A DNA stretch of 64,000 bases from the IMG/VR virus record IMGVR_UViG_3300035086_000100, positions 1 through 64,000 of that record. The stretch is one strand, 5' to 3'. A program made the translations under genes and the position numbers. The DNA comes from a virus. Of the stretch, positions 1 to 64,000 are shown piece by piece (within the stretch, counting starts at the first letter, position 1; each line of letters opens with the position of its first letter). Under the pieces are notes generated by a model. That model was not told the origin of the DNA, made no database searches, and saw nothing but the letters and a program-made list of their open reading frames with translations.

Positions 1-2237
1 AGCGCGACCGCGCCGTTCGCGCCCTTGCCGCCGGCCAGCGTGCCCGGCAGGGGGTTCGCGGCACCCGCGCCGCCGCCGCCTGCCGTCTTCCCGGCTTTGA
101 CCGGCACGGTGCCGGCCGCGCCCCCCGCCCCGGCCAGCCCCCCGCCCGCGGTTCCGCCCGTTCCCGTCGCGAACCCGCCGCCGTTCCCGCCGATACCCGA
201 TGGCCCGCCCGCGCCGCCGCCGCCGCCCGCGAACGGCCCCCCGGCTGAACCCGCGCCGCCCTGCCCGCCCGCGTTCACCAGGCCGGAAGTCAGGGTCAGC
301 GTGTCGAACCAGTGCACCTCGGACGCCGCCCCGGTGGCCTTGACCCGGACCCGCGCCCGGCACCACACTGACCCGCCGGGGGGCGTCAGGGTGGCGATTG
401 CCAGGGTCCAGCCGGTGGTCACGTCGGTGAAGTCGGAGCCGAAAATGGTGGAAATGCTGGTGCCGGAGGCGTCGAAGAACTCGGCGCCCACCGAGCAGGA
501 CCGCCCCGACACCGCCGTCTTCGCGTACCCGGTGACCGCCACCGGGAACAGCGGGTCGCACGGCTCGCCCTGGGTCAGGATGTTGCTGCCCGAGCAGGAC
601 CCGGCCGACATATCCCCCGACGCGGCGGACGTCAGCTTCAGTGCCCCGGTGCCGGCCTGGTGCTGGGAGGCGTCGGCGGCGACGGTGGCGTTGCCGGACG
701 ATAGCCAGGTCCCGATCCCGCCGTCGAAGTTGCCCTGCTGCCCGGAGAGCTGCTGGAACGCCGACGCCCCGGTGCCGCCCGCCCCGGACGTCGCCGTGTT
801 GTCGGGCCGGTTCGACCCGCCGTGCGCGGTGACGACCAGCCCGCCGTCCCCGGTGAACGACGCCAGGTCCGCGGTCCCCGAGGTCGAGTTCCCCCCGGCC
901 GGGACGTGCACCGGGTAGGTGTTGCCGGGGGTGACGGGGATGCCGGGCTCGCCGTGGTACTCGCCGCCGCCGCCGCCGGCCCGGAACAGGTTCGACGAGT
1001 CGGAGGAACCCTTCCCGCCCGCCCCGTACGTCTCGGCCCGCTGGATGCTCGTGGTCCCCGCCGCGGCGAGGTGCAGGAAGTCGCCGGGCGTGGAGTACAC
1101 CTTGGTGTGCTGGCTGGTGGTGCCGGCGGGCTGCTGGACCTGCAGGGAGAACGGGGACCGCGCCGACCCGGCGATCCCGGCCAGGTCGATCACGGTCCCG
1201 GTGACCGGCTGCTGCGCGGCGGTGGTGGCGAACGCGACGGCCTGGAACGTGTCGAGGTAGATGTCGGAGTACCGCATGTCGCCTTCGGCCCGCGACGACG
1301 CCTTGATCGTGTACCCGGTGATCGCGCCCAGGTTCAGGGATCCCGTGACGGGGAGGGGCACCCGGATCCGCTGCCACACCGGGGCGTAGGAGTTGTTGGA
1401 CATCTTGACCCGGCGGGTCACGTGGGTGCTGGCCGTGTGGACCCCGTCGCTCAGGGTGAACGTGAACTGCACCGGCCCGGCCTTGCGGCGGCCCCAGAAC
1501 TCGAACCAGTTGCTGGACCCGAACCCGGCCCACACCGTCAGCCCGTTCAGGCCGGCCAGGTTGACCGGCCCGATCCCGGTCCGGGTGTAGACGGCGAGCG
1601 CCCCGGCGCCGTCCGTGCCGGTGAACCAGAACGCCGAGTTCGACCCCGGCCCGGTCGCTGACCGTGACCAGTGCGTCCCGGTCACCGTCGAGTAGTCGTC
1701 GATCACCACGGTCGACCCGGGCGCGGCCTTCCCGCTGATCGGCGACGGGAAATCGGCGACCGTGGGCACGTCGGACCGGCCGTACGGCGCGGCGGTGAAT
1801 GACAGGGTCAGCGTCGACACGAGTCCCTGGTCCAGCGGGATCGAGTAGTCGACCACCGTGGCGGAGGCCCGGTAGCAGTCCAGGACCAGCGGCAGGCCGC
1901 CCTCGCGGGTCCACTTCAGGGTGAACGTCTCGGCGTCGACGGCCCGCACTAGCATTTCCCGTGCCGCCGCGAGGGTGGCCCGGTCGTTCTGGGAGTTCCC
2001 GGTGGACGGGACCTGGATGACGACGGGGATCGACGGGGTCCGGTTCCCGGCCCGCCGGCCCGCCGGCCGTTCCCCGTCCAGGATCAGGCTGGCCACGAAC
2101 GACGACTGCGGGTCCGGGGAGCCGAGTGAGTAACCGGGGCCGAGCCGGAACATCGCGCCCGCGCATTCGGGGATCGTCGAGGCGACGCCGCCGCCCAGGA
2201 GCTGGATCTGCTCGCAGAGTATGAGCGAGTCCGTCAT
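1..2237 (-). CDS. Minor tail protein with carbohydrate-binding-like domain (3' partial)
   Basis: The ATG at 2237 opens a frame that stays open to the window edge (about 745 residues visible, C-terminus missing). It lies 14 bp after the tape measure gene, the usual place for minor tail or baseplate proteins. The first ~400 residues look beta-rich. Around residue 415 there is a Gly-rich patch (AGGGGGEYHGEPG), around residues 500-650 a segment resembling CBM4/9-type modules (NFDGGIGTWLSSGN, then GTGALKLTS), and from about residue 655 a long glycine-rich tail. Such modules in actinophage tails are thought to bind cell-surface glycans, so a receptor-binding role is inferred. High GC in the Gly-rich part creates long but spurious plus-strand frames. 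Confidence 0.8.
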   Translation of the reverse strand, partial: MTDSLILCEQIQLLGGGVASTIPECAGAMFRLGPGYSLGSPDPQSSFVASLILDGERPAGRRAGNRTPSIPVVIQVPSTGNSQNDRATLAAAREMLVRAVDAETFTLKWTREGGLPLVLDCYRASATVVDYSIPLDQGLVSTLTLSFTAAPYGRSDVPTVADFPSPISGKAAPGSTVVIDDYSTVTGTHWSRSATGPGSNSAFWFTGTDGAGALAVYTRTGIGPVNLAGLNGLTVWAGFGSSNWFEFWGRRKAGPVQFTFTLSDGVHTASTHVTRRVKMSNNSYAPVWQRIRVPLPVTGSLNLGAITGYTIKASSRAEGDMRYSDIYLDTFQAVAFATTAAQQPVTGTVIDLAGIAGSARSPFSLQVQQPAGTTSQHTKVYSTPGDFLHLAAAGTTSIQRAETYGAGGKGSSDSSNLFRAGGGGGEYHGEPGIPVTPGNTYPVHVPAGGNSTSGTADLASFTGDGGLVVTAHGGSNRPDNTATSGAGGTGASAFQQLSGQQGNFDGGIGTWLSSGNATVAADASQHQAGTGALKLTSAASGDMSAGSCSGSNILTQGEPCDPLFPVAVTGYAKTAVSGRSCSVGAEFFDASGTSISTIFGSDFTDVTTGWTLAIATLTPPGGSVWCRARVRVKATGAASEVHWFDTLTLTSGLVNAGGQGGAGSAGGPFAGGGGGAGGPSGIGGNGGGFATGTGGTAGGGLAGAGGAAGTVPVKAGKTAGGGGAGAANPLPGTLAGGKGANGAVA

Positions 2238-2251
2238 TCACCCGCCCCTGG

Positions 2252-5200
2252 TCATCTCGGCGAGTACGCGGACCGGTAAGCAGATTTCGACGCTGCCGCC
2301 CCGAGGGCTTCGGCGACCCCGTCAGCGGTCATCCCGGCGTTGTCGTAGACGGCCCCGATGAGCCGGGAGATCAGCCCGGCCACGTCGCTGAGGGACGCTC
2401 CCTGCGGCTGGCTGCCGCTGTCCCTGGTCAGGTGCTCGGGCCTGCCGGTGCGGTTGTCCATGAGCGTGATCCCGGGCGGGAGCCAGCCGCCGTTGTCGAA
2501 CGACCGGAGACGGGGGTTCGGCCCGGCCAGCCCCCGCCCCCCGGTCGAGGCACTGGGAGGCACCCCGAAGCCGGTGTTGCCGCCCGAACCGGAGATCAGC
2601 GTGCCCAGGGCGGGGTCGGCGGCGTTCATCATCGTCCCGTTGCCGATACTCAGCCCGACGTGGGTCGCGCCGCCGCCGGTTCCGTAGAAGAACACGAGTG
2701 CCGCCGGCTGGTCGCCGCTGGGCTGCGCCCACAACTGCTGTTCCTGCGACGTACGGGGCGCGGGAATCCCGAAATGGTGATAGACGAATGACGTGTAGCC
2801 GCTGTTGTGGACTACCAGGCCGTTGGCCACGAAGTTGTGCGTGCCGTCGACCGTGATGTCGTAGGTATCGGCCTCGCCGAGCGGCGTCACCGACAGCAGC
2901 GGCTCGGTCTCGAACCGGCCCTGCTCCAGCCTCACCAGCAGGTCGCCGGGCCGCAGGGAGTCAACCTGAATCCACGCGTGCCCGTCGCCGGGCGCGTACT
3001 CCCCGCCAGGGCGGATCACCAGGAACGGGTGATTGCCGCTGGCCTTCAGTTCCCGCGATGCCGTCGCCACCAGGTACGTCATCTGGAAGCGCGGCTCGGA
3101 GCGCCTGAGAACGCGCCTGAGGACCGGCTTTCCCTGGTCCCAGGTGATGACCGTGTCCCCCGCTGTCACGCTCACGATCGGCTTGAGGCCGTCAGCGGTG
3201 CGCACGAGGGAGTCCCCGGTCAGGCAGCAGTCCCAGCCTCCGGGTGTCGTGCCCCCCCACACGTACGGGGTGCCGAGGAACTGCTTGGCGTACTCCAGGA
3301 TCGCCAGCGGCCCCCCGGTAGCATTGCCGAGGCCGCCCAGCAGTTGCGCCCGCGCGGCGGCGATGGACTTGCGGAGAGCGGCTGCGGCTGCCGTGGCGTC
3401 AGCCGACTCGATCATCGACTGGGTTGCGCGCCATTCCCGCGCATCGAACGCGCCGAGACCGTCCGGGGTGCCCGAGAAGCGGGCCGCGAGCCCTCCGCCG
3501 GCCATCTTCGGGAACCGCTTCTCGTTGACCGCGTCCATGAACGCGATGCCGTAATGGGCGACTGCCGCCGCGTTCTGCACGTACTCCTTGTTCGACAGCC
3601 GGAACAGGCCCGCCGTGTCGGAGGTGCCGGTGCCGGGACCGGTGATCAGGCCGCCCGTGGCCGCGCCGCCGTGCAGCTTCCCGGTCCCCCCGCCCACGGA
3701 GATGGTGCCGGCGTTGGTGATCGTGAACGAGCCGGAGCCCTTGACGGAGATCGTGACGGCCTTGGAGTGCACGCCGGCGATCTGGCCGATCAGCTTGTCG
3801 ACCTTCGCCGCGGCCTCTTTCGCGGTGTCCCCGGCGGCGATGAAGTCCCTGATGAGCTGCGCGCGTGCCGCAGCCTTCCCCGCTGCGGTGCTGCCGTTCT
3901 TCTCCACGCCGGCGGTGTAGGTGTCGACCAGCTTGTTGGCCTGCTGAGCGCTAAGGCCCTGGTGCACGAAGTCGGCGACCATCTGCGCCCGGAAATGCTG
4001 CGCGGCATCCGACGCGGTGCCGTTGTGCGCGACGGCCAGGGTGTAGGCGTCGGTGAGGGTTTTCGCCTTCTTGCTGTTCAGCGCCGACGTGGTGAGGTCG
4101 GCGGCGAACTGCGCCCGCGGGATGTGCCCGGCCTGGATCACCGCGGTCAGCTGTTTCGTGGCCTTGGCGAACGCGGCCTGGGCCAGCGCGGCGGCCATCG
4201 ACGACGCTTTCTTTTCCGCCGCCGCCAGGGCCGTTATCTGATCCCCCGCGCCGCGCAGGTTCTTCAGGCCTAGCGCCTTGCCGATATCGGCGTTGCTGCT
4301 GAGCGTCTTGTGGAGCTGATCGGCCAGTTTCCGGTACCCTGCGATGTTGGTGCCGGTCGCCTTGTCTGCCTGAGCCTGCTCGGCGACGAACTTGCCGGCC
4401 TTGCCGGTGACGTTGTCGAAGGCGTTGGCCAGCGTGGCGATGGCGAACGCCCCGGCGGCAGCGAAGTTGACCACCGGGATGAGCGCCGAAACCCCGCCGA
4501 GAATCCTCGCGCCGCCACCCTCTGCCGCCCTGGCAGCACCTCCGCCCGCAGCCCCCGCCGCGCCTTCAGCGCCCGCGACGCCCTTGCCGGCGATGCCGCC
4601 CTCGGCCCCGGCACCCACCATCGTCTCGGCGGCCCGCTGCATGTTCACCGATGCCGTGAGCATCGTGTCCCCGGCGGCCTGCATCGCGGCTGCGCCGCTG
4701 ACCTTGGTGGTGAAGTCGAGGCTGCCGCCGGGCGTGAGCAGGTTCCACAGCTTGGCGAGGCCCTGGCCGACGAAGTTCACCCCGACCGAGATGATCTTGC
4801 GGCCGAAACTGAACTTGGAGATCAGCAGCAGCGAGGCCGCCAGGTCGGCTACCGGCTGCACGAAGCCGGGCGGCAACTTGGCGATCAGGCCGAAGAACCC
4901 GGTCAGCAGCCGGATCTCGGCCCCGCCCGCAGGACCCCCGAGAAGCCCCCCGCCGAGCGTTTTCAGCGCCCCGCCGACCGCCAGCAGCAGATGCCCGACC
5001 ACCGGGCCGTTGTCATGCACCCAGGCCAGGAACTTCTGGATGTCCGCCCGCGACGCATCGGACTGGGACCACGTCAGGAACGAGGTTCCCAGGTGGGTGA
5101 TGCCCTGGTCCACGTCGCCGATCAGGGGCCTGAACTGGGGCAGCAAGATGATGAAGCCGTGGAAGAAGTTCAGCAGCGCCCCGCCGCCGGCGTTGATGAC

Positions 5201-6055
5201 GCTGCTTCCCTCGGTGCCGATGAACTTCGCGAACGCAGAGAACGCGGGCGAGGCCACCAGCGACGCGAACGCCGACCCCAGCGACGACACGACCTGCGAC
5301 ACGTCAGAGACGACGGGTTTCGCGAACGACATGGCCTTGGTGATCCCGGCCATCCACGGCGCCACCGACGCGGCGATCACCGGGGTCAGGGACTTCTTGA
5401 CCGCCGTCCACTGATCCGACATGGCGCCGAGCTGCTTCGACAGCGCGATCTGGGCCGGTGACATGTTGGCGTAGGCCAGGTTGATGGCCTTCTGCTCGGC
5501 CAGGTACGCCGACGACTTCGACGCCCCCGCCGCGATGGCCGCGTTGTACCGTTCCTGCGCGAGCTGGACCTTGGACGCCGCCGAGGACGCCTGCCCGATC
5601 ACCGACTTGGCGACCGAGCCGTACGCCGCGAGGGCGATCCCGCCGGTTGCCAGCGCCGACCCGAACGCCACCGCCGTGCCGGTAGCCGCGCCGAGGACCG
5701 TCATCGCGGCGGGAAGCGCCAGGATCGCCGGGCCGAGCCAGGCCGGGGCCTGCGACAGGCCGCCGGCGATCTTGACGCCGATGGTCTGGTCGGAGAACTT
5801 CTTCAGTTCCGCGATCTTGGCTTTGGCCCTGGCGGTGTCCAGGTCGACGTTGCCCTTGACGACGGGCTTCTTGCGCTTCAGTTTCTCGATCTCGGCGTCG
5901 GCCTTGGCCGGGTCCGCGCTGATCGGGACCGTGACACCTTCGCGGGCGAACTTGTCGGCGTCCGCCCTGGCGGCCCTCAGCTCGTCGTTGAACGGCGTCC
6001 TGTCCAGCGTGAGTCTTGCCTCGACGTCACCTGCGTTAAAAGCCGTGGGACTCAC
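2252..6055 (-). CDS. Tape measure protein with NlpC/P60 domain, interrupted by a mini-intein
   Basis: This 1267-residue precursor (about 1126 after splicing) is the longest gene of the tail cluster and follows the tail chaperones, as tape measure genes do. It has an N-terminal helical part, hydrophobic segments near residues 105-150 and 340-410, Ala-rich helical stretches, and a C-terminal NlpC/P60 peptidase domain starting near residue 920 (KQFLGTPYVWGG). The conserved Asp-Cys-Ser-Gly motif is split: Cys943 is the catalytic Cys, residues 944-1084 are an intein, and the domain resumes with SGYTSFVYHHFGI and the catalytic His near 1132 (HVGLSIGNG). The spliced protein would set tail length and cut peptidoglycan during DNA entry. 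The start overlaps the upstream chaperone frame by 4 bp. Confidence 0.93.
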   Translation of the reverse strand: MSPTAFNAGDVEARLTLDRTPFNDELRAARADADKFAREGVTVPISADPAKADAEIEKLKRKKPVVKGNVDLDTARAKAKIAELKKFSDQTIGVKIAGGLSQAPAWLGPAILALPAAMTVLGAATGTAVAFGSALATGGIALAAYGSVAKSVIGQASSAASKVQLAQERYNAAIAAGASKSSAYLAEQKAINLAYANMSPAQIALSKQLGAMSDQWTAVKKSLTPVIAASVAPWMAGITKAMSFAKPVVSDVSQVVSSLGSAFASLVASPAFSAFAKFIGTEGSSVINAGGGALLNFFHGFIILLPQFRPLIGDVDQGITHLGTSFLTWSQSDASRADIQKFLAWVHDNGPVVGHLLLAVGGALKTLGGGLLGGPAGGAEIRLLTGFFGLIAKLPPGFVQPVADLAASLLLISKFSFGRKIISVGVNFVGQGLAKLWNLLTPGGSLDFTTKVSGAAAMQAAGDTMLTASVNMQRAAETMVGAGAEGGIAGKGVAGAEGAAGAAGGGAARAAEGGGARILGGVSALIPVVNFAAAGAFAIATLANAFDNVTGKAGKFVAEQAQADKATGTNIAGYRKLADQLHKTLSSNADIGKALGLKNLRGAGDQITALAAAEKKASSMAAALAQAAFAKATKQLTAVIQAGHIPRAQFAADLTTSALNSKKAKTLTDAYTLAVAHNGTASDAAQHFRAQMVADFVHQGLSAQQANKLVDTYTAGVEKNGSTAAGKAAARAQLIRDFIAAGDTAKEAAAKVDKLIGQIAGVHSKAVTISVKGSGSFTITNAGTISVGGGTGKLHGGAATGGLITGPGTGTSDTAGLFRLSNKEYVQNAAAVAHYGIAFMDAVNEKRFPKMAGGGLAARFSGTPDGLGAFDAREWRATQSMIESADATAAAAALRKSIAAARAQLLGGLGNATGGPLAILEYAKQFLGTPYVWGGTTPGGWDCCLTGDSLVRTADGLKPIVSVTAGDTVITWDQGKPVLRRVLRRSEPRFQMTYLVATASRELKASGNHPFLVIRPGGEYAPGDGHAWIQVDSLRPGDLLVRLEQGRFETEPLLSVTPLGEADTYDITVDGTHNFVANGLVVHNSGYTSFVYHHFGIPAPRTSQEQQLWAQPSGDQPAALVFFYGTGGGATHVGLSIGNGTMMNAADPALGTLISGSGGNTGFGVPPSASTGGRGLAGPNPRLRSFDNGGWLPPGITLMDNRTGRPEHLTRDSGSQPQGASLSDVAGLISRLIGAVYDNAGMTADGVAEALGAAASKSAYRSAYSPR
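2804..3226 (-). other. Mini-intein (141 aa) inside the tape measure NlpC/P60 domain
   Basis: The insertion has Cys1 in block A (CLTGDSLVRTADG), a block B with GNHPFLV, a block F with TYDITVDGTHNFVANG, a C-terminal His-Asn (VVHN) and Ser as the +1 residue. There is no room for a homing endonuclease domain. Removing it joins extein residues ...GGWDC and SGYTSF..., which restores the invariant DCSG motif of NlpC/P60 peptidases exactly. The boundaries are therefore supported both by intein motifs and by the host domain. Until splicing, the peptidase active site is split, so the enzyme should be inactive (inference). Confidence 0.93.
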
Positions 6056-6441
6056 CCCCCGGCGAGTTCCGCCCTCATCGCCAGCAGGTCAATAACGTCC
6101 GCTCCGGTATCCGCTGTCCGCTGCGTGATCCCGGCCTTCTCCGCCAGTTCCTCGCCGGACTCGGGCAACTCGATCAGGCCCTCGGCGGCGAATCCTTCGA
6201 CGTGGTTCCGCTGCTCCCACCATTCGAGGGAGTCCCATTCGGCCGTGCCGTAGTTGAGGTGGCGTCTCGCCAGATGCAGGATCAGCCGGCGGCTGGAGAC
6301 CGCACTATCGCTAGAGGCGGACTGCCAGCGCCGGTCACGGCTTCCGGGTCCATCACCTCTTTCATCAGCCACTCGACGAACGCGGCCATGATGCGGTGCG
6401 GCAGCAGCAGCAGGATCTCCGTCGACGGGTCGCCGGAGCAC
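6052..6441 (-). CDS. Tail assembly chaperone, T-like frame (probable frameshift extension)
   Basis: In siphoviruses the gene before the tape measure is usually made as gpG and, by programmed frameshift, as a gpG-T fusion. This frame is -1 relative to the upstream chaperone ORF, overlaps its 3' end and ends 4 bp into the tape measure start. Only the part after about 6340 has natural composition (e.g. HLNYGTAEWDSLEWWEQRN, then ELPESGEELAEKAGI); upstream it is an Arg-rich shadow of gpG. No good start codon lies near the real coding part, which favours translation by frameshift. I could not identify a canonical heptameric slippery site in the overlap. The GTG at 6441 is only the formal start. Confidence 0.6.
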   Translation of the reverse strand: MLRRPVDGDPAAAAAPHHGRVRRVADERGDGPGSRDRRWQSASSDSAVSSRRLILHLARRHLNYGTAEWDSLEWWEQRNHVEGFAAEGLIELPESGEELAEKAGITQRTADTGADVIDLLAMRAELAGG

Positions 6442-6788
6442 AGCTTGGAGAACATGGCGGCCTCGCGCCTGCGGGTGGCGTCGCCCTTCTTCGCGTCCGC
6501 GCTGGCCAGTGCGGCGAGCTGGGCGTCTGTCGCGTCCGGGCCGGGTTCGGCTGCCTCGCCGGCCGCATCCGCGGTTTCCGCGTCCGCTACAGCCGCCCTG
6601 GCTTCCCTCCGGAGCCGCTGCATCTCCCTGGCTGATGCCTGGAGGTATGCCTGCACCTGGAGGGAGGTGGGCTCCCGGATCGTGCCCTTCGCCTCGGCTA
6701 GCTCCCTGATGTTGTTCGGAGGGCCGGCCAGCGCCGAAAAATCGTAGTCAAGTCTCTCAAGCACCGTTCCGGCGTTGAAGGTGGCCAC
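6282..6788 (-). CDS. Tail assembly chaperone (gpG-like)
   Basis: This 168-residue protein starts MATFNAGTVLERLDYDFS and contains an Ala/Glu-rich helical middle and a C-terminal stretch PSTEILLLLPHRIMAAF. It has no enzymatic motif. Its identity rests on position, between the major tail protein and the tape measure, and on the overlapping -1 frame that continues the protein. Chaperones of this class coat the tape measure during tail assembly. An HNH gene (8562-9200) and a plus-strand cassette (6862-8394) separate it from the major tail gene, which is unusual. Confidence 0.7.
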   Translation of the reverse strand: MATFNAGTVLERLDYDFSALAGPPNNIRELAEAKGTIREPTSLQVQAYLQASAREMQRLRREARAAVADAETADAAGEAAEPGPDATDAQLAALASADAKKGDATRRREAAMFSKLCSGDPSTEILLLLPHRIMAAFVEWLMKEVMDPEAVTGAGSPPLAIVRSPAAG

Positions 6789-6803
6789 GGCATCCTTTCC
6801 GGA

Positions 6804-6844
6804 TTGACTTGTGGTGCTACCACAGATAGAGTGGTGCTACCACC
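6804..6844 (+). promoter_or_regulatory. Promoter with two tandem GTGGT-GCT-ACCAC palindromes
   Basis: A -35 box TTGACT (6804-6809) is followed after exactly 17 bp by a -10 box TAGAGT (6827-6832). One perfect 13-bp palindrome GTGGTGCTACCAC lies in the spacer (6811-6823) and an identical copy covers the end of the -10 and the start region (6831-6843). The copies are 20 bp apart, i.e. on the same helix face. A repressor bound here would block RNA polymerase. It drives the plus-strand cassette 6862-8394; a related operator stands before the gene at 53117. Confidence 0.8.
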
Positions 6845-6861
6845 GAATGAGGGAGCACCGG

Positions 6862-7272
6862 ATGACAGCCGCGAGGGCACAGAAGAACATGGACGCCGCA
6901 CTGGTCCTGCTCGCCGCCCGCTATGAGCGCGTCGCGATGCACGCGGTCAAGGCCACACAGGACGTACCGGCTGACGGCGACGACTACGCCGATGCGGATG
7001 GCCACGAGATCGCCGCACAGTTGGGGATCTGGAACATCCGCGCCATCTCAGGCGGCCGGGTCACGATCCGCAAGACCGGGATCACGCTTCCCTGCGGCAA
7101 CGGCTACTCAGTAACGATCGACCTTGCAGGGAACGACACCTACACCGTGCGCCGGATCTTCACCCGCGCCGGCAAGGTCTGGGTCAAGGGCGAGCGCACC
7201 GACGTTTACGCCGATCAGGTCGGCGAGGTTGCCTACCGCGCCGGGATGTTCCGCGACGTGTGGGCAGCCTGA
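6862..7272 (+). CDS. Hypothetical protein, first gene of a moron cassette
   Basis: I do not recognise this 136-residue protein. The ATG at 6862 is chosen because GGGAG stands 9 bp upstream and the strong promoter at 6804-6832 would place the transcript start near 6839, downstream of earlier in-frame starts. It has a helical N-terminus (MDAALVLLAARYERV), an acidic stretch (DGDDYADADGHEIA) and a beta-rich C-terminal half (RVTIRKTGITLP, TIDLAGNDTYTVRR). The stop TGA overlaps the ATG of the next gene, so the two are translationally coupled. It opposes the surrounding tail genes. Confidence 0.75.
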   Translation: MTAARAQKNMDAALVLLAARYERVAMHAVKATQDVPADGDDYADADGHEIAAQLGIWNIRAISGGRVTIRKTGITLPCGNGYSVTIDLAGNDTYTVRRIFTRAGKVWVKGERTDVYADQVGEVAYRAGMFRDVWAA

Positions 7273-7514
7273 TGGGCGACCGCCACAAGCACGGCCCGAT
7301 CTCCTTCCGGCCAACGGAGGGGGACCGGGCATGGCTTCACGACTACGCCGCCGAGACCGGTCGGCCAGTGCGCGCCGTACTCAAGGAAGCGCTGGCCGAG
7401 TACCGGCTACACCGCAGCGTCAACGGCAAGATCGTCATCCACAAGGACGGCGATCCCCGGAACAACAACCCCGCCAACCTGGAGATCAGGGAAGCACCAG
7501 AGGAGAAGCAGTGA
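7272..7514 (+). CDS. Ribbon-helix-helix-like DNA-binding protein with HNH-like tail
   Basis: The 80-residue product has a beta strand (GPISFRPT), helix 1 (GDRAWLHDYAAETG) and helix 2 (PVRAVLKEALAEYRL), the layout of small RHH repressors. It then carries IHKDGDPRNNNPANLEI, which looks like the second half of an HNH motif, without the rest of a nuclease. It starts with TGATG coupling to the gene before it. A paralogous RHH gene occupies the same second position in the cassette at 53117-54614, whose promoter has a related operator, so this protein is a good candidate for the cassette's autorepressor (inference). Confidence 0.7.
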   Translation: MGDRHKHGPISFRPTEGDRAWLHDYAAETGRPVRAVLKEALAEYRLHRSVNGKIVIHKDGDPRNNNPANLEIREAPEEKQ

Positions 7515-7885
7515 GCTACGCCTACGAAGCCGCGACCGGCAGCAAGCTCGGGATAACCCGGTGCGACGAAGGCCACCTGATGATCACGGCTGTCTCCTGG
7601 GCGAGCGACTCCGGCATACCGGTCTGCGTCGCTGCCCAGGACGCGCCCGGGGTGCTGGACGAGATGTGCGAGTGGGCGCAGATCGAGACCCGCGCGAGCC
7701 TGCTGGCCAAGGTGGCGGGACTGGAGGCCGAGAACCTGCGGCTGAACAGGCAACTGACCGCGAAGTGGCTGGACGAATCGCCGGCCACGTTCTCCGGGCT
7801 GGACGGCGCCGACCCGATCAGGTGGGACGACGACGGCGCACGGCATGCCAGCGAGCCGTCTGGCAGCGAAGTGGACACCCCATGA
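7511..7885 (+). CDS. Hypothetical protein with coiled coil
   Basis: The GTG start at 7511 overlaps the previous stop (GTGA) and has AGGAG at a good distance. The 124-residue protein contains a Cys-His pair near the N-terminus (TRCDEGH) and a leucine-rich coiled-coil segment (LLAKVAGLEAENLRLNRQL). No family was recognised. It is the third gene of the plus-strand cassette and overlaps the next gene by 4 bp. Confidence 0.7.
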   Translation: MSYAYEAATGSKLGITRCDEGHLMITAVSWASDSGIPVCVAAQDAPGVLDEMCEWAQIETRASLLAKVAGLEAENLRLNRQLTAKWLDESPATFSGLDGADPIRWDDDGARHASEPSGSEVDTP

Positions 7886-8172
7886 GGATCTACGTCAGGG
7901 GACCGCACCTAGGACCCGTACGGACCACGCTCTGGTCATCGGGCAGCAGCAGCAACGGCGGGTGCCTGGCCCTGTTCCTCGCGTTCGGGCTGTCCCTGGG
8001 CATAGTCGCGCTCGGGGCGTTCCTGGTCAGTCACTGGCAGGTCACGCTGATAGCGGCCGGGGTGGTAGCGCTTCTGCTGGCCGGAAGGTACGGGAGGCGC
8101 AGGGAAAGGGCTCAGGCGGCAGCGAAGCCGGAGACACCGGAATCGCCGGCCGCGCAAAGCGACCGCAGGTAA
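7882..8172 (+). CDS. Small membrane protein with two transmembrane segments
   Basis: The 96-residue product has a short polar N-terminus, two hydrophobic stretches (LALFLAFGLSLGIVALGAF and VTLIAAGVVALLLAG) and a basic, then Pro/Glu-rich cytoplasmic tail. It starts at an ATG overlapping the previous stop. Small membrane proteins in phage morons often act in superinfection exclusion, but nothing in the sequence shows that here. Confidence 0.75.
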   Translation: MRIYVRGPHLGPVRTTLWSSGSSSNGGCLALFLAFGLSLGIVALGAFLVSHWQVTLIAAGVVALLLAGRYGRRRERAQAAAKPETPESPAAQSDRR

Positions 8173-8184
8173 CAGGAGGCAGTG

Positions 8185-8394
8185 ATGGACCTCAAGCCGC
8201 TGGCACCCGGGCAGAAGGTAACGGTCTACAAGATGTACTACTCGTTCTGCCCCAACCCCGGATGCGGTGCGATCAACGACTACGCCGACACGATAGGAGA
8301 AGCACGGAAGAACGCGAAGGCCCACGAGCGCGCCCACAACGCTGGCCGCACGGAGCGACCGGCGGTAACGGGGCCTACGAGCCAAGATGAATGA
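8185..8394 (+). CDS. Small C2H2-like zinc-binding protein
   Basis: The ATG at 8185 is preceded by AGGAGG at ideal spacing, so it is preferred over the GTG immediately before it. The 69-residue product contains FCPNPGCG followed by HERAH, a C-x4-C...H-x3-H arrangement that resembles a zinc finger. It is the last gene of the plus-strand cassette and is followed by a hairpin at 8459-8492. Confidence 0.7.
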   Translation: MDLKPLAPGQKVTVYKMYYSFCPNPGCGAINDYADTIGEARKNAKAHERAHNAGRTERPAVTGPTSQDE

Positions 8395-8458
8395 AGGCTC
8401 CCGCCACGCCCGGGCAGCGCTGCTCCCAGGTCATCCGCTCGCACCTGGGGCACCTTCC

Positions 8459-8492
8459 CCCGGCCGACATGTGAGAGTTCGTGTCGGCCGGG
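8459..8492. terminator. GC-rich hairpin between convergent genes
   Basis: A perfect 10-bp inverted repeat (CCCGGCCGAC at 8459-8468 and its complement at 8483-8492) encloses a 14-base loop. It sits between the end of the plus cassette (8394) and the end of the minus-strand HNH gene (8562). It lacks a T-run, so termination efficiency is uncertain, but the position suits a bidirectional terminator. Confidence 0.55.
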
Positions 8493-8561
8493 CTCCCGGT
8501 GACGGTCAGGCTTCCCGGCACCGTGTTAGAGGTCCATGCCGTGGTCATCTTGGCCTCCTGG

Positions 8562-9200
8562 TCAGTAGTGGCGCCACGTCTTGCCGGCGACGATCAGGCT
8601 GATGCTCGGGCCGCTCACGTCGTACTCGGTCGCGAGGTCGGCCTGCAACTCGCCAGCAGCGGCGCGGCTGCGGATGTCCGCGACGATTGCCCACGTGAGC
8701 TTGGCGTGCTTGTTCTTCTCGCCGCGATTCGCCGACCGATCCCGCACCTTGTCTTCTGCGTCCTCGGCGGGTGTGCCGTAGCAGAGATTCGCTAGCCGGT
8801 TATCGAGATAGCGACCAGGACCGTGCCGGACTTGCTGACCCGGAGGGCACGGGCCGACGAACGCCTGCGCGACTAGCTGGTGGACATAGGCGGTTACCCC
8901 GCCCCCGTCCCGGCACAGCTTCACGGCGAGGTAGCCGTACTGGCCGGACGTGAACGGCTTGAGCGTGCGGCCGGGATGCCCTAGCCGGGATTCACTGCGG
9001 ACGCGCCCGAGGTCGCTGACGTCATACAGCCCCTCCCAGCCGACCACGGGAAGCCATCGCTCTCCGGGCAGGTCGGGCGTTACCTTTGGTGCCGGCTGCC
9101 CGAGCGGATCGCCGTACTTGTACCAGCGCTTGTAGTGAGCGCCGCACCAGTCGCGCTTGTGCCAGGGATTGTCGCAGAGCGAGCATGTACGATCGGCCAC
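8562..9200 (-). CDS. HNH homing-type endonuclease (NUMOD4-HNH)
   Basis: The 212-residue protein has an N-terminal Cys/His cluster (CSLCDNPWHKRDWCGAHY), a NUMOD4 module (GERWLPVVGWEGLYDVSDLG), an HNH-type core (VHQLVAQAFVG, then YLDNRLANLCYGT) and a C-terminal helix-turn-helix (ADLATEYDVSGPSISLI). The usual second His of the HNH core appears as VRHGPG rather than NHIDG, a mild departure. Free-standing genes of this kind are mobile and spread by cutting alleles that lack them. It separates the major tail gene from the chaperone gene. Confidence 0.85.
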   Translation of the reverse strand: MADRTCSLCDNPWHKRDWCGAHYKRWYKYGDPLGQPAPKVTPDLPGERWLPVVGWEGLYDVSDLGRVRSESRLGHPGRTLKPFTSGQYGYLAVKLCRDGGGVTAYVHQLVAQAFVGPCPPGQQVRHGPGRYLDNRLANLCYGTPAEDAEDKVRDRSANRGEKNKHAKLTWAIVADIRSRAAAGELQADLATEYDVSGPSISLIVAGKTWRHY

Positions 9201-9356
9201 GTCGATGCCTCTTACCAGGTGTCGGTGACGCTCTGGTGCCTGCTACTTGGAGAGGTGCAGGCACTGGAGCCTAATTCGCACATTCTATCGGATCGATGAT
9301 CCTATGGGTCACTGAACACACTGTGCGGCCTATCCCGATGTCGAATCGGACAAACG

Positions 9357-9965
9357 CTATGAAGTCGCGATTGCCGTCAAATCCACCCACACGATGGACG
9401 AGAAGGCACAAGTGGCACCAAAGGTACAGGGGTATAGCCTCTGGTTCGCCGCGCGCCGGTAGGACGTGGCCACCGTGCCGCTGGACATGACTCCCGGGAT
9501 GCTGAGCACCCGCGCGAACCCGAACTGGTTCTTGCCGATGACGGCACAGGCAAGCGTCGGGAAGTTGAGCGACATCGACAAAACGCTCTTGCCAGGCTGG
9601 CCAGCCCCCGGCGCGGTGACCGCTATGCTGCCCGCTGCCCCGTAAGCTACGTTCAGGTTTGTCAGGGTCTCTTCCGAGAAGTTAAAGCTGACCTCGAAGG
9701 TCGCTTTGTCCACTATCTTCGCTACTGGTGTAGGTTGTTCCTCAATACTGATATCGACCACCGAAGGCGTCCATGTCAGGGTAACTCCCGCGTCGGTCGC
9801 GCCGATGTAGGACCACCCGCCGCCAGTCCACGACGACCCGACGCCCAGGTTCTGGTCCGAGGGAAGGGCCGTGTTCAGGGGCGCGGTGAACACCAGGCCG
9901 AGCCCGTAAAGCACGTTGGTGGTGGTGACTGCGGGAGGCGTGTAGAGAAGCGGTGCGCCGGCCAT
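9357..9965 (-). CDS. Major tail tube protein
   Basis: The 202-residue protein (MAGAPLLYTPPAVTTT...) matches the actinophage major tail protein type: a central ATDAGVTLTWTPSVVDISIE stretch and beta-rich sequence throughout. Length and position, between the tail terminator and the chaperones, fit. It would polymerise into the tail tube. GAAGGAG-like purines are weak upstream; the ATG at 9965 follows AAGGAGACCCGACC. Confidence 0.85.
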   Translation of the reverse strand: MAGAPLLYTPPAVTTTNVLYGLGLVFTAPLNTALPSDQNLGVGSSWTGGGWSYIGATDAGVTLTWTPSVVDISIEEQPTPVAKIVDKATFEVSFNFSEETLTNLNVAYGAAGSIAVTAPGAGQPGKSVLSMSLNFPTLACAVIGKNQFGFARVLSIPGVMSSGTVATSYRRAANQRLYPCTFGATCAFSSIVWVDLTAIATS

Positions 9966-10045
9966 GGTCGGGTCTCCTTAGCTGAGGCATGCGGAAAGCC
10001 GCCACGGCGGGGCGGGAATGGGTGCTAGCCGTTTAGGCTGCGACG

Positions 10046-10621
10046 ATGAGCGCGATAGGTGATCCGGTGCCGGTGGCTATCCGGGTACTGCTGCGGGTCG
10101 AGTACGCGGACGGGCAGATCCGGGAGTTCGAGGCCGACCGGCCCGATGCGCTGAAGCTGGAGATCAGCCGCCCGAACTGGCCGCAGATCAGCCCCGAGCG
10201 CGCGCTGGAGTTCCCGGCCGGCGACGTGTTCAGCGTGAGCCTCGGCTTCACGCGCAACGGCGATCCCCGCAAGCACCCGATGACGCTGCGGCACTACGCC
10301 AGCGGCGAGCGGGTCATGGTCACGCCGGATGAGCTGTCAGACGAGGCGCGCAAGGCGCGCAAACTGGCTGACGCCATGACCGAGATGGCCGCGCGCCTGC
10401 CGCCCGGTGCCGCCGAACTCATCGCCGGAATGCCTGTCGACGTGGCGCTGCACAAGCTCGGCTGGACGGGCGAACTTCCGGCGCCGGTTACGGCTGAGCG
10501 GCCGAAACTGGAGTGGCTGGCCGCGCACGGCACCTACATGACGGACGAGGAGAAGCGGCGGCTAGGGGAACTGCGGGCCGCGCTGACCGCCGGGCTATCG
10601 CAGCCAGGCGACCCGGCCTAG
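10046..10621 (+). CDS. Hypothetical protein, opposite-strand insert
   Basis: The 191-residue product starts MSAIGDPVPVAIRVLLRVEY and contains beta strands followed by a helical middle (DEARKARKLADAMTEMAARL). The C-terminus is also helical. I recognise no family. It lies alone on the plus strand between two tail genes and its stop overlaps the stop of the convergent gene at 10618 by 4 bp. Confidence 0.7.
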   Translation: MSAIGDPVPVAIRVLLRVEYADGQIREFEADRPDALKLEISRPNWPQISPERALEFPAGDVFSVSLGFTRNGDPRKHPMTLRHYASGERVMVTPDELSDEARKARKLADAMTEMAARLPPGAAELIAGMPVDVALHKLGWTGELPAPVTAERPKLEWLAAHGTYMTDEEKRRLGELRAALTAGLSQPGDPA

Positions 10622-10962
10622 ACCTCCCGCAGCCTGAACCCTGCCAGCCGGGCGGCCTCATGCGCCCGCCCGGCGGTCTCCGGGTCGCAGTCGGTACCCT
10701 CCGCCGTAATCACGACTGACTCGCCGCCCGGCTCGAGCGGAGGGACGGTCAGCGACCCGAAGTTCACCGGGGCGAGGCGCACCGTTCCGTCCGGGGACGG
10801 CTCCCGCGGCTCATCCGGCGCTGCGGGCTCAGGGAACCCGGTCGGGATCGGGTCGGGCTCGGGCTGATCCGCGGGAAGCACCCTTACCGACCCTGAGCCG
10901 CCCAGAGACGTGCCGGAAGGGCTGGTGACGGGCTTCCGCCCGGGTTCGTCAGGCGTCGTCAC
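10618..10962 (-). CDS. Hypothetical tail-region protein
   Basis: This 114-residue protein has a Pro/Glu-rich, probably disordered N-terminal half (PEPDPIPTGFPEPAAPDEP) and a short ordered C-terminus (LAPVNFGSLTVPPL, then ETAGRAHEAARLAGFRL). It lies between the major tail gene and two virion-like genes on the same strand. No function can be assigned. Confidence 0.65.
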   Translation of the reverse strand: MTTPDEPGRKPVTSPSGTSLGGSGSVRVLPADQPEPDPIPTGFPEPAAPDEPREPSPDGTVRLAPVNFGSLTVPPLEPGGESVVITAEGTDCDPETAGRAHEAARLAGFRLREV

Positions 10963-10971
10963 AGGAGCCTC

Positions 10972-11343
10972 CTAGGGCGTCGGCACCAACTGGTAGAGGG
11001 TCACCGAGTTGCCGGTGACAACGGAGAAGTCGATCCACATCAGGCCGGTGCCGTCCGGCTGGGTGAAGTCGGCGGCCGACCACGGGCCGAACAGGTAGTT
11101 CGTGGAGTTCGCGAGCGTCTTGGTGAGCGTCGCCACCGGGTACGCCTGGCCCTGGACCTGCCGGCCTATCCAGGTGCTCATGGTGCACGTCCCGGCCACC
11201 CCGATGTAGACGACGAGGAACACCTGGCCATTGTTGGTGAAGTTCACCCCGGTAAAGGTGGCCAGCGTCTGCGCGCCCGTCGTCGGGAGCGTCAGGCCTG
11301 CCGTGCCTGCCAGGTTGACTGGCGTCAGGGTCACCCGTGCCAT
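10972..11343 (-). CDS. Putative virion protein, beta-sandwich-like
   Basis: The 123-residue protein is rich in Thr, Val, Gly and Asn (ATFTGVNFTNNGQVFLVVYI) with no charged helices, a composition typical of virion beta-sandwich proteins. The ATG is chosen for the natural N-terminus MARVTLTPVNLAG. It is 42 bp downstream of the similar gene at 11386-12090 and could be a tail or head decoration component. Confidence 0.65.
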   Translation of the reverse strand: MARVTLTPVNLAGTAGLTLPTTGAQTLATFTGVNFTNNGQVFLVVYIGVAGTCTMSTWIGRQVQGQAYPVATLTKTLANSTNYLFGPWSAADFTQPDGTGLMWIDFSVVTGNSVTLYQLVPTP

Positions 11344-11385
11344 GTCGTACCGCCTTCCTCAGAGCCGCTGACCTGCGAAGACGGG

Positions 11386-12090
11386 CTATGAATTGTCCGG
11401 CACCCACTTCTGGAGGTCGGCCTGCACGGTGAGCGTGAACGCGGCCGACGCCCCGATGGCGAGCACCGCGATCCGGAACGTCGACCCGGGGAAGCCCTCG
11501 AACGGCACCGAGTACCGGTCGGTGGTCGCCGGGACGGAGGGAAGCAGCACCTGGCCGCCCGTGATCAGGCGGTTCAGGACGGTACCCGGCGCGGGGGAGA
11601 CGGCACTGGACCATGCCCACGTCGGCGCGGCCGAGTAGGTCATGGAGATAGCGCCGGCGGCGGGAACGATGTAGGTCCCGGCACCGGCCCCGACCGTGAC
11701 GCTGTTGACGACCACCGCGGTCATGGTGCCGCCCGTGATCACCACGGTCACCGGGTAGGTGTTCGGGTTCTGGACCGCGACCGTGGTGGCGGGGACGGAC
11801 GGGGTGGCGGGTGCCGCCGTGCCCAGCGCCGCCGCGACCGAGGCGAGCTGCTCCGCGGCGGGGTTCGGGTACCACGAGGTGGACAGGCCCTCGGCGGTGT
11901 CCTGGTGCTGGAACAGCAGGTACAGCGCCGTGGGGGCGGTGGTGATGGCGGCGAACTTGACCCGCAGCAGGCCCCGGACGAAGTCGGAGCCGCCCTGGGT
12001 GATCGTTCCGGGGGTGAGCACGCCGGGGGAGACCGCTCCGGTGCAGGCGAGGGCGGTCGCAAGGGTCAGCTGGTCAGTCTCGTAGCCCAA
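11386..12090 (-). CDS. Putative virion/tail protein, beta-rich
   Basis: The 234-residue protein is Thr/Ala/Val-rich with few charges. A pair of segments (PATTVAVQNPNTYPVTVVIT and TAVVVNSVTVGAGAGTYIVP) resembles the valine-proline beta patterns of receptor or decoration domains. It sits downstream of the tail terminator candidate. A virion role is inferred from composition and position only. Confidence 0.65.
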   Translation of the reverse strand: MGYETDQLTLATALACTGAVSPGVLTPGTITQGGSDFVRGLLRVKFAAITTAPTALYLLFQHQDTAEGLSTSWYPNPAAEQLASVAAALGTAAPATPSVPATTVAVQNPNTYPVTVVITGGTMTAVVVNSVTVGAGAGTYIVPAAGAISMTYSAAPTWAWSSAVSPAPGTVLNRLITGGQVLLPSVPATTDRYSVPFEGFPGSTFRIAVLAIGASAAFTLTVQADLQKWVPDNS

Positions 12091-12104
12091 AGTAGGACAT
12101 CTCC

Positions 12105-12518
12105 CTAGTTTCCGGCAATGCAGATGTAATTAGTTACAAACTCGTACCTGTCGCCGTCGTCAGGCCCTGAGGCGAGCGGTGACGGGGTGCCGCCGAGGCG
12201 GTGAACGTGGACGATGACGCGCCCGCTGATGACGGCAGGGAACTGCGCGCCGAGGATGAGGGCGTCGAGCGCGTAGGCGTCGGCCTCGGCGCCGGCCTGG
12301 TCGTTCTGGCCGCCCCGTACCCGCGCCTGGAACCCGCCGGCGTCGGCGGCGCCTTCCAGCAGGTAGCCCGGCCCTGGGGTCACGGTGATGACCACGAGCC
12401 GGTCAGGTGAGTCGGGGATGTAGGGGCCGGCCAGGACGGGGGAGCCGGTTTCCTGGGTGGCGTCCCATCCGAGGGTGCCGGTTATCCAGGCGATGACGGA
12501 CGTGGTCGGCAGCGGCAC
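12105..12518 (-). CDS. Minor capsid/tail terminator-like protein
   Basis: The 137-residue product (MPLPTTSVIAWITGTLGWDA) fits the size and position of tail terminator or 'minor capsid' proteins between connector and major tail genes. The segment SPDRLVVITVTPGPGYLLEG and the C-terminal GDRYEFVTNYICIAG follow the pattern of these families. The assignment rests on position and overall pattern. Confidence 0.6.
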   Translation of the reverse strand: MPLPTTSVIAWITGTLGWDATQETGSPVLAGPYIPDSPDRLVVITVTPGPGYLLEGAADAGGFQARVRGGQNDQAGAEADAYALDALILGAQFPAVISGRVIVHVHRLGGTPSPLASGPDDGDRYEFVTNYICIAGN

Positions 12519-12553
12519 GGGCTCACCGTCCCGATGCCTAGACTCGTCGTCTG

Positions 12554-12835
12554 ATGCCCCCGATACCTGATGCCCGGATCGAAATCTCGCAGGCCGACCT
12601 GCTACACGTCCTGCTCTGCGCCCTGAGTTACGACGCCAGACTGCCCTACGGCCTCATACCCGAGGGGATATACGGCGCACTGAACGCGGAGGGCAAGCAG
12701 TGGATAGACAGCCAGCCGCCGCCCGGTGAGCCACGGAAATTACGGCCTCGCCCGGAGTGCTCGCAGCCGTTCGCGGACAGCGGGATCAGCAGGGAAACCC
12801 CACCGCCCGTACTTGCCGAGCGCCAGTCCCGCTGA
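12554..12835 (+). CDS. Hypothetical protein, 3' end antisense to a zinc-finger gene
   Basis: The first ~55 codons (MPPIPDARIEISQADLLHVL...) look like natural coding sequence, while the last ~30 run antisense to the minus-strand gene ending at 12740 and have shadow-like composition. The gene may have lost an earlier stop. No family recognised. Confidence 0.5.
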   Translation: MPPIPDARIEISQADLLHVLLCALSYDARLPYGLIPEGIYGALNAEGKQWIDSQPPPGEPRKLRPRPECSQPFADSGISRETPPPVLAERQSR

Positions 12836-12952
12836 TGACGGTTCCCTGCACACGACAGCGGGCCTGCGGCGGTAGTCGACGTCGTGATGGCGGTCGAACG
12901 CGCTGAGGGAGGCGAACGAGAGCCCGCACGGCGAGCATGTGCAGGCGGCCAC
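12740..12952 (-). CDS. Small zinc-binding protein (FDXHR-like)
   Basis: The 70-residue protein has CTCSPCGLSFASLSAFDRHH near its N-terminus, a single zinc-finger-like element, then CREPSSAGLALGKYGRWGFP. Short phage proteins with C-x2-C...FDxH patterns are common in actinophages next to head-tail connection genes. The role is unknown; DNA or protein binding is likely. It overlaps the convergent plus-strand frame by 96 bp. Confidence 0.7.
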   Translation of the reverse strand: MAACTCSPCGLSFASLSAFDRHHDVDYRRRPAVVCREPSSAGLALGKYGRWGFPADPAVRERLRALRARP

Positions 12953-13140
12953 GTCTCACCTCGTTACGGGCGAGTCGCCATCAGAACAGGGCATTAGCAG
13001 CGTACCGTGACCGGAGGGCAGCCGTCCGTAGCCGGAAGCTAGAACGCGGCGAGAACCGCGCACCACCTCAACCAATCAAAACCGAGATTGCGTTGGCGCA
13101 TTTCAGGTCATTGAATAGCCGGTGCCGGGCGGCTGCCCGC

Positions 13141-13479
13141 CTAGATGCCCCGGCTCCACAGGAACCGGAGTTCTTTCAGGCTGAACTTCGACGGCACCGG
13201 GTGATGGGCGCGGTAGATAGCCTTCAGTTCGTCCTCGGATAGCCGGTGCTGGCGAGGTTCGCGGTCGTAGACGGTCGCTCCGTCGCTGGTGACGCTGGGA
13301 TGCCCTGAGGCGCGGAGGTTGGAGTACAAAACCGGAGCCCTAGTGGCCACTCCGCCGTCTTCCGCCAAGTCCTCAACGGAGCGGACCATCCCCGGTTCCG
13401 GGCCTTCGTCCAGGAGCGTCCTGGCGATGTCCTCGAAGTAGCCGCGATAGTTCGTCATCAGCGGTTCGGTGAGGTACAT
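13141..13479 (-). CDS. Hypothetical protein in the connector region
   Basis: The 112-residue frame has Mets at 13479 and 13458, neither with a clear ribosome binding site. The upstream codons read DFKHPRGGQAMYLTEPL, which recalls the C-terminal His-Pro element of HK97 gp10-type tail-completion proteins; this may be a rearranged version of that gene. The C-terminal half (RLSEDELKAIYRAHHPVP) is helical. Confidence 0.5.
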   Translation of the reverse strand: MYLTEPLMTNYRGYFEDIARTLLDEGPEPGMVRSVEDLAEDGGVATRAPVLYSNLRASGHPSVTSDGATVYDREPRQHRLSEDELKAIYRAHHPVPSKFSLKELRFLWSRGI

Positions 13480-13508
13480 GGCCTGGCCGCCGCGGGGGTG
13501 CTTGAAAT

Positions 13509-13643
13509 CTAGCCGCTAAAAGCCCCTCGTGCTGATATCTGGCGTAAATGCCCTAAAATCTGGTCAACCACGACAGTACCAATGAGGTCGCCGTGCCCGA
13601 CCAGATCCTCCAGCTCTTGCGTTCGCTCAGCGAAGGTGCTCAT
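13509..13643 (-). CDS. 44-residue protein in the connector region
   Basis: GGAGGT stands four bases before the ATG at 13643, an excellent ribosome binding site. The product MSTFAERTQELEDLVGHGDL... ends at TAG (13509). It lies 24 bp after the connector gene, where phages place a head-closure or tail-completion gene of ~100-140 residues, so it may be a truncated or very short version. No domain is visible. Confidence 0.6.
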   Translation of the reverse strand: MSTFAERTQELEDLVGHGDLIGTVVVDQILGHLRQISARGAFSG

Positions 13644-13667
13644 GACCACCTCCTCCGAGCCATGCGT

Positions 13668-14177
13668 CTACCGCCACCCGTCGATGAGCCTTGATCCCGC
13701 AGCACCCGCCGGCATGATCCCGCCCCGCCCGTCCGGCTCGGTGCCGCTATCCTCGTATTTAAAGATAGACGGAATGGTGTTTACGACGTGCCCGCCATTG
13801 CTTACCGGGTCATTAGGCGGAGTGGGTACCACGTCTATCTTTCCGGCCTGAATGTCATTCAGCGTCTTAATCGCATCTTGATAGCCGAGATAGACCGGGT
13901 CAAAGGCACTCAGGTCTTTGCCTTTGCGGTAAGTCAGTGTCGCGTAAAAGGTTGCGAGCTGAATCGCGACTGTCTTGATCAGGTCGGGGATCACGATGAC
14001 CGGGTCATTGGCGTCCACAAACCACGCCGTGCCGGCATAGGCCGAAACCTTGGCCGACGCCTGGGCAATCGCGGCCTGCAACTGGGCGTCCTCAAGCGCA
14101 GCGCACGTCCCCGTGCCCGCATCCGTTCCTGCCACGTTGGACCGGATATCGGCGGGAGTGCAGTACGAAACCGGCAT
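13668..14177 (-). CDS. Head-tail connector/adaptor protein
   Basis: The 169-residue protein starts MPVSYCTPADIRSNVAGTD, has a helical core (EDAQLQAAIAQASAKVSAYAG) and a long second helix (TVAIQLATFYATLTYRKGKD), matching the alpha-helical adaptor family (gp6/gp15-like) placed after the capsid gene. These proteins form a ring under the portal. The C-terminal ~40 residues are disordered. Confidence 0.75.
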   Translation of the reverse strand: MPVSYCTPADIRSNVAGTDAGTGTCAALEDAQLQAAIAQASAKVSAYAGTAWFVDANDPVIVIPDLIKTVAIQLATFYATLTYRKGKDLSAFDPVYLGYQDAIKTLNDIQAGKIDVVPTPPNDPVSNGGHVVNTIPSIFKYEDSGTEPDGRGGIMPAGAAGSRLIDGWR

Positions 14178-14221
14178 GTTGACCCCTCTTGCGTCGGCAT
14201 GCCCGGTTAAAGTCTCACGTC

Positions 14222-14419
14222 ATGGATCAGATCAAGTGGGTCAAGAGTTCCCTGAGCAACAGTTTCGCCAACTGCGTGGAGGTCGCTGACCTGGGAGGAG
14301 GCACGGTGGGCGTCCGCGACTCGAAAGACCCGGACGGCCCGGTGCTGGTGTTCACTCCCGGCGAGTGGCAGGCGTTCCTCGGCGGGGCACGGGGCGGCGA
14401 GTTCGACCGGTTCGGCTAA
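14222..14419 (+). CDS. DUF397 domain protein
   Basis: The 65-residue protein begins MDQIKWVKSSLSNSFANCVE and contains VGVRDSKDPDGPVLVFTPGE, the diagnostic pattern of DUF397. In actinomycetes DUF397 genes usually sit beside a matching helix-turn-helix regulator; here none is adjacent and the gene stands alone on the plus strand between head genes. It strongly supports an actinobacterial host. The ATG at 14222 fits the family start; earlier starts add an unconserved leader. Confidence 0.88.
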   Translation: MDQIKWVKSSLSNSFANCVEVADLGGGTVGVRDSKDPDGPVLVFTPGEWQAFLGGARGGEFDRFG

Positions 14420-14465
14420 CCGCCCGGTCTGGCCGCGACCGCCTCAACGGGGAGGCTCGCGGCCA

Positions 14466-14555
14466 TCACCATCCGGCCAGCCACAGCACGGCGGTGACGA
14501 CCACCGCGACGATGATGACGGCGACGACCGCCCGGATGATCTCCCCGCCGTTCAC
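14466..14555 (-). CDS. 29-residue single-pass membrane peptide
   Basis: The GTG at 14555 overlaps the stop of the upstream gene (GTGA). The product starts with a short polar stretch (NGGEIIR), then almost only Ala, Val, Ile and Leu up to LWLAGW, a single transmembrane helix. Coupled position and composition support a real gene; function is unknown. Confidence 0.6.
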   Translation of the reverse strand: MNGGEIIRAVVAVIIVAVVVTAVLWLAGW

Positions 14556-14746
14556 GGATTCCCTTCGCAGCAGCCGCACAGCGGATCTGAGCACCGGCTG
14601 TGCTGCCTGCGGCGGCATCTCCCGCACACGAACTCGGCATCAGGCGGCTGCACGTCTTCAGGCTCGCCGGTCCCGAACTCGTACGGAGCGCCCGTGAAGC
14701 CCTGCGCGTACTCCGCTACCGCCGCGCCGTCGAGCCGCTCGGTCAC
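14552..14746 (-). CDS. Small zinc-binding protein
   Basis: The 64-residue protein ends with CGRCRRRQHSRCSDPLCGCC, a dense Cys/His cluster that should bind one or two metal ions. The N-terminal half (TERLDGAAVAEYAQGFTGAP) is ordinary. It is 12 bp downstream of the gene at 14759 and overlaps the membrane peptide gene by 4 bp. Confidence 0.7.
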   Translation of the reverse strand: MTERLDGAAVAEYAQGFTGAPYEFGTGEPEDVQPPDAEFVCGRCRRRQHSRCSDPLCGCCEGNP

Positions 14747-14758
14747 TGCCAGGATCCC

Positions 14759-15328
14759 CTACTTGCCCTTGTGCGCGTCCGGGTCTACGGACAGGTCCAG
14801 ACCCGGGTCCTTGCCCTCAGGCGCGTTCCTCGGGTCAGCTGGATCGGGGGCATTCGGGTCGGCGTCCTCGATCACCCTGACCGTCGTCGAGCCTGCCGGG
14901 TCGGGACGTGCGCCGAACTGCTGCGCCTTCGGGCGGCTGCCGAACAGGTCACGGGCCTTGACGTCCGGCGCCGGGTCGTTCTGCTCCTTCGCCGGGCGGA
15001 TAACCGGGACGCGGTGACGGCGCCGGTCATTGAACCGGGCGGCCTGCTCGTCGGTGAGGAACACGGTGTCGCCCCGGTGGACGACGTCTGCGGCCTTGTC
15101 CTCGCCGGGGGCGGTGACGCGCGGAATGCTGAGGTTGGTGAGCGCCTCATAGTTTGAGCCCCTCGGGGTGGCAACCCCGGCCGGCTTCGCCGCTGGCCGC
15201 GTTCCGGGCGATTCCTGAAGCTGGCGCACGGCCTCGCGGAGTTCGGCGATTTCCCGGTCTCGCTCCTCTGCCGTCGCCTCGGGTGCGGGCTGGCTCGTTT
15301 CTGCCGCCTTCTGGCCGGCTGCGGGCAT
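14759..15328 (-). CDS. Hypothetical protein downstream of the major capsid gene
   Basis: The ATG at 15328 has AAGGAG six bases upstream and is preferred to the longer start at 15370. The 189-residue product has a charged coiled-coil N-terminus (ERDREIAELREAVRQLQES), a central ordered part (GDTVFLTDEQAARFNDRRRH) and an acidic disordered tail. The DTVFLTDEQA part resembles domains found in capsid-region proteins that hold an edge strand, but the role is unknown. Confidence 0.65.
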   Translation of the reverse strand: MPAAGQKAAETSQPAPEATAEERDREIAELREAVRQLQESPGTRPAAKPAGVATPRGSNYEALTNLSIPRVTAPGEDKAADVVHRGDTVFLTDEQAARFNDRRRHRVPVIRPAKEQNDPAPDVKARDLFGSRPKAQQFGARPDPAGSTTVRVIEDADPNAPDPADPRNAPEGKDPGLDLSVDPDAHKGK

Positions 15329-15401
15329 GGATGACTCCTTCGTGACGGGGGGTAAACGGACACGCGTCACGAAGGACGGTGTTCGGAATGTCTGGTCTGG
15401 G

Positions 15402-16313
15402 TTAGATACCCGACAAAAGTACGAAAGCTAGGGGTTCGTCAAGCCCTATGGCGGATTGGCGCTGAATATCCGATCTGCTGGACTTGGTCTTTTCGTCTCG
15501 ATACAGGGGACTTGCCTGAAATTCCAGCTCATCCGCGACAAACCCGCATCTCTGCCGCATAAGCACCAAGGCGTTGCCCGAAGGGATCTGCCTTGACCGC
15601 AAGGTGTCGAGATCGAGGATTTTATTAGGAAGTACCCCCGTGTACTGGAGGTTTTCTGACGCTATGTCCCCGATGTACGGCGCCGCGAAGGAACTGCTCT
15701 GAATGAGGGTATTCTTCGTTCCTGTCCCGATAATCATCGTGTCGGCCTCGAAGCCCAGGTACGACGTGAAGCCGAGGCTGCTGGGCACGCTGGCGTTCTC
15801 GACCAGGAACACCGCATTGGCGATGTCTGCCCGGATCGTCGCGTTGGACGATGCCCACGGCGCGCCCACCGCGAGGGTCTGGATGCCCCCGTTGGCGACC
15901 ACGGCGCTGTAGAAAGCCTGCTCCCACGAGTACGTCATCGTGTTCTTCACCTGGCGGAGCTGCCTGGTCAGCGGGTCCATGATCATGCGGCGGCGCATCT
16001 GGTCGGAGACGCTGACCGCCATCGCGCGCTCGTGGGTGAACACCACGCGCGGAATCCCGACGCTGGTCGGCACGACCGGCACCTCGCCGAACTCGGCCCG
16101 GATCTCGGGCACGTCATCGGCGTACAGCGGCGTCGACTCCGAGTAGCGCACGGCGCCGCTGTTCGTCATCCCGCCCTTCCGCAGGATCACGTCCATGATG
16201 AACTCGTTCTGGGTCATTTCCAGGATGAGTTCGGGGATGATCAGCGGGTCCTTCAGCAGCGCGTCATAGGTGATGCGCGGGCCGTCCATGCTGGTGATCG
16301 AAGAAACTGGCAC
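15402..16313 (-). CDS. Major capsid protein
   Basis: The 303-residue protein has the features of HK97-fold actinophage capsids: helical N-arm (PLIIPELILEMTQNEF), the long spine-helix region (TRQLRQVKNTMTYSWEQAFY), a P-domain with ADTMIIGTGTKNTLI and a C-terminal ASPLYRDEKTK...RQSAIGLDEPLAFVL. It follows the protease-scaffold and decoration genes and precedes the connector, the normal order. About 400 copies per icosahedral head are expected from the family. Confidence 0.88.
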   Translation of the reverse strand: MPVSSITSMDGPRITYDALLKDPLIIPELILEMTQNEFIMDVILRKGGMTNSGAVRYSESTPLYADDVPEIRAEFGEVPVVPTSVGIPRVVFTHERAMAVSVSDQMRRRMIMDPLTRQLRQVKNTMTYSWEQAFYSAVVANGGIQTLAVGAPWASSNATIRADIANAVFLVENASVPSSLGFTSYLGFEADTMIIGTGTKNTLIQSSSFAAPYIGDIASENLQYTGVLPNKILDLDTLRSRQIPSGNALVLMRQRCGFVADELEFQASPLYRDEKTKSSRSDIQRQSAIGLDEPLAFVLLSGI

Positions 16314-16421
16314 GGGGTGTCACTCCTCTGCGGAGGGCAGGCGGGGAGAAACCCCGTCCGGGGTCGGGCGGCAGTAACGCCGCTGATGGCTCTCAGTGGC
16401 CGGAAACGGCCGGGGGAAGGG

Positions 16422-16880
16422 TCAGCCGAACAGGCGCATGCGGGCCACGGTCGCGCCCGCGAGAACGCCGCCGGGCTGGGTGCAGCGGCCGATGATCGTC
16501 GCCGGGAGGGTGTCGGTGCCGGACACCCAGGGGGTGACCTGGCCGGACGCGGCCGACTTGAGGAGCTGGCCGAACGCCGCCGCCGCCGCGTACGTCACCC
16601 GGATGTCGACGGGGCCGTGGTAGACGGCGGCGTAGTCGGGCAGGACAGACAGGTCCACGAGAGGCGCGCTGCCGGCGTACTGGTCGGTGAACGCCGCCTG
16701 GGACACGACCGGCGAGGCGTCGTTGCCGGCCACGCCGAGCACGTTGATGGCGCCGGCTCCCGCGACTGAGACCGTGGTGGCGGGGCCGGCGTCCGGGATG
16801 ACGAGCTGGCCGCCGAGCACGAGCGCGGACACCTGGTAGCTATCGGGGCCAGTCCGGTAATGGGGCAAAACTCCCGGCAT
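16422..16880 (-). CDS. Putative head decoration protein
   Basis: The 152-residue product lies between scaffold/protease and capsid genes, the decoration-protein position. It is beta-rich and low in charge (VSALVLGGQLVIPDAGPATT) and ends with the pattern IIGRCTQPGGVLAGATVARM seen in DUF2190-like or gpD-type proteins. Surface stabilisation of the capsid is inferred. Confidence 0.65.
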   Translation of the reverse strand: MPGVLPHYRTGPDSYQVSALVLGGQLVIPDAGPATTVSVAGAGAINVLGVAGNDASPVVSQAAFTDQYAGSAPLVDLSVLPDYAAVYHGPVDIRVTYAAAAAFGQLLKSAASGQVTPWVSGTDTLPATIIGRCTQPGGVLAGATVARMRLFG

Positions 16881-16970
16881 GATTCACCGTTCCTTTGTCT
16901 GGGCACAGTTCAGGCCCGCGCGGGGCGGGTGAGACGTGCGGGGGGTGCTAGTTGGAGACGCCTACGGGGA

Positions 16971-18251
16971 TCAGAGCCCGGTCATCTGCCGGTAGCCGGA
17001 CTTGATGGCGGCACGGTCGGCAACCTGGGCCTCTTCGGCCGCTGCGGCTTCCTCGGCCCCGAAGTCGAGGGCGGTGCCGGTCTCGGCGGACAGGTCCAGG
17101 GCCTTGACGGTCCGGCCGTACTCAGTCAGTACCTTGCGGACGATCGCCCCGGCGTCGATGCTCGTGCCGTTGGCGAGTTCCACTACCCGGCCGGTGCCTT
17201 CGAGCAGGGGGCGGGCAAGGTCGGTGATGCGGGGCGGGATGCCGTGCAGCCGGGCGAACGCGTCGCGTTCCTTCTCGAACGTCGCCGTGTCCAGCGCCTT
17301 GCGGATCGTCGCCAGCTCGAGCGCGTTCTCGTCGGCGCGGGAGTTGGCCAGGTCGATCGCGGCCTGAGCCTCAGCGGACAGGGCAGCGCCCGCGGCAGTG
17401 AGTTCGCCGTCCGCCTTGGCGTCATCCTTGGCGGGCTCATCCTCGGTGCCGTCGTCCTCGCCGACCTCATCGAGCAGGGCCTGCAGCTCCTCGTCGGACA
17501 GTTCCGGCTCGGGGGTCAGCAGCGCGTCGAACTGGTCGTCGGGCAGGTCCAGCAGCTTCGCCAGCCGGGCCTCCTGTGCCTCTGTGAAAGCCATGGTCTT
17601 GTCCTCCGTAGTGGGAGCGGGCGGGGCTGCCGGATCGGCTGTGCGCGGTTCTGGGGGCTGCAGGGGGGCATCCGCGGGAGAGGCGCCAGCGGGCTTGGCG
17701 TACTCGGCACTCGTCAGGTCGAGGACATCGCCGCCGTCGCCGGAGAGATCCATGCCCTGCCACATCCCGGAAGCCAGTGCGGCCGTGACGGGCTCCCACT
17801 GCCGCATGCCGGTCAGGCGCGGGTCCAGGGTGCCCAGGACGTGCTTGATGGCGGCGGGAAAGAACTTGCCGTCCGCCCGCCCGTAGGCCTCGACGATGGA
17901 CGCGGAGATGCCCAGGTCGGGAAACTCGGTCAGGTAGTCGCCGGCGGCCTTCCCGGCTTCGACGATCACGTCGAGCCCGTCGTCGGTCAGCTCCAGGTCG
18001 CGGACCGTGCCGCGCCGCTGCTCCACCTTGTTGGTGTGCTTGTTGTCGTGGCTGGCGAACTGGAACGGCACCGCGTCGTAGGCCTTGTCGCGGAACGCCT
18101 GCACCAGCCGCGCCAGGTAGTCGCGCGTGAAGCTGATCTTCCGGCCCTCGTAGGTGATGTCACCTATCGGCAGGAGCTGCCTTCGCCACATGGTGGCGCC
18201 GACGCGCTGCGGCTTGCCGCTGGTGACCGGCGTCAGGAGAGTGGTGGTCAC
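16971..18251 (-). CDS. Capsid maturation protease-scaffold fusion
   Basis: The N-terminal ~170 residues show a head-protease-like pattern (ITYEGRKISFTRDYLARLVQ, VPFQFASHDNKHTNKVEQ with the His-Asp-Asn, and DLGISASIVEA), and the C-terminal half is an acidic helical scaffold (EELQALLDEVGEDDGTEDEP). The GTG at 18251 overlaps the previous stop (GTGA) and is preferred to 18284. A second in-frame ATG at 17594 follows GGAGG at 8-base spacing and begins MAFTEAQEARLAKLLDLPDD, exactly at the scaffold; it could give scaffold alone, as lambda Nu3 is made within gene C. Confidence 0.8.
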   Translation of the reverse strand: MTTTLLTPVTSGKPQRVGATMWRRQLLPIGDITYEGRKISFTRDYLARLVQAFRDKAYDAVPFQFASHDNKHTNKVEQRRGTVRDLELTDDGLDVIVEAGKAAGDYLTEFPDLGISASIVEAYGRADGKFFPAAIKHVLGTLDPRLTGMRQWEPVTAALASGMWQGMDLSGDGGDVLDLTSAEYAKPAGASPADAPLQPPEPRTADPAAPPAPTTEDKTMAFTEAQEARLAKLLDLPDDQFDALLTPEPELSDEELQALLDEVGEDDGTEDEPAKDDAKADGELTAAGAALSAEAQAAIDLANSRADENALELATIRKALDTATFEKERDAFARLHGIPPRITDLARPLLEGTGRVVELANGTSIDAGAIVRKVLTEYGRTVKALDLSAETGTALDFGAEEAAAAEEAQVADRAAIKSGYRQMTGL

Positions 18252-18499
18252 GGCAGCACCCCCCAGATCTGGACGGGAGCGCATCCGGCCGCGACAGATG
18301 ACTGGTACTGGTAGGGGGGCATGTCCGGGCAGGCGGTCGCGTTGACCACGTACGTGCCGAGGCCCTGATCTGCGGCACCGCCTGTCGGGTAGTGCCAGAC
18401 CCGTGCGGCGGGCAGCACTGCCCGGAGTTGCGCCACTTCGCTGCGGAGCGCCCGGATCTCGTCGCGGAGGCTTGCCAGTTCGGACTGCTCGGCGGTCAC
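18248..18499 (-). CDS. Hypothetical coiled-coil protein
   Basis: The GTG at 18499 has GGGAG upstream and gives an 83-residue protein with an N-terminal heptad coiled coil (LASLRDEIRALRSEVAQLRA) and a small C-terminal region with two Cys (NATACPDMPP, AGCAPVQIWG). The longer frame upstream has shadow-like composition. It overlaps the protease-scaffold start by 4 bp. Confidence 0.65.
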   Translation of the reverse strand: MTAEQSELASLRDEIRALRSEVAQLRAVLPAARVWHYPTGGAADQGLGTYVVNATACPDMPPYQYQSSVAAGCAPVQIWGVLP

Positions 18500-18535
18500 G
18501 TCACGCTCCCTGCCGCTGGTGAAAGGATGGGGATC

Positions 18536-18811
18536 ATGAAAACTGCCCTGCCGGTCTCGTCGCCTGAGATCGAGGCCCTGCTGAGACGGCTGCCTAAAGG
18601 GCCGGCGGAACTGTTCGAGCGCTACCGGTACCGCGATCCTTCGAGGGTCTGCGATGAGCGGATGGCGGAACTGAGGGTCATCGACCTTGACTTGTGCGCG
18701 GCCTGCAAGGCAGACGGGTGGCCGTGCCCGCAGCACCGTGCCCCCGGATGCCCGAGATGGCCGTGCAGGGAGCACCGGCCGGACGGGGCGGACATGGAAC
18801 TAGCGGGATGA
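18536..18811 (+). CDS. Cys/His-rich small protein
   Basis: The 91-residue protein (MKTALPVSSPEIEALLRRLP) ends in repeated C-x2-C and W-P-C-x-x-H units (CAACKADGWPCPQH, then CPRWPCREH), likely metal sites. It opens a three-gene plus-strand cassette (18536-19247) between minus-strand head genes. An ATG nine bases upstream (18527) is an alternative start. Confidence 0.65.
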   Translation: MKTALPVSSPEIEALLRRLPKGPAELFERYRYRDPSRVCDERMAELRVIDLDLCAACKADGWPCPQHRAPGCPRWPCREHRPDGADMELAG

Positions 18812-19065
18812 GCGGGCCGCGGACTGGCCGCAGGTGGCTGCTCGGCGCGGCGCTCGGCGCATGCCTTCCCGCCGGCGCGGTTCTCGCTCAGGTGATCGCT
18901 GGCCGGGTTTTCTTCGGATGGGCGCTGCTCGCCGTGGCAGCCGCCGAGTTCGCGGGCTGCGCCTTCGGTACCGGCTGCCTCGCCAGGTACCTCACGATCC
19001 GGTCCTGCCGTCAGGAGATCAGGCTGCTCCGCTCGGGCTCGCTGCCTGAGGATGAGGTCCAGTGA
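18808..19065 (+). CDS. Small membrane protein, two transmembrane helices
   Basis: The ATG overlaps the previous stop (ATGA). The 85-residue product has a basic N-terminus (PRTGRRW) and two hydrophobic helices (LLGAALGACLPAGAVLAQVI; FFGWALLAVAAAEFAGCAFG), then a charged cytoplasmic tail. It is in the middle of the plus-strand cassette; no family recognised. Confidence 0.7.
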   Translation: MSGPRTGRRWLLGAALGACLPAGAVLAQVIAGRVFFGWALLAVAAAEFAGCAFGTGCLARYLTIRSCRQEIRLLRSGSLPEDEVQ

Positions 19066-19247
19066 GCGCCGTCGACCTGGAGCCGTCCGAAGCGCGGTAC
19101 CTCTCGGTTCTGCTGGCCAGGGACATCTGCGACGACGAAGAGCGCGAGGTAGCGGAAACTCCCACCGCGAGGCGGCACCGGCTGATCTGGGTGAAACTTC
19201 AGCCTGCCTGCCAGTGGGACGAAGCCGACTCGATTACGCCGCCTTAG
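19062..19247 (+). CDS. Hypothetical small protein, last gene of cassette
   Basis: The GTG at 19062 overlaps the previous stop (GTGA). The 61-residue product is acidic and helical at the start (DLEPSEARYLSVLLARDICD) and ends at 19247, overlapping the convergent minus-strand gene by 14 bp. No function can be read from it. Confidence 0.6.
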   Translation: MSAVDLEPSEARYLSVLLARDICDDEEREVAETPTARRHRLIWVKLQPACQWDEADSITPP

Positions 19248-20025
19248 CCGCAGCCTTCGCGTGCATCGCCGCCGCCCGTTTCGCCAGCGCCAGCGCCTGC
19301 CCGTGGCCCATGCCCTTGCCCCGCAGCTTCTTGTACACCTTCGCGCACTCCGGGCTCATTCCCGGGGCTTTCCCGTCGCCCGTCGTGGTCACTTTCGGGC
19401 CGTCCGAGGAGGTCACCGAGGGGACAGAGGCGAGATCCACGCCGGCATGATCGCCCGCATAGCCCTTCACCGCCGCGATGCCCGAACCGCCCGACTGGGC
19501 CGCGTCGCGCATCTTCGCGTTCTTCTGCGCCGCCTGCTGGTTGTGGTAGCGGATCAGCCCCGCCAGCGCTCCCTGCTGCGAGCCTGACGCCGGGGTCTGC
19601 TTGCCGTCGCTGTGGGTCGCCCCGTAGCCGGTGCCCTTCGGCGTAATCGTGCCCACCTTCATGCCGCTGGACTTGTGCATGACGCTGATCACGCCCGGCG
19701 CGGTACGGCCCATCTGCACGTCTGCGGCGCCCCGTATGACCGGCATCCTGGAACTGGCCAAGTCGATCGCCCCTGTTTCGTTTGCGCCCTCGAATGGCCA
19801 CGTGCCCTTGACGCCCGGCTCGTTCACCGCGTTCAGTTCCCTCGCCCGCCTGATGATCAGCGCCTTCAGCGCGGGACGTTTCGACGGGTCCAGCCTGCCT
19901 ACCGACCGGATGGCTTTCTTCAGGTACGCAACGTCCGGTATCGGTGCCTCGCCGCCCGGGAGCGCCTTTCCGGCCGCCGCGAGTTTCCTGCGCCCTTCCG
20001 CCCGTTCGGGTGCCGGCGTTTTCAA
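19234..20025 (-). CDS. Phage head-region protein with RR-x-L helical motif
   Basis: The 263-residue protein has an N-terminal helical segment (YLKKAIRSVGRLDPSKRP... ALIIRRARELNAVNE) of a kind common in minor head proteins, a Gly/Ser-rich middle (GYGATHSDGKQTPASGSQQG) and a Lys/Ala-rich C-terminus (CAKVYKKLRGKGMGHGQALA). The start at 20025 is TTG and uncertain. Position between portal-proximal genes and the protease suggests a minor head or internal virion protein. Confidence 0.6.
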   Translation of the reverse strand: MKTPAPERAEGRRKLAAAGKALPGGEAPIPDVAYLKKAIRSVGRLDPSKRPALKALIIRRARELNAVNEPGVKGTWPFEGANETGAIDLASSRMPVIRGAADVQMGRTAPGVISVMHKSSGMKVGTITPKGTGYGATHSDGKQTPASGSQQGALAGLIRYHNQQAAQKNAKMRDAAQSGGSGIAAVKGYAGDHAGVDLASVPSVTSSDGPKVTTTGDGKAPGMSPECAKVYKKLRGKGMGHGQALALAKRAAAMHAKAAAKAA

Positions 20026-20061
20026 GTCGCGCCCCCGTCCCCGTTACTACCGTGATCATCC

Positions 20062-20340
20062 ATGTGGTTCGGGAGACGGCTGAGGATGAGGGTGTCGTAC
20101 ACGGCCCGATGGGCGACCGGGACGGGAACCGAGCCGCGAGGGGTGCGGATCCGCCACGGCGACGGCACTATCTCGGAATGCGTGCTGGTCCGCGAGCCGG
20201 GCCGCAGGCGGATCGCCCGGTGGATGGCGGTACCGCCGGACGGAACGGTCTTCGACCCGGCGGCTGACTCGCTTCAGGTTGACCTGCTGCCCGCCCGTAC
20301 CTCGGTCATGGTGCCGCTGGCGGTGTACCGGCGGTACTAG
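20062..20340 (+). CDS. Hypothetical protein, single-gene insert
   Basis: The 92-residue product (ATG at 20062, alternative ATG at 20086) is basic and beta-rich (TEPRGVRIRHGDGTISECVL; TSVMVPLAVYRRY). It sits alone on the plus strand between two head genes, starting 36 bp from the divergent gene at 20025. No family recognised. Confidence 0.6.
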   Translation: MWFGRRLRMRVSYTARWATGTGTEPRGVRIRHGDGTISECVLVREPGRRRIARWMAVPPDGTVFDPAADSLQVDLLPARTSVMVPLAVYRRY

Positions 20341-20350
20341 CGCTGGCCGG

Positions 20351-21238
20351 TCACTGGTGCGCCGCCTGGGCGTCCAGCCGGTTCGCTGCCTTAGACAGCA
20401 TCCGGGCGTCATTCTTGAGCAGCTTGATCTGCCCGTTCAGCTTCGCGACCCTCGACTGCTGAGGCTTTCCTGACTTCATGGCCGCCGCGATCCTCGCCGC
20501 AACCCTGGCCTGCTTGGACTTGCCGCCCGCCTTGCGGGTCGCTGCCGCTTTCTTCGCCGCCGCCGACTTGACGCCCGACACGGCCTTGCGCGGCTGGGGG
20601 ATGCCTGCTATCAGCGCGTCCCGCTGCCGTGTCAGTGCCGCTACCCGCAGCATGATCTGGTGCGCGAGATGCCGGTCTTGCGAGGCTTGGTAGCGGAGCT
20701 GCTGTGCCCGCGTCATCGGACCCGCCAGCCCCGGTGCGGCAGGGATAGCGGCGGACTTCGGCGTGTTCCGTGCCCGTGCCGCCGCTGCCGGCTGGCCGCC
20801 CTTGTTGCCGAACTTCCCGCCCGCTGCCCGGGGGTGAAGGGCCTCGGTGTACATGCCGGCCAGGTCGACCGAGGGGCCGTCGTTCGCGTGGCTGTGCGCG
20901 GCAGCCTTCAGGCTCTCCCACTCGGCAATTGCCTCAGCCGCTGCCGCCCGTACTTCCGGATGCACTTTCCCGCCGCCGCGAGCCCACCGCTTCACGACGC
21001 CGATCGCCATCTGGATCGCCGACGACTCGTCCTTGGCCCGGCCGGTTCGCAGCAGCGCGTGCGCGATGTTCTGCACGTACGCCGGAAGTTGCGCGCCTTT
21101 CATCCGGAACAGGCCCGGCCCTGAGGGGGACCCGAACGGGTGATGGACCGTGGACACGACCGGCGTCTCGGCGGACAGGGCGATTTCGCTGCCTGCGAAC
21201 GGGTGCCACGCTGCGGCTACCGGGTCCTCGACCGTCAC
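20351..21238 (-). CDS. Phage minor head-region protein with 'HPR-GKF' motif
   Basis: The GTG at 21238 follows GGGGAG. The 295-residue product contains LPAYVQNIAHALLRTGRAKD and VVKRWARGGGKVHPEVRAAA, a conserved segment of actinophage minor head proteins, then EALHPRAAGGKFGNKGGQ, a motif shared with the zeta-kinase protein at 23516-24790, and a Lys/Ala-rich C-terminus that would bind nucleic acid. A role in head assembly or as an internal virion protein is inferred. Confidence 0.65.
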   Translation of the reverse strand: MTVEDPVAAAWHPFAGSEIALSAETPVVSTVHHPFGSPSGPGLFRMKGAQLPAYVQNIAHALLRTGRAKDESSAIQMAIGVVKRWARGGGKVHPEVRAAAAEAIAEWESLKAAAHSHANDGPSVDLAGMYTEALHPRAAGGKFGNKGGQPAAAARARNTPKSAAIPAAPGLAGPMTRAQQLRYQASQDRHLAHQIMLRVAALTRQRDALIAGIPQPRKAVSGVKSAAAKKAAATRKAGGKSKQARVAARIAAAMKSGKPQQSRVAKLNGQIKLLKNDARMLSKAANRLDAQAAHQ

Positions 21239-21256
21239 GGCAGCTCCCCTAAACTG

Positions 21257-21285
21257 TTGACTCTGTCACCTTGACAGGGTAAACT
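21257..21285 (+). promoter_or_regulatory. Promoter with CTGTCA-N3-TGACAG operator
   Basis: TTGACT (21257-21262) and TAAACT (21280-21285) are separated by exactly 17 bp, and the spacer holds a perfect dyad, CTGTCA (21263-21268) and TGACAG (21272-21277). It lies in the 89-bp divergent gap and drives the methyltransferase cassette 21328-23341. A dimeric repressor in the spacer would switch it off. Confidence 0.75.
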
Positions 21286-21327
21286 AAAGATGTAAGGAGA
21301 GAGGCTCCTTGCGGGGGGAGGAAATCC

Positions 21328-21549
21328 ATGAAGGCCGAGACCTACCGGGGCGTGAAGCTCAAGGTCAAGAAAGGCCGCGACTGGGGCTATCTGGCTCACT
21401 TCGTCAACGGCGTGCCGTGGGGCGAATGGATCGGCACCGACGAGGCGAAGGCTCTCGCGGGGATGCACGGCTACGTGGATGACGCAATAGCGCGCCCGGA
21501 TGCATATGCGGACTACTGGCAGCCAGGATTCAAGAAGGAGCAGTCATGA
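21328..21549 (+). CDS. Hypothetical protein, first gene of the DUF3560/MTase cassette
   Basis: GGGAGGAAATCC precedes the ATG, a strong ribosome binding site. The 73-residue product (MKAETYRGVKLKVKKGRDWG) is aromatic-rich (HFVNGVPWGEWIG, YADYWQPGFKKEQ). It is coupled to the next gene by ATGA overlap, so it may be an accessory subunit of it. Confidence 0.75.
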   Translation: MKAETYRGVKLKVKKGRDWGYLAHFVNGVPWGEWIGTDEAKALAGMHGYVDDAIARPDAYADYWQPGFKKEQS

Positions 21550-23132
21550 TCACCATCACCCACACTCACCAGGACGGAACGCTGGTCGACGGCACCGACA
21601 AGGGCGACGGTTCGGCCGCCATCCTGAAAGCGTGCCGGTTCCGCTGGTTCCCGTCGATCAAGGTCTGGGGCATCGCCCAGTCACGGGACCATCTGGCCAA
21701 GCGCTGGCAGATCGAGGATGCCGCGAAGCAGTTGCGCGCGGCCGGCTTCGAGGTGACCGTCGAGATCGACGACACCCCGCGCGAGGTTGTGCAGGTCAAG
21801 GCCGACCGCGCCGAGCGACTGGATGACCGGTACGACAGGCTGACCGCGAAAGCTGAGCGCGGCTCGGCTGAGGCCGAGCGCCGGTTCGCGACCGCCGACC
21901 ATTACTCCGAGCGGTTCGCCGGCGGCCAGCCGATCCTGGTAGGCCACCACTCCGAGCGCGGCGCGAGGGTCGCGCAGAAGCGCATCGACCAGAACATGCG
22001 GGCCGGCTGCGAGGCCGTCCGCGACGCCGAGCGCGCCGCGCAGGCCGCCTCGGTGGTCGGTGCCGCCGACGCCTACCGCGAGCGCCCCGCCGTGATCATC
22101 CGGCGGATCGCCAAGACCGAGGCCGACCTGCGGAAAGTCGGGCACGACATCAACGGCACGAGGCCCGCAAACGACTGGCGCGGCGCTTACGCCCCCGAGT
22201 TGGGGCACAAGCCGGCCAGCGGCGCGTGGCTGGAGCAGTGCGAGGCCCGCAAGACGTTCCTTGAGCACCAGCTAGCCGCCGACAAGGCAGCACTGGCCGA
22301 GCACGAGGCAAACGGCTACGTCATCCACTCGCGGGAGACGATCCACAAGGGCGACTTCATCGCCTACTGGGGCAGCAGGCGCAGCGAGGTAGTGCGCGTG
22401 AACGCCAAGACGGTCAGCCTGAAGACTCAGTACACGTGGACTGACAAGGTCTCGTACGAGGAGATCAAGGCGATCGAGTGCCCGCACGAGGGCACCGTCA
22501 CCAAGGCCGCGCCGGCCAAGCCGCTGCCGAAGCGCGGGAAGCCAGCCGTGACCGTGCCTGAGGTGCCCGCCGAGCGCCCGGAGCCGCTGCTCATCGACGC
22601 GCGGCGCGAGTTCTTCCCCACCCCTGACGCCGTTGTCCAGCGCATGATCCGGATGGCGGGCTACCCGGGCGAAGGCATGACGGTACTCGAACCGTCCGCC
22701 GGGCTCGGTGCCATCGCGCGGCCTGTCGCCGCACTGGGCGCATCGGTTGACTGCATCGAGATCGACCGTCAGCTAGCCGACCGGATGCGCACGGCAGGAT
22801 TCGAGGTCCGGTGCGGTGACTTCCTCGAAACCGAGCCCGTGCCCGCATACGACCGGGTGATCATGAACCCGCCGTTCGCGCACGGCGTCGACGCGAAGCA
22901 CGTCCTGCATGCGCTGAAGTTCCTGCGCCCCGGCGGCCTGCTCGTCTCGGTCATGGCCGGCAGCATCCCGAGCCGGTCAGGCAAGGACGCGGACCGCATC
23001 AGGGAACTGGCCGGCACCGAAGGCGGCCTGATCGAGTTGCTGCCCGGCGGGTCGTTCACCGAATCCGGCACCGCCGTGTCCGCCGTGATCGTCGTCATCC
23101 CGGTCCCGGCCGTGCAGGCGAGCGCGGCATGA
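21546..23132 (+). CDS. DUF3560-DNA adenine methyltransferase fusion
   Basis: The 528-residue protein has an N-terminal DUF3560 region (residues ~1-200) with the hallmark HYSERFAGGQPILVGHHSER, a long helical linker, and a C-terminal class I methyltransferase (from ~345). Motif I is VLEPSAGLGAIARPVA and the catalytic motif IV is NPPF (VIMNPPFAHGVDA), typical of N6-adenine enzymes; the segment FFPTPDAVVQRMIRMAG starts the domain. DUF3560 proteins are frequent on actinomycete plasmids. Protection of its own DNA from restriction is the likely role (inference). Confidence 0.85.
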   Translation: MITITHTHQDGTLVDGTDKGDGSAAILKACRFRWFPSIKVWGIAQSRDHLAKRWQIEDAAKQLRAAGFEVTVEIDDTPREVVQVKADRAERLDDRYDRLTAKAERGSAEAERRFATADHYSERFAGGQPILVGHHSERGARVAQKRIDQNMRAGCEAVRDAERAAQAASVVGAADAYRERPAVIIRRIAKTEADLRKVGHDINGTRPANDWRGAYAPELGHKPASGAWLEQCEARKTFLEHQLAADKAALAEHEANGYVIHSRETIHKGDFIAYWGSRRSEVVRVNAKTVSLKTQYTWTDKVSYEEIKAIECPHEGTVTKAAPAKPLPKRGKPAVTVPEVPAERPEPLLIDARREFFPTPDAVVQRMIRMAGYPGEGMTVLEPSAGLGAIARPVAALGASVDCIEIDRQLADRMRTAGFEVRCGDFLETEPVPAYDRVIMNPPFAHGVDAKHVLHALKFLRPGGLLVSVMAGSIPSRSGKDADRIRELAGTEGGLIELLPGGSFTESGTAVSAVIVVIPVPAVQASAA

Positions 23133-23341
23133 CCGGGTGGAAGCGCGCCCTGTGCGGCCTGACCGAGATAGCGCAGATGGCGGGAGTGTCCAAGCAGCGA
23201 GCGGGGGTGATCATGGATCACCCGGACGCGCCCGAGCCGCTCGACGAACTGGCGCAGGGACGCGTCTGGTCCTGTGCTGCCGTGGAGAAGTTCCTCAGCG
23301 AGCCGAGGCGGAGGGTCACGCGGGAGGAACGTCAGGCATGA
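23129..23341 (+). CDS. Small helix-turn-helix DNA-binding protein
   Basis: The ATG overlaps the methyltransferase stop (ATGA). The 70-residue product contains a MerR/AlpA-like HTH (GLTEIAQMAGVSKQRAGVIM) followed by the wing-like GRVWSCAAVEKFL. It could regulate the cassette, perhaps through the CTGTCA operator upstream, which is untested. Its 3' end overlaps the convergent gene by 26 bp. Confidence 0.75.
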   Translation: MTGWKRALCGLTEIAQMAGVSKQRAGVIMDHPDAPEPLDELAQGRVWSCAAVEKFLSEPRRRVTREERQA

Positions 23342-23516
23342 GCGCGTGATCGAACGGGACCTCTGTCACCTGGCCGTCCGGGATCGCCCTGATCTCGGCG
23401 GCCATCTTCACGTACAGCCGCACGTTCCTGGCCGTTCTCGGCACGCCGGCGTCACGGAAATCCCTGCCCGCCGCCGCCGCCATCAGCATCTTGTGCGCAG
23501 CCTCGCCGCGTTCCAT
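23316..23516 (-). CDS. Hypothetical protein coupled to the zeta-kinase gene
   Basis: The ATG at 23516 overlaps the upstream stop (ATGA); the longer frame to 23648 is a shadow. The 66-residue protein begins MERGEAAHKMLMAAAAGRDF and is helical with a C-terminal acidic-hydrophobic end (TEVPFDHALMPDVPPA). Because it is coupled to a zeta-type kinase gene it could be an antidote or a small virion protein; neither is shown. Confidence 0.65.
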   Translation of the reverse strand: MERGEAAHKMLMAAAAGRDFRDAGVPRTARNVRLYVKMAAEIRAIPDGQVTEVPFDHALMPDVPPA

Positions 23517-24790
23517 CACGTGAACCTCTCGTGTTCCTTCGCCAGGAACCTTGCCCACGCCTTCTTGTCCTGCACCGACCAGTCGCCGCCCGCCGGCTTG
23601 GAGCCGATGAGGTGGATGGACCGGTCGGGCCGGTCGTTGTTGTCCCACAGTTCCGCCGAGTCGAACAGCCCGTTCTTCACTGCCTGCCGGAACGCCCCCG
23701 TCACCGACGCGTGGGTTTCGCGCAGGTAGGTAAGCGGCACGACGCGGCCGGTTTTCGCCGCCCGCTGGTCGGCCCTGCCCGCCGCCGTGGCCGTGTCGGC
23801 CGTCACGTACTGGCCGTGCACCCGGTAGCCGGCCGCCTTCGCCTCCGCTGCCTTCCCCGCGAGCTTCGGGTAACTGGAATCCCCGGTCCCGTCGAGAGTA
23901 AAGTCCCGTTTCCCGGCGACCGCGCGGGACATGATCTTCTTCGCCAGCGCCGACGATTCCTCGTGCACGAAAGCGGCAGCGCCCTTATCGCCTGCCGCGA
24001 CGCCCGTCTGGTATTCGGGAAGCTGCGCCTTGATCGCGTCCGGGTCGATGACCACGCCGCTTACCGGGCTCTGCTTCAGCATCGCCGACTTGCCCGACGC
24101 CGGGCCGCCGCCCATGAACGTCGCCACCGGGTCATGCGACGGCGAGGTCCCCGCCAGCGCCCTGCCGATGATTTTCTCGTGCAGCGCGGCACGCTCCGGG
24201 GTGAGCTGGCCGTCGCGGGTGTGCTGCTCAAGGCTGTCCGCGAACGTCCCGCCGCCCTTGGCGAACTTGCCGTGGAAGCCGCGCGGGTGCAGCGCCTCAT
24301 CCCAGGCCAGTCCGATCGCTGTCCCTTCGCCGGCCAGGTTCTTCGCCGCCGCCTGCCTCTTGTGCACCGCATCCCACGGACCCGACGCCGTTTTCGCTGT
24401 CCCCACCCATGCCGTGACCGGCCGTCCCAGGGCGATGCTCGCGAGTGACCGGCTGTGGCCATCTACGAGGCGCAGGAGGTTCGTGCCCGGACGCCTCACC
24501 GCGACTACCGGCTTCCGTGCCCCCGAGCGGAGCGACGAGACCATGGAGGCGATCTTCCGCTTGTCCGCTGCCGCGAGTTTCCAGTTCGGGTCGGAGCGGT
24601 CAAGCTGGCGGGTGGGCACCTGAACCGGGCCTTTCGTCCATGCCAGGTCATCGACCCAGGCCAGGGCACCGGGCGGGTAATCGCGGGCCAGTTGCAGCTT
24701 GACCTCTTCGGCCGTCGTCAGCTTCCGTGGCGTAGCGAGGGGCGCATGCGGATCCGAAACGGGTGATGCCGACGCTTGCGGAGCGGACAT
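23516..24790 (-). CDS. ParB-like nuclease / zeta toxin-like kinase fusion
   Basis: The 424-residue protein has a ParB/sulfiredoxin-like fold near residues 60-135 (VRRPGTNLLRLVDGHSRSLA), a phage-type linker EALHPRGFHGKFAKGGG, and a zeta-toxin P-loop kinase domain from ~215: Walker A FMGGGPASGKSAML, VVIDPDAIKAQLPEY, and the catalytic-loop region RDFTLDGTGDSSYPK. Zeta kinases phosphorylate UDP-N-acetyl sugars and block cell-wall synthesis. The HPR-GKF linker, shared with the gene at 20351, and the position in the head cluster suggest a virion-associated protein. No epsilon antitoxin homologue is evident next to it. Confidence 0.85.
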   Translation of the reverse strand: MSAPQASASPVSDPHAPLATPRKLTTAEEVKLQLARDYPPGALAWVDDLAWTKGPVQVPTRQLDRSDPNWKLAAADKRKIASMVSSLRSGARKPVVAVRRPGTNLLRLVDGHSRSLASIALGRPVTAWVGTAKTASGPWDAVHKRQAAAKNLAGEGTAIGLAWDEALHPRGFHGKFAKGGGTFADSLEQHTRDGQLTPERAALHEKIIGRALAGTSPSHDPVATFMGGGPASGKSAMLKQSPVSGVVIDPDAIKAQLPEYQTGVAAGDKGAAAFVHEESSALAKKIMSRAVAGKRDFTLDGTGDSSYPKLAGKAAEAKAAGYRVHGQYVTADTATAAGRADQRAAKTGRVVPLTYLRETHASVTGAFRQAVKNGLFDSAELWDNNDRPDRSIHLIGSKPAGGDWSVQDKKAWARFLAKEHERFT

Positions 24791-25368
24791 TGCCTGCTCA
24801 CCGGCCGTTCCCCGTTACCGTGGTTGACCGGCAAGAACGCACCGAGGGGAGAGCGGAGTTGGCCGACTACGCCGAGTCCATCTGGGTTGAGTCAACCAGG
24901 GGACCGGACGATGAGCCCGCGTGCCTGATCCGGTGGGGGATGCTGGAATATTACGCGCCGGTAGCCGACGTGCGGGAAACGGCGGTCGACCTGTTCACGT
25001 GCGCGGCGTACTCGGAACTGATGATGACACTGCTCGTGAAACTGGATCTCCCGCCGCACGTGGTGTCCCAGATGACCACGGAACTGCTCGATGACCGGGA
25101 GAAACGGTACTTCGGGGCACTGACCACGATCACGCTGATACCCGCAGGATCATCGAAGCGCAAGGAGCCCCTGGTGCTGCTGAAACGCGGGTCGATGAAA
25201 GGCTCGGTGAGCCCGGATGAGGCACGGGCAATGGCGCTGCGGTGGCTCGAAGCAGCGGAGGCCACCGAATCGGATCAGCTGGTGAGCGAGGCCCTGCGGG
25301 CGACCGGGTTTGATGACGCGGCGCAGGAGAAGGTTTTCGGCTACCTGCGGGAACTGCGGAAAGCGTAG
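24766..25368 (+). CDS. Hypothetical protein, divergent insert
   Basis: The 200-residue product starts at the ATG at 24766 and overlaps the 5' end of the divergent zeta-kinase gene. It has a beta-rich first half (SIWVESTRGPDDEPACLIRW) and helical second half (SPDEARAMALRWLEAAEATE). No family recognised. It is followed by a small plus-strand gene at 25375. Confidence 0.65.
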   Translation: MPTLAERTLPAHRPFPVTVVDRQERTEGRAELADYAESIWVESTRGPDDEPACLIRWGMLEYYAPVADVRETAVDLFTCAAYSELMMTLLVKLDLPPHVVSQMTTELLDDREKRYFGALTTITLIPAGSSKRKEPLVLLKRGSMKGSVSPDEARAMALRWLEAAEATESDQLVSEALRATGFDDAAQEKVFGYLRELRKA

Positions 25369-25374
25369 GGCGGC

Positions 25375-25593
25375 ATGGCGGACGACAGCACTCACTACCG
25401 GGTGTCACTGGGCTGCGGCTGCAGCTTCAATGAGCACCGGCCGGCGCGGGTAGTCGCGCCCGTCGACGGCGAGATGCGCGCTTGCGGCCATCCCGAGCAC
25501 TATCCGGCGCAGTTCCCTGCGACATACCGGCGGCTCACCGAGGCGGAGTTCTGGCAGCCTAGGGAAGTACCGGAGCGCCCCGAAACGGCCTGA
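25375..25593 (+). CDS. Small Cys/His-containing protein
   Basis: The 72-residue product has VSLGCGCSFNEHRPARVV and RACGHPEHYPAQFP, spaced Cys and His residues compatible with one zinc site. It follows the previous plus-strand gene by 6 bp and overlaps the convergent minor head gene by 35 bp. Confidence 0.65.
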   Translation: MADDSTHYRVSLGCGCSFNEHRPARVVAPVDGEMRACGHPEHYPAQFPATYRRLTEAEFWQPREVPERPETA

Positions 25594-26230
25594 CCGGAAT
25601 GCAGCGGCAGGAATTGTGAACTGTCCCCGGATACGACGGGTGGCCTTCGATGACCGGAGGATGGTCGGCCCGGAAGTTCCGCCCGCTGGCTCTTGAGCAC
25701 CCCGGCGAGCATCTCCGGTCCTTGACGGCCAGCCAACCGAGCAGATTCCCGTGTTCCGCTGCCATGCCGTCCACCCGGGACGCTGCCGTGACTCTCTGCT
25801 GGCAGGCCGTGACATGCATGGCGAGGTAACGGCGTTCTGTGCCGATCGCGTCCAGGACAGCGGCTCTCACCGGCTCGCGGCGGGACCGGGCATCAGTCAC
25901 GGCGGCCTGTACCCGCCTGCACGCGGCCAGGAAGAACGCAGCGCGGCGATGCAGGTTGGTCCTGACCGCCCACCGGGTAGCAGGTCCCGTGCCTTCCAGC
26001 ACGTCCTGAGGCCACGACATGACCAATTCCGCGCACGCCGCCAGGGCAAGGTAGCCGACCCCGGCCGCAGAGAGAAGCCTGCGGAGAGCGGACATGACCG
26101 CTACGGCGGTGAGCGCTGTCCCGAGCGCGGCGATGACCGCGGCGATCAGGACGGCATCGGACGGTGCCGCTGGGGGGTTCTGCTGCGGTTGCGCCGAAGG
26201 GTTAGCCGGTGCTAGCGCCGTGGCGGCCAC
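25559..26230 (-). CDS. MuF-type minor head protein
   Basis: The 223-residue protein has an N-terminal hydrophobic helix (AVLIAAVIAALGTALTAVAV), helical middle, and a C-terminal signature of SPP1 gp7/MuF-like proteins: WLAVKDRRCSPGCSRASGRN followed by HPSYPGTVHNSCRCIPVRP, where Cys/His residues bind metal. Such proteins are associated with the portal and enter with DNA. The start GTG at 26230 gives the hydrophobic N-terminus, shorter starts are possible. Confidence 0.78.
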   Translation of the reverse strand: MAATALAPANPSAQPQQNPPAAPSDAVLIAAVIAALGTALTAVAVMSALRRLLSAAGVGYLALAACAELVMSWPQDVLEGTGPATRWAVRTNLHRRAAFFLAACRRVQAAVTDARSRREPVRAAVLDAIGTERRYLAMHVTACQQRVTAASRVDGMAAEHGNLLGWLAVKDRRCSPGCSRASGRNFRADHPPVIEGHPSYPGTVHNSCRCIPVRPFRGAPVLP

Positions 26231-26262
26231 GTCGCACCGCCTGCCTGCCCTACGCTGCCCCG

Positions 26263-27438
26263 ATGGACCACCTGATACGTTCCGAGGGCGCTCCGGTCGA
26301 CCGGCTCACGCGCCTGTGCGACGCCATGATCGAGGCACTGAAAGCCTGCCCGGAGTACCGGGAAGGCGACAAGGTCATCATCATGGCCGACGACGGCGAG
26401 CGGGGCGGCAACATCCTGCACGGCTACGCCAAAGCCGAGGACGCGCTGACTGACGTGCTGCTCCACACGAAAGCGATCTTCGAGGCGCACGGCCGGAAAC
26501 TCACGCTCAGGCCGACCCGGGCCAGCTTACGGCTTGGTCCCGTACGCGGCCGGGACATGCCCGTTGCCGCCCGGCACGCCGTCCCGCAGGATCTGGGCGA
26601 ACTGGTCCCGCAGCGCCTTCACCGACTCCCTCACCGCCCGCGACACGTCAGCGTCGCTCACGGTGTTGCCCGCGAACTTCGACGTTGCGCCGAGGTCAGG
26701 CTGTCCCAGCAGCGGGGACCGGCACGCAATCAGCAGTATCCACACGATCACGTCCTGCCCGGTCTGGGCCTGAACCGCTCCCATCGACACCGAGTAGCCG
26801 AACTCCTCAGCGGGGGCGCATTCCCGGATCGCCTCAGACGCTGCTGTCCTGATGCGCTCCGCGATGTCGTACGGCTCTGCCACCCGCTACCCCTTGGTTC
26901 CGAAGTTCGGCACGCTGAACGGCTGCGCCATGTCCTCGGGAAGCGGGGCCGCGTTCGACTCCTTCAGCGCCTTCTGCGCGATCTTGTGCGCCGCATCGAC
27001 CCCGCCCGCCAGCGAGCCGAGCTGGGCGGCTGCCTGCGGCGGCATTCCCGGTGCCGCTGCCGGGGCCTGTGCCGCCCGGTCCTTCGCCGCCTGCTGGATG
27101 ATCTGCTCCACCGCGGAAACGTCGAGGTTCAGGAACGTGGCCAATCTAGTGGTGATGATGTCCAGGATCCCTGCGGGCACCTGAAGTGCGGGGGCTACGG
27201 ACATTGCCTGGAACAGGCCCACGAGTGCGGTGTCGCTCTCGTCGGTGAGCGCGCCGAATTTGAACGTGGGATAGGCGGCGTCGGGGCCGAAATTCAATGT
27301 CACCAGAGGAGCGAGTACGTCGTGCGTGATGGCGGCTTCCATCTCGGCGGTGACGGCCTGGCGGGACTTGAGGAAGAACGCGGACTGGTCCTGGGACAGG
27401 GCGAGGGAGCCGCGGCCGAGGCTAGCCAGGGACGCTAG
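26263..27438 (+). CDS. Hypothetical protein; coding-like first ~88 codons, then antisense read-through
   Basis: From the ATG at 26263 to about 26525 the frame looks natural (MDHLIRSEGAPVDRLTRLCD, DKVIIMADDGERGGNILHGY, DALTDVLLHTKAIFEAHG). After 26527 it continues without a stop, antisense to two minus-strand head genes, with His/Arg-rich shadow composition, until 27438. The most likely situation is a single-gene insert that lost its stop codon or is truncated; only the first part deserves trust. Confidence 0.45.
   Translation: MDHLIRSEGAPVDRLTRLCDAMIEALKACPEYREGDKVIIMADDGERGGNILHGYAKAEDALTDVLLHTKAIFEAHGRKLTLRPTRASLRLGPVRGRDMPVAARHAVPQDLGELVPQRLHRLPHRPRHVSVAHGVARELRRCAEVRLSQQRGPARNQQYPHDHVLPGLGLNRSHRHRVAELLSGGAFPDRLRRCCPDALRDVVRLCHPLPLGSEVRHAERLRHVLGKRGRVRLLQRLLRDLVRRIDPARQRAELGGCLRRHSRCRCRGLCRPVLRRLLDDLLHRGNVEVQERGQSSGDDVQDPCGHLKCGGYGHCLEQAHECGVALVGERAEFERGIGGVGAEIQCHQRSEYVVRDGGFHLGGDGLAGLEEERGLVLGQGEGAAAEASQGR
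26527..26883 (-). CDS. Hypothetical protein downstream of the portal
   Basis: The 118-residue protein (MAEPYDIAERIRTAASEAIR) starts 3 bp after the portal stop, so it is coupled to portal translation. It has an N-terminal helix, a hydrophobic segment (VIVWILLIACRSPLLG) and a C-terminal helix (RAVRESVKALRDQFAQIL). Portal-adjacent genes of this size often encode minor head components. Confidence 0.65.
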   Translation of the reverse strand: MAEPYDIAERIRTAASEAIRECAPAEEFGYSVSMGAVQAQTGQDVIVWILLIACRSPLLGQPDLGATSKFAGNTVSDADVSRAVRESVKALRDQFAQILRDGVPGGNGHVPAAYGTKP

Positions 27439-28407
27439 GCCCGTGAAGCCCGCGAGGACTGAGGAGACCTGCCATGTTTCGAGGAAGGACAGGGCCTCGC
27501 TGAACTGCCCGGCACCCTTGCCCGCCGACTCCAAGATCTCGAACTGCTTAGCACCCTGGGGCGGGCGCTCGAATCCGACCACGCCCGATGCGCGCATGGA
27601 CGCGATGTCGTCCGCGTGCGCGTTGGCCTCTCTCGCCGACTGGCCGTAGACCAGGACTTTCGGTAGGCTCTGCTGTTCAATGTACTGATACCAGAGGAAA
27701 ATGAGCTTTAGCTTGGTTTGGTAGCACCAGTAACAAATGTCCAGTTCCGATGTGCCGGTGAGCGGCTGGCGGTGCTTCCCGTTGACGTAGACAAACGAGC
27801 GGATAGCGGGAATATCGACGTAACCGGGCGTAGATCCCTGCGCCCGCGTCCGGGATTCGCCGCCGACGAGCCACTGCCGCTGCCTGAACCCGTCGAACGC
27901 GCCGGTCCGGGCGTCCCGCCTGAGTTCGCAGGTCGACACCGGCCGCCACGCCAGTTTCTCGTAAATGATCTTGCCGTCCGAGTCGCGCTGAGCGAAAACC
28001 TTCTCGTGGAAGCTCTGGCGGTACGTCTGCGCGCTCGTGACCTGGCCGATCACGTCCTGCAGCGGCGTCTTCATCCCGCCGGCGGTGTGCGGCTCCATCA
28101 GCACGGAGCGGCAGAATTCAGCCTCGCCCTTGTCGCCCTTGGTCTTCTCGATCGCGCGGCTTGCCTGGCGGATCGGCAGGGTCAGGACGGCTTCGAGGGC
28201 AGCGGCCTGGCCGTCGCGGGTGAGCATGACCCCGACATCTCGGGCATCCCACGTGCCGTAGTCGAATACCTCGCCTTTGCCGTAAAAGGCATACATACGG
28301 TCAGAGCTATCGAAACTGGTTCCGAGTTCCCCGCGCATGAGCTGGCTGCGGGTAGACGGCTTCAGGTCCGGGAACGCGACGATCTTCGCGTTCTGGGAAC
28401 CGGCCAC
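26887..28407 (-). CDS. Portal protein (DUF935/Mu gp29-like)
   Basis: The 506-residue protein has the portal pattern of this group: N-terminal MRGELGTSFDSSDRMYAFY, VLTLPIRQASRAIEKTKGDK, crown and stem segments (DICYWCYQTKLKLIFLWYQY, SFLETWQVSSVLAGFTGL) and a Pro/Ala-rich C-terminus. It forms the dodecameric DNA channel at one capsid vertex. It lies downstream of the terminase but separated from it by a 2-kb block of small inserted genes. Confidence 0.87.
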   Translation of the reverse strand: MAGSQNAKIVAFPDLKPSTRSQLMRGELGTSFDSSDRMYAFYGKGEVFDYGTWDARDVGVMLTRDGQAAALEAVLTLPIRQASRAIEKTKGDKGEAEFCRSVLMEPHTAGGMKTPLQDVIGQVTSAQTYRQSFHEKVFAQRDSDGKIIYEKLAWRPVSTCELRRDARTGAFDGFRQRQWLVGGESRTRAQGSTPGYVDIPAIRSFVYVNGKHRQPLTGTSELDICYWCYQTKLKLIFLWYQYIEQQSLPKVLVYGQSAREANAHADDIASMRASGVVGFERPPQGAKQFEILESAGKGAGQFSEALSFLETWQVSSVLAGFTGLASLASLGRGSLALSQDQSAFFLKSRQAVTAEMEAAITHDVLAPLVTLNFGPDAAYPTFKFGALTDESDTALVGLFQAMSVAPALQVPAGILDIITTRLATFLNLDVSAVEQIIQQAAKDRAAQAPAAAPGMPPQAAAQLGSLAGGVDAAHKIAQKALKESNAAPLPEDMAQPFSVPNFGTKG

Positions 28408-28437
28408 GGGAGGACTCCTCCCGGCTACGCTCTGCCC

Positions 28438-28722
28438 ATGTCCGAGGGAACCTCAGCGGCGCGGCTGCGCGAAATCCTGTCCCGCCACGGCGAGGCACGG
28501 GCGATGCTCGTGTCCGACGCGATGTACCACGCCCAGATCCGCTACACGTGCGACCTGCTCGACGTTGTCGACGAAGTAGCGGACCCGGAGACGGCCAAGC
28601 GGATCACGGATGCGATCGGGGACCGGCTGGCAGGCCCGGAAGCGAGCGACGCCATCAAGCGGGCCGTGGAGGCGGCTGCGGAGATCGGGGCGCTGAGCCG
28701 GTCATGCCGCCCGCCCCGCTAG
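28438..28722 (+). CDS. Hypothetical helical protein, single-gene insert
   Basis: The ATG at 28438 starts a 94-residue, charged, helical protein (SAARLREILSRHGEARAMLV; CDLLDVVDEVADPETAKRIT). It begins 31 bp from the divergent portal gene and ends 2 bp before the convergent gene at 28724. An upstream extension of the same frame is antisense to the portal gene and rejected. Confidence 0.6.
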   Translation: MSEGTSAARLREILSRHGEARAMLVSDAMYHAQIRYTCDLLDVVDEVADPETAKRITDAIGDRLAGPEASDAIKRAVEAAAEIGALSRSCRPPR

Positions 28723-28723
28723 C

Positions 28724-28954
28724 TCAGTTGCTCACCGCTCTGTGCAATCCGGGGGTGCCCCGGACAATCGCGGCCGGGCTCGCCGTATCCGCCGATCCGG
28801 GCGCAGCAGGCACGATGCCGCCCGCTGCCAGGAGCTGGACCGTGAACGGGGATGCCGGGTCAAGGGGAAGGCTGGTTCCCGCTTTCGCGATCCACGACGC
28901 GACCGCCGACCAGACCTGCAGGTCACGCTGGGCGGTGTAGAGGACGGTGGCCAC
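28724..28954 (-). CDS. Hypothetical small protein downstream of the antitoxin-like gene
   Basis: The frame opens at 29053 but overlaps the antitoxin gene there; the GTG at 28954 gives a 76-residue product of natural composition (VATVLYTAQRDLQVWSAVAS, then PFTVQLLAAGGIVPAAPG). It does not resemble RelE/YoeB, Doc or PIN toxins, so the antitoxin-like gene upstream lacks an obvious partner. Confidence 0.5.
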   Translation of the reverse strand: MATVLYTAQRDLQVWSAVASWIAKAGTSLPLDPASPFTVQLLAAGGIVPAAPGSADTASPAAIVRGTPGLHRAVSN

Positions 28955-28973
28955 GGAGGGATCACCGCCCGCG

Positions 28974-29201
28974 TCAGTGAACGTCTGCCGCCTTGCATTC
29001 GCCGAGCAGCCTGAGAGCTTCGTCGCGCCCGCCGACCCGGAGGATGGCGTCATAGAAGTCGGGGTCGATCACAGCGGCGTGTATCCGGCCGCGCTGGGTG
29101 ATGGCCGTCATCTGGTAACGCATGCGGACGCGGGTGATCAGCTCGGCCAGTTCAGCGCGGGCTTCGGTGATGCTGACTGCCGCCGGCGGGTCGTTGCTCA
29201 T
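28974..29201 (-). CDS. Phd/YefM-family antitoxin
   Basis: The 75-residue protein has the family N-terminus VSITEARAELAELITRVRM, followed by TAITQRGRIHAAVIDPDFYD, the DNA-binding and dimerisation part. Phd/YefM proteins neutralise a cognate toxin with the C-terminus and repress their operon with the N-terminus. Three GTAC-N5-GTAC repeats lie just upstream at 29212-29282; YefM operators are known to contain TGTACA cores. No toxin gene is recognisable nearby. Confidence 0.85.
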   Translation of the reverse strand: MSNDPPAAVSITEARAELAELITRVRMRYQMTAITQRGRIHAAVIDPDFYDAILRVGGRDEALRLLGECKAADVH

Positions 29202-29211
29202 GCCCTGAACT

Positions 29212-29282
29212 GTACCGGCCGTACCGAGATAACGTCAAGTACGGTCTGTACAAGTAGGCGTTCCGCGTGGTACGTTTAGTAC
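29212..29282. promoter_or_regulatory. Three GTAC-N5-GTAC operator repeats in a divergent promoter region
   Basis: GTAC pairs with identical 9-bp period occur at 29212/29221, 29239/29248 and 29270/29279. They fill the gap between the antitoxin-like gene (minus) and the gene at 29283 (plus), so one protein could control both directions. The last pair directly touches the ATG at 29283. Confidence 0.75.
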
Positions 29283-29573
29283 ATGAGATCAAACGAGGGC
29301 ATCGCCAGGATGACGCGCAAGGCAGAGGATCACGACACGCACGCCCTGTGCGACGCGCTGCTGATGCTCGGCCTGAAACTGGGCGAGAGCGGGCTAGATG
29401 AGGCCGAGCGCATGACGCGGGCCGTCCTGATCGACGTGCTGTGCAAGCGTCACCCCGAGGCCGACGCCGCGTTCGATGCCTGGGCAACCGACTTCGAGGC
29501 CTACATGAAGGCCACCGCAGAAGAGGCCATCACCAGCGCCGCGCTTGCGGCGGTCGGTGCCGGTCGGCGCTAA
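29283..29573 (+). CDS. Hypothetical helical protein, divergent from the antitoxin gene
   Basis: The 96-residue product (alternative start ATG at 29310 giving MTRKAEDHDTHALCDAL) is helical and acidic (MLGLKLGESGLDEAERMTRA; AFDAWATDFEAYMKATAEEA). It shares the GTAC operator region with the antitoxin-like gene, which suggests co-regulation. Not recognised as a toxin. Confidence 0.6.
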   Translation: MRSNEGIARMTRKAEDHDTHALCDALLMLGLKLGESGLDEAERMTRAVLIDVLCKRHPEADAAFDAWATDFEAYMKATAEEAITSAALAAVGAGRR

Positions 29574-29665
29574 CTGGACCAGCCTTCCGCACGGTCTGTA
29601 CGGACGTAGGGCGCGAAGCTAGCGGCAGGCACGCAAGGATTCAGGATCGGCAGCGAGGAGGAGTG

Positions 29666-29827
29666 ATGTACGAACTCAAGCTAGCCAGCGGCGCCGTGGT
29701 CACATGGAACGGCGCAAGCGAGACCGACGCCGCCAAGCGCTATGCCGACTGCCACCGTGACGCCACGGTGATAGCCACCCGCCCGATCAGGCACGGCCTG
29801 TTCATAGGGGCACCGACTGCCGGCTAG
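29666..29827 (+). CDS. 53-residue hypothetical protein
   Basis: GAGGAGG precedes the ATG at 29666. The product (MYELKLASGAVVTWNGASET) has two predicted strands and a helix (DAAKRYADCHRD), then beta (TVIATRPIRH). It opens a run of four small plus-strand genes reaching 30419. Confidence 0.65.
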   Translation: MYELKLASGAVVTWNGASETDAAKRYADCHRDATVIATRPIRHGLFIGAPTAG

Positions 29828-29850
29828 GCAGCCAACCCGAGGGAGTAGCC

Positions 29851-29964
29851 ATGAGCAGTCCCTGCCCCGAATGCGGGTGCTCGCCCGAACAGCCGTGGTA
29901 CTGCGGGTGTTCCAACGAGGACTGCCCGTGCAGCGGCAGCGATGACGACGATGACGGAGAGTGA
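29851..29964 (+). CDS. 37-residue Cys-rich peptide
   Basis: GGGAG stands 7 bases before the ATG at 29851. The peptide has eight Cys in CPECGCSPEQ, WYCGCSNEDCPCSG and ends in an acidic Asp tract; it probably folds around one or two zinc ions. The next gene starts 1 bp after its stop. Confidence 0.65.
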   Translation: MSSPCPECGCSPEQPWYCGCSNEDCPCSGSDDDDDGE

Positions 29965-29965
29965 G

Positions 29966-30157
29966 ATGCCGGGACTTCCCGCTAACTACGACACCGACCT
30001 GTCCCGCGAACCAGAGCCGCCCCGGTGCTACTGCGCCGGTACCGGGTGGATCGCATGGCCAGACGGTGACATCGAGCCGCACCCGTTCAACCCGTCCGGC
30101 GATGATCCGGCGCTGCGCGAGTCGTGCCGCGCCCTCTGCGATCCGAAGGGGGTGTAA
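29966..30157 (+). CDS. Small hypothetical protein with CYC motif
   Basis: The ATG at 29966 follows GGAGAG and the previous stop; an ATG at 29951 is an alternative that would overlap the Cys-rich peptide gene. The 63-residue product contains PPRCYCAGTGWIAWPDGDIE and CRALCDP, a pattern of phage small zinc proteins. Confidence 0.6.
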   Translation: MPGLPANYDTDLSREPEPPRCYCAGTGWIAWPDGDIEPHPFNPSGDDPALRESCRALCDPKGV

Positions 30158-30161
30158 GACG

Positions 30162-30419
30162 ATGACCGAGGACACGGGCCGGCTAGCGCAGCCGCAGCAG
30201 CGATCGGTGAACGTGCAGGCATTCGGCGACACCATGGCCGAAATCGAGATGGCGGCGCTGGACAAGGCACGGGAGTACTTCGGCGAGGGCTGGCGCATGC
30301 GGATCGAGCCGAGCTACCGGGCGCACACGGTAGGCGAGCATGACCCGAACCGCGTCGCGGCGGCAGGCAAGGCGTATCAGGCCCACGTGATCGTCAGCCT
30401 CGTCGAGCCTGAAGCGTAA
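30162..30419 (+). CDS. Hypothetical protein, last gene of the terminase-portal insert
   Basis: The 85-residue product (MTEDTGRLAQPQQRSVNVQA) has an amphipathic helix (DTMAEIEMAALDKAREYFGE) and a C-terminal strand (AHVIVSLVEPEA). Its sequence resembles a small dodecin-like alpha/beta unit only loosely. It ends 3 bp before the convergent terminase stop. Confidence 0.6.
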   Translation: MTEDTGRLAQPQQRSVNVQAFGDTMAEIEMAALDKAREYFGEGWRMRIEPSYRAHTVGEHDPNRVAAAGKAYQAHVIVSLVEPEA

Positions 30420-30422
30420 TCG

Positions 30423-33257
30423 CTAGCGCCACGAGTGCACGTTCGGCCTTGACGGCCTTCCGTCGTCATCCTGGGGAGCGAACGAGTCCACGCCCCACCC
30501 GTTGTCCCGCTGGCCGTAATCGGTTCCCTGCTGCTGCTGAGTTGCCCGCCTGTGACGCGGGTCGGAGGGGCGGGACAGTTCGTCCAGCTCGGCCTGCAGG
30601 GCGTAGCGGCGGGCACCGGCAGCACGGGGGGTGCCGGAGAGGTCGAAGTCGTGATCGAGGAACGGCGTTATCGCCCAGACCAGGCTATCGAGCCTGTCCG
30701 GCGATCTTTCGCCCGCAGCGCCAGTAAACGTGACGCATTGATCCTCTAGTTCCACGTGCGGGCCGTTGACGTGCCGCACGATGTCCCGCTCGTACAGTGC
30801 CGCTACCGGCTCGGCGCGGGTCCGCTTCGCCTGCGATGCGTGCACCACCTGATACGGAACCGACACGCCCAGGTCGCGCATGACCTGCCGCAACGTCGCT
30901 TCAAGGTAGGCGCCGCCGTGGTTCTTCTCCAGGATGACCCGGCCGTCCCAGCGTTCGGCCACCCGGACGACGCGCTTCAGGAACGGGACCGCGCCGATCC
31001 GGCCGCCCCACGACTCAGGGACGTACAGCCGCCGGTCCCCGCCGATCCCCGCGACGGTGTAGGCGCACTCGTCGGAATCCTCGGTGCCGTCAGAGGGGTC
31101 AGCGCCCACCGTGACCTGATGAAGCCGCCCGTCAGCGCCGCCGGGGACCTCCGGGACCTGGATCGACTCCAGCAGATCCCTTGACCAGAGAGCGTTCTCG
31201 ACGTCGTCGAGTAGTTCGCCCTCAAGCTCCTGGCGTTCCAGCCGCGTGCCCGTGGCTCTCGCCACGACTGATCGGTAGAACGTCTCCGACAGGTTCGCGA
31301 GGTTGTCGGCCGTCCTGAGCCTGCGGACCACCACGCCCGGTTCGTCGCGCAGCAAGCGCCGGATCAGCTTCGCCGCAGGCCGGGAGATCTTCGGGGTTCC
31401 GTCCGCGATGATCCGCGAGATTCCCTTGCGGACCGCGTAGGCGATCGACTCATCCCACGCCGTCGCCCACTTCAGCCACAGGCCGATCTCACTGCACCAG
31501 CACGCTGTCAGGTTCTTGCCCTGCACCCGCAGCGCGCCGTCGTTCGCCGAGTCGACGTAGATGACGTGACCAGACCGCAAGCCGATCTCGCCATAGGACC
31601 GGTGAGCGTAGGCCACGGTCCGGCTCGTGCCGTTCTTGACCTCGCCCGCACTGGTCCCCAGCGCTGCGAGAAACCCGCTCTCACCCTCGACGCAGACTGT
31701 CCATGCGTCCCGGTAGGTCGGGGCCACGATTGCCCAGTCGGCGGGTTCCGGCGTGTCCTGGATGAGCTGGGCGAGGCCCTGAGCGGAACTCCGGGTGTTG
31801 TGAGTCGGAACCATCGACTCGCCAGCGAGGTACATGTGATGCGGAGAGTCGACCGTCAGGCAGCGCATGGCCACGGGGTCGATCCGCTCAGCGCTAACGA
31901 TCATGCGGTGGTAGTGGCGGAACGCCTGCGCAGTGGGCATCTTGCAGCGGGCAAGTTTGCGGGACAGCCTGAATACGGGAATCGTCGGCCGCCAGGTGAC
32001 GCGCCACTTCGGCCCGCAGTCGCGCCCGTACAGCGTTGCCCGCCCCTCGGCGCAGACGGGCTTCTGGCCCAGCGACCGCGCCAGTTCGACCACGGCGTCA
32101 GCAAGGGGCTTGCAGGTGCTGGTGAACTCGACAGCGCAGCGTCGGGCGTCGGCACTGCCGTCTGTGTCCATCAGACCTTGCAGCAGCGCCAGCCGCTGAC
32201 TAGCGGACGCCCGGAGATACTCGGACGGAACGTGTTTGCTGCCGATCACGCCCAACTTGCGCAGCCGTCCGGTAAGGCCGGCGGGGTCGCGGGCATACGC
32301 CTGGCCGCCGATGAGGTAGCCCGGACACCGGTCGCCGTTCGGGCGCAACGGCTTGACGGTCTCGCCGCAAGCGCGGATGTGATCCAGGATCTCGGGGTCG
32401 GCCGAGGTGAGCGTGGCGTTGACCGATGATCCGTCGCCGAGCCAGCAGCCCAGGACGTAGGGATGCACGGGAAGGCCGGCTTCGGGCAGGTCAAGCGCAC
32501 CGCACACCGGAACCGAGTGGTTCGTGTCGCCTCGCGCGCCGAACGTGAGCGTGTCGGCAATCTGCTGCGTGGTGCGGATGCGCGGGCCGGGTGAGTCCGG
32601 GAACACTAGCGGCTCGGTCTTGCGCTCGACATAGGCGCCTGCGGTCAGGTGCCTGATCAGGCCGGTCCGGGATAGCCCGGTCTGCCGTATGACCTGATCG
32701 ACCGTTGCACCGCCTGCGCGGAGCGCCAGTGCGGGCTCTACCTGCTGGCGGGTCAGGTAGTTGTTGCCGCCGGGCAGTGGCCGCCGCCTTCGCCACGCCG
32801 GCCAGTCGTCGGGCAGGCGGGATGAGTCGTCATAGGGGGAGCGGAGAAACTCCTTGCGCTCGGCATGCGTCCACGTCACCCACTGGTGATCCGAGCACGC
32901 GTCAATGAACGTGCCGTCCGAGAACCGCAGCCGGTAGGCCACCTTCGGGATGTCATCGAACGTCGCCGTGACCCGGCAGATCCGCCCTGCTTCGTCGAAG
33001 ACTTCGTCGCCTGCGTTGATCTCGCCTAGTTTCGCCCAGCCGCGAGGCGTGGGAATGGGGGTAGCCACATCAAGTAGCTTACCGGCCCCTCTGCCGCCCT
33101 GATAATAAACGACGCGCCAGTCGCCCTCGGGCAGGAGCTGATCGGGCCGGGCGGTTCTCAGCCACTCCTTCTGAGGGTCCGCATGCACTCGCTTCCAGGC
33201 CCGCAGTTCAGCGAGTAGCCGCAGCTTCTCCGGAGGCGCCTGATGGATCACTGGCAC
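30423..33257 (-). CDS. terL: Terminase large subunit interrupted by an intein in Walker A
   Basis: The 944-residue precursor gives a ~517-residue terminase after removal of residues 61-487. The joined sequence GGRGAGK + TRSSAQG restores the P-loop. C-terminal to the intein come the ATPase segment (DWAIVAPTYRDAWTVCVEGE), the RNase H-like nuclease (VTVGADPSDGTEDSDECAYT) and the C-terminal ERSPDRLDSLVWAITPFLDH. It packages DNA into procapsids through the portal. The start overlaps the small-terminase-like gene by 50 bp. Packaging ATPase should be inactive before splicing. Confidence 0.93.
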   Translation of the reverse strand: MPVIHQAPPEKLRLLAELRAWKRVHADPQKEWLRTARPDQLLPEGDWRVVYYQGGRGAGKLLDVATPIPTPRGWAKLGEINAGDEVFDEAGRICRVTATFDDIPKVAYRLRFSDGTFIDACSDHQWVTWTHAERKEFLRSPYDDSSRLPDDWPAWRRRRPLPGGNNYLTRQQVEPALALRAGGATVDQVIRQTGLSRTGLIRHLTAGAYVERKTEPLVFPDSPGPRIRTTQQIADTLTFGARGDTNHSVPVCGALDLPEAGLPVHPYVLGCWLGDGSSVNATLTSADPEILDHIRACGETVKPLRPNGDRCPGYLIGGQAYARDPAGLTGRLRKLGVIGSKHVPSEYLRASASQRLALLQGLMDTDGSADARRCAVEFTSTCKPLADAVVELARSLGQKPVCAEGRATLYGRDCGPKWRVTWRPTIPVFRLSRKLARCKMPTAQAFRHYHRMIVSAERIDPVAMRCLTVDSPHHMYLAGESMVPTHNTRSSAQGLAQLIQDTPEPADWAIVAPTYRDAWTVCVEGESGFLAALGTSAGEVKNGTSRTVAYAHRSYGEIGLRSGHVIYVDSANDGALRVQGKNLTACWCSEIGLWLKWATAWDESIAYAVRKGISRIIADGTPKISRPAAKLIRRLLRDEPGVVVRRLRTADNLANLSETFYRSVVARATGTRLERQELEGELLDDVENALWSRDLLESIQVPEVPGGADGRLHQVTVGADPSDGTEDSDECAYTVAGIGGDRRLYVPESWGGRIGAVPFLKRVVRVAERWDGRVILEKNHGGAYLEATLRQVMRDLGVSVPYQVVHASQAKRTRAEPVAALYERDIVRHVNGPHVELEDQCVTFTGAAGERSPDRLDSLVWAITPFLDHDFDLSGTPRAAGARRYALQAELDELSRPSDPRHRRATQQQQGTDYGQRDNGWGVDSFAPQDDDGRPSRPNVHSWR
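31797..33077 (-). other. Class 3 intein with LAGLIDADG endonuclease (427 aa) in terL
   Basis: The intein begins with Leu (LLDVATPIPTPRGW), not Cys or Ser, and ends THN before Thr+1. It has the class 3 triplet: Trp126 in block B (SDHQW), Cys466 in block F (RCLTVDSPHHMYLAG) and Thr488 at +1. Two LAGLIDADG-like motifs are visible (YVLGCWLGDGSS; LLQGLMDTDGSAD), plus an HTH-like stretch (ATVDQVIRQTGLSRTGLIRH). Class 3 inteins are known from mycobacteriophage terminases such as Bethlehem gp51. Boundaries follow from exact repair of the Walker A motif. Confidence 0.92.
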
Positions 33258-33732
33258 GCTCGGCCATCTCCGCTGTCAGTTGCTCGATCTCGGCATCGAC
33301 CGCGCTCTCCGGAACGAATTCGACGCGGGTCTTCGCCGCCGGGTACAGGTCCCGCAGTTTCGCTTCCTCCTGGTCGAACCTCAGCAGCCGGTCCAGCGCC
33401 GACAGGACCGGGGCGTCGTCAAGAAGCGGCTCCCCGGTTTCGGGGTGCAGGACCAGCCGGCCGTCTGACACCTTGTAGTGCCGGGCGGCCAGGACCCGGT
33501 AGGCGGCCCGGCGGTAGTCCTGGAGGCGTTCCAGCAGCATCGCCATCGACTCGGGGCTCGCCAGCGAGCCGCGCATCGAGGCGGTGGCGTGGCGCTGGAT
33601 CGCGAGCCCGACCGTGACGTGGCTGCGGTAGCCGAGCTGGGCGGCGATCTGCCGGTAGGACAGCCCGCGCCGGTACAGGTCGGCGGCCTGGGCGTCGCGT
33701 TCCATCACGTCCTGGGAGGGGCGGCGGGACAT
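33208..33732 (-). CDS. Terminase small subunit-like HTH protein
   Basis: The protein (174 residues from the ATG at 33732; alternative at 33741) has a helix-turn-helix (DLYRRGLSYRQIAAQLGYRS) typical of small terminase subunits that bind the packaging site, then a helical oligomerisation region (ALDRLLRFDQEEAKLRDLYP). It overlaps the terL start by 50 bp, an unusually long overlap implying coupled translation. Confidence 0.78.
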   Translation of the reverse strand: MSRRPSQDVMERDAQAADLYRRGLSYRQIAAQLGYRSHVTVGLAIQRHATASMRGSLASPESMAMLLERLQDYRRAAYRVLAARHYKVSDGRLVLHPETGEPLLDDAPVLSALDRLLRFDQEEAKLRDLYPAAKTRVEFVPESAVDAEIEQLTAEMAERASDPSGASGEAAATR

Positions 33733-33768
33733 GGCGGCCACCTCCGGTGCGTTCAGTGACCCATGCGT

Positions 33769-34581
33769 TCAGTGAACAGGCATCGCGGACGACCGGATGC
33801 CGACCGTCCAGAGGAGATCGCCGGATTGGAGGTACGGCAGGCATTTCGCCTCGTAGAGCGGGTCCAGGGCAAGGCCGCCGAGGACGTTAGGTGCGCGGTC
33901 GGCGTAGGCGTACGGGCTCGCGGCGAGGCGCACCATGTCGCGCCAGCCGGGGGCGTGGCGGTCAAGGCACGGGGCCGGGTCTCCGCCGACGCGGACGCCG
34001 AGCACAGGAACGGCACGGGGCAGGCCGCCGAGAATCCCGGCGAGGGTCATGCCGCTGCCCACGGGCACCACGAGCCGTTCGCAGGCGGGGAGGCTCGCGG
34101 CCTGTTCCGCTACCTGGCGCAGGTAGGCGGGGTGGTCCATGCCGTAGCCAATCGACGCCCAGCCGGGCAGGGCTGCGGTGTCGGCGCGGAACCGGGCCTT
34201 GATGACGCTGAGCCGAGCCGGGTTGTGGCGCAGGACGATCGCGCCGGCCGCCGCCGCGCACGCGGTCTCGCAGGTTTCCCCGCCCGACCCGGTGTGCAGC
34301 CGCGCGGGGATGCCGAGGGCGCGTGCCGCCAGGGCCGCGCGCTCTAGCTGGGGGCTGATCCGCGACCCGGCGGTGATGATCCCGGCGCGGCCTGCGGCGG
34401 CCTCGATTACCGCGCGGGCCTTCGCGCCCGACGCGCCGCCTAGTGACCAGGCGTCCTCGCGCTTGACGAGGATGCCGTCGTGCTCCTCAACCGGCGTAAT
34501 CTCGGGCGTGAAGTCGGGGACGGCTATGGCGCGCACCAGGAGCAGCGCGCCGGTCACGCCGTCTGGCTGTCGTCGCCCCAT
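33769..34581 (-). CDS. PLP-dependent fold-type II enzyme (ACC deaminase/cysteine desulfhydrase-like)
   Basis: The 270-residue protein has LVKREDAWSLGGASGAKARA, where the Lys after SGA matches the PLP Schiff-base Lys of fold-type II enzymes, then AGIITAGSRISPQLERAALA and the phosphate-binding loop VVPVGSGMTLAGIL. Length is shorter than ACC deaminase (~340), lacking part of the C-terminus. The gene overlaps the ParB-methyltransferase gene upstream by 28 bp, so they are expressed together. A metabolic role or a part in DNA-base modification is possible; substrate unknown. Confidence 0.8.
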   Translation of the reverse strand: MGRRQPDGVTGALLLVRAIAVPDFTPEITPVEEHDGILVKREDAWSLGGASGAKARAVIEAAAGRAGIITAGSRISPQLERAALAARALGIPARLHTGSGGETCETACAAAAGAIVLRHNPARLSVIKARFRADTAALPGWASIGYGMDHPAYLRQVAEQAASLPACERLVVPVGSGMTLAGILGGLPRAVPVLGVRVGGDPAPCLDRHAPGWRDMVRLAASPYAYADRAPNVLGGLALDPLYEAKCLPYLQSGDLLWTVGIRSSAMPVH

Positions 34582-35966
34582 GCTTCCGTTACCTCATCCG
34601 GCAAGTACAGGTCCACCTTGCCGCATGCCTTGGCGGCGCGCTGACGGCTTCCCTTGCAGAAGACCGACACGTCCTGATGCGTCCGCCCGAGCGTTCGTGC
34701 GCCCTCGAACATACGGGGGGCGCGTATCGGGAGGCTGCCGACCGACGTCACGAGTACCGCGCCCGATGCGAACATGAGCCCGGCCGATGCTGCGGCGCGC
34801 ACCGTCATGGCCCGGAAGTCGACGAGGCGGCCGGTCTTATCGTCCCGCACGTCGCCAGTCACGATCACGGCGAAGCGGTCCGGGCGGAGGGCGGCAGCAA
34901 CGCCCTTCAGTATGTGCGTGTAGGTGTCCTCAAATGCAGCCTCGCCCATGCCCGACAGGTCGGCCGGATCGTCGCTGTACCGCTCCAGCCAGAGGTAGGG
35001 CGGGCAGGCGAGTATGAAGTCCGCACTATCCGGCATCAGATCGCTAACCCACTCGGCGGAATCGCCTATGGCCCACGTGACCGCCTCGCGGTTGATGAGC
35101 CTGCGGGCGGCGAAGTCGTCGGCCTGCTCCATGTTGGCCTTGACCTGATCGGCTGACAAGTCGTTGCCGATGTACCGACGCCCGGTCATTGCGGCCATGA
35201 GGCCACGCACGGAGCCGCCGGCGAACGGATCAATCACGGTACCCTCGCGCGGGCAGAACCAGCGGTAGGCGAGTTCGCATAGCACTGGATCGAAGATGCT
35301 TACCGTGCCGCCTTCGGTCGCATCTGTCTTCAGGCGGCTCGGCCCTCGATCGGCCGCCGCGCTGAAGTCAATCAGGCTCCCGTCGCGGCCGACCTCAGAC
35401 TTCAGCCCGAGATCAGCCCATGCCCTCTTGCGGTCTCGCCACCAGCCTTGCCGGGAGTCGAGTACGTCGAAGGGCGGGATCAGGAAACGGTCGGCCAGGG
35501 ACGGGCGATCCTCCGGGCCGTCACCATGACCCGAGCCCTCGCCGCCGCCGGATTCGTCCCGGCCCAGCAGATCGGCAATGTCATCCAGATCATGGACCGA
35601 GTAGCCGGTGCCGTCTAGATCGCCGTCTAGCGCGGCAAGCAGTTCCGCGAGGGCCTGGGTGTCATCCTCTGCCAAGTCCGCTAGGCGGTTGTCCGCTAGA
35701 TTCACTCTTCGCGCTTCGTCATCGGTGCAGGTGATGACCTCGCACCGCACCGTCTCGTGACCTTCGGCCTGAAGCGCGTCAGCGGTGTGATTCCCGGCCA
35801 GGATCACCAGGCCCGAGCCGGTGTCGCGGACGACGATGGCGCGGTACTGGCCGAGGCGGCGCACCGAGGAGCGGATCTCGCCGACGTTGCCGCGCCGGGC
35901 GTTGCCGGGGAACCGCGCCAGGTCCGCTACGGCTATGTCGCGTGTCCCCGCTGGAGTGACGGCCAC
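34554..35966 (-). CDS. ParB-like domain-DNA methyltransferase fusion
   Basis: The GTG at 35966 follows GGGGAGG at ideal spacing. Residues 1-120 form a ParB/Srx-like domain (AVADLARFPGNARRG; VILAGNHTADALQAEG; VNLADNRLADLA). The C-terminal part is a class I methyltransferase with motif I VIDPFAGGSVRGLMAAM and motif IV FILACPPYLWLERY. The order motif I before IV and the CPPY tetrad point to an amino-methyltransferase (N6A or N4C). It leads the late operon from the divergent promoter region at 36.0 kb and precedes the PLP enzyme and terminase. Confidence 0.88.
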   Translation of the reverse strand: MAVTPAGTRDIAVADLARFPGNARRGNVGEIRSSVRRLGQYRAIVVRDTGSGLVILAGNHTADALQAEGHETVRCEVITCTDDEARRVNLADNRLADLAEDDTQALAELLAALDGDLDGTGYSVHDLDDIADLLGRDESGGGEGSGHGDGPEDRPSLADRFLIPPFDVLDSRQGWWRDRKRAWADLGLKSEVGRDGSLIDFSAAADRGPSRLKTDATEGGTVSIFDPVLCELAYRWFCPREGTVIDPFAGGSVRGLMAAMTGRRYIGNDLSADQVKANMEQADDFAARRLINREAVTWAIGDSAEWVSDLMPDSADFILACPPYLWLERYSDDPADLSGMGEAAFEDTYTHILKGVAAALRPDRFAVIVTGDVRDDKTGRLVDFRAMTVRAAASAGLMFASGAVLVTSVGSLPIRAPRMFEGARTLGRTHQDVSVFCKGSRQRAAKACGKVDLYLPDEVTEAWGDDSQTA

Positions 35967-36018
35967 GCAGCCTCCCCGCTTGCCGGCCGGTGGGCGATGC
36001 TGACTTGCCGCAGGTCAA

Positions 36019-36064
36019 AACGTTGAATGGATGACTTGACAACGTTTAGCTAGAAGCGTAGATT
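36019..36064 (+). promoter_or_regulatory. Divergent control region: TTGACA-17-TAGATT promoter and AACGTTG dyad
   Basis: TTGACA (36036-36041) and TAGATT (36059-36064) are 17 bp apart and face the genes at 36105 onward. A perfect 7-bp inverted repeat AACGTTG (36019-36025) / CAACGTT (36040-36046) straddles the -35 box, so a bound repressor would block it. The same dyad lies upstream of the minus-strand late operon starting at 35966. Confidence 0.72.
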
Positions 36065-36104
36065 CAACCTTGCAGGAACATCCCGACAACGAAAGTGGTC
36101 CCCG

Positions 36105-36410
36105 GTGAACATCACCCGCGAGCAGCTAGACGACATCCTCGACGCGGCCGAACTATACGAGGCCGACGACGACAGCTACGACAGCGACGGCCACGTCACC
36201 GTCACCAGTGACTATTCCGGTCGCGGCATGTACGGCGCGGCCTGCCTCGGTTTCACGGTTTCGCACCTTGCCGACGCATTCAAGATCGCCGTCGCGATGG
36301 GCGGCGTCCTCGGAGCCGACGAGGCCCGCGAGATCGCCGGCAAGGCCCGCAGCGACAGCATGGGCCGCGACGTGATCGTCTACTTCCCCGGAGTCACCCT
36401 CGATGCCTGA
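36105..36410 (+). CDS. Hypothetical acidic protein
   Basis: The start GTG at 36105 is 41 bp from the -10 box of the promoter above. The 101-residue product (MNITREQLDDILDAAELYEA) is acidic, with a helical C-terminus (FKIAVAMGGVLGADEAREIA). No family recognised. It overlaps the following HTH gene by 8 bp. Confidence 0.65.
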   Translation: MNITREQLDDILDAAELYEADDDSYDSDGHVTVTSDYSGRGMYGAACLGFTVSHLADAFKIAVAMGGVLGADEAREIAGKARSDSMGRDVIVYFPGVTLDA

Positions 36411-36633
36411 GCCGGTCATCTACCACGGCGCCGCAGAACTTGCGGCGCTGTTCGGCGTGAAGCCCGGAACAATCGACACGTGGCGGAAACGCTACCCGGA
36501 CTTCCCCGAGCCGGACGCCTTCACCGGGCGCGTAGCCGGGTGGCTGCCGTCCCGTGAGGCCGAGATGCGGGCGTGGCGCGCATCCCGGCCGGGGCGGGGC
36601 GCGGGCGGGGGCAGACCGCGCAGGGTGAGCTAG
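36403..36633 (+). CDS. Small HTH protein (AlpA/excisionase-like)
   Basis: The 76-residue protein contains a winged-helix/MerR-like motif (GAAELAALFGVKPGTIDTWR) followed by the wing (RVAGWLPSREAEMRAW) and a Gly/Arg-rich basic tail. It could be the repressor acting on the AACGTT dyad or an excisionase-like DNA bender. It converges on the transfer operon end with a 4-bp overlap. Confidence 0.75.
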   Translation: MPEPVIYHGAAELAALFGVKPGTIDTWRKRYPDFPEPDAFTGRVAGWLPSREAEMRAWRASRPGRGAGGGRPRRVS

Positions 36634-37160
36634 TTCGAGACGCCCGCGTTGCCTACCTGGGCGGGCGGGGCCGGGGGCACGAGTCCCTGAACCGCAGCCA
36701 CGCCCGCAGTGACCGATGCGGCAGCGGCGACCAGGCCCGGCGTGGTCCCGTCCGGGGAGCCGTTCACCAGCGCGTCCAGGCCGGACAGGTCCAGGGTCGG
36801 GTTCTGCGCCTGAAGCGCCGCGATCTCCGCCGCTACCTGCTCCACCGCCGACGTGTTGGCTACCTCAGCGGCCTGGATGTCAGCGAGTGCCCCGCCGAGT
36901 GCCTGCACGTCAGCGTCAAGGTTTTCCTGCGTCATGATGATCTTCTCCAGTTTGGCGTCTATCGCTACGAGGGCGGCGAGGATTCCGGCCGCCGGGGACG
37001 GTACGGGCGGGGGGTCGGGGGCGCAGCGGGACAGGTGCTCGTCGAACGCCGACGCGGTGCGCAGCACGATCTCGGCGCCGTAGTCGCAGCCCGCGTACAG
37101 CTCGACGGCCAGCCGCAGCCCTTCCCGGGTCGGGGGGACGTGCCTGTCGGAATCGGTCAC
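36630..37160 (-). CDS. Hypothetical coiled-coil protein, last gene of the transfer operon
   Basis: The GTG at 37160 overlaps the previous stop (GTGA). The 176-residue product has a helical coiled-coil centre (AIDAKLEKIIMTQENLDADV; ALGGALADIQAAEVANTSAV) and an Ala/Pro-rich C-terminus. It resembles head-fibre or coil proteins of phages in layout but lies in the transfer operon; function unknown. Confidence 0.65.
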   Translation of the reverse strand: MTDSDRHVPPTREGLRLAVELYAGCDYGAEIVLRTASAFDEHLSRCAPDPPPVPSPAAGILAALVAIDAKLEKIIMTQENLDADVQALGGALADIQAAEVANTSAVEQVAAEIAALQAQNPTLDLSGLDALVNGSPDGTTPGLVAAAASVTAGVAAVQGLVPPAPPAQVGNAGVSN

Positions 37161-37333
37161 GGGCGGGGCCGGCGCCACGGGTACCAGCCGGCGGCCTGGG
37201 ACAAGGCCAGCAGGATCAGGCCCGCGAGCGTGAAGTCTGCGGTGAGGTCCGCGGTTCCGTGCCCGGCGACCTTGAGGATCAGGGCGATGGCGAAGGCCAG
37301 GGCTGCCGCTACGGCGACGGTGATGGCGAGCAC
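37157..37333 (-). CDS. Small membrane protein with two hydrophobic segments
   Basis: GGAGG stands five bases before the GTG at 37333. The 58-residue product starts LAITVAVAAALAFAIALILK, then GHGTADLTADF, then a second helix (LAGLILLALSQAAGWYPW) and a basic end. It is coupled by GTGA to the coiled-coil gene at 36630. Holins have a similar layout of two helices and a basic tail, so a holin function should be considered, but there is no lysin nearby. Confidence 0.65.
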   Translation of the reverse strand: MLAITVAVAAALAFAIALILKVAGHGTADLTADFTLAGLILLALSQAAGWYPWRRPRP

Positions 37334-37342
37334 GGGAGCCTC

Positions 37343-37549
37343 CTACGCGGCGCGGGTCCGGCGCATCCGGGCGGCGACCTTCGCTATCTCGTTGTAGTCA
37401 TAGGCCGGCCACCTGCCGAGCTGCCCGAGCGGCTCGATGCCGTTGCGGTCGATCCAGGTCCGCACCGTCGACGGGGGCACGCCCAGGATCCGGGCGGCGC
37501 GGGTGGGCGTGACCAGGTCATCGGGGTGCAGGGTGGCGCGGGGGGGCAT
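37343..37549 (-). CDS. HTH protein
   Basis: The ATG at 37549 follows GGGGGTGCCT and gives a 68-residue protein (MPPRATLHPDDLVTPTRAAR) with an HTH ILGVPPSTVRTWIDRNGIEP of the DUF/AlpA/excisionase kind. Longer starts give an unlikely Cys/Arg-rich leader. A possible weak promoter (TTGACT at 37650-37655 on the minus strand) lies upstream. Confidence 0.7.
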   Translation of the reverse strand: MPPRATLHPDDLVTPTRAARILGVPPSTVRTWIDRNGIEPLGQLGRWPAYDYNEIAKVAARMRRTRAA

Positions 37550-37669
37550 AGGCACCCCCAACGCCGCGAAGGCCCGCAGGCAAGCGCGGCGGCGGCATGC
37601 ATGCGGGCACAACTGTGTTACGGGCGCTAGCGTCTCACTCTCTGTAGCGCAAGTCAACACGGTCCGTGA

Positions 37670-38527
37670 TCAGGCGGCTTGGCGCTGCCTTCGGTGCTCG
37701 GCCTCCAGTGCCGCCATCTGAGCCTGGTACACACGCGCCATCAGGAGGGTGAACTGCTGGCCGGCGTAAGCCTGCGGGCACGCCGTGCACCTCACTATTT
37801 CCTCCCATCCGCCCTCCCGTGCCTCGTACTGCACCAGCGTCAGCGCATCGCAGCCGTACCCGTCGCACGCCACTTCGGTGATGCGGCGGCGCTGCCGGTT
37901 CAGGCCCAGCATGCCCCGTGCTCTCCCGGCGATGGCCAGGAACTCAAGCCCCGCGTCGGTGCCGCCCATCTCGCGGAACTCCCACGCGTCCCCCGCCGAG
38001 TCGAAGAACAGCACCAGGCCCGGGTTCGTCTCCGCCAGTTCGGCCAGCCGCGACGGGGAGGCGTAGCGGGATTTCGGTTCCGGTTCCAGGGACAGCAGCG
38101 TGTCCAGGTGCCCGTCCGGCCCCAGGGTCCGGCACGCGTCCGATAGCGCTTTCCCGTCCCGGCGCTGGCCGGCAGGGTAGTCCGACAGCCGGGCGACCGC
38201 CCTGCTTTGCTCTTCCCACCCGACCGCGACCAGCACCATCTCCCGCATGAACGCCTCCACGTCCGCCGCCACGGGGATGGGTGCCTCGCGTGACCCGGAT
38301 ACCCGTTCCCCTGCCTGGCCGGTCCTGGGCAGCATCAGGGCCAGGTTCGCGTACGCTTCGGGGAGCCAGCCGATCGTGCGGCCGATCCAGTCGCGGCAGG
38401 TCAGGCAGAACGCCCGGGGGCAGAGCGCGGCGTTGCCCTGGTAGTCGGCTTCCGCGCATCTCCGTCCGTTCGCGCAGGGGGTTCCGGAGTCGTTTTCCCC
38501 GTCGATGTCCGGGCCGTACCGTGCCAT
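37670..38527 (-). CDS. Zinc-binding hypothetical protein
   Basis: The 285-residue protein has a Cys-rich N-terminus (CANGRRCAEADYQG, then CPRAFCLTCRDW), a helical middle, and a C-terminal CDGYGCDALTLVQYE...CTACPQ pair, so two separate zinc sites. This architecture is common on actinomycete mobile elements, with unknown role. The C-terminus is a charged helix (LEAEHRRQRQAA). Confidence 0.7.
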   Translation of the reverse strand: MARYGPDIDGENDSGTPCANGRRCAEADYQGNAALCPRAFCLTCRDWIGRTIGWLPEAYANLALMLPRTGQAGERVSGSREAPIPVAADVEAFMREMVLVAVGWEEQSRAVARLSDYPAGQRRDGKALSDACRTLGPDGHLDTLLSLEPEPKSRYASPSRLAELAETNPGLVLFFDSAGDAWEFREMGGTDAGLEFLAIAGRARGMLGLNRQRRRITEVACDGYGCDALTLVQYEAREGGWEEIVRCTACPQAYAGQQFTLLMARVYQAQMAALEAEHRRQRQAA

Positions 38528-38691
38528 GGGCGATCACTCCCGGTGCGCATTGGATGCACAGAGAGTAACGCGCCGAGAGGGCGGGGATCAGCGGCGGCGT
38601 AGTTCACGTGCAGCAGCAGACCGAGCTTGCAGCGCTGCTCAGGCGTCAGCGGCGGAGCCTTGTCGACCAGTGCGCGGATGTAGTCGTCCAT
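38401..38691 (-). CDS. Small protein with 'PPLTPEQR' motif
   Basis: The first ~40 residues (MDDYIRALVDKAPPLTPEQR, CKLGLLLH) match a short conserved actinobacterial/phage helical motif. The rest overlaps the next gene by 127 bp in another frame and has low-complexity, Thr/Arg-rich composition, so the functional protein may be just the N-terminal part. Confidence 0.5.
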   Translation of the reverse strand: MDDYIRALVDKAPPLTPEQRCKLGLLLHVNYAAADPRPLGALLSVHPMRTGSDRPWHGTARTSTGKTTPEPPARTDGDARKPTTRATPRSAPGRSA

Positions 38692-38707
38692 CGGCCAGCG
38701 GTGACAG

Positions 38708-39184
38708 TCAGACTTCCATGATCCTCGGCGCGTCCGGCGACTCGTCAGCCAGCATCGAGGCGAACTGGTCCAGCATCGCGGTCTCGGACGGCTTCAGCTC
38801 TCCCCGGCCCACCCGGGCTATCGCGTCCTTCCACCGCTCGGACATGTTCACCGGCTCTACCGCCGTCGCCGCCAGCGCGTTCACGATCCGGGGATCGGTA
38901 CCCTCAGGCACGCGGAACCGGAACGTGCAGTAGGTCGGGTCGAAGTCGTCGTCAGCATCGCAGATGCAGTCCGGGTGCGCCGCGAGCGCGTCATTGACGG
39001 CCTTGTAGTCCGCGCGGTTCGGCCCGCCGGTCCTGGTGTACACCGCGATCACCGGGCCGTCCTCGCCTCGCTCGGCCCACGCGTCCCGGAACCGGGCTAC
39101 CTCCGGGTTGCCGAGCAGGCCCAGCAGCAGCGCTCCCCGCTCGGCCTGCTTCCCGTCACCCAGCACCACGTCGTAGAGGCCCAT
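38708..39184 (-). CDS. Hypothetical protein
   Basis: The 158-residue product from the ATG at 39184 starts MGLYDVVLGDGKQAERGALL. It has an alpha/beta pattern (GPVIAVYTRTGGPNRADYKA) and DPTYCTFRFRVPEGTDP, then a helical C-terminus. The pattern is common among actinophage and mobile-element proteins but has no assigned function. Confidence 0.7.
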   Translation of the reverse strand: MGLYDVVLGDGKQAERGALLLGLLGNPEVARFRDAWAERGEDGPVIAVYTRTGGPNRADYKAVNDALAAHPDCICDADDDFDPTYCTFRFRVPEGTDPRIVNALAATAVEPVNMSERWKDAIARVGRGELKPSETAMLDQFASMLADESPDAPRIMEV

Positions 39185-39374
39185 GGGCGCCATGATGCCG
39201 CAGGCGGGGAGCGGTTTTCAGCCGGCCGGCCTTACGTCCGGCACTCGCACGGAACAGCCCGGAGTAGCCCCTAGCGGTGCGTGGCGTACCTGACGGCGCA
39301 CACAAGGAAGCGGCGGGGGGTGCCCATGACCTCGAGGCTCCCACCGCCGCCGGATTCGCGGAGTACGTCACGCA

Positions 39375-39668
39375 CTATGCGGCCCTTGCCCGCCGTTTCA
39401 GTCCCTTACGCTGATTCGGGCTCAACCCCCCGTAGACACCCCAGCGCTCGTCATGCTCCAGCGCGAACTCAAGGCAGGGTGTTCTCACGGGACAAGCCCG
39501 GCATACCTGCTTGGCTGCCCTGGTCCCGCCGCCCTTTTCCGGATAGAAAATTTCGGGATCAGTCTCGGCGCACAGCGCGAGGTCTTGCCACGCCGGTCCC
39601 TGTGCGTTCACGTCCGGTCCGATGCCGGGATCGCCGGGCATGATCCTGATGATTTCGTCCATCGTCAT
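39375..39668 (-). CDS. WhiB-family iron-sulfur transcriptional regulator
   Basis: The 97-residue protein has the four Cys of the Wbl family (LALCAETDPEIFY; VCRACPVRTPCLEFA), the GVYGGLS turn (WGVYGGLSPNQRKGL) and a basic C-terminus. These proteins bind a 4Fe-4S cluster and act with sigma factor. Phage-encoded Wbl proteins are known in actinophages (e.g. TM4 WhiBTM4) and can alter host septation and superinfection. It lies inside the transfer operon. Confidence 0.93.
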   Translation of the reverse strand: MTMDEIIRIMPGDPGIGPDVNAQGPAWQDLALCAETDPEIFYPEKGGGTRAAKQVCRACPVRTPCLEFALEHDERWGVYGGLSPNQRKGLKRRARAA

Positions 39669-39680
39669 TCCTTAACTTGC

Positions 39681-40346
39681 CTAGCGGACCGCGCTGTACC
39701 CGAGGAACGCCAGCAGGATCACCAGCGCGGGCGTGACGACCAGCACCTCAGGGCGAGTTGCCGTAGTGAAAGCAAACGGCTCGGGCAGCAGCCTGAACCG
39801 GTACCGGGAGAACGGCAGCAGCAGCGGGCAGCCTGAGTCCGTGCACATGTCCCCGGTGATGTGGGTGGCGCATCCCAGCCCCACCGCGAGCGCTACGAGG
39901 GACAGGCCGGTACCGGTGGCTGTCATCGCGACCGCCCCGCCGATAGCGAGAGCATCGGACCAGTGGCCGCCGAGCCGCAGCGCGATCAGCGCCCCGGCCA
40001 GGATGAGCGTCAGCAGCACGCCGAGCCCGATGCGTCCGGCAGTGTCGTGCCGGTACTGCACCGCCAGCCACGCCAGGACCGTGAACACCGCGACGCCGAT
40101 GAGCGTGTGGGTGCCGTGCCGGTGCCCGCCGGAGACCTTGCCTACCAGCCAGGCGAACGAGTGCGTCGCGAAGCCGAACGAGCGGGCCAGGGTGGAGTTC
40201 GGGTGATCGATGTCCGGGAGTACCGCCGCGCCGGCAGTCAGGCCGGCCATGAGCGCGGCCTGCGGGAGCGGCAGGTGCAGGACGTAGATGCTCGCTGCCG
40301 AGCCCGTCACCGCGCCGGAGAGCGCATGGGTATGCCCGAGGCACAT
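39681..40346 (-). CDS. Membrane-bound metal-dependent hydrolase (DUF457/YdjM-like)
   Basis: The 221-residue protein has LGHTHALSGAVTG, LPDIDHPNSTLA, SGGHRHGTHTLIG and HITGDMCTDSGCPLLLPF, the conserved His/Asp set of the YdjM/DUF457 integral membrane family, with five to six hydrophobic helices. The family is often linked to envelope or lipid hydrolysis; substrate unknown. It is 3 bp upstream of the next gene. Confidence 0.85.
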   Translation of the reverse strand: MCLGHTHALSGAVTGSAASIYVLHLPLPQAALMAGLTAGAAVLPDIDHPNSTLARSFGFATHSFAWLVGKVSGGHRHGTHTLIGVAVFTVLAWLAVQYRHDTAGRIGLGVLLTLILAGALIALRLGGHWSDALAIGGAVAMTATGTGLSLVALAVGLGCATHITGDMCTDSGCPLLLPFSRYRFRLLPEPFAFTTATRPEVLVVTPALVILLAFLGYSAVR

Positions 40347-40348
40347 GG

Positions 40349-40639
40349 CTAGCCGGCCGCGATAACGATTATGTCGGTCGGGTGGGCTGGCCAGCAGCCA
40401 TCAGGGTCATCGTCGGCCACGATGTACACGGTCCGCTCGCCGTTCTCGCCGTGCTCCTGGTAGTCCGCTTCCGTGATCACCGGCCAGCGGCCTGACCTGT
40501 CGGGCATGACTCCCATCCGGTGGCCGCCGACCAGGATCATCCCGGGCTTGGCCTCCCCTGCCGTGATCCGCTTCACCGGGAAACCGGGCTTCCCTGTCAT
40601 TCCGGCCGCCGTCCGCAGCCTGTTCGCGAGCCTGCTCAT
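40349..40639 (-). CDS. Hypothetical protein
   Basis: The ATG at 40639 follows GGGGAG and gives 96 residues (MSRLANRLRTAAGMTGKPGF). It is beta-rich (RITAGEAKPGMILVGGHRMG; ERTVYIVADDDPDG). It follows the FtsK-like gene by 13 bp. No family recognised. Confidence 0.65.
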   Translation of the reverse strand: MSRLANRLRTAAGMTGKPGFPVKRITAGEAKPGMILVGGHRMGVMPDRSGRWPVITEADYQEHGENGERTVYIVADDDPDGCWPAHPTDIIVIAAG

Positions 40640-40652
40640 CGGTTTCTCCCCT

Positions 40653-42779
40653 TCAGTTCTCTGCGTTGACGAGCGACCGGTACCGGCCACCGCCGAGGTC
40701 TTCGGCCACGCCGACCGCTACCAGGTTGCGGAGCGCCTGATCAGCGGAGAACGCGTCCGTGTCGGCCATCTGCGACACGTCATACAGATCCATCACGCCC
40801 CTGCTGGCCAGCCATGCGGCCAGCAGAGGGACGGTGACGGGCTTCGACTCCGGCGGCTGCGGCAGGTCACCCGAGTCGTGTCGACGGGGCGCGGGCGCAT
40901 CCTGGGCGGGCGGCGACCAGCGCGGCCCGGCACCCGGTCCGCTGACGACACGGCGAAGCTCGGCGGTCACCGCGAACGGCAACTGGGAGTCCTTGACGCC
41001 ATCCGGCAGCGCGGCTATCGCCTCGATCAACTGCGAGCCGTCCAGCACCGACAGCCGGCCGCCCCACCCGAGCGGCCTGATGACCGCCTCGATCTCGGGG
41101 CCGAGTTCCACCACGTCGAGGGAGATCTTCTCGGCCAGTTCCCGCACGTCCGGGCCGTCCTCGCCCGGCTTGACGTACTCGGGCAGGTGCTTGGTCCGCA
41201 TCGTCGTAGACGGCCGGTTGTCCGTGCCGTGCAGAAAGCCAAGCCCGTGCACGCCGGGGGCCAGCGCCGACGTGTCGCCCTGCACGCCCAGCATGTGCTT
41301 GCTTAGCCCGTCCGTGCGGTGAGACAGGACATTGAACGCCTTCAGCAATTCGCGGATCGCCCGCAGGCCCAGTTCGGTGAGGTCCGGCATCTGGACGACC
41401 ACCTTGACTTTCACGCCGACCTTGCGGCCCTCCATGATGATCGCGGCGACCAGCGGAATCGCGATCTTCGACAGCACCGGGTCGCGGACGATCTTCGGCC
41501 ACTCGTCGATCGTCACGTCGATGATCGGGTTCTCCGGGGTCGGGTCGAACGAGCCCTTGCCGGTGTTGACCCTGCCCAGGTGGTCGGTCCAGGTCTGGTC
41601 GCCGAACCGGGCGGCGCGGTCGCACATGAGAGCGTGCGCCATGATGATCATCTGCACGCACGCCTCAAGGCCCCATGCCATCTGGTCGGCGAAGCCCTTC
41701 CAGACCGCGAGGGGCTGGCGCTGCGGGTCACCCATCCACAGGGCAATGATCCGCTTGCCGTCGACCTTCGCCTGGCCTTCCTCGCAGGCGATGACCAGCA
41801 GGGAGCCCGTCTTGCCGGATCCCTGCTGGCCGGCCAGGATCCCGGCGGCGACTCCCGACCCGGGTATGTGCAGCAGCCAGTGAGCGTCCTCGCCGTCCGC
41901 GTACCGCCCGATCCTGACCTTCCCTGTCGCCGGGTCATACGTCGACTTGCCGTCCCACTTGTCAGCCCGGTTCCACGCGTTCTTGCGGGTCAGAACCGTC
42001 ACGATCGCCCGCCGCTCCGACCGGTCCGCCGTGTACTCCACGGTGACCTGGTCCCTGCTCACGTCGAACTGGGCGGCGACCTTCGGGATCAGCGCGAACA
42101 AGTCGCCTGTCGTGGTTTCCGACCCGGCGGGCAGCTCGATTTCCAGCGCGAACCCGTCTTTCACGTCCCGCAGAGAATGGAACCGGGCGCCCTTGCACGG
42201 GCCTGACTGCCCGAACCTGGCACTGAACGCCGTCAGCCTCGGGTCAGGAGGAGGGGGAGCAGCCGGCGCGGGCGCGGGCGGCTCAGGCGGGGGCTCGGGC
42301 CGCTTGCGCGCCCGGTACAGGCCGGGAGCGGCGACGGCCAGGCCGCCGCCGAGCATCACGAGCTGGCCCCAGCCGTTCAGGACACCCGCAGCGGTCCCTG
42401 CCGCCATGGCGGTGCAGCACGCCGCGCACGACGCCCAGGCGGCCTGCCTGCGCGCCCGTGCCCGGCCCAGCCTGCGCGCCGACGCGCCGTCAGCGGCGAG
42501 CCGGGCGGAGATCCTCGCGTGTCGCACCGCCACCCTGACCGCAGCGACCGTGCACGGGGCAGCGACCAGGGCGTAACCCCACGGCCAGCCGATCGCGTGG
42601 CCGCCGGCAACGAGGCCGTCCGCGCCGGCTACCGCGGACAGCGAGGCCAGCGCCCGGTGCTGGCGCAGGTAGGCGGCCGGGGCGCTGCCCGGCGGGGTGA
42701 ACTCGGGCGGGTCCGGGTCCGGGCACGGCTTCGACACGGCGCTCTTGCCGCCGGCGGGCTTCTTCGCGGTCGGTGCCAT
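40653..42779 (-). CDS. FtsK/SpoIIIE-type DNA translocase (Tra-like)
   Basis: The ATG at 42779 (708 residues) follows AGGAGACCCGG. It has an N-terminal membrane part with two or more hydrophobic helices (WPWGYALVAAPCTVAAVRVA; LVMLGGGLAVAAPGLY), a Pro-rich linker, a Walker A at ~315 (AGILAGQQGSGKTGSL), Walker B (IIDVTIDEWPKIV) and a C-terminal winged-helix-like segment (YDVSQMADTDAFSADQALRN). In Streptomyces plasmids and AICEs such a hexameric pump (Tra) alone moves double-stranded DNA between mycelial cells. Phage genomes do not normally need it, as TerL packages DNA. Confidence 0.88.
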   Translation of the reverse strand: MAPTAKKPAGGKSAVSKPCPDPDPPEFTPPGSAPAAYLRQHRALASLSAVAGADGLVAGGHAIGWPWGYALVAAPCTVAAVRVAVRHARISARLAADGASARRLGRARARRQAAWASCAACCTAMAAGTAAGVLNGWGQLVMLGGGLAVAAPGLYRARKRPEPPPEPPAPAPAAPPPPDPRLTAFSARFGQSGPCKGARFHSLRDVKDGFALEIELPAGSETTTGDLFALIPKVAAQFDVSRDQVTVEYTADRSERRAIVTVLTRKNAWNRADKWDGKSTYDPATGKVRIGRYADGEDAHWLLHIPGSGVAAGILAGQQGSGKTGSLLVIACEEGQAKVDGKRIIALWMGDPQRQPLAVWKGFADQMAWGLEACVQMIIMAHALMCDRAARFGDQTWTDHLGRVNTGKGSFDPTPENPIIDVTIDEWPKIVRDPVLSKIAIPLVAAIIMEGRKVGVKVKVVVQMPDLTELGLRAIRELLKAFNVLSHRTDGLSKHMLGVQGDTSALAPGVHGLGFLHGTDNRPSTTMRTKHLPEYVKPGEDGPDVRELAEKISLDVVELGPEIEAVIRPLGWGGRLSVLDGSQLIEAIAALPDGVKDSQLPFAVTAELRRVVSGPGAGPRWSPPAQDAPAPRRHDSGDLPQPPESKPVTVPLLAAWLASRGVMDLYDVSQMADTDAFSADQALRNLVAVGVAEDLGGGRYRSLVNAEN

Positions 42780-42874
42780 GGTTCCGGGTCTCCTGCCGTC
42801 CTCTTGCGGTTCGGGCCTGATGGCTTCCGCGTCCCCCGCCCGGCTTCGATCCTGCCGGGCGGGGGACGCGCACG

Positions 42875-43198
42875 TCACCGGCCAGTGCGGGCCTCGTCGG
42901 CGTACTGCTTGTGCGGGGTGTTCTCCGGCCCTCCGGCCGCGGCGACAGCCTCGCCGACCGGGACCTGGGTGTCGTTGACGGTGTCGGTCATCCGGATCCC
43001 GGACGCGACAAGGTCGGTGATCTCGGCCTGGAACACGCGGATCGCGGCGGCCTGCGACAGGTCGCCGTTGTCGGCCTCCACCTGGGCGGCCATCGTGTCG
43101 AGCAGGTCACGCAACTGCTGAAGCCGGGTAATGCAGGCGCCGGCCCAGGCAAGCCAGGCGGCATGAGTGTTCGTCTCGCCGATCAGCGGGGCAGTCAT
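42875..43198 (-). CDS. Hypothetical helical protein of the transfer operon
   Basis: GAGGGAG stands four bases before the ATG. The 107-residue product is helical (HAAWLAWAGACITRLQQLRD; AAAIRVFQAEITDLVASGIR). Small helical proteins upstream of Tra in AICE operons are common accessory factors; no homology is claimed. Confidence 0.65.
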   Translation of the reverse strand: MTAPLIGETNTHAAWLAWAGACITRLQQLRDLLDTMAAQVEADNGDLSQAAAIRVFQAEITDLVASGIRMTDTVNDTQVPVGEAVAAAGGPENTPHKQYADEARTGR

Positions 43199-43223
43199 TG
43201 GTTCTCCCTCAGGTAGTGGTCGT

Positions 43224-44654
43224 CTACATCTCGGCGTAGTAATCCGGGTCGGCCACCTCGTCGGAGCCGCCGGCGCCCTGGACCGCGTCCACGTACGGGT
43301 CCTGGTGCTGGTTGACTTCCTCGACCAGGTTCCGGCCGTGGGACATCACGGCGGTGACCTGGTCAAGCCAGGCGGTCACCGCCGCCATGTGCTCCCGGCC
43401 GGCGCTCTTCGCGCTCAGGCACTTCAGCGTGTTCTCCGCCGACTGGGCGATGCCTTCGAGCGCGGCGTCGATCGCGCTGGTCAGCCCTTCCCAGTCGGCC
43501 TGGGTGTGCAGTTCACCGTCAGGCGCGCACGTCATCGGGTCTCCTTGCGGTTGCGGCGGTGCAGCCTGACCGGGCTGCGTCGGCCCTGCCGGGGCATCCG
43601 GCGGGGAATTCTGGGCGGCAGCCTCCTGCGCGATCCGGCCGGCTTCGGCGGCCAGGAACTCGGCGTCGCCAGCGGTCAGCGGCATCTCGTTGCCGTCCGC
43701 GTCCACGGGGGTTCCCGCGGCGGCCAGTTCGGCTGGCTGGCGTTCCCTGACTGCCCCGTCCGGGTAGCGGGCCGGGATGCGGGTGATGACGCCGTCCTTG
43801 CTGCTCGTGCCGCCGTACCCGCAGTACAGGCAGATGTCGGCGTTGGTGGCATTCACCACGTACCAGGTGCTTCTGGGCATGAGCTGGCGGTTGCAGCCCG
43901 GCTCGGAGCAGATCCTGACCGGCAGTTTCCATCGGGCCGGGTCTGCGCCCTCGCGGCTGACTGGCAGGCCCTGGTAGTCCGGGCACAGCAGGCAGCCCGG
44001 ATTCACGCACGCGAAGCCGGCCAGCGGCTTGCCGCAGCGGACGCAGCGCGGCGCCGGGACTGCCCCGGGTTCCGGGTCGCCCACGATCTCCGCGTCGGGA
44101 ATCTCGTCGTCGGGGGGCAAGTCGCCGTCCCGCATGGCGGGCGGGGCTTCCTCCGCATGCTCTGCGACGGCCGGACGGCTGGCACCCGGACGGCATGAGC
44201 CGCACAGCCCGTCTTTCAGGGCCGTGACAGCGGCGATGCCGCCGCACTGGCCGCACACCCCGATCCGCAGCAGCCGGGGGCGCTCGCCGTCCCGCAGGCG
44301 CTTCCTGGCCTCGCCGTAGGCGTACTTCCCGCCCCGCCATGCCGCTCCGGCGATCCGGCGCACGATCCCGGCGCCGTTGCGGAACAGCCTGCGGCGGCGC
44401 ATCGCCGCGCGAACGGCCCTGGCGGTCCTCATCGCCGCCCACGCCCAGAACGCCGGGTAGAAGGCGCCGCGCTTGCGGTCCTCTTCAAGCCGTTTCGCGA
44501 GCGCCGCGCCCGCCTTGGTTCCCTTGTCCTTCAGGGCCTGGAGTACCGCCGCGCGGACCGTGCGGCCCTCGGCCACGGCCTGCCAGATCCCGGCCTTGCC
44601 GGCGGCGTGCACGACCAGCCACGCCACCAGCATCGGCATGAGGACGACCATCAT
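43224..44654 (-). CDS. Membrane-anchored zinc-finger protein of the transfer operon
   Basis: The ATG at 44654 follows AGGGAG; 476 residues. It has an N-terminal transmembrane helix (MVVLMPMLVAWLVVHAAG), a basic helical region (AMRTARAVRAAMRRRRLF), zinc pairs (VCGQCGGI..LCGSC; CVRCGKP..CVNPGCLLC; CSEPGC..CLYCGYGG) and a helical C-terminus. Large zinc-finger membrane proteins are typical of actinomycete plasmid transfer/spread regions, where they may contact DNA or peptidoglycan; exact role unknown. Confidence 0.72.
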   Translation of the reverse strand: MMVVLMPMLVAWLVVHAAGKAGIWQAVAEGRTVRAAVLQALKDKGTKAGAALAKRLEEDRKRGAFYPAFWAWAAMRTARAVRAAMRRRRLFRNGAGIVRRIAGAAWRGGKYAYGEARKRLRDGERPRLLRIGVCGQCGGIAAVTALKDGLCGSCRPGASRPAVAEHAEEAPPAMRDGDLPPDDEIPDAEIVGDPEPGAVPAPRCVRCGKPLAGFACVNPGCLLCPDYQGLPVSREGADPARWKLPVRICSEPGCNRQLMPRSTWYVVNATNADICLYCGYGGTSSKDGVITRIPARYPDGAVRERQPAELAAAGTPVDADGNEMPLTAGDAEFLAAEAGRIAQEAAAQNSPPDAPAGPTQPGQAAPPQPQGDPMTCAPDGELHTQADWEGLTSAIDAALEGIAQSAENTLKCLSAKSAGREHMAAVTAWLDQVTAVMSHGRNLVEEVNQHQDPYVDAVQGAGGSDEVADPDYYAEM

Positions 44655-44667
44655 CTGAAAGGCTCCC

Positions 44668-45105
44668 TTACTGGCCGGTGATACGGGACACGACCGCACC
44701 GGCAATGTGGTCGAAGAAGCCGAGCACCCCGGCGGCCTTGTGCCCGAGCGTCAGCAGCAGCAGCGCCGGGAGGAGCAGCCCGAACGTGGGCTGCAGGATC
44801 CGGTTCGGGGTTCCGCCGAACTTCTTCACGCCGTCGTGGATGAACTCGACGGTGATCAGGCCGGTGATGCCGATCTCGATCCAGTGCGCCACGCCGGTCA
44901 GGCCCGCGATGTAGCCGCCGAGCAGGCCGGCCAGGGGGATGCCCACGGCGAAGGCGAGCCAGCCGATGATCCGCGCCGACTTCTTCTTGCGGTGCATTCC
45001 GAGGGCGATGCCGCCGAGCAGGGCGGCCCCTCCGATTGACAGGCCGGCGATCTGGCCGCCGGTCAGGCCGGCCGGGGTGACCCCGGCGGCCAGGATGATG
45101 TTCAT
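44668..45105 (-). CDS. Integral membrane protein of the transfer operon (Spd-like)
   Basis: The 145-residue protein has four hydrophobic segments (LTGGQIAGLSIGGAALLGGI; IIGWLAFAVGIPLAGLLGGY; HWIEIGITGLITVEFI; FGLLLPALLLLTLG). Small membrane proteins beside Tra genes (spread, Spd) help plasmid spread through mycelium. Assignment to that group is by context and topology. Confidence 0.72.
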   Translation of the reverse strand: MNIILAAGVTPAGLTGGQIAGLSIGGAALLGGIALGMHRKKKSARIIGWLAFAVGIPLAGLLGGYIAGLTGVAHWIEIGITGLITVEFIHDGVKKFGGTPNRILQPTFGLLLPALLLLTLGHKAAGVLGFFDHIAGAVVSRITGQ

Positions 45106-45132
45106 TGCGATGGTTCCTTTCGGGGGGGATCG

Positions 45133-45702
45133 TTACCTGAGGTGGAAGGCCAGCCAGGCAATGCCGATGAAGGCCGCCGCCCCGCCGAGCCGGATCGGGC
45201 GGGCGAACAGCCACGCCAGCAGGTAGCCGGCGGTCACGCCGAGCCGTCCGACCGTCAGGTGGTAGCAGTTGCCGGCCGGGCCGGAGTACTTGCCGTGATG
45301 GGTGCACGCCCGGGCTGCGTTTCGGCACGGCTCGCAGCACGGCACCCAGGCCCGGGATTTGCGGTAGGCGTCATGGACGGCCAGTGACTCGGGCGAGGCG
45401 TGCCACGGGCCGCGCGGGTTGGTGACGGTCTTCCGCGCCGTCTGCCAGCACATGGCCGCCAGGTGCAGGGCGACCGTGCCGCCGCCGATCTTCAGGACCA
45501 CGCCGTCAGGCACGTCAGCGTCAGGCAGCGCCAGTGCGGCGCCAGGGTCACCGTCAGGCGCACCGTCAGGCGGAGTGTCATGCCAGCCGTCAGGCGGAGC
45601 GTCATGCCGGCGGTGGTGCCCTGGCCCGCCGCAGGACCCGTCAGCCTCGCCCGGGTCACGAAGGTCGAACTCGAAGTCAAGGTCGGGCAGCGAACTGGTC
45701 AT
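45133..45702 (-). CDS. Membrane-associated hypothetical with PPDG repeats
   Basis: The 189-residue product has an acidic N-terminus with tandem HD-x-PPDG units (RHDAPPDGWHDTPPDGAPDG), encoded by a direct DNA repeat at about 45563-45608, then CCEPCRNAARACTHH, a probable zinc site, and one or two C-terminal transmembrane helices (LGVTAGYLLAWLFARPI; AAAFIGIAWLAFHL). Coupled by ATGA to the next downstream reading frame upstream of it. Confidence 0.65.
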   Translation of the reverse strand: MTSSLPDLDFEFDLRDPGEADGSCGGPGHHRRHDAPPDGWHDTPPDGAPDGDPGAALALPDADVPDGVVLKIGGGTVALHLAAMCWQTARKTVTNPRGPWHASPESLAVHDAYRKSRAWVPCCEPCRNAARACTHHGKYSGPAGNCYHLTVGRLGVTAGYLLAWLFARPIRLGGAAAFIGIAWLAFHLR

Positions 45703-45911
45703 GACACCCTCGCGAGTTTCTCGGCAAGCTGGGCTAGCTGGTCGGTGAGCTGGCGGACAAGGCCCGGTCCCCGGCGGGGGATCTTCATCGCGTCGGCGGC
45801 CACGGCGCGAGCCAGCGCGGTCGCCTCCGCCAGCGCCTTCATCTCCTCGCCGGCGGACTGCGCGGCGGTCATGCGCTCCCTGTACCGGGCGCGCGCGGCA
45901 GCGGTAGTCAC
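45699..45911 (-). CDS. Hypothetical helical protein
   Basis: The GTG at 45911 gives 70 residues (VTTAAARARYRERMTAAQSA), all helix, with a leucine-rich C-terminus (LVRQLTDQLAQLAEKLARVS). Longer starts add Arg/Pro-rich shadow sequence. It overlaps the next gene by 4 bp. The 94-bp gap to the DUF2637 gene holds nothing recognisable. Confidence 0.55.
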   Translation of the reverse strand: MTTAAARARYRERMTAAQSAGEEMKALAEATALARAVAADAMKIPRRGPGLVRQLTDQLAQLAEKLARVS

Positions 45912-46005
45912 CGGGTACCGCCTCGCGCGCGCGGGCACGCGCAGGTGCATGCCTGCATGTGCATCCCCGCGTTGGGGGTTCCGGCAGGGCTCAGTTCCGG
46001 GCTGG

Positions 46006-46899
46006 TCACCTGTCCGCTCCTTCCGTCTCGCGTGCCGTCTCATCCAGTTCGGGCAGCCACTTGGACCGCATCTGCCGGCCCAGGCTGCTGGACGCCGAGA
46101 GCCCGGCCGCGCGGACCAGGTCGGCACCGGACGGCGCGGGCCTGCCCGCCTGGATCTCGGTGTCCCAGTAGGTGCGCATCACCTGGGCGGCGCCGTTGTT
46201 GCTCCCGGGCGGACCCGGGGGGATGCACTGCCCGGCGGTGATCGCCAGCTCCCGCGCGTGGCCGCCGGCGACCGGCAGGCGGCTGACGGGGCTGACGGAC
46301 TGGCTGGCGGCCCTGACGATTTCCGCCTGACGCTCCGCGATGGCGGCGCGACGCCCGGCCGCCTGACGCTGACGCTCTTCTTCCGCCTGACGGTCTTCTT
46401 CCGCCTGACGGTCGGCGGCCTGACGCTGACGCTCAAGCTCCGCCTGACGCTCGGCCTCCGCCGCTATCGCCTGACGCTCGGCCAGGCCCTTGCGGGCCGC
46501 CTCGGCTGCCCGCCGCTCCATGAGGGAGATCGCCAGCATGAGGAACAAGCCGGGGATCGCGGCCGTGATGTACCCCCACGCCGACGACTGCGCCCCGGCG
46601 AGGTTCCCGGCCAGGGTCAGGCCGATCCCGAAGATCATCACGATGGTGGGCCACGACATCCAGCCGCGGCGCTTGCGCCCGGTCCTGATGTCGCGCTGCC
46701 GCTCGCGGGCAGCCATCAGCACCCCGAGGTCCACGCACACGGCGATCAGCGGCGCCAGGACGCCGGGCTGGCCGTGGCCCGATGCCAGCCGCGTCCAGTG
46801 GTCGAACGAGCCGCCGAACGCGATCAGCGCGAGGGCGAGCGGGATGCCGTTGTCGGCGACCGCCCGCCCGAAGCCGTTCCCGTCCCCGGCGGCGCTCAC
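46006..46899 (-). CDS. DUF2637 membrane protein (Spd-like transfer protein)
   Basis: The GTG at 46899 overlaps the previous stop (GTGA). The 297-residue protein has four hydrophobic helices in residues ~15-130 with the DUF2637 pattern (ALIAFGGSFDHWTRLA; LAPLIAVCVDLGVLMAARER; FGIGLTLAGNLAGA), a long Glu/Arg/Gln coiled coil built from short repeats (AEEDRQAEEERQRQAAGRRA), and a C-terminal HTH-like region (SGADLVRAAGLSASSSLGRQ). DUF2637 proteins are characteristic of actinomycete conjugative plasmids and AICEs. Confidence 0.85.
   Translation of the reverse strand: MSAAGDGNGFGRAVADNGIPLALALIAFGGSFDHWTRLASGHGQPGVLAPLIAVCVDLGVLMAARERQRDIRTGRKRRGWMSWPTIVMIFGIGLTLAGNLAGAQSSAWGYITAAIPGLFLMLAISLMERRAAEAARKGLAERQAIAAEAERQAELERQRQAADRQAEEDRQAEEERQRQAAGRRAAIAERQAEIVRAASQSVSPVSRLPVAGGHARELAITAGQCIPPGPPGSNNGAAQVMRTYWDTEIQAGRPAPSGADLVRAAGLSASSSLGRQMRSKWLPELDETARETEGADR
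46318..46480. repeat. Short degenerate tandem repeats (TCCGCCTGACG units)
   Basis: Units of about 12 bp around CCGCCTGACGGTC/CCGCCTGACGCTC recur roughly ten times. On the minus strand they encode the Arg-Gln-Ala-Glu coiled coil of the DUF2637 protein. Such coding repeats change length by slippage. Confidence 0.7.
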
Positions 46900-47699
46900 G
46901 ACGGCACCGCCCCGGGTGACCGGTCGCCTATGCGCCAGTTCTCGTCCCATGCCTTATCCATCGCGGACGGGTCGTACGTCGTCCCGGCCGCGATCGAGTG
47001 CATCGCCGCAGAGGGCGCACGGCGCTGGTAGTACTCGTCGTCAAAGTCGTGGAAGTGCGACCCGTGAATGATCCGGCCGTCGTCGGCGACGCCCAGCAGG
47101 TCATATTCGGCCTGCGGACCGCCGCACGCATCGCAGGCGGGCTCAAGTTCGGCGAGGCTGTCAGCCTCGGCAACTGCGGCAGCGAGCGCAGCCCGGCACT
47201 GGCGGCACAACGTCCCGGCACTGGCGGGCTCGCCGCACCAGCAGCAGTAGCGCCAGCGGTTCCGGATACGGGCGATGACGCTGAAGTCGCTGCGCCAGCG
47301 GCACTTCGGGCAGGCCAGCAGATCCAGGGGGTCAGGGTCGCCCGGCTCGGCGATCAGCGAGGCGCCGCACAGCGCGCGGGGGACCTTGATCCGCAGCCGG
47401 TCGAGCAGGCCCTGCCAGAAGCCGGCGACGTGGAGGAACGCGCTGTCCGGCGACTGCGCGAGCGGCTCGGTGGCTTCTACCTGCCAGCCCTGGTCGCAGA
47501 TCCAGAAACGTGCATCATCCGGATCCGGGTAGGCATCGCCGAGCGGGGACAGTGTGGCCATGCGCCAGGACGCCTGCACCCCGGACGGGGGCACGTGACG
47601 GGGGTCGGCGGCGATGATCCGCATCGTGCCGTCGCCCAGGATGCCCCAGATCACCGCGCCGGGCTCCATGTCCCGGGTGAGCATGTAGTAGCTGGTCAT
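46896..47699 (-). CDS. Zinc-finger hypothetical protein
   Basis: The ATG at 47699 overlaps the previous stop (ATGA). The 267-residue product has an alpha/beta N-terminal half (AVIWGILGDGTMRIIAADP) and three Cys sets: CPKCRWRSDF, CCWCGEPASAGTLCRQC and CDACGGP. It is part of a chain of small zinc proteins leading the transfer operon. No family named. Confidence 0.7.
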   Translation of the reverse strand: MTSYYMLTRDMEPGAVIWGILGDGTMRIIAADPRHVPPSGVQASWRMATLSPLGDAYPDPDDARFWICDQGWQVEATEPLAQSPDSAFLHVAGFWQGLLDRLRIKVPRALCGASLIAEPGDPDPLDLLACPKCRWRSDFSVIARIRNRWRYCCWCGEPASAGTLCRQCRAALAAAVAEADSLAELEPACDACGGPQAEYDLLGVADDGRIIHGSHFHDFDDEYYQRRAPSAAMHSIAAGTTYDPSAMDKAWDENWRIGDRSPGAVPS

Positions 47700-47857
47700 G
47701 ACGCCTCCCGGTTTTCGTCGCGCTTGGCGACCGCAGTGCCGGAGCAGGCGGGGCAGGCGGACAGGGTCAGTCCCCGCACGCCGGTCCACTCGCAGTCACC
47801 GCAGTTCCAGCGGGCAAGCGGCCTGCGCTTGGCGTTGCCGTAGGTCCGGGCGATCAT
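47696..47857 (-). CDS. Small zinc-ribbon protein
   Basis: The ATG at 47857 overlaps the previous stop. The 53-residue product holds WNCGDCEWTGVRGL and SACPACSGTAVA, two CxxC knuckles of a classic zinc ribbon. Function unknown; it is coupled on both sides. Confidence 0.72.
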   Translation of the reverse strand: MIARTYGNAKRRPLARWNCGDCEWTGVRGLTLSACPACSGTAVAKRDENREAS

Positions 47858-48057
47858 GACGCCTCCCGGCTGTCGCGCTGAGCGAGATGCGCGTCCCATG
47901 CGCGGTCCGTCTCGCGCATCCACTCAGCGGCCGAACCGTTCCTCGCGTGCCAGCCCTCCCAGTACTGGGAGCCGCCGTCCGCGTGGTCGGCGTGGCGCTG
48001 CTCCTCGTCGGCCAGGGCCTGCTCTATCTCGGCCTCGGTCGGCTCACGGGCGCTCAT
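47854..48057 (-). CDS. Small acidic hypothetical protein
   Basis: The 67-residue protein (MSAREPTEAEIEQALADEEQ) is helical, charged and rich in Asp/His/Trp (RHADHADGGSQYWEGWHARN). It is linked by 4-bp overlaps to the genes on both sides. Confidence 0.65.
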   Translation of the reverse strand: MSAREPTEAEIEQALADEEQRHADHADGGSQYWEGWHARNGSAAEWMRETDRAWDAHLAQRDSREAS

Positions 48058-48239
48058 CGGGAGCCTCCGTGGTCAGGGCAGTTGCCGTGCCAGTCGCACG
48101 ACTCGTGGTCGGTCTTGACCTCGCCGAACGAGCCGGTCGTGCCTGCCCCTCCGTCGCGTGAGCCAAGCCGGTGGTTACCCTCCGACCAGCGCTCGCCTTC
48201 GCTGCTTTCCAGCCAGGCGATGACCTCGGGGTCGTTCAT
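48054..48239 (-). CDS. Small hypothetical protein
   Basis: The 61-residue product (MNDPEVIAWLESSEGERWSE) ends with CDWHGNCPDHGG, a compact Cys/His set. It is linked by ATGA overlaps to its neighbours. Confidence 0.65.
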   Translation of the reverse strand: MNDPEVIAWLESSEGERWSEGNHRLGSRDGGAGTTGSFGEVKTDHESCDWHGNCPDHGGSR

Positions 48240-48460
48240 GACGCCACCCGCCCGTCATAGGCGGTCTCGCAGGCGGCTGCGTAAGCGGCGGCTGCGGCGC
48301 CGATGCCGTTCGGGCACTGGTCGTCGGTCGTGACGACCCTGACTTCGCCTAGGTAGCGCTCCACCAGTGCGAAGCGTGCGGCAGGCCGGTCAAGGCGCAT
48401 CGCCTCGGTAGCCGGCTCGACCGTCAGGACCGGGACGGCGGGGAAGGCCCGGATGTTCAC
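48236..48460 (-). CDS. Hypothetical protein, GTG-started
   Basis: The GTG at 48460 overlaps the stop of the upstream 61-residue gene (GTGA), which supports an independent start. The 74-residue product (VNIRAFPAVPVLTVEPATEA) has natural composition and an Ala-rich end (AAAAYAAACETAYDGRVA). The same frame is open further upstream (see the entry 48236-48868). Confidence 0.6.
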   Translation of the reverse strand: MNIRAFPAVPVLTVEPATEAMRLDRPAARFALVERYLGEVRVVTTDDQCPNGIGAAAAAYAAACETAYDGRVAS

Positions 48461-48868
48461 CGGACTAGCGACAGGATGCACTGCGAGCCGCTGGCGACCC
48501 GGTCCCGGTCCGCCAGCATCCTGCGTCCCATGATCCGGATGTCCCGCCGGAACGCCGCGATCATCGCGTCCTGCTCGGAGATCACGGCCAGCAGTTGCGT
48601 CCTTGTCATCTTGGTGACGGGGACGGGGGGTACTATCTCCACTTGAGTCAGTCCTTACTAGGGGATGCGGACTCGGATCAGCAGGGTCACCGTTTGCGGC
48701 GGTGGCCCTGCTTGCGTTCAGGGGGAAGTTCGCGGTCCCGCAGGAGTGGCCGTCAGCGGACCAGTAGACGGTCCCGCAGTTGCCGCAGACCGAAGTCATG
48801 CTCAAGCCGGCCGACCGGGGGGCGCAGGAGCGGCAGAGCGGCGGGATGGCTATCGGGGAGAAGTTCAT
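48236..48868 (-). CDS. Zinc-ribbon protein frame, open through two following genes
   Basis: The ATG at 48868 overlaps the upstream stop (ATGA). The first ~75 residues are natural, with a double knuckle (PLCRSCAPRSAG; VCGNCGTVYWSADGHSCG). The frame then has no stop: it crosses the 48457-48642 gene as low-quality sequence and joins, in the same frame, the gene started by the GTG at 48460. Either a stop was lost or the protein really is 210 residues with an embedded second gene. Confidence 0.5.
   Translation of the reverse strand: MNFSPIAIPPLCRSCAPRSAGLSMTSVCGNCGTVYWSADGHSCGTANFPLNASRATAANGDPADPSPHPLVRTDSSGDSTPRPRHQDDKDATAGRDLRAGRDDRGVPAGHPDHGTQDAGGPGPGRQRLAVHPVASPVNIRAFPAVPVLTVEPATEAMRLDRPAARFALVERYLGEVRVVTTDDQCPNGIGAAAAAYAAACETAYDGRVAS
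48457..48642 (-). CDS. 61-residue helical protein
   Basis: The product (MEIVPPVPVTKMTRTQLLAV) continues with helices ISEQDAMIAAFRRDIRIMGR. The start is GTG at 48642. It lies in a different frame within the long open frame of the neighbouring entry; its natural composition shows that this frame is the one used here. Confidence 0.6.
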   Translation of the reverse strand: MEIVPPVPVTKMTRTQLLAVISEQDAMIAAFRRDIRIMGRRMLADRDRVASGSQCILSLVR

Positions 48869-49095
48869 GACTGGCCGCCCTGAGGCCATGCCGTCATGGA
48901 AGTGACGAAAGCGCCCGGCACCCGCCACTGAACGCCGACCCGCTTGGCGGGCCACGCGTCCTTGTCGGCTAGGTGCAGGCGCTTGTAAGTGGCGACGGAG
49001 ATCTTGAGCCGGTCACAGGCGATCTTGATCGGCAGCAACTCGCCATCGGTGCCCGTCAACTTCCGGACATCCGCAGAGGTGCCGTTGGTGCTCAA
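48865..49095 (-). CDS. HTH protein, first gene of the transfer operon
   Basis: A TTG at 49095 with AGGGAG upstream fits a transcript start near 49138; the ATG at 49173 lies in the promoter -35 box and is rejected. The 76-residue product (STNGTSADVRKLTGTDGELL) has an excisionase/AlpA-like HTH (PIKIACDRLKISVATYKRLH) and PAKRVGVQWRVPGAFV. It may be the repressor of its own promoter. Confidence 0.7.
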   Translation of the reverse strand: MSTNGTSADVRKLTGTDGELLPIKIACDRLKISVATYKRLHLADKDAWPAKRVGVQWRVPGAFVTSMTAWPQGGQS

Positions 49096-49132
49096 CGCTG
49101 CTCCCTGTTGGCTGCAAGTACCATTCGGTTTC

Positions 49133-49173
49133 CTACCTAGGCCAATAGTAGGTAGTGCTAGCCAAGTCGTCAA
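49133..49173 (-). promoter_or_regulatory. Promoter and operator of the transfer operon
   Basis: On the minus strand TTGACG (49173-49168) and TACTAT (49150-49145) are exactly 17 bp apart. A perfect 7-bp inverted repeat CTACCTA (49133-49139) / TAGGTAG (49149-49155) surrounds the -10 box and start point, a typical repressor position. It controls the 12-kb operon down to 36.6 kb, and may also affect the divergent GntR-HD gene. Confidence 0.78.
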
Positions 49174-49258
49174 GGCTTGTTCATCAGTGAAAACCGGTGA
49201 ACTCGGGCGTAGCGGGTGGGGTTATGCCGCAGGAACGGAATCGGCCTAGGCAGATACC

Positions 49259-50155
49259 ATGATTCGCATGCAACCGATAGACCCCGACGACAAGCGGCAT
49301 CCGCACGTCCAGATCGCGGCCTCGATCCGCGCGGCGATCCTCACGGGAGAACTTGAGCCAGGCTCGCAACTTGACACCGGACAGGAACTGGCGGCCTTCT
49401 TCGGCGTGTCCCGCATGACCGTGGCTTCGGCGATCCGCACGCTCCGCGACGAGGGCTTCGTCCGCTCCCGCATGGGCAGCGGCGTGTTCGTCCGCGACCT
49501 GGCCAGCCTCCCCGCACCCGAAGGCGAGGAGCATCCGCTGGCCGGGACCGCGATGTTCCTGTTCGAGATAGGCCAGCTCAAGCACCAGCCCCGGTCGGGC
49601 TGGCTGCTGCTGGGCATCCCGCACCCGGAGAGCGTCGCCGAGCACTCATTCCGGGTCGGCGTCATCGGCCTGATCCTCGCGGCGATGGACGGTGCCGACG
49701 TCGGGCGCACTGCCGCCCTGGGCCTGATGCACGACGCGCACGAAACCCGGATCGGCGACGTTCCCTCAGTCGGCCGCGCCTACGTCACCACGGCGGACCC
49801 CGAAGCCATCACGGCCCACCAGGTCGCGAAGATGCCCGACGAGGCATCGAAGGCCGTGCAGGAACTCACCGCCGAGTACGAGGCGAACGTGACCCGCGAG
49901 GCGCGGCTGGCCCACGACGCGGACAAGATCGAGACGCTGCTGCAGGCCACCGAGTACCAGGCGCAGGGACATGACACCGAGACGTGGCGGGAGAACTCGG
50001 TAGCGGCACTGCGCACCGAACCAGGCCAGCGGCTGGCCCAGGCCATAGGCGCAGGCGACTCGCGGTGGTGGGCGCCATTCAATGCGTCCTACCTCGAATT
50101 GCATGCCAGTGCGCGCAACCGCACTCAGGCAAGCCGGCCCGACGAGGAGGGATGA
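49259..50155 (+). CDS. GntR-type HTH fused to HD-domain nucleotidase
   Basis: The 298-residue protein has a GntR winged helix in residues 1-85 (HVQIAASIRAAILTGELEPG; ELAAFFGVSRMTVASAIRTL; RSRMGSGVFV) and a YfbR-like HD domain (ESVAEHSFRVGVIGLILAAM; ALGLMHDAHETRIGDV; ARLAHDADKIETLL) with the His, His-Asp and Asp metal ligands. HD proteins of this kind are 5'-deoxynucleotidases, so DNA-binding might respond to nucleotides. It is the first gene of the control operon, divergent from the transfer operon. Confidence 0.88.
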   Translation: MIRMQPIDPDDKRHPHVQIAASIRAAILTGELEPGSQLDTGQELAAFFGVSRMTVASAIRTLRDEGFVRSRMGSGVFVRDLASLPAPEGEEHPLAGTAMFLFEIGQLKHQPRSGWLLLGIPHPESVAEHSFRVGVIGLILAAMDGADVGRTAALGLMHDAHETRIGDVPSVGRAYVTTADPEAITAHQVAKMPDEASKAVQELTAEYEANVTREARLAHDADKIETLLQATEYQAQGHDTETWRENSVAALRTEPGQRLAQAIGAGDSRWWAPFNASYLELHASARNRTQASRPDEEG

Positions 50156-50925
50156 TGCGCGCCGCGATGGCCACCGAGCCCGGCGACGCGGACGTCCCCA
50201 ACGAGGACTGGTTCGGCATTGCCCCGGAAGCCGTCGTCGTGCTCGACGGCGTGACGGTACGGGCAGGCATCGAGTCAGGCTGCGGCCACGGAACGCCCTG
50301 GTACGTCCGGCGGCTCGGCGGCATGCTCATGGACGGCATCATCGCGGGCGGGCTTCCGCTCGCCGATGCGCTCGCGGGCGGCATCAGCGCCGTAGCCGCG
50401 CAGCATGCCGGGACCTGTGACCTGGGGACAGTCGGCGCACCTTCAGCCGCCGTGGGCATTGTGAGGCTCACGGGCGGCCGGGCCGACTGGCTGGTCCTTG
50501 CCGATATCAGCGTCGTTCTCGGCGAGCCCGGCGGGGTACGGGTGATCTCCGACAAGCGGGTAGACGACTCGGTGGCGGGGATCAGCGTCACCGGCCCGGC
50601 TGTTGGCCAGCGGATCGGCGAGGCCCGCACCGCGCACCGCAACCGGCCCGGCGGCTACTGGGTGGCCGCAGCCGATCCCGAGGCGGCGGCGCACGCGGTA
50701 ACCGGGTCGGCGCCGCTGGGGGACCTGCACCGGCTCGCGGTGATGACGGACGGCGCCTCGCGGCTGGCCGACATGTTCGGGATGCCGTGGCCTGACGTGC
50801 TGGCAATAGACCCCGGCGACCTGATCGCGATGGTCCGCAAGCACGAGGCGGACGACGCCGGACGGGTGCGCTACCCGCGCTTCAAGGTCAGCGACGACGC
50901 GACCGCCGTAGCGGTTTCGCCCTGA
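50155..50925 (+). CDS. PP2C-like phosphatase
   Basis: The ATG at 50155 overlaps the previous stop and follows GAGGAGG. The 256-residue protein has the PP2C metal-site pattern: NEDWFGIAPEAVVVLDGVT, LVLADISVV, MTDGASRLADMF and VSDDATAVAVSP at the C-terminus. It would remove phosphate from Ser/Thr. Its partner kinase is not in the window. The combination with the GntR-HD gene suggests a signalling pair. Confidence 0.8.
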   Translation: MRAAMATEPGDADVPNEDWFGIAPEAVVVLDGVTVRAGIESGCGHGTPWYVRRLGGMLMDGIIAGGLPLADALAGGISAVAAQHAGTCDLGTVGAPSAAVGIVRLTGGRADWLVLADISVVLGEPGGVRVISDKRVDDSVAGISVTGPAVGQRIGEARTAHRNRPGGYWVAAADPEAAAHAVTGSAPLGDLHRLAVMTDGASRLADMFGMPWPDVLAIDPGDLIAMVRKHEADDAGRVRYPRFKVSDDATAVAVSP

Positions 50926-50942
50926 GGGAATTGGGAGTCCGG

Positions 50943-51362
50943 ATGCCCAGAGCTGACCGTCCCGCCCCGCCGTACGTCCAGATCGCCGGCTACTACCGCG
51001 ACGAGATCGCCAGCGGGCAGCGCCGGGCGGGCGAACGCCTTCCGTCTATCGCCGCGATAGCCGAAGGCTGGGCAGTGGCGGCGGCCACTGCGGCGAAGGC
51101 AATCGGCCTGCTCTGCGACGAGGGGCTGATCTCCACGTCGCCACAGGGAAGCTTCGTCCTGCCGCACGGCACGGAAGGCAAGATCGACGCCGCGATCACG
51201 GCGGCTGACGCGGCGCTGAGCGCTATCCGCCTCCTGGCAGACCCCCGGGAGAAAGCCGAAGCCGCCGGGCGGCTCGTGAGCGGACTGCGCGCCCGTTCAG
51301 ATGAGGCCGACCGTATCCGGCATGCCGGCCGCGATGACGAGACCGGTGAAAACCCGGCCTGA
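50943..51362 (+). CDS. GntR-family transcriptional regulator
   Basis: The 139-residue protein begins MPRADRPAPPYVQIAGYYRD and has the GntR winged helix (ERLPSIAAIAEGWAVAAATA; AIGLLCDEGLISTSPQGSFV), followed by a short helical C-terminal part. Such GntR proteins (KorSA-like) repress transfer and replication genes in actinomycete elements. Confidence 0.85.
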   Translation: MPRADRPAPPYVQIAGYYRDEIASGQRRAGERLPSIAAIAEGWAVAAATAAKAIGLLCDEGLISTSPQGSFVLPHGTEGKIDAAITAADAALSAIRLLADPREKAEAAGRLVSGLRARSDEADRIRHAGRDDETGENPA

Positions 51363-51385
51363 CCGCTAGGCTGCCCTTCAGAACT

Positions 51386-51426
51386 GAAAATGCCCCGGCT
51401 CTGCCTCTGACAACAGAGCACGGGGC
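51386..51426. terminator. A-tract followed by GC hairpin
   Basis: GAAAA leads an imperfect inverted repeat GCCCCGGCTCTG (51392-51403) / CAGAGCACGGGGC (51414-51426). Read on the minus strand it is an intrinsic terminator (hairpin then T-run). It lies between plus-strand genes. Three similar elements occur at 54637, 54855 and 58366. Confidence 0.6.
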
Positions 51427-51528
51427 GCGTCAACACCGAACCCCTGAAAGAACACGGTGCGACATGCACACGGTACATCCCGGCACTGACATTCCGCGCA
51501 CCCCGCTCGCGACAAGCCGCGCCGGCCG

Positions 51529-52227
51529 GTGATCGAGTCCTGGCTGAAAGCCATCCGCGACCATCCTGACCGGCCGCCAGCCACAGAGCAGGTCGTGCTC
51601 GAACGCCTCGCGCTGCGGCTGGACTGGGTGACCGGCAAAGGGTTCTGCAGCGTCCAGCAGCTCATGGAGGACACCCCGGCGGGCAAGCGGACGGTACTCC
51701 GTGCCCTCGCGTGGGCGCAGTCCGAGCCCGTGGCGATCCTCGAACAGACCCGCCGCGGCGGGCGGCGGGGCGCCGGCTACACGCTGGCGTCGGAGTGGGC
51801 GCTGGCCGTGCCCGAAAGCCAAGGTGCCGCTGACGGCACCTTGAGGCTCGTTCCCAAGGTGCCAGATGAGGCACCCCAAGGTGCCAGCTCAGCACCACCA
51901 TCAAGACCTGTACTACATCAAGACCTAAAAGAAGGTGATGACTCACTGGTCCCGCGACGCGCCCGACCTTCGGTCAGGCGAATTGACGCGATCAGATTCG
52001 TTCGCCTCGCTGCTGCCGAGGTTTACGGCCAGGACGAAGCCGACTACCTCACGGACAGCCAGTGCGCCGCGCTCTGGTACCACCTGATCGGCCGCAAGCG
52101 GCCGGGCAACCCGGTGAAGTACCTCAGCAAGCCGTTCCGCGACGCGCCGTACCTCGACACCCACGTGGCCAACGCCGGCGACGAAGAAGACTGGGAGGCC
52201 GAGATGACAGGAGTGCTGGCCGCATGA
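51529..52227 (+). CDS. Winged-helix protein, possible replication initiator
   Basis: The 232-residue protein begins VIESWLKAIRDHPDRPPATE and has a winged-helix (CSVQQLMEDTPAGKRTVLRA; EQTRRGGRRGAGYTLAS), a Pro-rich linker coded by a repeat cluster, and a C-terminal helical domain (SQCAALWYHLIGRKRPGNPV; YLSKPFRDAPYLD). Phage replication initiators often carry origin iterons inside the gene, as lambda O does; the repeats at 51821-51927 fit that, so initiation is a reasonable inference. Confidence 0.65.
   Translation: MIESWLKAIRDHPDRPPATEQVVLERLALRLDWVTGKGFCSVQQLMEDTPAGKRTVLRALAWAQSEPVAILEQTRRGGRRGAGYTLASEWALAVPESQGAADGTLRLVPKVPDEAPQGASSAPPSRPVLHQDLKEGDDSLVPRRARPSVRRIDAIRFVRLAAAEVYGQDEADYLTDSQCAALWYHLIGRKRPGNPVKYLSKPFRDAPYLDTHVANAGDEEDWEAEMTGVLAA
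51821..51927. repeat. Iteron-like cluster (AAGGTGCC) within a replication-type gene
   Basis: AAGGTGCC occurs at 51821-51828, 51856-51863 and 51878-51885, its complement GGCACCTT at 51835-51842, and half copies (GGCACC, AGCACC) at 51870 and 51891. Next to them is a 10-bp direct repeat ATCAAGACCT (51900-51909 and 51918-51927) in locally AT-richer DNA. The arrangement resembles an origin of replication. Confidence 0.65.
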
Positions 52228-52538
52228 CGCCCGCCCATGAAGGTCCCCGGCTTGCGCGGCTGTGCGCGGTCAGGGACAACCGCACATTGTCAACGTCCGC
52301 CAAGCTCGCCTACGCCACGCTGGCGCTTTACGAGCCCGGCGAGCATCCGAGCGTCACGGACATTGCCGCAGCCATGAGCGTGAGCCGCACCACGGCGCTG
52401 AAGGCACTCCGCGATCTGGAGGCAGCCCGCGCCATCAGGGTGACAGGGAGGCGCAAGGGGCGCGGCAGCCGTGAGGTGAACACCTACGAGCTTCTGTCGC
52501 TCGCTCATCTGGCGTCGGCGTCAGGCGAGGATTCGTGA
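52224..52538 (+). CDS. Winged-helix DNA-binding protein
   Basis: The ATG overlaps the previous stop (ATGA). The 104-residue product has STSAKLAYATLALYEPGEHP, HTH SVTDIAAAMSVSRTTALKAL and a wing RVTGRRKGRGSREVNTYEL. It is translationally coupled to the winged-helix/initiator-like gene, perhaps acting with it at the repeat cluster. Confidence 0.75.
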   Translation: MTPAHEGPRLARLCAVRDNRTLSTSAKLAYATLALYEPGEHPSVTDIAAAMSVSRTTALKALRDLEAARAIRVTGRRKGRGSREVNTYELLSLAHLASASGEDS

Positions 52539-52612
52539 GTCCCGCATGTCCGCTCGGCGCGTTTTATCCCGGCACCGTGCCCGCTGGGACGCTGCGGGTT
52601 ACCCTTGCTCCC

Positions 52613-52954
52613 ATGACCGCCGAGCCGCTCCCCGAACCGGATCTCGACACGCTGGCCCGCCATGTCCTGCCCGGCAAGATCGACGCCGTGGCCTACGGGC
52701 TGAGCGTCCTGCATGCCGACGTGCGGGCGATCCGGCTGACGCAGGGAGAGCACGGCCTGATGCTCTCCGATCACGGCGAGATGCTGGCACGGCACGGCCT
52801 GCGGCTGGACTCGATCGATGCCACGCTCAGGCAGCACTCCGAGGCGCTGGGCGCGGCCGGGGAACGACTGGGAGCAATCGAGGCGAAGCTTGACGGGCAC
52901 GGCGAGCTGCTGGCGGAGATCCTGCGGCGGCTCCCGGAGAAGCCTGAGGCGTGA
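52613..52954 (+). CDS. Coiled-coil hypothetical protein
   Basis: The 113-residue product from ATG 52613 (MTAEPLPEPDLDTLARHVLP) consists of repeated heptads with His/Asp (GEHGLMLSDHGEMLARHGLR; LDSIDATLRQHSEALGAAGE). A GTG at 52535 that overlaps the previous stop is an alternative start. No enzymatic motif. Confidence 0.6.
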   Translation: MTAEPLPEPDLDTLARHVLPGKIDAVAYGLSVLHADVRAIRLTQGEHGLMLSDHGEMLARHGLRLDSIDATLRQHSEALGAAGERLGAIEAKLDGHGELLAEILRRLPEKPEA

Positions 52955-52992
52955 GGTAGAGCGCCGATGACGGTTTGATTCTGTCATTCCCT

Positions 52993-53032
52993 CAGCCCCG
53001 GTCCCCGGACGAGCCGGGAGTAGCCGGGGCTG
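52993..53032. terminator. GC hairpin after the replication genes
   Basis: A 9-bp perfect inverted repeat (CAGCCCCGG at 52993-53001, complement at 53024-53032) encloses a nested CCCGG/CCGGG pair. It separates the preceding genes from the promoter at 53057 and probably terminates the upstream transcript. Confidence 0.55.
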
Positions 53033-53056
53033 GCGCATCTCCGATGATCTCCCCTG

Positions 53057-53099
53057 TTGACAGGTGCTAACCACCTATGCCAATATGGTGGTAAGCACC
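53057..53099 (+). promoter_or_regulatory. Promoter with inverted GGTGCTAACCACC operators
   Basis: TTGACA (53057-53062) is followed 17-18 bp later by a -10-like CCAATA/CAATAT. GGTGCTAACCACC (53063-53075) lies in the spacer and its near-perfect inverted copy GGTGGTAAGCACC at 53087-53099 covers the start point. The motif closely resembles the palindrome at 6811-6843, and both promoters drive cassettes with an RHH gene in second place. Confidence 0.75.
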
Positions 53100-53116
53100 C
53101 AGGACAGGAGCAAGAG

Positions 53117-53419
53117 ATGCCAGCCATGTCAACACCAGTTATCGCGGCCAGCGAACTCATCGACGAACTCGCCCGCCGCAGCTACGAGCCGCAGGAGGAC
53201 GCGCCCGAGTTCATCCGCGCCGACCTGACATTCACCGTCCTGGATTCCGTGCTCGGCACTGTCCGCGTGATCGTCGATGACGGGGTCGCGGTGATCGGTT
53301 TCGACCGGAACGGCGTCACGATGTGGTCGGCCCGCTTCGACAATGCCGCGCCGCTCGCTGCCATCGCCGGCGCGATCGACGCAGCCGAGGCCGATGCGAG
53401 AGTCGCGTTCGGTGCCTAA
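53117..53419 (+). CDS. Hypothetical protein, first gene of cassette
   Basis: AGGAG precedes the ATG by six bases. The 100-residue product (MPAMSTPVIAASELIDELAR) has a beta-rich centre (ADLTFTVLDSVLGTVRVIVD; VAVIGFDRNGVTMWSARF) and helical end. In layout it resembles the first gene of the 6862 cassette. It overlaps the following RHH gene. Confidence 0.7.
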   Translation: MPAMSTPVIAASELIDELARRSYEPQEDAPEFIRADLTFTVLDSVLGTVRVIVDDGVAVIGFDRNGVTMWSARFDNAAPLAAIAGAIDAAEADARVAFGA

Positions 53420-53600
53420 CCAGCACAAGAACCCGATGCTCGCCTTCCACCCCGACGACCCGAGCATCGGTGACTGGGCAAGGGCGGAAGCAGAACGGCG
53501 CGGAGTGGCGCTCAAGGTGGTCCTTGAGGAAGCCGTGACCGAGTACCGGGCATCACATGGCAACTCACCAGAGGGAACCCAGCAAGGAGAGCAGAAATGA
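53412..53600 (+). CDS. Ribbon-helix-helix-like DNA-binding protein
   Basis: The GTG at 53412 overlaps the upstream gene by 8 bp. The 62-residue product has a strand (NPMLAFHPDD) and two helices (IGDWARAEAERRGVALKVVL, EEAVTEYRASH), matching the RHH protein at 7272-7514 in length and pattern. It is a candidate repressor of the promoter at 53057. Confidence 0.7.
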   Translation: MPNQHKNPMLAFHPDDPSIGDWARAEAERRGVALKVVLEEAVTEYRASHGNSPEGTQQGEQK

Positions 53601-54016
53601 CCGAGACGACCACCCGGACCGGACGCTTCCAGATCGGCACCGTGGAAATCACCCGGACGCGGATCTACCCGCTAGACCCGTGGCTGCCGGACCACGTCAA
53701 GGAGACCGCCGCTCAGGTGGTCGTCCAGCCCGGCACCTACCCGGTCTACCGGGACGGTCTGAGTTACTACTGGCGGATGACCGGGTTCCTGAACCACCGG
53801 CACTACCGCATGGGCGACGGCATGTTCGCCATCAACGCCGCCGACGTGCCCAGCGACGATGACGTGGTGTTCTACTCGATGCGCTACGGCCCCGACGAGT
53901 GGGCCGAACTCCTCAACGGCTACGACACCGACCCGGACCCGAGGCTCATCTTCACGCTCAACCTGGGCGAGATGTGGCCGGTTCAGGGCGGCACCGAAGG
54001 AGAGCAGGAGCGATGA
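53597..54016 (+). CDS. Hypothetical protein
   Basis: The 139-residue protein (MTETTTRTGRFQIGTVEITR) is beta-rich and aromatic (PGTYPVYRDGLSYYWRMTGF; DDDVVFYSMRYGPDEWAELL). It starts by ATGA overlap and ends the same way. No family recognised. Confidence 0.68.
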   Translation: MTETTTRTGRFQIGTVEITRTRIYPLDPWLPDHVKETAAQVVVQPGTYPVYRDGLSYYWRMTGFLNHRHYRMGDGMFAINAADVPSDDDVVFYSMRYGPDEWAELLNGYDTDPDPRLIFTLNLGEMWPVQGGTEGEQER

Positions 54017-54360
54017 CCGGGACGACTATTCAACTGCCGAGGCCGGCTAGCGGCGAGCACCTGAACCGGATAGCGCGGGCGGCACCCGGCGCAAAAGACT
54101 CGGTCCTCGGCATGGCGATGGATGACGAATGGACTCCGGTCGCCGCCTACCCGGCACTGGAAGACGGCGCGGACGCGGCCGGCGCGGTCGTCTCGGTCAT
54201 CCGCATGCCGGCGATGTTCTACCGGATCGCCAGCGAGGAAGCGGGCATCGACCTGACCACCGGGACGGACATGCATGATCTCGCCCACGACATAGCCGAG
54301 GCGATCTGCGGCGGCATGCTCGGGGTGTCCGGGGATGACACAGGAGGCGAGCGGCCATGA
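54013..54360 (+). CDS. Hypothetical protein
   Basis: The 115-residue product (MTGTTIQLPRPASGEHLNRI) has a mixed alpha/beta composition and a helical C-terminus with HDLAHDIAEAICGGMLG. Coupled by ATGA to both neighbours. Confidence 0.65.
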   Translation: MTGTTIQLPRPASGEHLNRIARAAPGAKDSVLGMAMDDEWTPVAAYPALEDGADAAGAVVSVIRMPAMFYRIASEEAGIDLTTGTDMHDLAHDIAEAICGGMLGVSGDDTGGERP

Positions 54361-54614
54361 ATGCCTACGTGGACCGGGAGAGCTACTACGACCGGGAACT
54401 TGACGAACTGCACGCCCATGAGGCTAAGGAGGCTGCGATGGCAGGCCAGCCGAACACCAACTACGACATTGCCGCAGACGCCCTGGACGGCCGGCTTGAG
54501 TATGACGCGGCACCCTGCGAGCGGGACCGGGAAGTCGCCGAAGCTCAGGCTTACGCGACCCTGGCCCTGTGCGACGAAGTCCGGCGGCTGGCGGACGCGC
54601 TCGCCAGTCAGTAG
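54357..54614 (+). CDS. Hypothetical helical protein, last gene of cassette
   Basis: The 85-residue product (MNAYVDRESYYDRELDELHA) is acidic and helical (REVAEAQAYATLALCDEVRR). It ends the 53117-54614 cassette and is followed by the hairpin at 54637. Confidence 0.65.
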   Translation: MNAYVDRESYYDRELDELHAHEAKEAAMAGQPNTNYDIAADALDGRLEYDAAPCERDREVAEAQAYATLALCDEVRRLADALASQ

Positions 54615-54636
54615 CGGGCGAAGCTGCCTAGCACGC

Positions 54637-54709
54637 GAAAAAGCACCCCCGGCCCCTCTGCGCCGTGCCCGCTGTTACCAGGCGCGGAACGAGGGAACCG
54701 GGGGTGCTT
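54637..54709. terminator. A-tract followed by 12-bp perfect hairpin
   Basis: GAAAAAGCACCCCCGG starts a perfect inverted repeat (AAGCACCCCCGG at 54641-54652; complement at 54698-54709) with a 45-base loop. The A-tract is on the 5' side, so as an intrinsic terminator it works for leftward transcription. It follows the end of the plus-strand cassette. Confidence 0.65.
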
Positions 54710-54854
54710 CCGGTAGTGGTGCGGCGGTGGCAAATCGTCGCGCCAGCCAGCGTAGCAAGACGGCGGATGACGGGAAGGGTGATCCGGTAGCCGCCCGGGA
54801 CGCGGCTGGCGGGCGGGCGGCGCTCTTGCTACCGTGACCCTGCAGCGCAGCGAG

Positions 54855-54907
54855 AAAAGGATCAGCCCGCTACCGCGAACTCCCCGATCGCGGCGGCGGG
54901 CTGATCC
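54855..54907. terminator. A-tract followed by nested strong hairpin
   Basis: GAAAA leads GGATCAGCCCGC (54859-54870), whose exact complement is at 54896-54907; inside it CCGCGA and TCGCGG form a second stem, for about 18 paired bases in total. Orientation (A-tract on the left) is the same as in the other three elements, i.e. a terminator for leftward transcripts. Confidence 0.65.
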
Positions 54908-55110
54908 GCTTCGCCGCCCCGGTGCAGGCCCGGAACCGGGGGATAAGGGGTTCCTGCCCCGCGGAGGGACGGCTTCCGCCCGGAGGACCGGAGCACGGGG
55001 GTGACTCCGCCTGGCCGGGCTGGATCCACTATCGCACGGCGTTGGCGGGCACGCAGCGATTGGCGGGCGAAACGGCGTGGCTGGCGCCAGAATGTCCCGC
55101 GCTCAGGTAC

Positions 55111-55156
55111 CTGTGCAAGGGCATCTGCCGACGTATCGGCAGAGATGCCTGCACAG
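55111..55156. repeat. 46-bp near-palindrome before the integrase (attachment-site or operator candidate)
   Basis: The outer arms CTGTGCA (55111-55117) and TGCACAG (55150-55156) match, as do GGCATCT and AGATGCC, and the inner arms TCTGCCGA (55124-55131) / TCGGCAGA (55136-55143) flank CGTA. Large serine integrases recombine ~50-bp imperfect palindromes often lying next to the integrase gene. The integrase ATG is 13 bp downstream, so an autoregulatory operator is an alternative. Confidence 0.55.
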
Positions 55157-55169
55157 ATACGATGCCGCG

Positions 55170-56558
55170 ATGAGTGAGGCACTGAGCGCCGCCGTGTACT
55201 GCCGCATGTCACTGGCCGTCATGGGCGACACGACGAAGGTCGAGGACCAGGAGCGGATCTGCCGGGAACTGTGCGAGCGGCTTGGCTGGCGGGTGCATGA
55301 CGTGTACGCCGACAACAACAAGTCGGCGTGGCAGAAGAACCGCAAGCGCCCGGCCTGGGACCGGATGCTCGCCGACGTCGACGCGGGCCTGATCGGCGCG
55401 ATCGTGGTCTACCACGGCGACCGGCTGGTGCGGCGGCCTCAGGATCTCGCCAAACTCATCGAGCTGGCCGACAGCAAGGGCCTGCGGCTGGCCTCGCCGA
55501 CCGGCACGCGCAACCTCGACAACGGCGACGACCGGTTCATCGTGTGGATCGAGGCCGCCGCGCAGGAGCGCTCCTCCTATGACACGTCGCGGCGCAAGAT
55601 CACCCAGTACGAGCGGATGCGGCGTGAAGGCAAGGTGCGCCCTGGCGGCAGGGGCGGCCGGTCCTACGGCTTCCGGGGCGACAACCTGACGATGATCGAG
55701 TCGGAGGCCGCGAACCTGCGGGAGGCCGCCGCCCGGATCCTGGGCGGGGAGGGCGCCGGGGCGGTCGCCGCCGACTTCACCGCGCGGGGCATCGTGACCC
55801 AGACCGGGATCCCGTTCACCTACGCCACCTTGCCGCAGCTCCTCAAGCGCCCGCGGTACGCGGGCCTGATGCCGGACGGGGTACAGCAGGCGGCATGGGA
55901 GCCGGTGCTGGAGCGGTCGCAGTGGGAGGCGCTGCGCGCGGTGCTCGGAAACCGGTCGGCCGGGTACGGGTACGCGGTGAACTCGCGCCGCTACCTGCTG
56001 TCCGGGATCGCCGAGTGCGGGTTCGGGGACTGCGGGGCGCCGCTGCAGATCCGGCACACCCGGGTCCGCGGCGACGGGCCGCCGAACGTCGGCTACGCCT
56101 GCATCAGGCCGGGCTGCCGCAAGACCTACCGGTCGCGGGTGATGCTCGACGCCTACGTGAGCCAGCGGGTGGTCTCGCTGCTGAACCAGGAAGGCAACCC
56201 GGAGCCGGCGGCGCCGCGGACGCCGGGGCTGGCCGAGCGGTACGCGGCGGCGGACGCGCAGCGCCGCGAGATCGAGGAGGTTCTCGCCGACCCGTCGCGG
56301 GGGTCGGTCCCGGCGCTGCTGAAGCGGCTGGACCGGGTGAACGCGACGCTGGCGGAACTGAGGGACCTGTCGGCGGGCGACGCCCGGTCCCGGCTCAGGA
56401 CCCGGTACGCGGGCCTGACCCTGGAGGAGTTCAGGGGCCTGCCGCTGGCGGTGCGCCGCTCGCTGGTGGCCGCCTACTTCCGGGTCGTCGTCCTGCCGTC
56501 GTCGAAGAAAGGGCCGGGGTTCCGCACCGAGGACGTCCGGATGATCCCGCGCGGCTGA
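55170..56558 (+). CDS. int: Large serine recombinase (integrase)
   Basis: The 462-residue protein has a resolvase catalytic domain (AAVYCRMSLAVM with catalytic Ser; VEDQERICRELCERLGW; AIVVYHGDRLVRRPQDLAKL), a recombinase domain (YGFRGDNLTM; PFTYATLPQLLKRPRYAGLM), a zinc ribbon (CGFGDCG...CIRPGCRKTY), a coiled coil and C-terminal RRSLVAAYFRVVVLPSS. The ATG at 55170 is chosen because the domain starts right there. It integrates the element at attB; excision should need the RDF at 62584. Confidence 0.95.
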   Translation: MSEALSAAVYCRMSLAVMGDTTKVEDQERICRELCERLGWRVHDVYADNNKSAWQKNRKRPAWDRMLADVDAGLIGAIVVYHGDRLVRRPQDLAKLIELADSKGLRLASPTGTRNLDNGDDRFIVWIEAAAQERSSYDTSRRKITQYERMRREGKVRPGGRGGRSYGFRGDNLTMIESEAANLREAAARILGGEGAGAVAADFTARGIVTQTGIPFTYATLPQLLKRPRYAGLMPDGVQQAAWEPVLERSQWEALRAVLGNRSAGYGYAVNSRRYLLSGIAECGFGDCGAPLQIRHTRVRGDGPPNVGYACIRPGCRKTYRSRVMLDAYVSQRVVSLLNQEGNPEPAAPRTPGLAERYAAADAQRREIEEVLADPSRGSVPALLKRLDRVNATLAELRDLSAGDARSRLRTRYAGLTLEEFRGLPLAVRRSLVAAYFRVVVLPSSKKGPGFRTEDVRMIPRG

Positions 56559-56610
56559 CCTGCCGTTTCCGGAATGGGCGGGTAATCGGTCCGGTGCTGC
56601 AAAGTAAGCC

Positions 56611-56639
56611 TTGCACATTGCGTGACGACCTGATTACAT
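56611..56639 (+). promoter_or_regulatory. Possible promoter downstream of int
   Basis: TTGCAC (56611-56616) and TTACAT (56634-56639) are 17 bp apart in a locally AT-rich stretch, 92 bp before the gene at 56731. Both boxes are imperfect. Confidence 0.4.
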
Positions 56640-56730
56640 ATCGTGAGCTTGCCTGAAGGGCGACTCCGGACCCCGGCCGCCCTGCTTGCAAACGGCGGGC
56701 ACGTGCCGACCGGGGGAGGACACGCGCAAC

Positions 56731-57015
56731 ATGGGTTACAGGCTCGAAACGGGGATGAGAACGGCGCTCGGATGGGCGTCGGCCGCATTGTGGGTTGCCG
56801 CGGCGGGGGAGACCCTGGCCGGCGTGCGGGCGAACCTGGTGATCGCGACCGGGCTGATCGCGCTCGCGGCGAGGGAAAGGCCCGGGAGGCGGCTGCAGGA
56901 CACGGGGCCGACCGAGCAGGACTACCGCAAGGTCATCCGTGCCTACGATGCCGCGACCCGCCCGGATCCGTCGCGTGCGGCCGGTCCTCAGGCTCAGCTT
57001 CGTTCCGTTCGATGA
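56731..57015 (+). CDS. Small hypothetical membrane protein
   Basis: The ATG at 56731 (upstream GGGGGAGGACA) gives 94 residues: MGYRLETGMRTALGWASAAL continues as two weak hydrophobic segments (LWVAAAGETLAGV; LVIATGLIALAAR), then a charged C-terminus. It overlaps the convergent repressor gene by 83 bp, so its 3' end may be artefactual. Confidence 0.55.
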   Translation: MGYRLETGMRTALGWASAALWVAAAGETLAGVRANLVIATGLIALAARERPGRRLQDTGPTEQDYRKVIRAYDAATRPDPSRAAGPQAQLRSVR

Positions 57016-57292
57016 ACGCGATGGCCTGCGCCCCGCGTTCCGGCCCCAGCTCGTCCAGCAGGATCGCGCGGCCGGCGGGGCTCAGGCCCGCATCCCGCCT
57101 GTCGTCATCCAGGCTGATGCCGAGAACTTCCTCAAGCGCGCCGATGGAGGACTTCGGCTGAGAGCGCCCGTTCTCCCAGTCGTTCACCGTCCGCACCCCG
57201 ACGCTCAGCTCGGCGGCTAGCCGCTGCTGGGTCCACCTTTTCCGCTCGCGGGCACGGCGGATTCGCTTGCCCAGCGTGGGCTCTGGTCGCAT
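56933..57292 (-). CDS. XRE-family HTH repressor
   Basis: The 119-residue protein has the Xre HTH (RARERKRWTQQRLAAELSVG; RTVNDWENGRSQPK) and a helical C-terminus (LSPAGRAILLDELGPERGAQ). A promoter TTGACC (57329-57324) with CATGAT (57305-57300), 18-bp spacer, would start transcription at about the ATG at 57292, a leaderless mRNA. It is divergent from the HTH gene at 57432 and is the best candidate for the lysogeny repressor. Confidence 0.82.
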   Translation of the reverse strand: MRPEPTLGKRIRRARERKRWTQQRLAAELSVGVRTVNDWENGRSQPKSSIGALEEVLGISLDDDRRDAGLSPAGRAILLDELGPERGAQAIAFIERNEAEPEDRPHATDPGGSRHRRHG

Positions 57293-57397
57293 GCGCCTAA
57301 TCATGGTGGCGCGTGTCTGGGCAGGTCAAGGCACTTGGCCGCACTTCACGGCGACATTTCCCGCTACGCGAACCTGCCGCGACCTGCCGGTTCCCGC

Positions 57398-57426
57398 TTG
57401 ACTCTGTGCCCCAACATGCCTAGTCT
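57398..57426 (+). promoter_or_regulatory. Promoter of a leaderless early transcript
   Basis: TTGACT (57398-57403) and TAGTCT (57421-57426) are exactly 17 bp apart. The transcript would start near 57432, which is the A of the ATG of the HTH gene, i.e. leaderless, as is common in actinobacteria. The region between 57292 and 57432 is the divergent control region of this module. Confidence 0.72.
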
Positions 57427-57431
57427 CGCTC

Positions 57432-57662
57432 ATGACAAGGCAGGAACCGGCAGCTACAGGAGCAGCGTTGGACACCTATCTGACCAGAGCGGAAGTCTGC
57501 GAGCGGCTCCAGATCTCCCGCGAGACATTCCGCAAGCTCGTCCTCAGGGGCGCCTTCCCCGTGACCCGGCTCGGTGCCTTCCCGCAAGGCCACCTCCGGG
57601 TCAGCGAGCGCGCACTGACGGACTACATGAGCGGCGGCAAGGCGCAGGTAAAGGCGTCATGA
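57432..57662 (+). CDS. Small HTH protein (excisionase/Cro-like)
   Basis: The 76-residue protein has a MerR/HTH_17-like domain (YLTRAEVCERLQISRETFRK; LVLRGAFPVTRLGAFPQGHL; RVSERALTDYM). It is the first gene rightward from the divergent XRE repressor, the place of cro or xis in temperate phages. ATGA overlap with the next gene. Confidence 0.8.
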   Translation: MTRQEPAATGAALDTYLTRAEVCERLQISRETFRKLVLRGAFPVTRLGAFPQGHLRVSERALTDYMSGGKAQVKAS

Positions 57663-58186
57663 CTCACCCCCTCACCGAATTCGCCCACTCGCGGCGGCGC
57701 GCACCGTACGTAAGCAGCGGGGTTCTGGTTTCCCCTGTGACGCTCAAGGCCGGGCTGGCCGTGGCGAGAGTTGGGGCGCTCGTCCATCACGTCGGCGCGG
57801 CGGCTTCCGTTCTCAACGGCGACCGCATCCAGTACGGCGCTCAGTGGCTGTGCAACTCGGGCGCGAACGACGTGATCTTGCTCGCGGACGTCAGCGCCCA
57901 CAGCGGCCAAGCGTGCGTCCGGTGTGCCGACAAGGCCGCCGGGAGCTTCATCTACCGCTGCTTCGGCGAGGCTGACCTGCTGCTCTACATCGGCAGCACT
58001 GCCGGATATGCCGCACGGATGAAGCGGCACGCAGCGAAATCGGCTTGGTGGCCCGACGTCGCGCGCATCACGAAGGAGGGGTACGGGTCGATCTCGGAGG
58101 CTCGTGCCGCCGAACGGCGTGCCATCCGAGCCGAGGTACCGCAGCACAACAGCCATCGGTACGCGGCCGAGGCGGTGGCGTCATGA
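57659..58186 (+). CDS. GIY-YIG nuclease-like protein
   Basis: The 175-residue protein has a C-terminal GIY-YIG-type domain: FIYRCFGEADLLLYIGSTAG, ARMKRHAAKSAWWPDVARIT with the Arg/His residues, and ISEARAAERRAIRAEVPQHN where Glu is the metal ligand. The N-terminal half has a CVRCADKA zinc-like pair. It may be a free-standing homing nuclease or phage defence/host-degradation enzyme. Confidence 0.8.
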   Translation: MTHPLTEFAHSRRRAPYVSSGVLVSPVTLKAGLAVARVGALVHHVGAAASVLNGDRIQYGAQWLCNSGANDVILLADVSAHSGQACVRCADKAAGSFIYRCFGEADLLLYIGSTAGYAARMKRHAAKSAWWPDVARITKEGYGSISEARAAERRAIRAEVPQHNSHRYAAEAVAS

Positions 58187-58359
58187 CCACCTGTAGGACC
58201 GTCGCAGAAGTCACCGAGGCCGCCAGGGAAGACGCGGCGAGGGAAGACCAGCCGCTCACTCAGCCCCAGGCCGACTTCTGGGCCGCACTCACCGCCCCGC
58301 ATCGCAAGCCGCCCGAGAGCGCTGACCAGCCGGGCGAAGCCGCCCCCGAGGCCGCCTAG
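58183..58359 (+). CDS. Small hypothetical protein
   Basis: The 58-residue product (MTTCRTVAEVTEAAREDAAR) is charged, helical and Pro/Glu-rich at its end (RKPPESADQPGEAAPEAA). ATGA overlap with the nuclease gene and a hairpin 14 bp after its stop mark the end of a transcription unit. Confidence 0.65.
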   Translation: MTTCRTVAEVTEAAREDAAREDQPLTQPQADFWAALTAPHRKPPESADQPGEAAPEAA

Positions 58360-58365
58360 GGCACG

Positions 58366-58406
58366 AAAAAAACCGGCCCGCCCTGCGGCAAACAGGACGG
58401 GACCGG
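58366..58406. terminator. A-tract followed by GC hairpin
   Basis: A run of seven A (58366-58372) precedes CCGGCCCGCCCTG (58373-58385), paired imperfectly with CAGGACGGGACCGG (58393-58406). Same architecture as the elements at 51386, 54637 and 54855. Confidence 0.6.
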
Positions 58407-58458
58407 GAGGGCTTCAGAGGCCCCAGGCAAGACAAACGGTAGCAGAGAGGACCAGGCA

Positions 58459-58980
58459 ATGCACGCACGATCGGCAGCGACGGTAGCTGCGCTAGAGGCC
58501 GAGGTCGGCCGTCAGCTGACCGGGCCCGAGGTCGGGGCCATGTTCCGGGTCGACCCCAAGACCGTGACCCGCTGGGCACGCCAGGGCAAGCTCACGGCGG
58601 GCAGGACCCCGGGCGGGCGGCGGCTGTACAGCGAGCGGGAGGTCGCGGATCTCCTGCGCAGGCAGACCTGCCATCCGGCGCCCGGTCAGCCCGTCCGGCC
58701 CGTCCTGCCCGTGAAGGCAGGCCCGACAGCCGAGACGCTGGCCGAGGTAGCGGCGCTGAACGCCGACTACCCGGGCTGGCACGTGTGGCTGTCCGACGCC
58801 GGGATGGTGTACGCCACGTGCAACCGGCCCTCCGCCGTGGACCCGGGGCAGGCCGGGCTGACCGAGCACGCGGACGCGCCGTGGCGGATGCGGGCGGTCC
58901 TGGCCGGGTTCGAGACCGCTGACCGGGAGAAGGCGCGGCGGTCAAGCGCTGACGCGATGCTCGCCGCGTGGAGTGCCTGA
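58459..58980 (+). CDS. MerR-like HTH protein
   Basis: The 173-residue protein has a BldC/HTH_17-type domain (LTGPEVGAMFRVDPKTVTRW; GKLTAGRTPGGRRLYSEREV) and a C-terminal domain with DYPGWHVWLSDAGMVYATCN found in actinomycete small hypothetical proteins. It is likely a transcription regulator; target unknown. Confidence 0.78.
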   Translation: MHARSAATVAALEAEVGRQLTGPEVGAMFRVDPKTVTRWARQGKLTAGRTPGGRRLYSEREVADLLRRQTCHPAPGQPVRPVLPVKAGPTAETLAEVAALNADYPGWHVWLSDAGMVYATCNRPSAVDPGQAGLTEHADAPWRMRAVLAGFETADREKARRSSADAMLAAWSA

Positions 58981-59012
58981 TGCCCGCCATCCACGTCGCC
59001 AGCGCCGCCGAG
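58974..59012 (+). repeat. 39-bp direct repeat at a gene start, copy 1
   Basis: The sequence from the stop-start overlap to codon 11 of the PP-loop gene recurs at 59906-59944 with one mismatch. Both copies encode M-P-A-I-H-(V/I)-A-S-A-A-E at the start of unrelated proteins. Confidence 0.85.
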
Positions 59013-59912
59013 CCAGCAATCCGTGTTCTGAGCCTCGGTGCCGGAGTGCAGTCGACCACGCTGCTGCTGATGTCGCTTGAGGGCATCCTGCCGAAGCTGG
59101 ACTACGCGATCTTCGCCGACACCGACTGGGAGCCGAAGCGGGTCTACGACCACCTTGACCTTGTAACCGAAGCGGCAGCAAGTGCGGGGCTTCCCGTGCT
59201 GCGCGTCAGTAGCGGCAACCTCCGGGCCGACACGATCGACCCAGTCCACCGATACGCGTCGATCCCGTACTTCATCAAGAACGCCGACGGCAGCCTCGGC
59301 ATGGGGCGCCGGCAGTGCACCAGCGAATACAAGCTGGCCCCGATCCGCCGCAAGGTCCGCGAACTGCTCGGCGCTAACGCACCCGACTTCAGGCGAGTTC
59401 CGAGAGGCCGGGTAGCAGAGCAGTGGGTCGGCTTCAGCGCTGACGAGATCGGGCGCGTTAACGACAGCTACAGCGTCCTGTACCAGCGGGCCGCGTACCC
59501 GCTGCTTGACCTTGGCATGGACCGCAAGGCATGCGAGCGGTGGCTGCGGTCGCGCGGCTGGACCTCGGTAGCCAAGAGCGCATGCATCGGGTGCCCGTTC
59601 CACGGCAACAAGCAATGGCGCGACCTCCGCGACAACAATCCCGCCGAATGGGCGGACGCGGTGGAGTTTGACCGCGCCATCCGGAAAGGCGGCGGCAAGG
59701 GCATCCCGCTGAACGGCGAGGCATTCCTGCATTCGTCGCGCGTGCCGCTCGATATCGCGCCCATCGACCGGGTCACCTCGGCTGAGTGGAAATCCCGCCA
59801 GGGTGACCTCCTCGACATCATCGCCGATGAGGAGATGGCCGAGCAGGGCAACCCTGACGGCTGCTCGCCTTACGGCTGCCGCTCCGGTGCACGGCTGGGT
59901 GGTGCTGCCTGA
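58980..59912 (+). CDS. PAPS reductase-like PP-loop protein
   Basis: The 310-residue protein has the PP-loop LSLGAGVQSTTLLLMS, ADTDWEPKRVYDHLD, the RQCTSEYKLAPIRR Cys motif and CIGCPFHGNKQWRDLRDNNP, characteristic of the phage phosphoadenosine phosphosulfate reductase-like family (also related to DndC). Actual chemistry may be sulfur handling for base or tRNA modification. TGATG coupling with the preceding regulator. Its N-terminus carries the repeated MPAIHVASAAE leader. Confidence 0.85.
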   Translation: MPAIHVASAAEPAIRVLSLGAGVQSTTLLLMSLEGILPKLDYAIFADTDWEPKRVYDHLDLVTEAAASAGLPVLRVSSGNLRADTIDPVHRYASIPYFIKNADGSLGMGRRQCTSEYKLAPIRRKVRELLGANAPDFRRVPRGRVAEQWVGFSADEIGRVNDSYSVLYQRAAYPLLDLGMDRKACERWLRSRGWTSVAKSACIGCPFHGNKQWRDLRDNNPAEWADAVEFDRAIRKGGGKGIPLNGEAFLHSSRVPLDIAPIDRVTSAEWKSRQGDLLDIIADEEMAEQGNPDGCSPYGCRSGARLGGAA

Positions 59913-59944
59913 TGCCCGCCATCCACATCGCCAGCGCCGCCGAG
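59906..59944 (+). repeat. 39-bp direct repeat at a gene start, copy 2
   Basis: 38 of 39 positions match the copy at 58974-59012. It covers the start of the small zinc protein gene, whose N-terminus therefore reads MPAIHIASAAE. Confidence 0.85.
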
Positions 59945-60160
59945 AGGCCGGATACCCGCCATGAGTGCCCGTGCTGCCGCAGGAACCTGCCCGCCCCGCT
60001 GTTCATGTGCTCGGGCTGCGAGCGGGCGGTTCCGAAGCGGACCAGGGACGCGATGGCCGCAGCCGTGGAGCGGGACGACCGCGAGGCGTGGACGGTCCTG
60101 CGATCTCAGGCCGTCACCGAAGTCACCGCCAAGCTCGCAGCAAGGAAGGCAGCAGCATGA
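59912..60160 (+). CDS. Small zinc-finger protein
   Basis: The 82-residue protein begins with the duplicated leader MPAIHIASAAE, then a zinc ribbon (HECPCCRRNLPAPLFMCSGC) and a helical C-terminus (AVTEVTAKLAARKAAA). The leader is unrelated to its fold, which suggests the start region was copied from the upstream gene. Confidence 0.7.
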   Translation: MPAIHIASAAERPDTRHECPCCRRNLPAPLFMCSGCERAVPKRTRDAMAAAVERDDREAWTVLRSQAVTEVTAKLAARKAAA

Positions 60161-60594
60161 CCACCACGACGCAGGTGTCCGATACCCCGGTCGCCGAGGA
60201 GACCCTGAAAGCGCTGGGCCTGACGGTCCTGTACGGGCCGCTGCCGGGGGAGCCGGGAGGCCCGCCGCTGCCGGAAGGGCGCCGTGTCCGGGGGGTGTGG
60301 GAGGCCATCGCGGTCTACGCGGCACGGCACGGCGGGCCGGTGATGCGCCCGGAAGTCAAGCCGGCGATCGTCGCGGAGCCCGAGACAGGCCCCTTGCCGC
60401 CCTCATGGCAGAGGCAACTGGGGGCGTACCGGCGGATGGCCGGTTCCGTGCCCGTAACGCCAGCCGATCCGGTGCTGCCCGGTGACGACCCGGAGCCAGC
60501 CCAGCCCGTGATGCCCGCCGGGCAAGAGGACGGCTGGGACTGCTCGATGACTGCCGTGCTGCCGCGCGTAACGGAGCAAGGGGGGACGCCGTGA
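60157..60594 (+). CDS. Hypothetical protein
   Basis: The 145-residue product (MTTTTQVSDTPVAEETLKAL) has a short ordered N-terminal half and a Pro-rich, disordered C-terminal half ending SMTAVLPRVTEQGGTP. ATGA overlap with the zinc-finger gene. No family recognised. Confidence 0.6.
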   Translation: MTTTTQVSDTPVAEETLKALGLTVLYGPLPGEPGGPPLPEGRRVRGVWEAIAVYAARHGGPVMRPEVKPAIVAEPETGPLPPSWQRQLGAYRRMAGSVPVTPADPVLPGDDPEPAQPVMPAGQEDGWDCSMTAVLPRVTEQGGTP

Positions 60595-60809
60595 GCGCCG
60601 GGATGTTCCAGGGACCGAAGTTCGCCGGCCTCGGCGGGCTCAGGCACTTCGGGCAGCCCGACCCCGTGCCCGACCCGGTGTCATGGCGGGGATTCTCCCC
60701 GGTCCAGCGGAACGCCGCCTGGGACCGCCTCGCTGACGCGACCGCCAACGGCACTCCCGCCGAGATGGCCAGCGCCCGCGAGTACCTGATCAACGGGCCG
60801 GCGTCATGA
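60591..60809 (+). CDS. Small hypothetical protein
   Basis: The GTG at 60591 overlaps the previous stop. The 72-residue product (MSAGMFQGPKFAGLGGLRHF) has an N-terminal Gly-rich part and a helix (QRNAAWDRLADATANG). It overlaps the next gene by ATGA. Confidence 0.62.
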   Translation: MSAGMFQGPKFAGLGGLRHFGQPDPVPDPVSWRGFSPVQRNAAWDRLADATANGTPAEMASAREYLINGPAS

Positions 60810-61120
60810 GCGCGGTCACCGTCCCGGCGATGCTCCGGGGCTTCGCGCGGGCCAACGACGAGCGCTCCCGGTCGGCTGGGGAACGCGACCGGAACACCGC
60901 CCGCATCATCCTCGACGACGAGCGGCTGTGCGACGTGCCGGAGTCCTGGGTGGTCATCGCCCATGCGCGGGCGGAGCATCCCGAGACCGATTCGTGGGCT
61001 GAGATCGGCGAGGCCCTCGGATGGACCAAGGACCGCGCCCTCGCGTGCTGGCGGCGGCTCATCGTCTCGCTGGGCTACGCCGAACCGAAGCCGGCTTACC
61101 ACGTTAAGGACCGCTCATGA
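60806..61120 (+). CDS. HTH protein (WhiA C-terminal-like)
   Basis: The 104-residue protein has an HTH (SWAEIGEALGWTKDRALACW) preceded by DVPESWVVIAHARAEHPETD, the layout of WhiA-type HTH domains widespread in actinophages. DNA-binding is likely; target unknown. Confidence 0.75.
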   Translation: MSAVTVPAMLRGFARANDERSRSAGERDRNTARIILDDERLCDVPESWVVIAHARAEHPETDSWAEIGEALGWTKDRALACWRRLIVSLGYAEPKPAYHVKDRS

Positions 61121-61368
61121 GCACCGCCACGGCCAGCACCAGCGAAGAGACCCAGGCGGCCTGGGACCACCTCGCGGAATGCCTGCGCACGCTTAACGCT
61201 CTCGGTACCGGGGCCATGCACTGGTCGGAACGGTTCGCCGAGGAAGACCTCCCTCTGGGGTTGCCGCTTCAGGAAGCCGCCATCGAGGTAGCGGCGGGCG
61301 AGGCGGACGAGGCCCGCAGGGCGCTGCTGGCCAGGGGCGTGGACGTGCCGGATGAGGTCGGATCGTGA
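61117..61368 (+). CDS. Hypothetical helical protein
   Basis: The 83-residue product (MSTATASTSEETQAAWDHLA) is acidic and helical (PLQEAAIEVAAGEADEARRA). It overlaps both neighbours (ATGA before, TGATG after) and is therefore co-translated with the nuclease gene. Confidence 0.65.
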   Translation: MSTATASTSEETQAAWDHLAECLRTLNALGTGAMHWSERFAEEDLPLGLPLQEAAIEVAAGEADEARRALLARGVDVPDEVGS

Positions 61369-62582
61369 TGGCGATCGCAGAGCCGGCCAGCCTCGCGCCG
61401 GTCACTGACAAGAACTCCGGGGAGCGTTTTTATCCCTACCCCCGCAACGGGAAGCAGCTCGACTCGGTTACCTACCTGATCGGCGCCACGCAATCCAAGG
61501 CGTACCTGCGGGACTGGTACGCCGCGTCGGCCCTGGGCTGGGCAGCGGACAACCTTGAACTGTTCCTGAAGACGCTCCGGGAGAAGGGCCGCAAGGACGC
61601 GATAGCGCTGGGGGCGGACGCCGCCGAGCAGGTCCGGCTGATCAAGGCGGACTGCGGCACCTACGTTCACGACGTGGTCGAGGCGCTGACCTTGTGGGCC
61701 GCGTCGCCGCCCGGAACCGGTGCATCCGTCCCGCTCCCGCTGCTGCCCGATCACCTTGAGAACGCGCTCTACGACGGCGAGCCGCTGGCCGATATCGCGG
61801 CGTTCATGGTCGAGGGGTTCATCAACTTCATCGGCGCGTTCGGCTCCCCGAAGATCCTCGCGGCGGAGATGCAGGTCTACCACGAGCCGCTGGGGCTGGC
61901 CGGAACCCTGGACCTGATCATCGAGCTGGACGGGTACGCGATCAGCTTCGGGACCGGGCCGGACGGTGCCGACGAGATCGTGGCGTGCCCCGGCAACGTC
62001 CTGACGATCTGCATAGACGTCAAGACGGGCCGCGATCCGGACGCCACGTGGAAAGAGCAACTGGCCGCTTACCGGCGGATGCTCGAATGCCTGGTCGGGC
62101 TGGGCGAGCTCCGGCCGATGCCGAAGACGGACTGCGGCGCGGTGCTGCACCTGAGGCCCGAGTACCCGGAGGGCTACCTGCTTCAGCTCGTGTCCGCGCG
62201 CGATGACGAGCCGGCGTGGCAGAGGTTCCTGGCGATGGCGAACGGGTGCAAGGAACGCCAGGCAGCCAAGGGCAAGCCGGGACCGTCGATCAGGGCACTG
62301 CGTCCCGATGGCACGATGCCCGGTCCCCGGATCTGCGACATGGCCGGGGAGGGCTACGGGCGGGCTCTGGCGCCGCTGGCTAGGGCGCTGGGCGCTGACG
62401 CCGAACTGGCCACCGTGGCGGGATTCACGGCTGAGGAACTGCTGGCCGTCAAGGGCATCGGGCTGGTGCTGCTCGGCCAGATCCGGACCATGCTCGCCGC
62501 ACGGCGGATGTACCTCAAGGGCGAGGAACTGCTGCCCGTCCTCCATGCGGTTCGCGAATCCATTCAGCGGGAGGTGGCCTGA
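61368..62582 (+). CDS. PD-(D/E)XK nuclease (RecB/Cas4-like) with HhH
   Basis: The 404-residue protein has the nuclease motifs: CGTYVHDVVEALTLWA (His), EMQVYHEPLGLAGTLDLIIE (Asp) and ICIDVKTGRDPDATWKEQLA (D-x-K), then a Q-x3-Y-like helix (QLAAYRRMLECL). A helix-hairpin-helix-like element (FTAEELLAVKGIGLVLLGQI) follows. It would process DNA ends in recombination or replication. Its position directly before the RDF gene fits an early recombination operon. Confidence 0.82.
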   Translation: MAIAEPASLAPVTDKNSGERFYPYPRNGKQLDSVTYLIGATQSKAYLRDWYAASALGWAADNLELFLKTLREKGRKDAIALGADAAEQVRLIKADCGTYVHDVVEALTLWAASPPGTGASVPLPLLPDHLENALYDGEPLADIAAFMVEGFINFIGAFGSPKILAAEMQVYHEPLGLAGTLDLIIELDGYAISFGTGPDGADEIVACPGNVLTICIDVKTGRDPDATWKEQLAAYRRMLECLVGLGELRPMPKTDCGAVLHLRPEYPEGYLLQLVSARDDEPAWQRFLAMANGCKERQAAKGKPGPSIRALRPDGTMPGPRICDMAGEGYGRALAPLARALGADAELATVAGFTAEELLAVKGIGLVLLGQIRTMLAARRMYLKGEELLPVLHAVRESIQREVA

Positions 62583-62583
62583 C

Positions 62584-63687
62584 ATGCCCGTACTCGACTT
62601 GCAAAGACGCGCCTACCAGTCCGGCCGGATCAGGCTCGGCCAGGCGGTGAAGACCGGCAAGCAGGACAAGGCCGGCAGGGACATCACCCGGCCGGTGAAG
62701 CTCGACACACTCCGTTTCACCTCGCCGTCCCGCTTCCAGGTGGAAGCGGCGGCACTGGCCTACGAAGGCGAGGTGTGCCCGTGGGACAACCGGGGCCGCA
62801 AGGAGTGGGAAGTGATCACGGCGGTCAGCGAGATCATGGTCGCCATCCCGCCCGCCGCTGACGCGATCTCCCAGTGGTACGAGATGTGGACCGGGGGCGG
62901 GTGCCAGAGACGTTGCGACTCCCAGCACGAGCAGAAGTCCGGCGGATCCTGCCTGTGCCCGCATGCGCAAGACCCGGATGACGAAGACGAAGTAGACCGG
63001 ATGGCGCGGGAGCGCGCCCGGCTGTCCAAGCTGATGCCGCCTCAGGCGTGCGGGCTGAAGACCCGGGTTTCCCTTGTCCTGCCCGACCTGCCCGACGTCG
63101 GGGTGTGGCGGCTGGACACGGGCGGCTTCTACGCGGCCGGGGAGCTGATCGGCAAGGCCGAGCTGATGGCGCTGTGCCGTGACAGAAACTTGTTCCTTCC
63201 GGCCCGGCTGTGGATTGACCACCGGGTAGACGTCGTTAACGGCCAGACCAGGAAATACCCGGTCCCGGCGCTGGAGATCCTGAAGACGTTCCGCCAGGTA
63301 GCCACGGGAGAGCTTGAGGAAGCCGGGTGGGCCGCTCAGCTTCCGCCCGCGCCGGGCCAGCCGCTCGCAATCGCGGCTCCATCGCCAGGCGTGCCCCGGC
63401 CCGGTCCTGCATCGGCCGGCACGACAGGAGCAACCGGGCCGGGGTACCCCGAACCACCGGAACTAGCTGAGGACGAGCGGAAATACCAGCTAGCCCAGGC
63501 CATCGCCGACGAGTGCGCGGGCGAGATCGCGGGAGACCGGTTCAACTTCCTGTGCGCCGAGGCCCGGGGCAAGCACCTTGAAGGCGAGTACGTGTTCATC
63601 ACCGCCGACCACGTGTCCGGCCCGGTCCTGCCGCTGAGCGAGCGCCTGACGGACCTGTGGGCACAGAAGGTCAAGGGGGCGGCATGA
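62584..63687 (+). CDS. gp3-like recombination directionality factor
   Basis: The 367-residue protein matches the phiC31 gp3-type RDF pattern: GRIRLGQAVKTGKQD, LDTLRFTSPSRFQVEAAALA, WEVITAVSEIMVAIPP, WYEMWTGGGCQRRCDSQHEQ, GSCLCPHAQ, TRVSLVLPDLPDVGVWRLDT and GGFYAAGELIGKAELMAL. A Pro-rich linker and an extra C-terminal helical domain make it longer than phiC31 gp3 (~244 residues). These factors bind large serine integrases and switch them to excision; the integrase at 55170 is the obvious partner. Confidence 0.8.
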   Translation: MPVLDLQRRAYQSGRIRLGQAVKTGKQDKAGRDITRPVKLDTLRFTSPSRFQVEAAALAYEGEVCPWDNRGRKEWEVITAVSEIMVAIPPAADAISQWYEMWTGGGCQRRCDSQHEQKSGGSCLCPHAQDPDDEDEVDRMARERARLSKLMPPQACGLKTRVSLVLPDLPDVGVWRLDTGGFYAAGELIGKAELMALCRDRNLFLPARLWIDHRVDVVNGQTRKYPVPALEILKTFRQVATGELEEAGWAAQLPPAPGQPLAIAAPSPGVPRPGPASAGTTGATGPGYPEPPELAEDERKYQLAQAIADECAGEIAGDRFNFLCAEARGKHLEGEYVFITADHVSGPVLPLSERLTDLWAQKVKGAA

Positions 63688-63890
63688 CGCTCGCCGAATG
63701 CGCCGATGCGCTTGCCGCCGGGTTCAGGGTCATCTACAGCCCGTTTAACCCCGACGACCCGGAAGAGGCCGGCGTCATCACCTCGGTAGGGGAGACGTTC
63801 GCCCATGTCCGGTACGGGGCCGATCTCGGCTCCCGGGCCACTAACCCGGAACGGCTGAGCCTGGCCGGCTATCCGGCGGTGACCGGATGA
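63684..63890 (+). CDS. Small hypothetical protein
   Basis: The 68-residue product (MTLAECADALAAGFRVIYSP) is alpha/beta with a C-terminal KOW-like turn pattern (EEAGVITSVGETFAHVRYG). ATGA overlap with the RDF gene and with the next gene. Confidence 0.65.
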   Translation: MTLAECADALAAGFRVIYSPFNPDDPEEAGVITSVGETFAHVRYGADLGSRATNPERLSLAGYPAVTG

Positions 63891-64000
63891 ACCGTAACGG
63901 CAGGCTGAATCCCGGCTGCGGCCAGAGGAGATTCAGTAGCCAGCTAGCGGCAGAGAAGGCGCTGGCCAAGGCCCTGCTGCTGCCCGGCAACGCTGACGAC
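63887..64000 (+). CDS. Hypothetical protein (3' partial)
   Basis: The ATG at 63887 overlaps the previous stop. The visible 38 residues (MNRNGRLNPGCGQRRFSSQL, then AAEKALAKALLLPG) are basic then helical. The gene runs off the right edge. Confidence 0.55.
   Translation, partial: MNRNGRLNPGCGQRRFSSQLAAEKALAKALLLPGNADD

Follow-up and report, generated by a model that had tools for sequence, protein, structure and literature searches.

The tape measure gene of the window, by which we mean the whole 64,000-nucleotide stretch of viral DNA analysed here, contains a class 1-type mini-intein that splits WDC|SGYT, the catalytic cysteine motif of an NlpC/P60 hydrolase domain; profiles, the modelled fold, the splicing residues and uninterrupted relatives concur in confirming this. 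Judging from sequence comparisons, the insert very probably belongs to a homing intein allele that targets the conserved coding sequence around the NlpC/P60 catalytic cysteine in phages, and represents the form without an endonuclease. The best reading of the data is that this allele is rare, spread over diverse phages and found mostly in tape measure proteins.

The host protein and its NlpC/P60 domain

The open reading frame (ORF) at 2252–6055 on the minus strand encodes 1267 aa unspliced and 1126 aa if spliced. It was assigned to a tape measure protein because it matches phrog_3547 (tail length tape measure protein) at 2e-12 in a profile search, because of its gene position, and because of its close relative L001. 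Its surroundings are those of tail genes, with a major tail protein at 9357–9965. Ahead of it, two overlapping ORFs in different frames (6052–6788, minus strand) recall the arrangement in which frameshifting produces tail assembly chaperones, although the stretch scanned for a classical slippery heptamer contained none.

The NlpC/P60 domain of this protein lies in two parts. Its N-terminal part (3227–3307, minus strand; approximately residues 917–943), delimited by alignment with the uninterrupted relative L253, matches phrog_12508 and NlpC/P60 structures in the PDB, and its last residue is the catalytic Cys943 (3227–3229). The C-terminal part (2612–2803, minus strand; residues 1085–1148) contains the match to Pfam NLPC_P60, which spans residues 1085–1146 at 8.5e-10 when the whole protein is searched. 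Together with the phrog_3547 match, this agrees with the sequence-only reading, which had named a tape measure NlpC/P60 peptidase as the host. Alignment with relatives indicates that both Cys943 and the likely catalytic His1132 (2660–2662, minus strand), the latter in an HVG motif common to L001, L129 and L253, are retained; from the sequence, the third catalytic residue is probably Asn1144.

Boundaries, splicing residues and fold of the mini-intein

The intein occupies 2804–3226 on the minus strand (residues 944–1084, 141 aa), lacks an endonuclease domain, and reads CLTGDSLV...THNFVANGLVVHN between WDC and SGYT. Searched alone, it matches Pfam Intein_splicing with 42.3 bits (8.4e-11) against a cut-off of 35.8 bits, and the whole protein matches NCBIfam intein_Cterm at 7.9e-9. 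At the N-terminal boundary two Cys codons adjoin, and the DCSG of uninterrupted relatives is restored only if the second of them begins the intein. Its first residue and N-terminal nucleophile is therefore Cys944 (3224–3226, minus strand), and Cys stands at this position in all nine inteins known at the site. Block B has the Thr/Ser-x-x-His of class 1 inteins as S63-G-N-H66, with His66 (residue 1009; 3029–3031, minus strand) kept throughout the seven-sequence alignment A3, and block F has the D123 and H130 typical of class 1. The C-terminal splice residues of block G, His140-Asn141 (residues 1083–1084; 2804–2809, minus strand), are likewise HN in nine out of nine same-site inteins, and the +1 extein nucleophile, Ser1085 (2801–2803, minus strand), is the Ser of DCSG. 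The earlier claim of a 141-aa mini-intein with exactly these ends, placed so as to part the catalytic Cys943 from the Ser that follows it in DCSG, is thus upheld by the Pfam match, the splicing residues and a Hint-fold model.

This model was obtained with AlphaFold for residues 904–1167, using an alignment with four relatives, and gives the intein a Hint fold in which most blocks have pLDDT values of 76–95 and one loop is near 50. Its best Foldseek match is the NpuDnaB intein (4o1r; TM 0.89 to the target, rmsd 1.4 Å). Like DnaB-type class 1 mini-inteins (NpuDnaB 4o1r and SspDnaB 1mi8), it combines the Hint fold with Cys1, the block B His and a terminal His-Asn, but the host of those inteins is a replicative helicase and the identity is only about 27–29%. 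GC content and codon-position bias of the intein are near the values of its flanks, so composition gives no sign of recent arrival.

In the mechanism expected of such an element, the whole ORF would be translated with the intein included, Cys944 would attack the Cys943-Cys944 bond, the N-extein would move to Ser1085, Asn1084 would cyclise, and the exteins would be joined as WDC-SGYT, so that the mature tape measure protein would have 1126 aa and its NlpC/P60 site would be complete. We infer that the window intein splices efficiently and that it arrived by past homing. Being without an endonuclease, it would now be unable to home by itself, and it would persist because the domain survives only exact loss.

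Empty and occupied sites in relatives

The exact repair of the motif asserted by the sequence-only reading can be seen in L253, which reads WGGTTPAGWDC|SGFTSWVYHHFGI, the sequence obtained when residues 944–1084 are removed; its identity to the window is 72% in the N-terminal and 68% in the C-terminal part. Gordonia phage Birdsong (PP208930) also lacks an insert, and its tape measure gene matches that of Gordonia phage BearBQ, which has an intein at the site, at 97.3%. The two phages share one host strain, Gordonia terrae 3612, and when the 60-nt flanks of the BearBQ intein are joined, they match Birdsong at 120/120 positions. Kuwabara, ODay and mycobacteriophage Kashi_RDG1 read GDCSGA without an insert, L254 provides an uninterrupted L129-like site, and Streptomyces plasmid pFP4 an uninterrupted L099-like site. 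Had relatives carried the segment as an ordinary conserved domain, this would have spoken against an intein; in fact it is precisely absent, or a larger intein stands in its place. A search with the N-terminal half of the tape measure protein found no intein-free, near-identical version of the window phage; it found only L001, whose site is occupied by an intein, and L157, which has no visible NlpC/P60 domain.

Eight further inteins lie at the identical DC|SG peptide bond: that of BearBQ, found by tblastn against phage records, and those of L001, L020, L099, L164, L129, L176 and L022, found by searches of IMG/VR. Among the 50,697 phage records, BearBQ was the only same-site case seen. With the window included, the hosts are seven tape measure proteins, L020 and L164 being counted as such by similarity to L099 and by gene length, and two other NlpC/CHAP-type proteins, namely an NlpC/P60 plus Amidase_2 protein (L176/L123) and a small CHAP/NlpC-like protein (L022) whose CHAP match is under the cut-off. 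The search for insertions at the same residue of tape measure proteins, proposed along with the sequence-only reading, has therefore returned six further cases. LAGLIDADG_3 is above its cut-off in all seven large same-site inteins and is missing from the window copy and from L129, which is the second mini-intein at the site (134 aa, in a tape measure protein). In the L001 intein (6151–7440, 430 aa), block B is followed, ahead of the LAGLIDADG domain, by an extra helix-turn-helix stretch that resembles sigma-70 region 4 with a match under the cut-off.

An independent fixed-spacing pattern for the N side, run over IMG/VR, recovered no intein that the C-side searches had missed, from which we conclude that the allele is rare in IMG/VR. 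A C-side pattern, which misses some variants, gave nine matches in the genome collection, none of them in NlpC/P60, so that with this pattern neither a chromosome nor a prophage yielded a case. The DNA pattern WDCCxxGD had 12 matches in IMG/VR, all of which were judged to be due to chance and set aside.

Relationships of inteins and hosts

Inteins and hosts at this site differ in their relationships. The window and L001 share 81–84% identity in the adjoining extein sequence but 47% in the splicing domains, while the intein closest to that of the window is the one of L129 (53% identity), whose host domain is only 47–53% identical to the window's. The grouping of the window with L129 has tree support of 99/93 and that of these two with L001 96/93; a second supported group (96/97) unites BearBQ, L020, L099, L164 and L176, and L022 stands apart. 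A single clade of all nine same-site inteins is not rejected (p-AU 0.285), but the recurrence at this site may stem in part from independent invasions. Such discordance between inteins and their hosts is consistent with horizontal movement or replacement, the endonuclease putatively having been lost in the line of the window and L129. In addition, one and the same insertion site is found intein-plus in BearBQ and intein-minus in Birdsong with 0/120 nt differences, as is expected of a homing allele.

Inteins of mycobacteriophages typically sit in active centres, often following invariant residues (PMC5050341), because the homing target is conserved there and imperfect loss is penalised. The DC|SG site follows this active-centre pattern.

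Possible consequences for the hydrolase

It is plausible from the position of the intein that the predicted hydrolase is inactive until spliced. Both parts of the NlpC/P60 domain are of low confidence in the AlphaFold model of the precursor, but the uninterrupted L253, modelled alone from a shallow alignment, was equally poor; the precursor model therefore says nothing on activity before splicing, and we dropped it as proof of a disordered unspliced domain. In the weak L253 model a helix begins at the catalytic Cys, as this fold leads one to expect, and the intein would accordingly be placed at the N-terminal end of that helix. As for the role of the domain after splicing, the peptidoglycan hydrolase motif in the tape measure protein of phage TM4, which is dispensable for viability but helps to infect stationary cells (PMC1796659), suggests a possible parallel.

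Whether the intein serves the phage through its position is a separate matter. Redox state or a metal could gate splicing through the adjacent Cys943 and Cys944, so that the hydrolase would become competent only under certain conditions. This is conceivable because the two residues adjoin and because cysteine-based control, with splicing-block and extein cysteines as partners, is documented in other inteins (PMC6195587). A catalytic Cys at −1 adjoins Cys1 in all nine same-site inteins; however, this Cys is present for the host enzyme's own need, and its conservation is thus no evidence of gating. We consider such gating quite unlikely here, and it is also unlikely that the pair senses redox or metal, makes splicing conditional, and has led to retention of the endonuclease-less copies in the window and L129 for that use.

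The sequence-only reading had suggested instead that, through its active-site position, the intein could silence the tape measure hydrolase inside the producing cell as long as splicing has not taken place; on this view it would have been retained as a timer or safety catch. The intein does break up the catalytic motif itself, and the fact that the window and L129 copies have lost their endonuclease but kept their splicing residues could reflect retention for some host benefit. However, homing cycles would usually end in just this way, with the endonuclease gone and splicing kept, a cytoplasmic tape measure protein would have no access to peptidoglycan, and the full LAGLIDADG inteins at the same site in relatives are what is expected of a homing element. 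The idea is not needed to account for the intein, and it is weakened further by the existence of intein-free relatives, above all Birdsong, which infects the host strain of BearBQ and whose tape measure gene is 97% identical to the one in BearBQ, but also other relatives from Gordonia, mycobacterial and Streptomyces sources, and we regard it as very improbable. That the insert is a Hint-type autoprocessing domain of the bacterial intein-like or pretoxin kind, cutting the tape measure protein in two without splicing, is extremely improbable: Hint_2 and PT-HINT profiles match slightly under their cut-offs and the fold matches include intein-like and Hedgehog structures, but Cys1, the terminal His-Asn and the +1 Ser are all in place, the insert interrupts a conserved fold, its removal exactly recreates the motif that relatives have uninterrupted, and cleavage would wreck the NlpC/P60 domain.

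Comparison with known systems and significance

Most phage inteins described so far belong to enzymes of DNA metabolism and packaging. With the mini-intein in the window and its same-site counterparts, their range now includes cell-wall hydrolases and a tail protein of the virion, with insertion recurring at a single bond beside a catalytic Cys. Our search of the open-access literature brought up no tape measure protein or NlpC/P60 hydrolase reported to contain an intein; this is in line with the earlier statement that no established tape measure intein was known. A survey of mycobacteriophage inteins lists 13 host groups and leaves tape measure proteins unmentioned (PMC5050341). DC|SG thus appears to be a recurrent, undescribed insertion site, at which the mechanism is ordinary and the host protein new.

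Among the closest comparisons is BearBQ gp17 (OR253908.1, 13487–14602), a tape measure protein whose NlpC/P60-like part likewise has an intein at DC|SG (GDC|SGAMS). In contrast to the window copy, this intein is 372 aa long and has a LAGLIDADG domain, and the remainder of gp17 belongs to another family; GenBank annotates gp17 as a tape measure protein only, with no intein. L129 (IMG/VR 3300043698_000061) resembles the window in having a tape measure mini-intein, at WDC|SGF, but its tape measure protein is longer (2360-aa ORF) and its NlpC/P60 domain divergent, as noted above. Actinophage TerL inteins share with the inteins at DC|SG a location in active-site motifs and near-identical phages with and without the insert, but occupy another host protein and another site (PMC5050341, PMC3706429). 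Homing endonucleases in introns interrupt the tape measure genes of ICP1 and others (PMC10448857); these too are selfish elements in a tape measure gene, but are excised from RNA, whereas the window element would be removed from protein.

Since BearBQ and Birdsong grow on one laboratory host, homing, splicing before virion assembly, and any control of a tail-borne hydrolase are directly testable. Moreover, unannotated inteins lead to overestimated tape measure length and hence to overestimated predicted tail length.

Other inteins observed

The terminase large subunit of the window (30423–33257, minus strand) has a second, full-length intein in its Walker A motif (GGRGAGK|LLDV...VPTHN|T), with LAGLIDADG_3 at 32043–32198. 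Position 1 is neither Cys nor Ser, whereas a Trp, a Cys (RCLTVDS) and a +1 Thr stand where class 3 inteins have them; these residues suggest that the intein may be of class 3. In IMG/VR, the subtilase-like proteins L169 (4001–5017) and L183 (4001–4426) have an intein just ahead of the likely catalytic Ser (NGT|SGACPHVSG), which is 337 aa long in one version and, in a nearly identical mini version, 140 aa; this is a parallel to the tape measure case in that an intein lies in a hydrolase active site. Inteins, one of them a mini-intein, were also seen in L168, L170, L171, L174 and L187, in proteins that are portal-like as judged by their C-extein sequence.

Follow-up and report, generated by a model that had tools for sequence, protein, structure and literature searches.

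Zeta-family kinases carried on phage head proteins have, to our knowledge, been listed and never tested. The principle of such a fusion has been known since 2017, when "polyvalent" MuF-zeta proteins were described, in which a zeta-like kinase encoded among virion genes is fused to a structural domain (Iyer et al.; PMC5512222); the passages of that work on these proteins place ParB-fold domains in the same polyvalent class, propose injection and weakening of the cell wall, and make no mention of a small partner gene. In MuF polymorphic toxins, a toxin domain sits on a head protein and is followed by a small ORF that was proposed as an immunity gene (Jamet et al., 2017; PMC5576092); the word zeta is absent from that paper.

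The locus that we analyzed shares features with both, and with the epsilon-zeta/PezAT modules. Like the polyvalent proteins in those passages of PMC5512222, its 424-aa product combines unrelated domains within a head gene cluster (just two of them, the lower limit for "several"); unlike the MuF-zeta fusions described there, the kinase is carried by a head-cluster protein of predicted ParB/sulfiredoxin (Srx) fold, and not by MuF. As in MuF polymorphic toxins, a small ORF (66 aa, with a 1-nt overlap) lies directly downstream, whereas the 424-aa protein has no MuF match (MuF being a separate gene), and the related small protein of cyanophage P-SS2 is found in the virion. The kinase belongs to the same domain family as those of epsilon-zeta and PezAT, being matched by the solved zeta toxin (PDB 1gvn, E = 1.3e-4); unlike these modules, neither epsilon nor PezA accompanies the kinase, the partner is downstream and unrelated to them, and an aspartate stands at the position of zeta E116. 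The 66-aa gene appears to found a new, previously undescribed protein family: we found no account of the family, or of its connection to P-SS2, in the open-access literature.

The kinase gene and its place in the head cluster

The window (the whole stretch of DNA analyzed, 64,000 nucleotides) comes from a 99-kb virus record, and the phage has a high GC content (69%). The features discussed here, all on the minus strand, are:

15402..16313, minus strand: major head protein (PHROG 1650, 3.5e-65)
20351..21238, minus strand: head-cluster protein with a second motif, HPRAAGGKF (no Pfam or PHROG family match)
23316..23516, minus strand: 66-aa partner protein (identity to relatives, family HMM, co-occurrence, homologue in P-SS2 virions)
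23516..24790, minus strand: 424-aa gene, predicted ParB/Srx fold plus zeta-family kinase (ORF, GC3, Pfam, PHROG)
23651..24145, minus strand: zeta-family kinase domain, residues 216-380 (Pfam, genome scan, phage relatives)
24086..24112, minus strand: Walker A motif GGGPASGKS, residues 227-235
24263..24289, minus strand: HPRGFHGKF linker, residues 168-176 (regular-expression matches)
24341..24733, minus strand: predicted ParB/sulfiredoxin-fold domain, about residues 20-150, with invariant DGH(S/T)R at residues 110-114 (AlphaFold and Foldseek; standalone homologues)
25559..26230, minus strand: MuF-like minor head protein, a separate gene (Phage_Mu_F, 25.2 bits, under the 29.6 cut-off)
26887..28407, minus strand: Mu-type portal protein (Portal_Mu, 1.6e-27)
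30423-33257, minus strand: terminase of the head cluster

The limits of the 424-aa ORF are exact (start ATG at 24790, end of the stop codon at 23516), and we take the ORF to be real because its GC3 is 0.85 (0.67 in the antisense ORF); its product matches PHROG 16619, a minor head protein (1.4e-44). A sequence-only reading of this DNA had placed the gene between MuF-like and protease genes. The position within the head cluster stands, but the MuF match falls under its cut-off, neither Pfam nor PHROG gives a significant match for the "protease" ORF downstream (16971-18284), and plus-strand genes (24763-25593 and 21328-23341) are interspersed on both sides, so that kinase and partner stand apart as a minus-strand unit of two genes. 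The part of the cluster from the kinase to the major head protein holds several uncharacterized genes.

A gene encoding DUF3560 and a methyltransferase (21546-23132, plus strand) also sits amid the head cluster, on the opposite strand; it has relatives in the related loci L005 and L074, and its methyltransferase part matches PADLOC mad2 (7e-22). The terminase large subunit has a two-part PHROG match and looks intein-split, and an NlpC/P60 protein (2252-6055, minus strand) carries a Hint/intein domain. Another stretch of the same virus record (L096) encodes a tyrosine integrase (2484-3476, 2.8e-24) and a GH25 lysozyme (7403-8794), so the phage may be temperate.

We found no Pfam match, to ParB or to any other domain, in the N-terminal region of the 424-aa protein. 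An AlphaFold model of residues 1-179, made from an alignment with nine relatives, has block pLDDT values of 88-97 across residues 21-140, and the 50 PDB matches listed by Foldseek for this model are of ParB/sulfiredoxin fold throughout (best E 1.1e-3, probability 1.00), including sulfiredoxin, ParB, Noc, KorB, SbnI, SerK, and similar proteins. The predicted structure thus places the domain in the ParB/sulfiredoxin superfamily by fold, and at fold level only, since the E-values are around 1e-3; with that qualification, the earlier description of a zeta toxin-like kinase and a ParB-like domain in one ORF is correct. Standalone ParB/Srx homologues (about 145 aa, 68-78% identical to the window domain) are found in six related phages, so the window fusion is a ParB/Srx protein to which a kinase was added via the HPRGFHGKF linker. 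As had been noticed from the sequence, the HPR...GKF segment is common to the kinase ORF and a neighboring head protein (23516-24790 and 20351-21238); these two head-cluster ORFs hold the only two occurrences in the virus record, against 0.055 expected from shuffled ORFs. Taken alone, the segment is a weak pointer to packaging. More distant relatives, head-cluster proteins of about 580 aa (L101 5986-7728 and L103 5968-7728), combine the ParB/Srx fold with an HExxH zincin-like region.

The kinase domain matches Pfam Zeta_toxin (PF06414) with an E-value of 2.5e-24 and scores 86.3 bits, where the cut-off is 22.3; a genome scan of the 99-kb record gave no second match to this family. Searching viral and genome contigs with the full-length 424-aa protein as a single query gave no relatives. 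The family became accessible through an alignment that included P-SS2 and Bacteroides phage sequences, which brought up 138 relatives in viral contigs (80 kept); a second kinase alignment brought up 32. There are 68 dereplicated phage kinase relatives in all, and conservation was counted on 41 dereplicated phage zeta sequences. In the zeta toxin, the Walker A lysine is K46, the catalytic aspartate is D67, a glutamate stands at position 116 (E116), and two arginines, R158 and R171, lie close to the C-terminal end of the core. The equivalents of K46 and D67 in the 1gvn alignment are K234 and D251: K234, like G233, is kept in 40 of the 41 sequences, and D251 in all 41, as are HEESS (276-280), D300, R343, and R349. 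The register of the two invariant arginines with R158 and R171 is by eye, the 1gvn alignment ending before both. D300 aligns with E116 and is an aspartate in every kinase compared; judged from the alignment, this is a group-specific, conservative change, and no bar to membership of the Pfam family. The catalytic positions are under strong constraint across the 41 sequences.

The carrier of the kinase varies: it is the portal protein in L004 and L007, MuF in L006, L009, L023, L031, L035, L075, and P-SS2, the S78_2 prohead protease in L018, and a DGHH ParB/Srx-like region (recognized by motif only) in L084, L109, L111, and L112. Two tandem zeta kinase domains occur in a single head protein in L023, L026, L030, L071, and L072.

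A small partner family behind the kinase

The 66-aa ORF overlaps the kinase stop codon by 1 nt (TGATG), and is translationally coupled to the kinase; its GC3 is 0.84. Searches of Pfam, PHROGs, NCBIfam, PADLOC, and the PDB gave no convincing match for its family, and antitoxin-like matches in Pfam and NCBIfam (QIL1, SARAH, and others; E 0.004-0.2) were judged to be chance. The protein is modeled as two helices and a C-terminal (V/I)PF(D/E) segment (pLDDT 83), and the model has no PDB fold match below E 3, with no solved antitoxin matched. We reject an epsilon-type antitoxin on this lack of sequence and fold matches, which agrees with the earlier remark that no epsilon gene lies beside the kinase.

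We built an HMM of the partner from 14 ORFs downstream of the kinase (for pattern scans, 12 divergent rows made too loose a partner alignment, and two tighter ones were used). Since this training set was picked by position, the independent weight lies with the 29 loci fetched after the HMM was built, and with the further members that the HMM found outside its training set. In those 29 loci (6298 ORFs), all same-strand matches with E<0.05 are directly behind a zeta ORF, and the only other match is a marginal one of 20 aa on the opposite strand in L116. The membership of the window partner in the family rests on its 59-63% identity to the partners of L004, L005, and L084, which lie directly behind the kinase: an HMM without the window clade finds L005 at 4e-6, L004 at 1.5e-4, and L084 at 5e-4, and the window sequence itself only at 0.7.

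Among 64 phage zeta loci (dereplicated at 90%, with enough downstream sequence), 33 have the partner downstream of the kinase within 5 kb, in 27 cases at a distance of at most 150 bp; about half of the zeta loci have no recognizable partner at E<0.01. The single convincing match elsewhere (L007 5033-5173) also follows the kinase directly, though on the other strand. The partner was found in none of nine zeta-less stretches, and the fetched stretches of L097, L098, L099, L102, and L104, which have a standalone ParB domain and are zeta-less, contain no partner. Distances between zeta sequences and between partner sequences correlate (Mantel r 0.74, p 0.0002, n=33). The partner is kept despite changes of carrier (for example, ParB in the window, portal in L004, and the DGHH ParB/Srx-like domain in L084); the kinase-partner cassette was found on carriers of the portal, MuF, prohead-protease, and ParB/Srx types, and the genes following the partner vary between loci. 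The partner can also be the N-terminal part of a larger protein, either an S78_2 prohead-protease ORF (L032 8684-9553, and L064) or a 1199-aa protein with a 2H phosphoesterase-type (2'-5' RNA ligase-type) domain (L060-L062; in L060 at 8663-12259). A contig from a Planctomycetota MAG (JAJRSE010000082.1; L105 8001-8855) also encodes kinase and partner, so the cassette is not confined to one host group.

Homologues in the virions of cyanophage P-SS2

Cyanophage P-SS2 (GQ334450) encodes MuF and zeta in one 1499-aa polyprotein, ORF030, which is 42% identical to the window protein over 58%, and also has an apparent ADP-ribosyltransferase (ART) region, read by eye; its zeta segment spans residues 427-597. 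ORF033 of this phage (22567-22767, 67 aa), located 430 bp downstream of ORF030, is a partner homologue: it shares 71% identity with the L029 partner, and matches the partner HMM at 1.6e-9 with L029 included and at 1e-4 with the original HMM. Mass spectrometry of purified P-SS2 virions gave, as average peptides, 96.5 for ORF030, 33 for the portal ORF025, and 2.5 for ORF033 (PMC2784084, Table 2); the counts are for whole ORFs, unmapped to domains, and the 2.5 peptides of ORF033 are thin support. The MuF-zeta-ART protein is a major virion protein. ORF030 and the portal have equal peptides per residue (0.064), which, the counts not being quantitative, fits the presence of the whole of ORF030 in the virion. 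The two proteins were annotated just as capsid and unknown structural proteins; the word zeta is absent from the text, and there is no sign in it that the authors recognized the kinase or the partner (PMC2784084).

P-SS2 is thus like the window in having a kinase and a partner, both of them in its virions in the case of P-SS2, and unlike it in that the kinase is part of a MuF/ART polyprotein with the partner 430 bp away, whereas the window has a ParB/Srx carrier and overlapping genes. An existing phage therefore has virion data that already show both the kinase polyprotein and the partner, and a dedicated partner family, accompanying the kinase in phages of very different hosts and with both found in real virions, offers two proteins to co-express and assay.

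Packaging, mechanism, and competing readings

The sequence-only reading had suggested that the kinase may be packaged in the virion, and the homologues support this: packaging and ejection are likely in view of the fusions to portal, MuF, and prohead protease and of the P-SS2 data, and with both homologues in P-SS2 virions, the window pair is probably a capsid cargo that is delivered to the host. That a coupled partner tracks the kinase from carrier to carrier points to a physical dependence, with the partner as an inhibitor or as a loading chaperone. A conserved zeta-linked partner fits the antidote role proposed for the 66-aa protein, but a homologue in virions is unlike a plain cell-resident antidote, and the partner is probably not left in the producing cell. 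We lean slightly toward a two-protein module, composed of a virion-packaged kinase effector and a dedicated packaged inhibitor or chaperone.

In this module, the zeta-family kinase would ride on a head-cluster protein (here the ParB/Srx-fold domain and linker; portal, MuF, or prohead protease in relatives), and would thereby become part of the capsid and leave it together with the DNA. The 66-aa protein, translated right after the kinase, would bind it, hold it inactive or export-competent during assembly, and probably be co-packaged with it. After injection the partner would be lost (diluted or degraded), and the freed kinase would act early in infection by phosphorylating a small molecule of the host, which by analogy would be a UDP-sugar. 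A cell-wall target is suggested by the likeness to zeta toxins, and the passages of PMC5512222 on MuF-zeta fusions propose the same for them. The sequence-only reading had suggested that an injected kinase could arrest cell-wall synthesis or kill competitors; our results give no preference to killing of competitors over a role in helping the phage infect the same host. We favor an inhibitor, or inhibitor-chaperone, that is packaged and then lost once injection has taken place, a last step that we infer. Tentatively, the two proteins could even be a virion-borne toxin-antitoxin-like pair, with the inhibitor in the capsid beside the kinase until its removal, following injection or in the course of head maturation; the kinase would then be on only in the newly infected cell and would be neutralized again at late-gene expression. 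Should the partner be an inhibitor that shares the capsid with its enzyme, capsids would carry armed but locked enzymes, and this would explain how such effectors spare the producing cell.

A partner that is no inhibitor, but a packaging or folding chaperone or a tether of the kinase domain, with a kinase that aids infection and is non-toxic to the producing cell, seems to us rather unlikely. The detection of ORF033 in virions would suit it, as would the partner-led proteins of L032/L064 and L060-L062, which indicate that the partner can be a procapsid part; a kinase followed by a small coupled ORF is, however, also the gene order of toxin and immunity gene in MuF toxins (PMC5576092). We consider it improbable that the pair is an intracellular toxin-antitoxin module that lies in the head cluster by chance, for example for prophage maintenance, because the kinase of relatives is directly joined to portal, MuF, or prohead protease, virions contain the P-SS2 protein, and the antitoxin, which is downstream and unlike epsilon, would be a late gene. 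Zeta toxins are classically toxins of toxin-antitoxin modules, which counts for this explanation, along with the tyrosine integrase in the record and the coupled two-gene arrangement.

The partner is always near head genes, and its homologue was called a structural protein in the P-SS2 paper, as would be expected of an ordinary head-assembly protein of the cluster, unrelated to the kinase; yet the partner tracks zeta over unrelated carriers while the genes after it vary by locus, and the five zeta-less relatives with a standalone ParB domain lack it, so that we disfavor a generic head protein on these controls and regard it as quite improbable. A degenerate kinase kept as a passenger with a purely structural role is very improbable, given that the Walker A, catalytic aspartate, and arginine positions are invariant or nearly so in 41 divergent sequences.

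A different repeated motif was observed in L005 (2918-8738 and 15232-15960), where (I/V/L)(D/E)L-GP-GY-H(G/N)W occurs six times in the head cluster, just ahead of ADP-ribosyltransferase, ParB-like, and zeta segments; it is possibly a packaging or processing tag, parallel to HPR-GKF.
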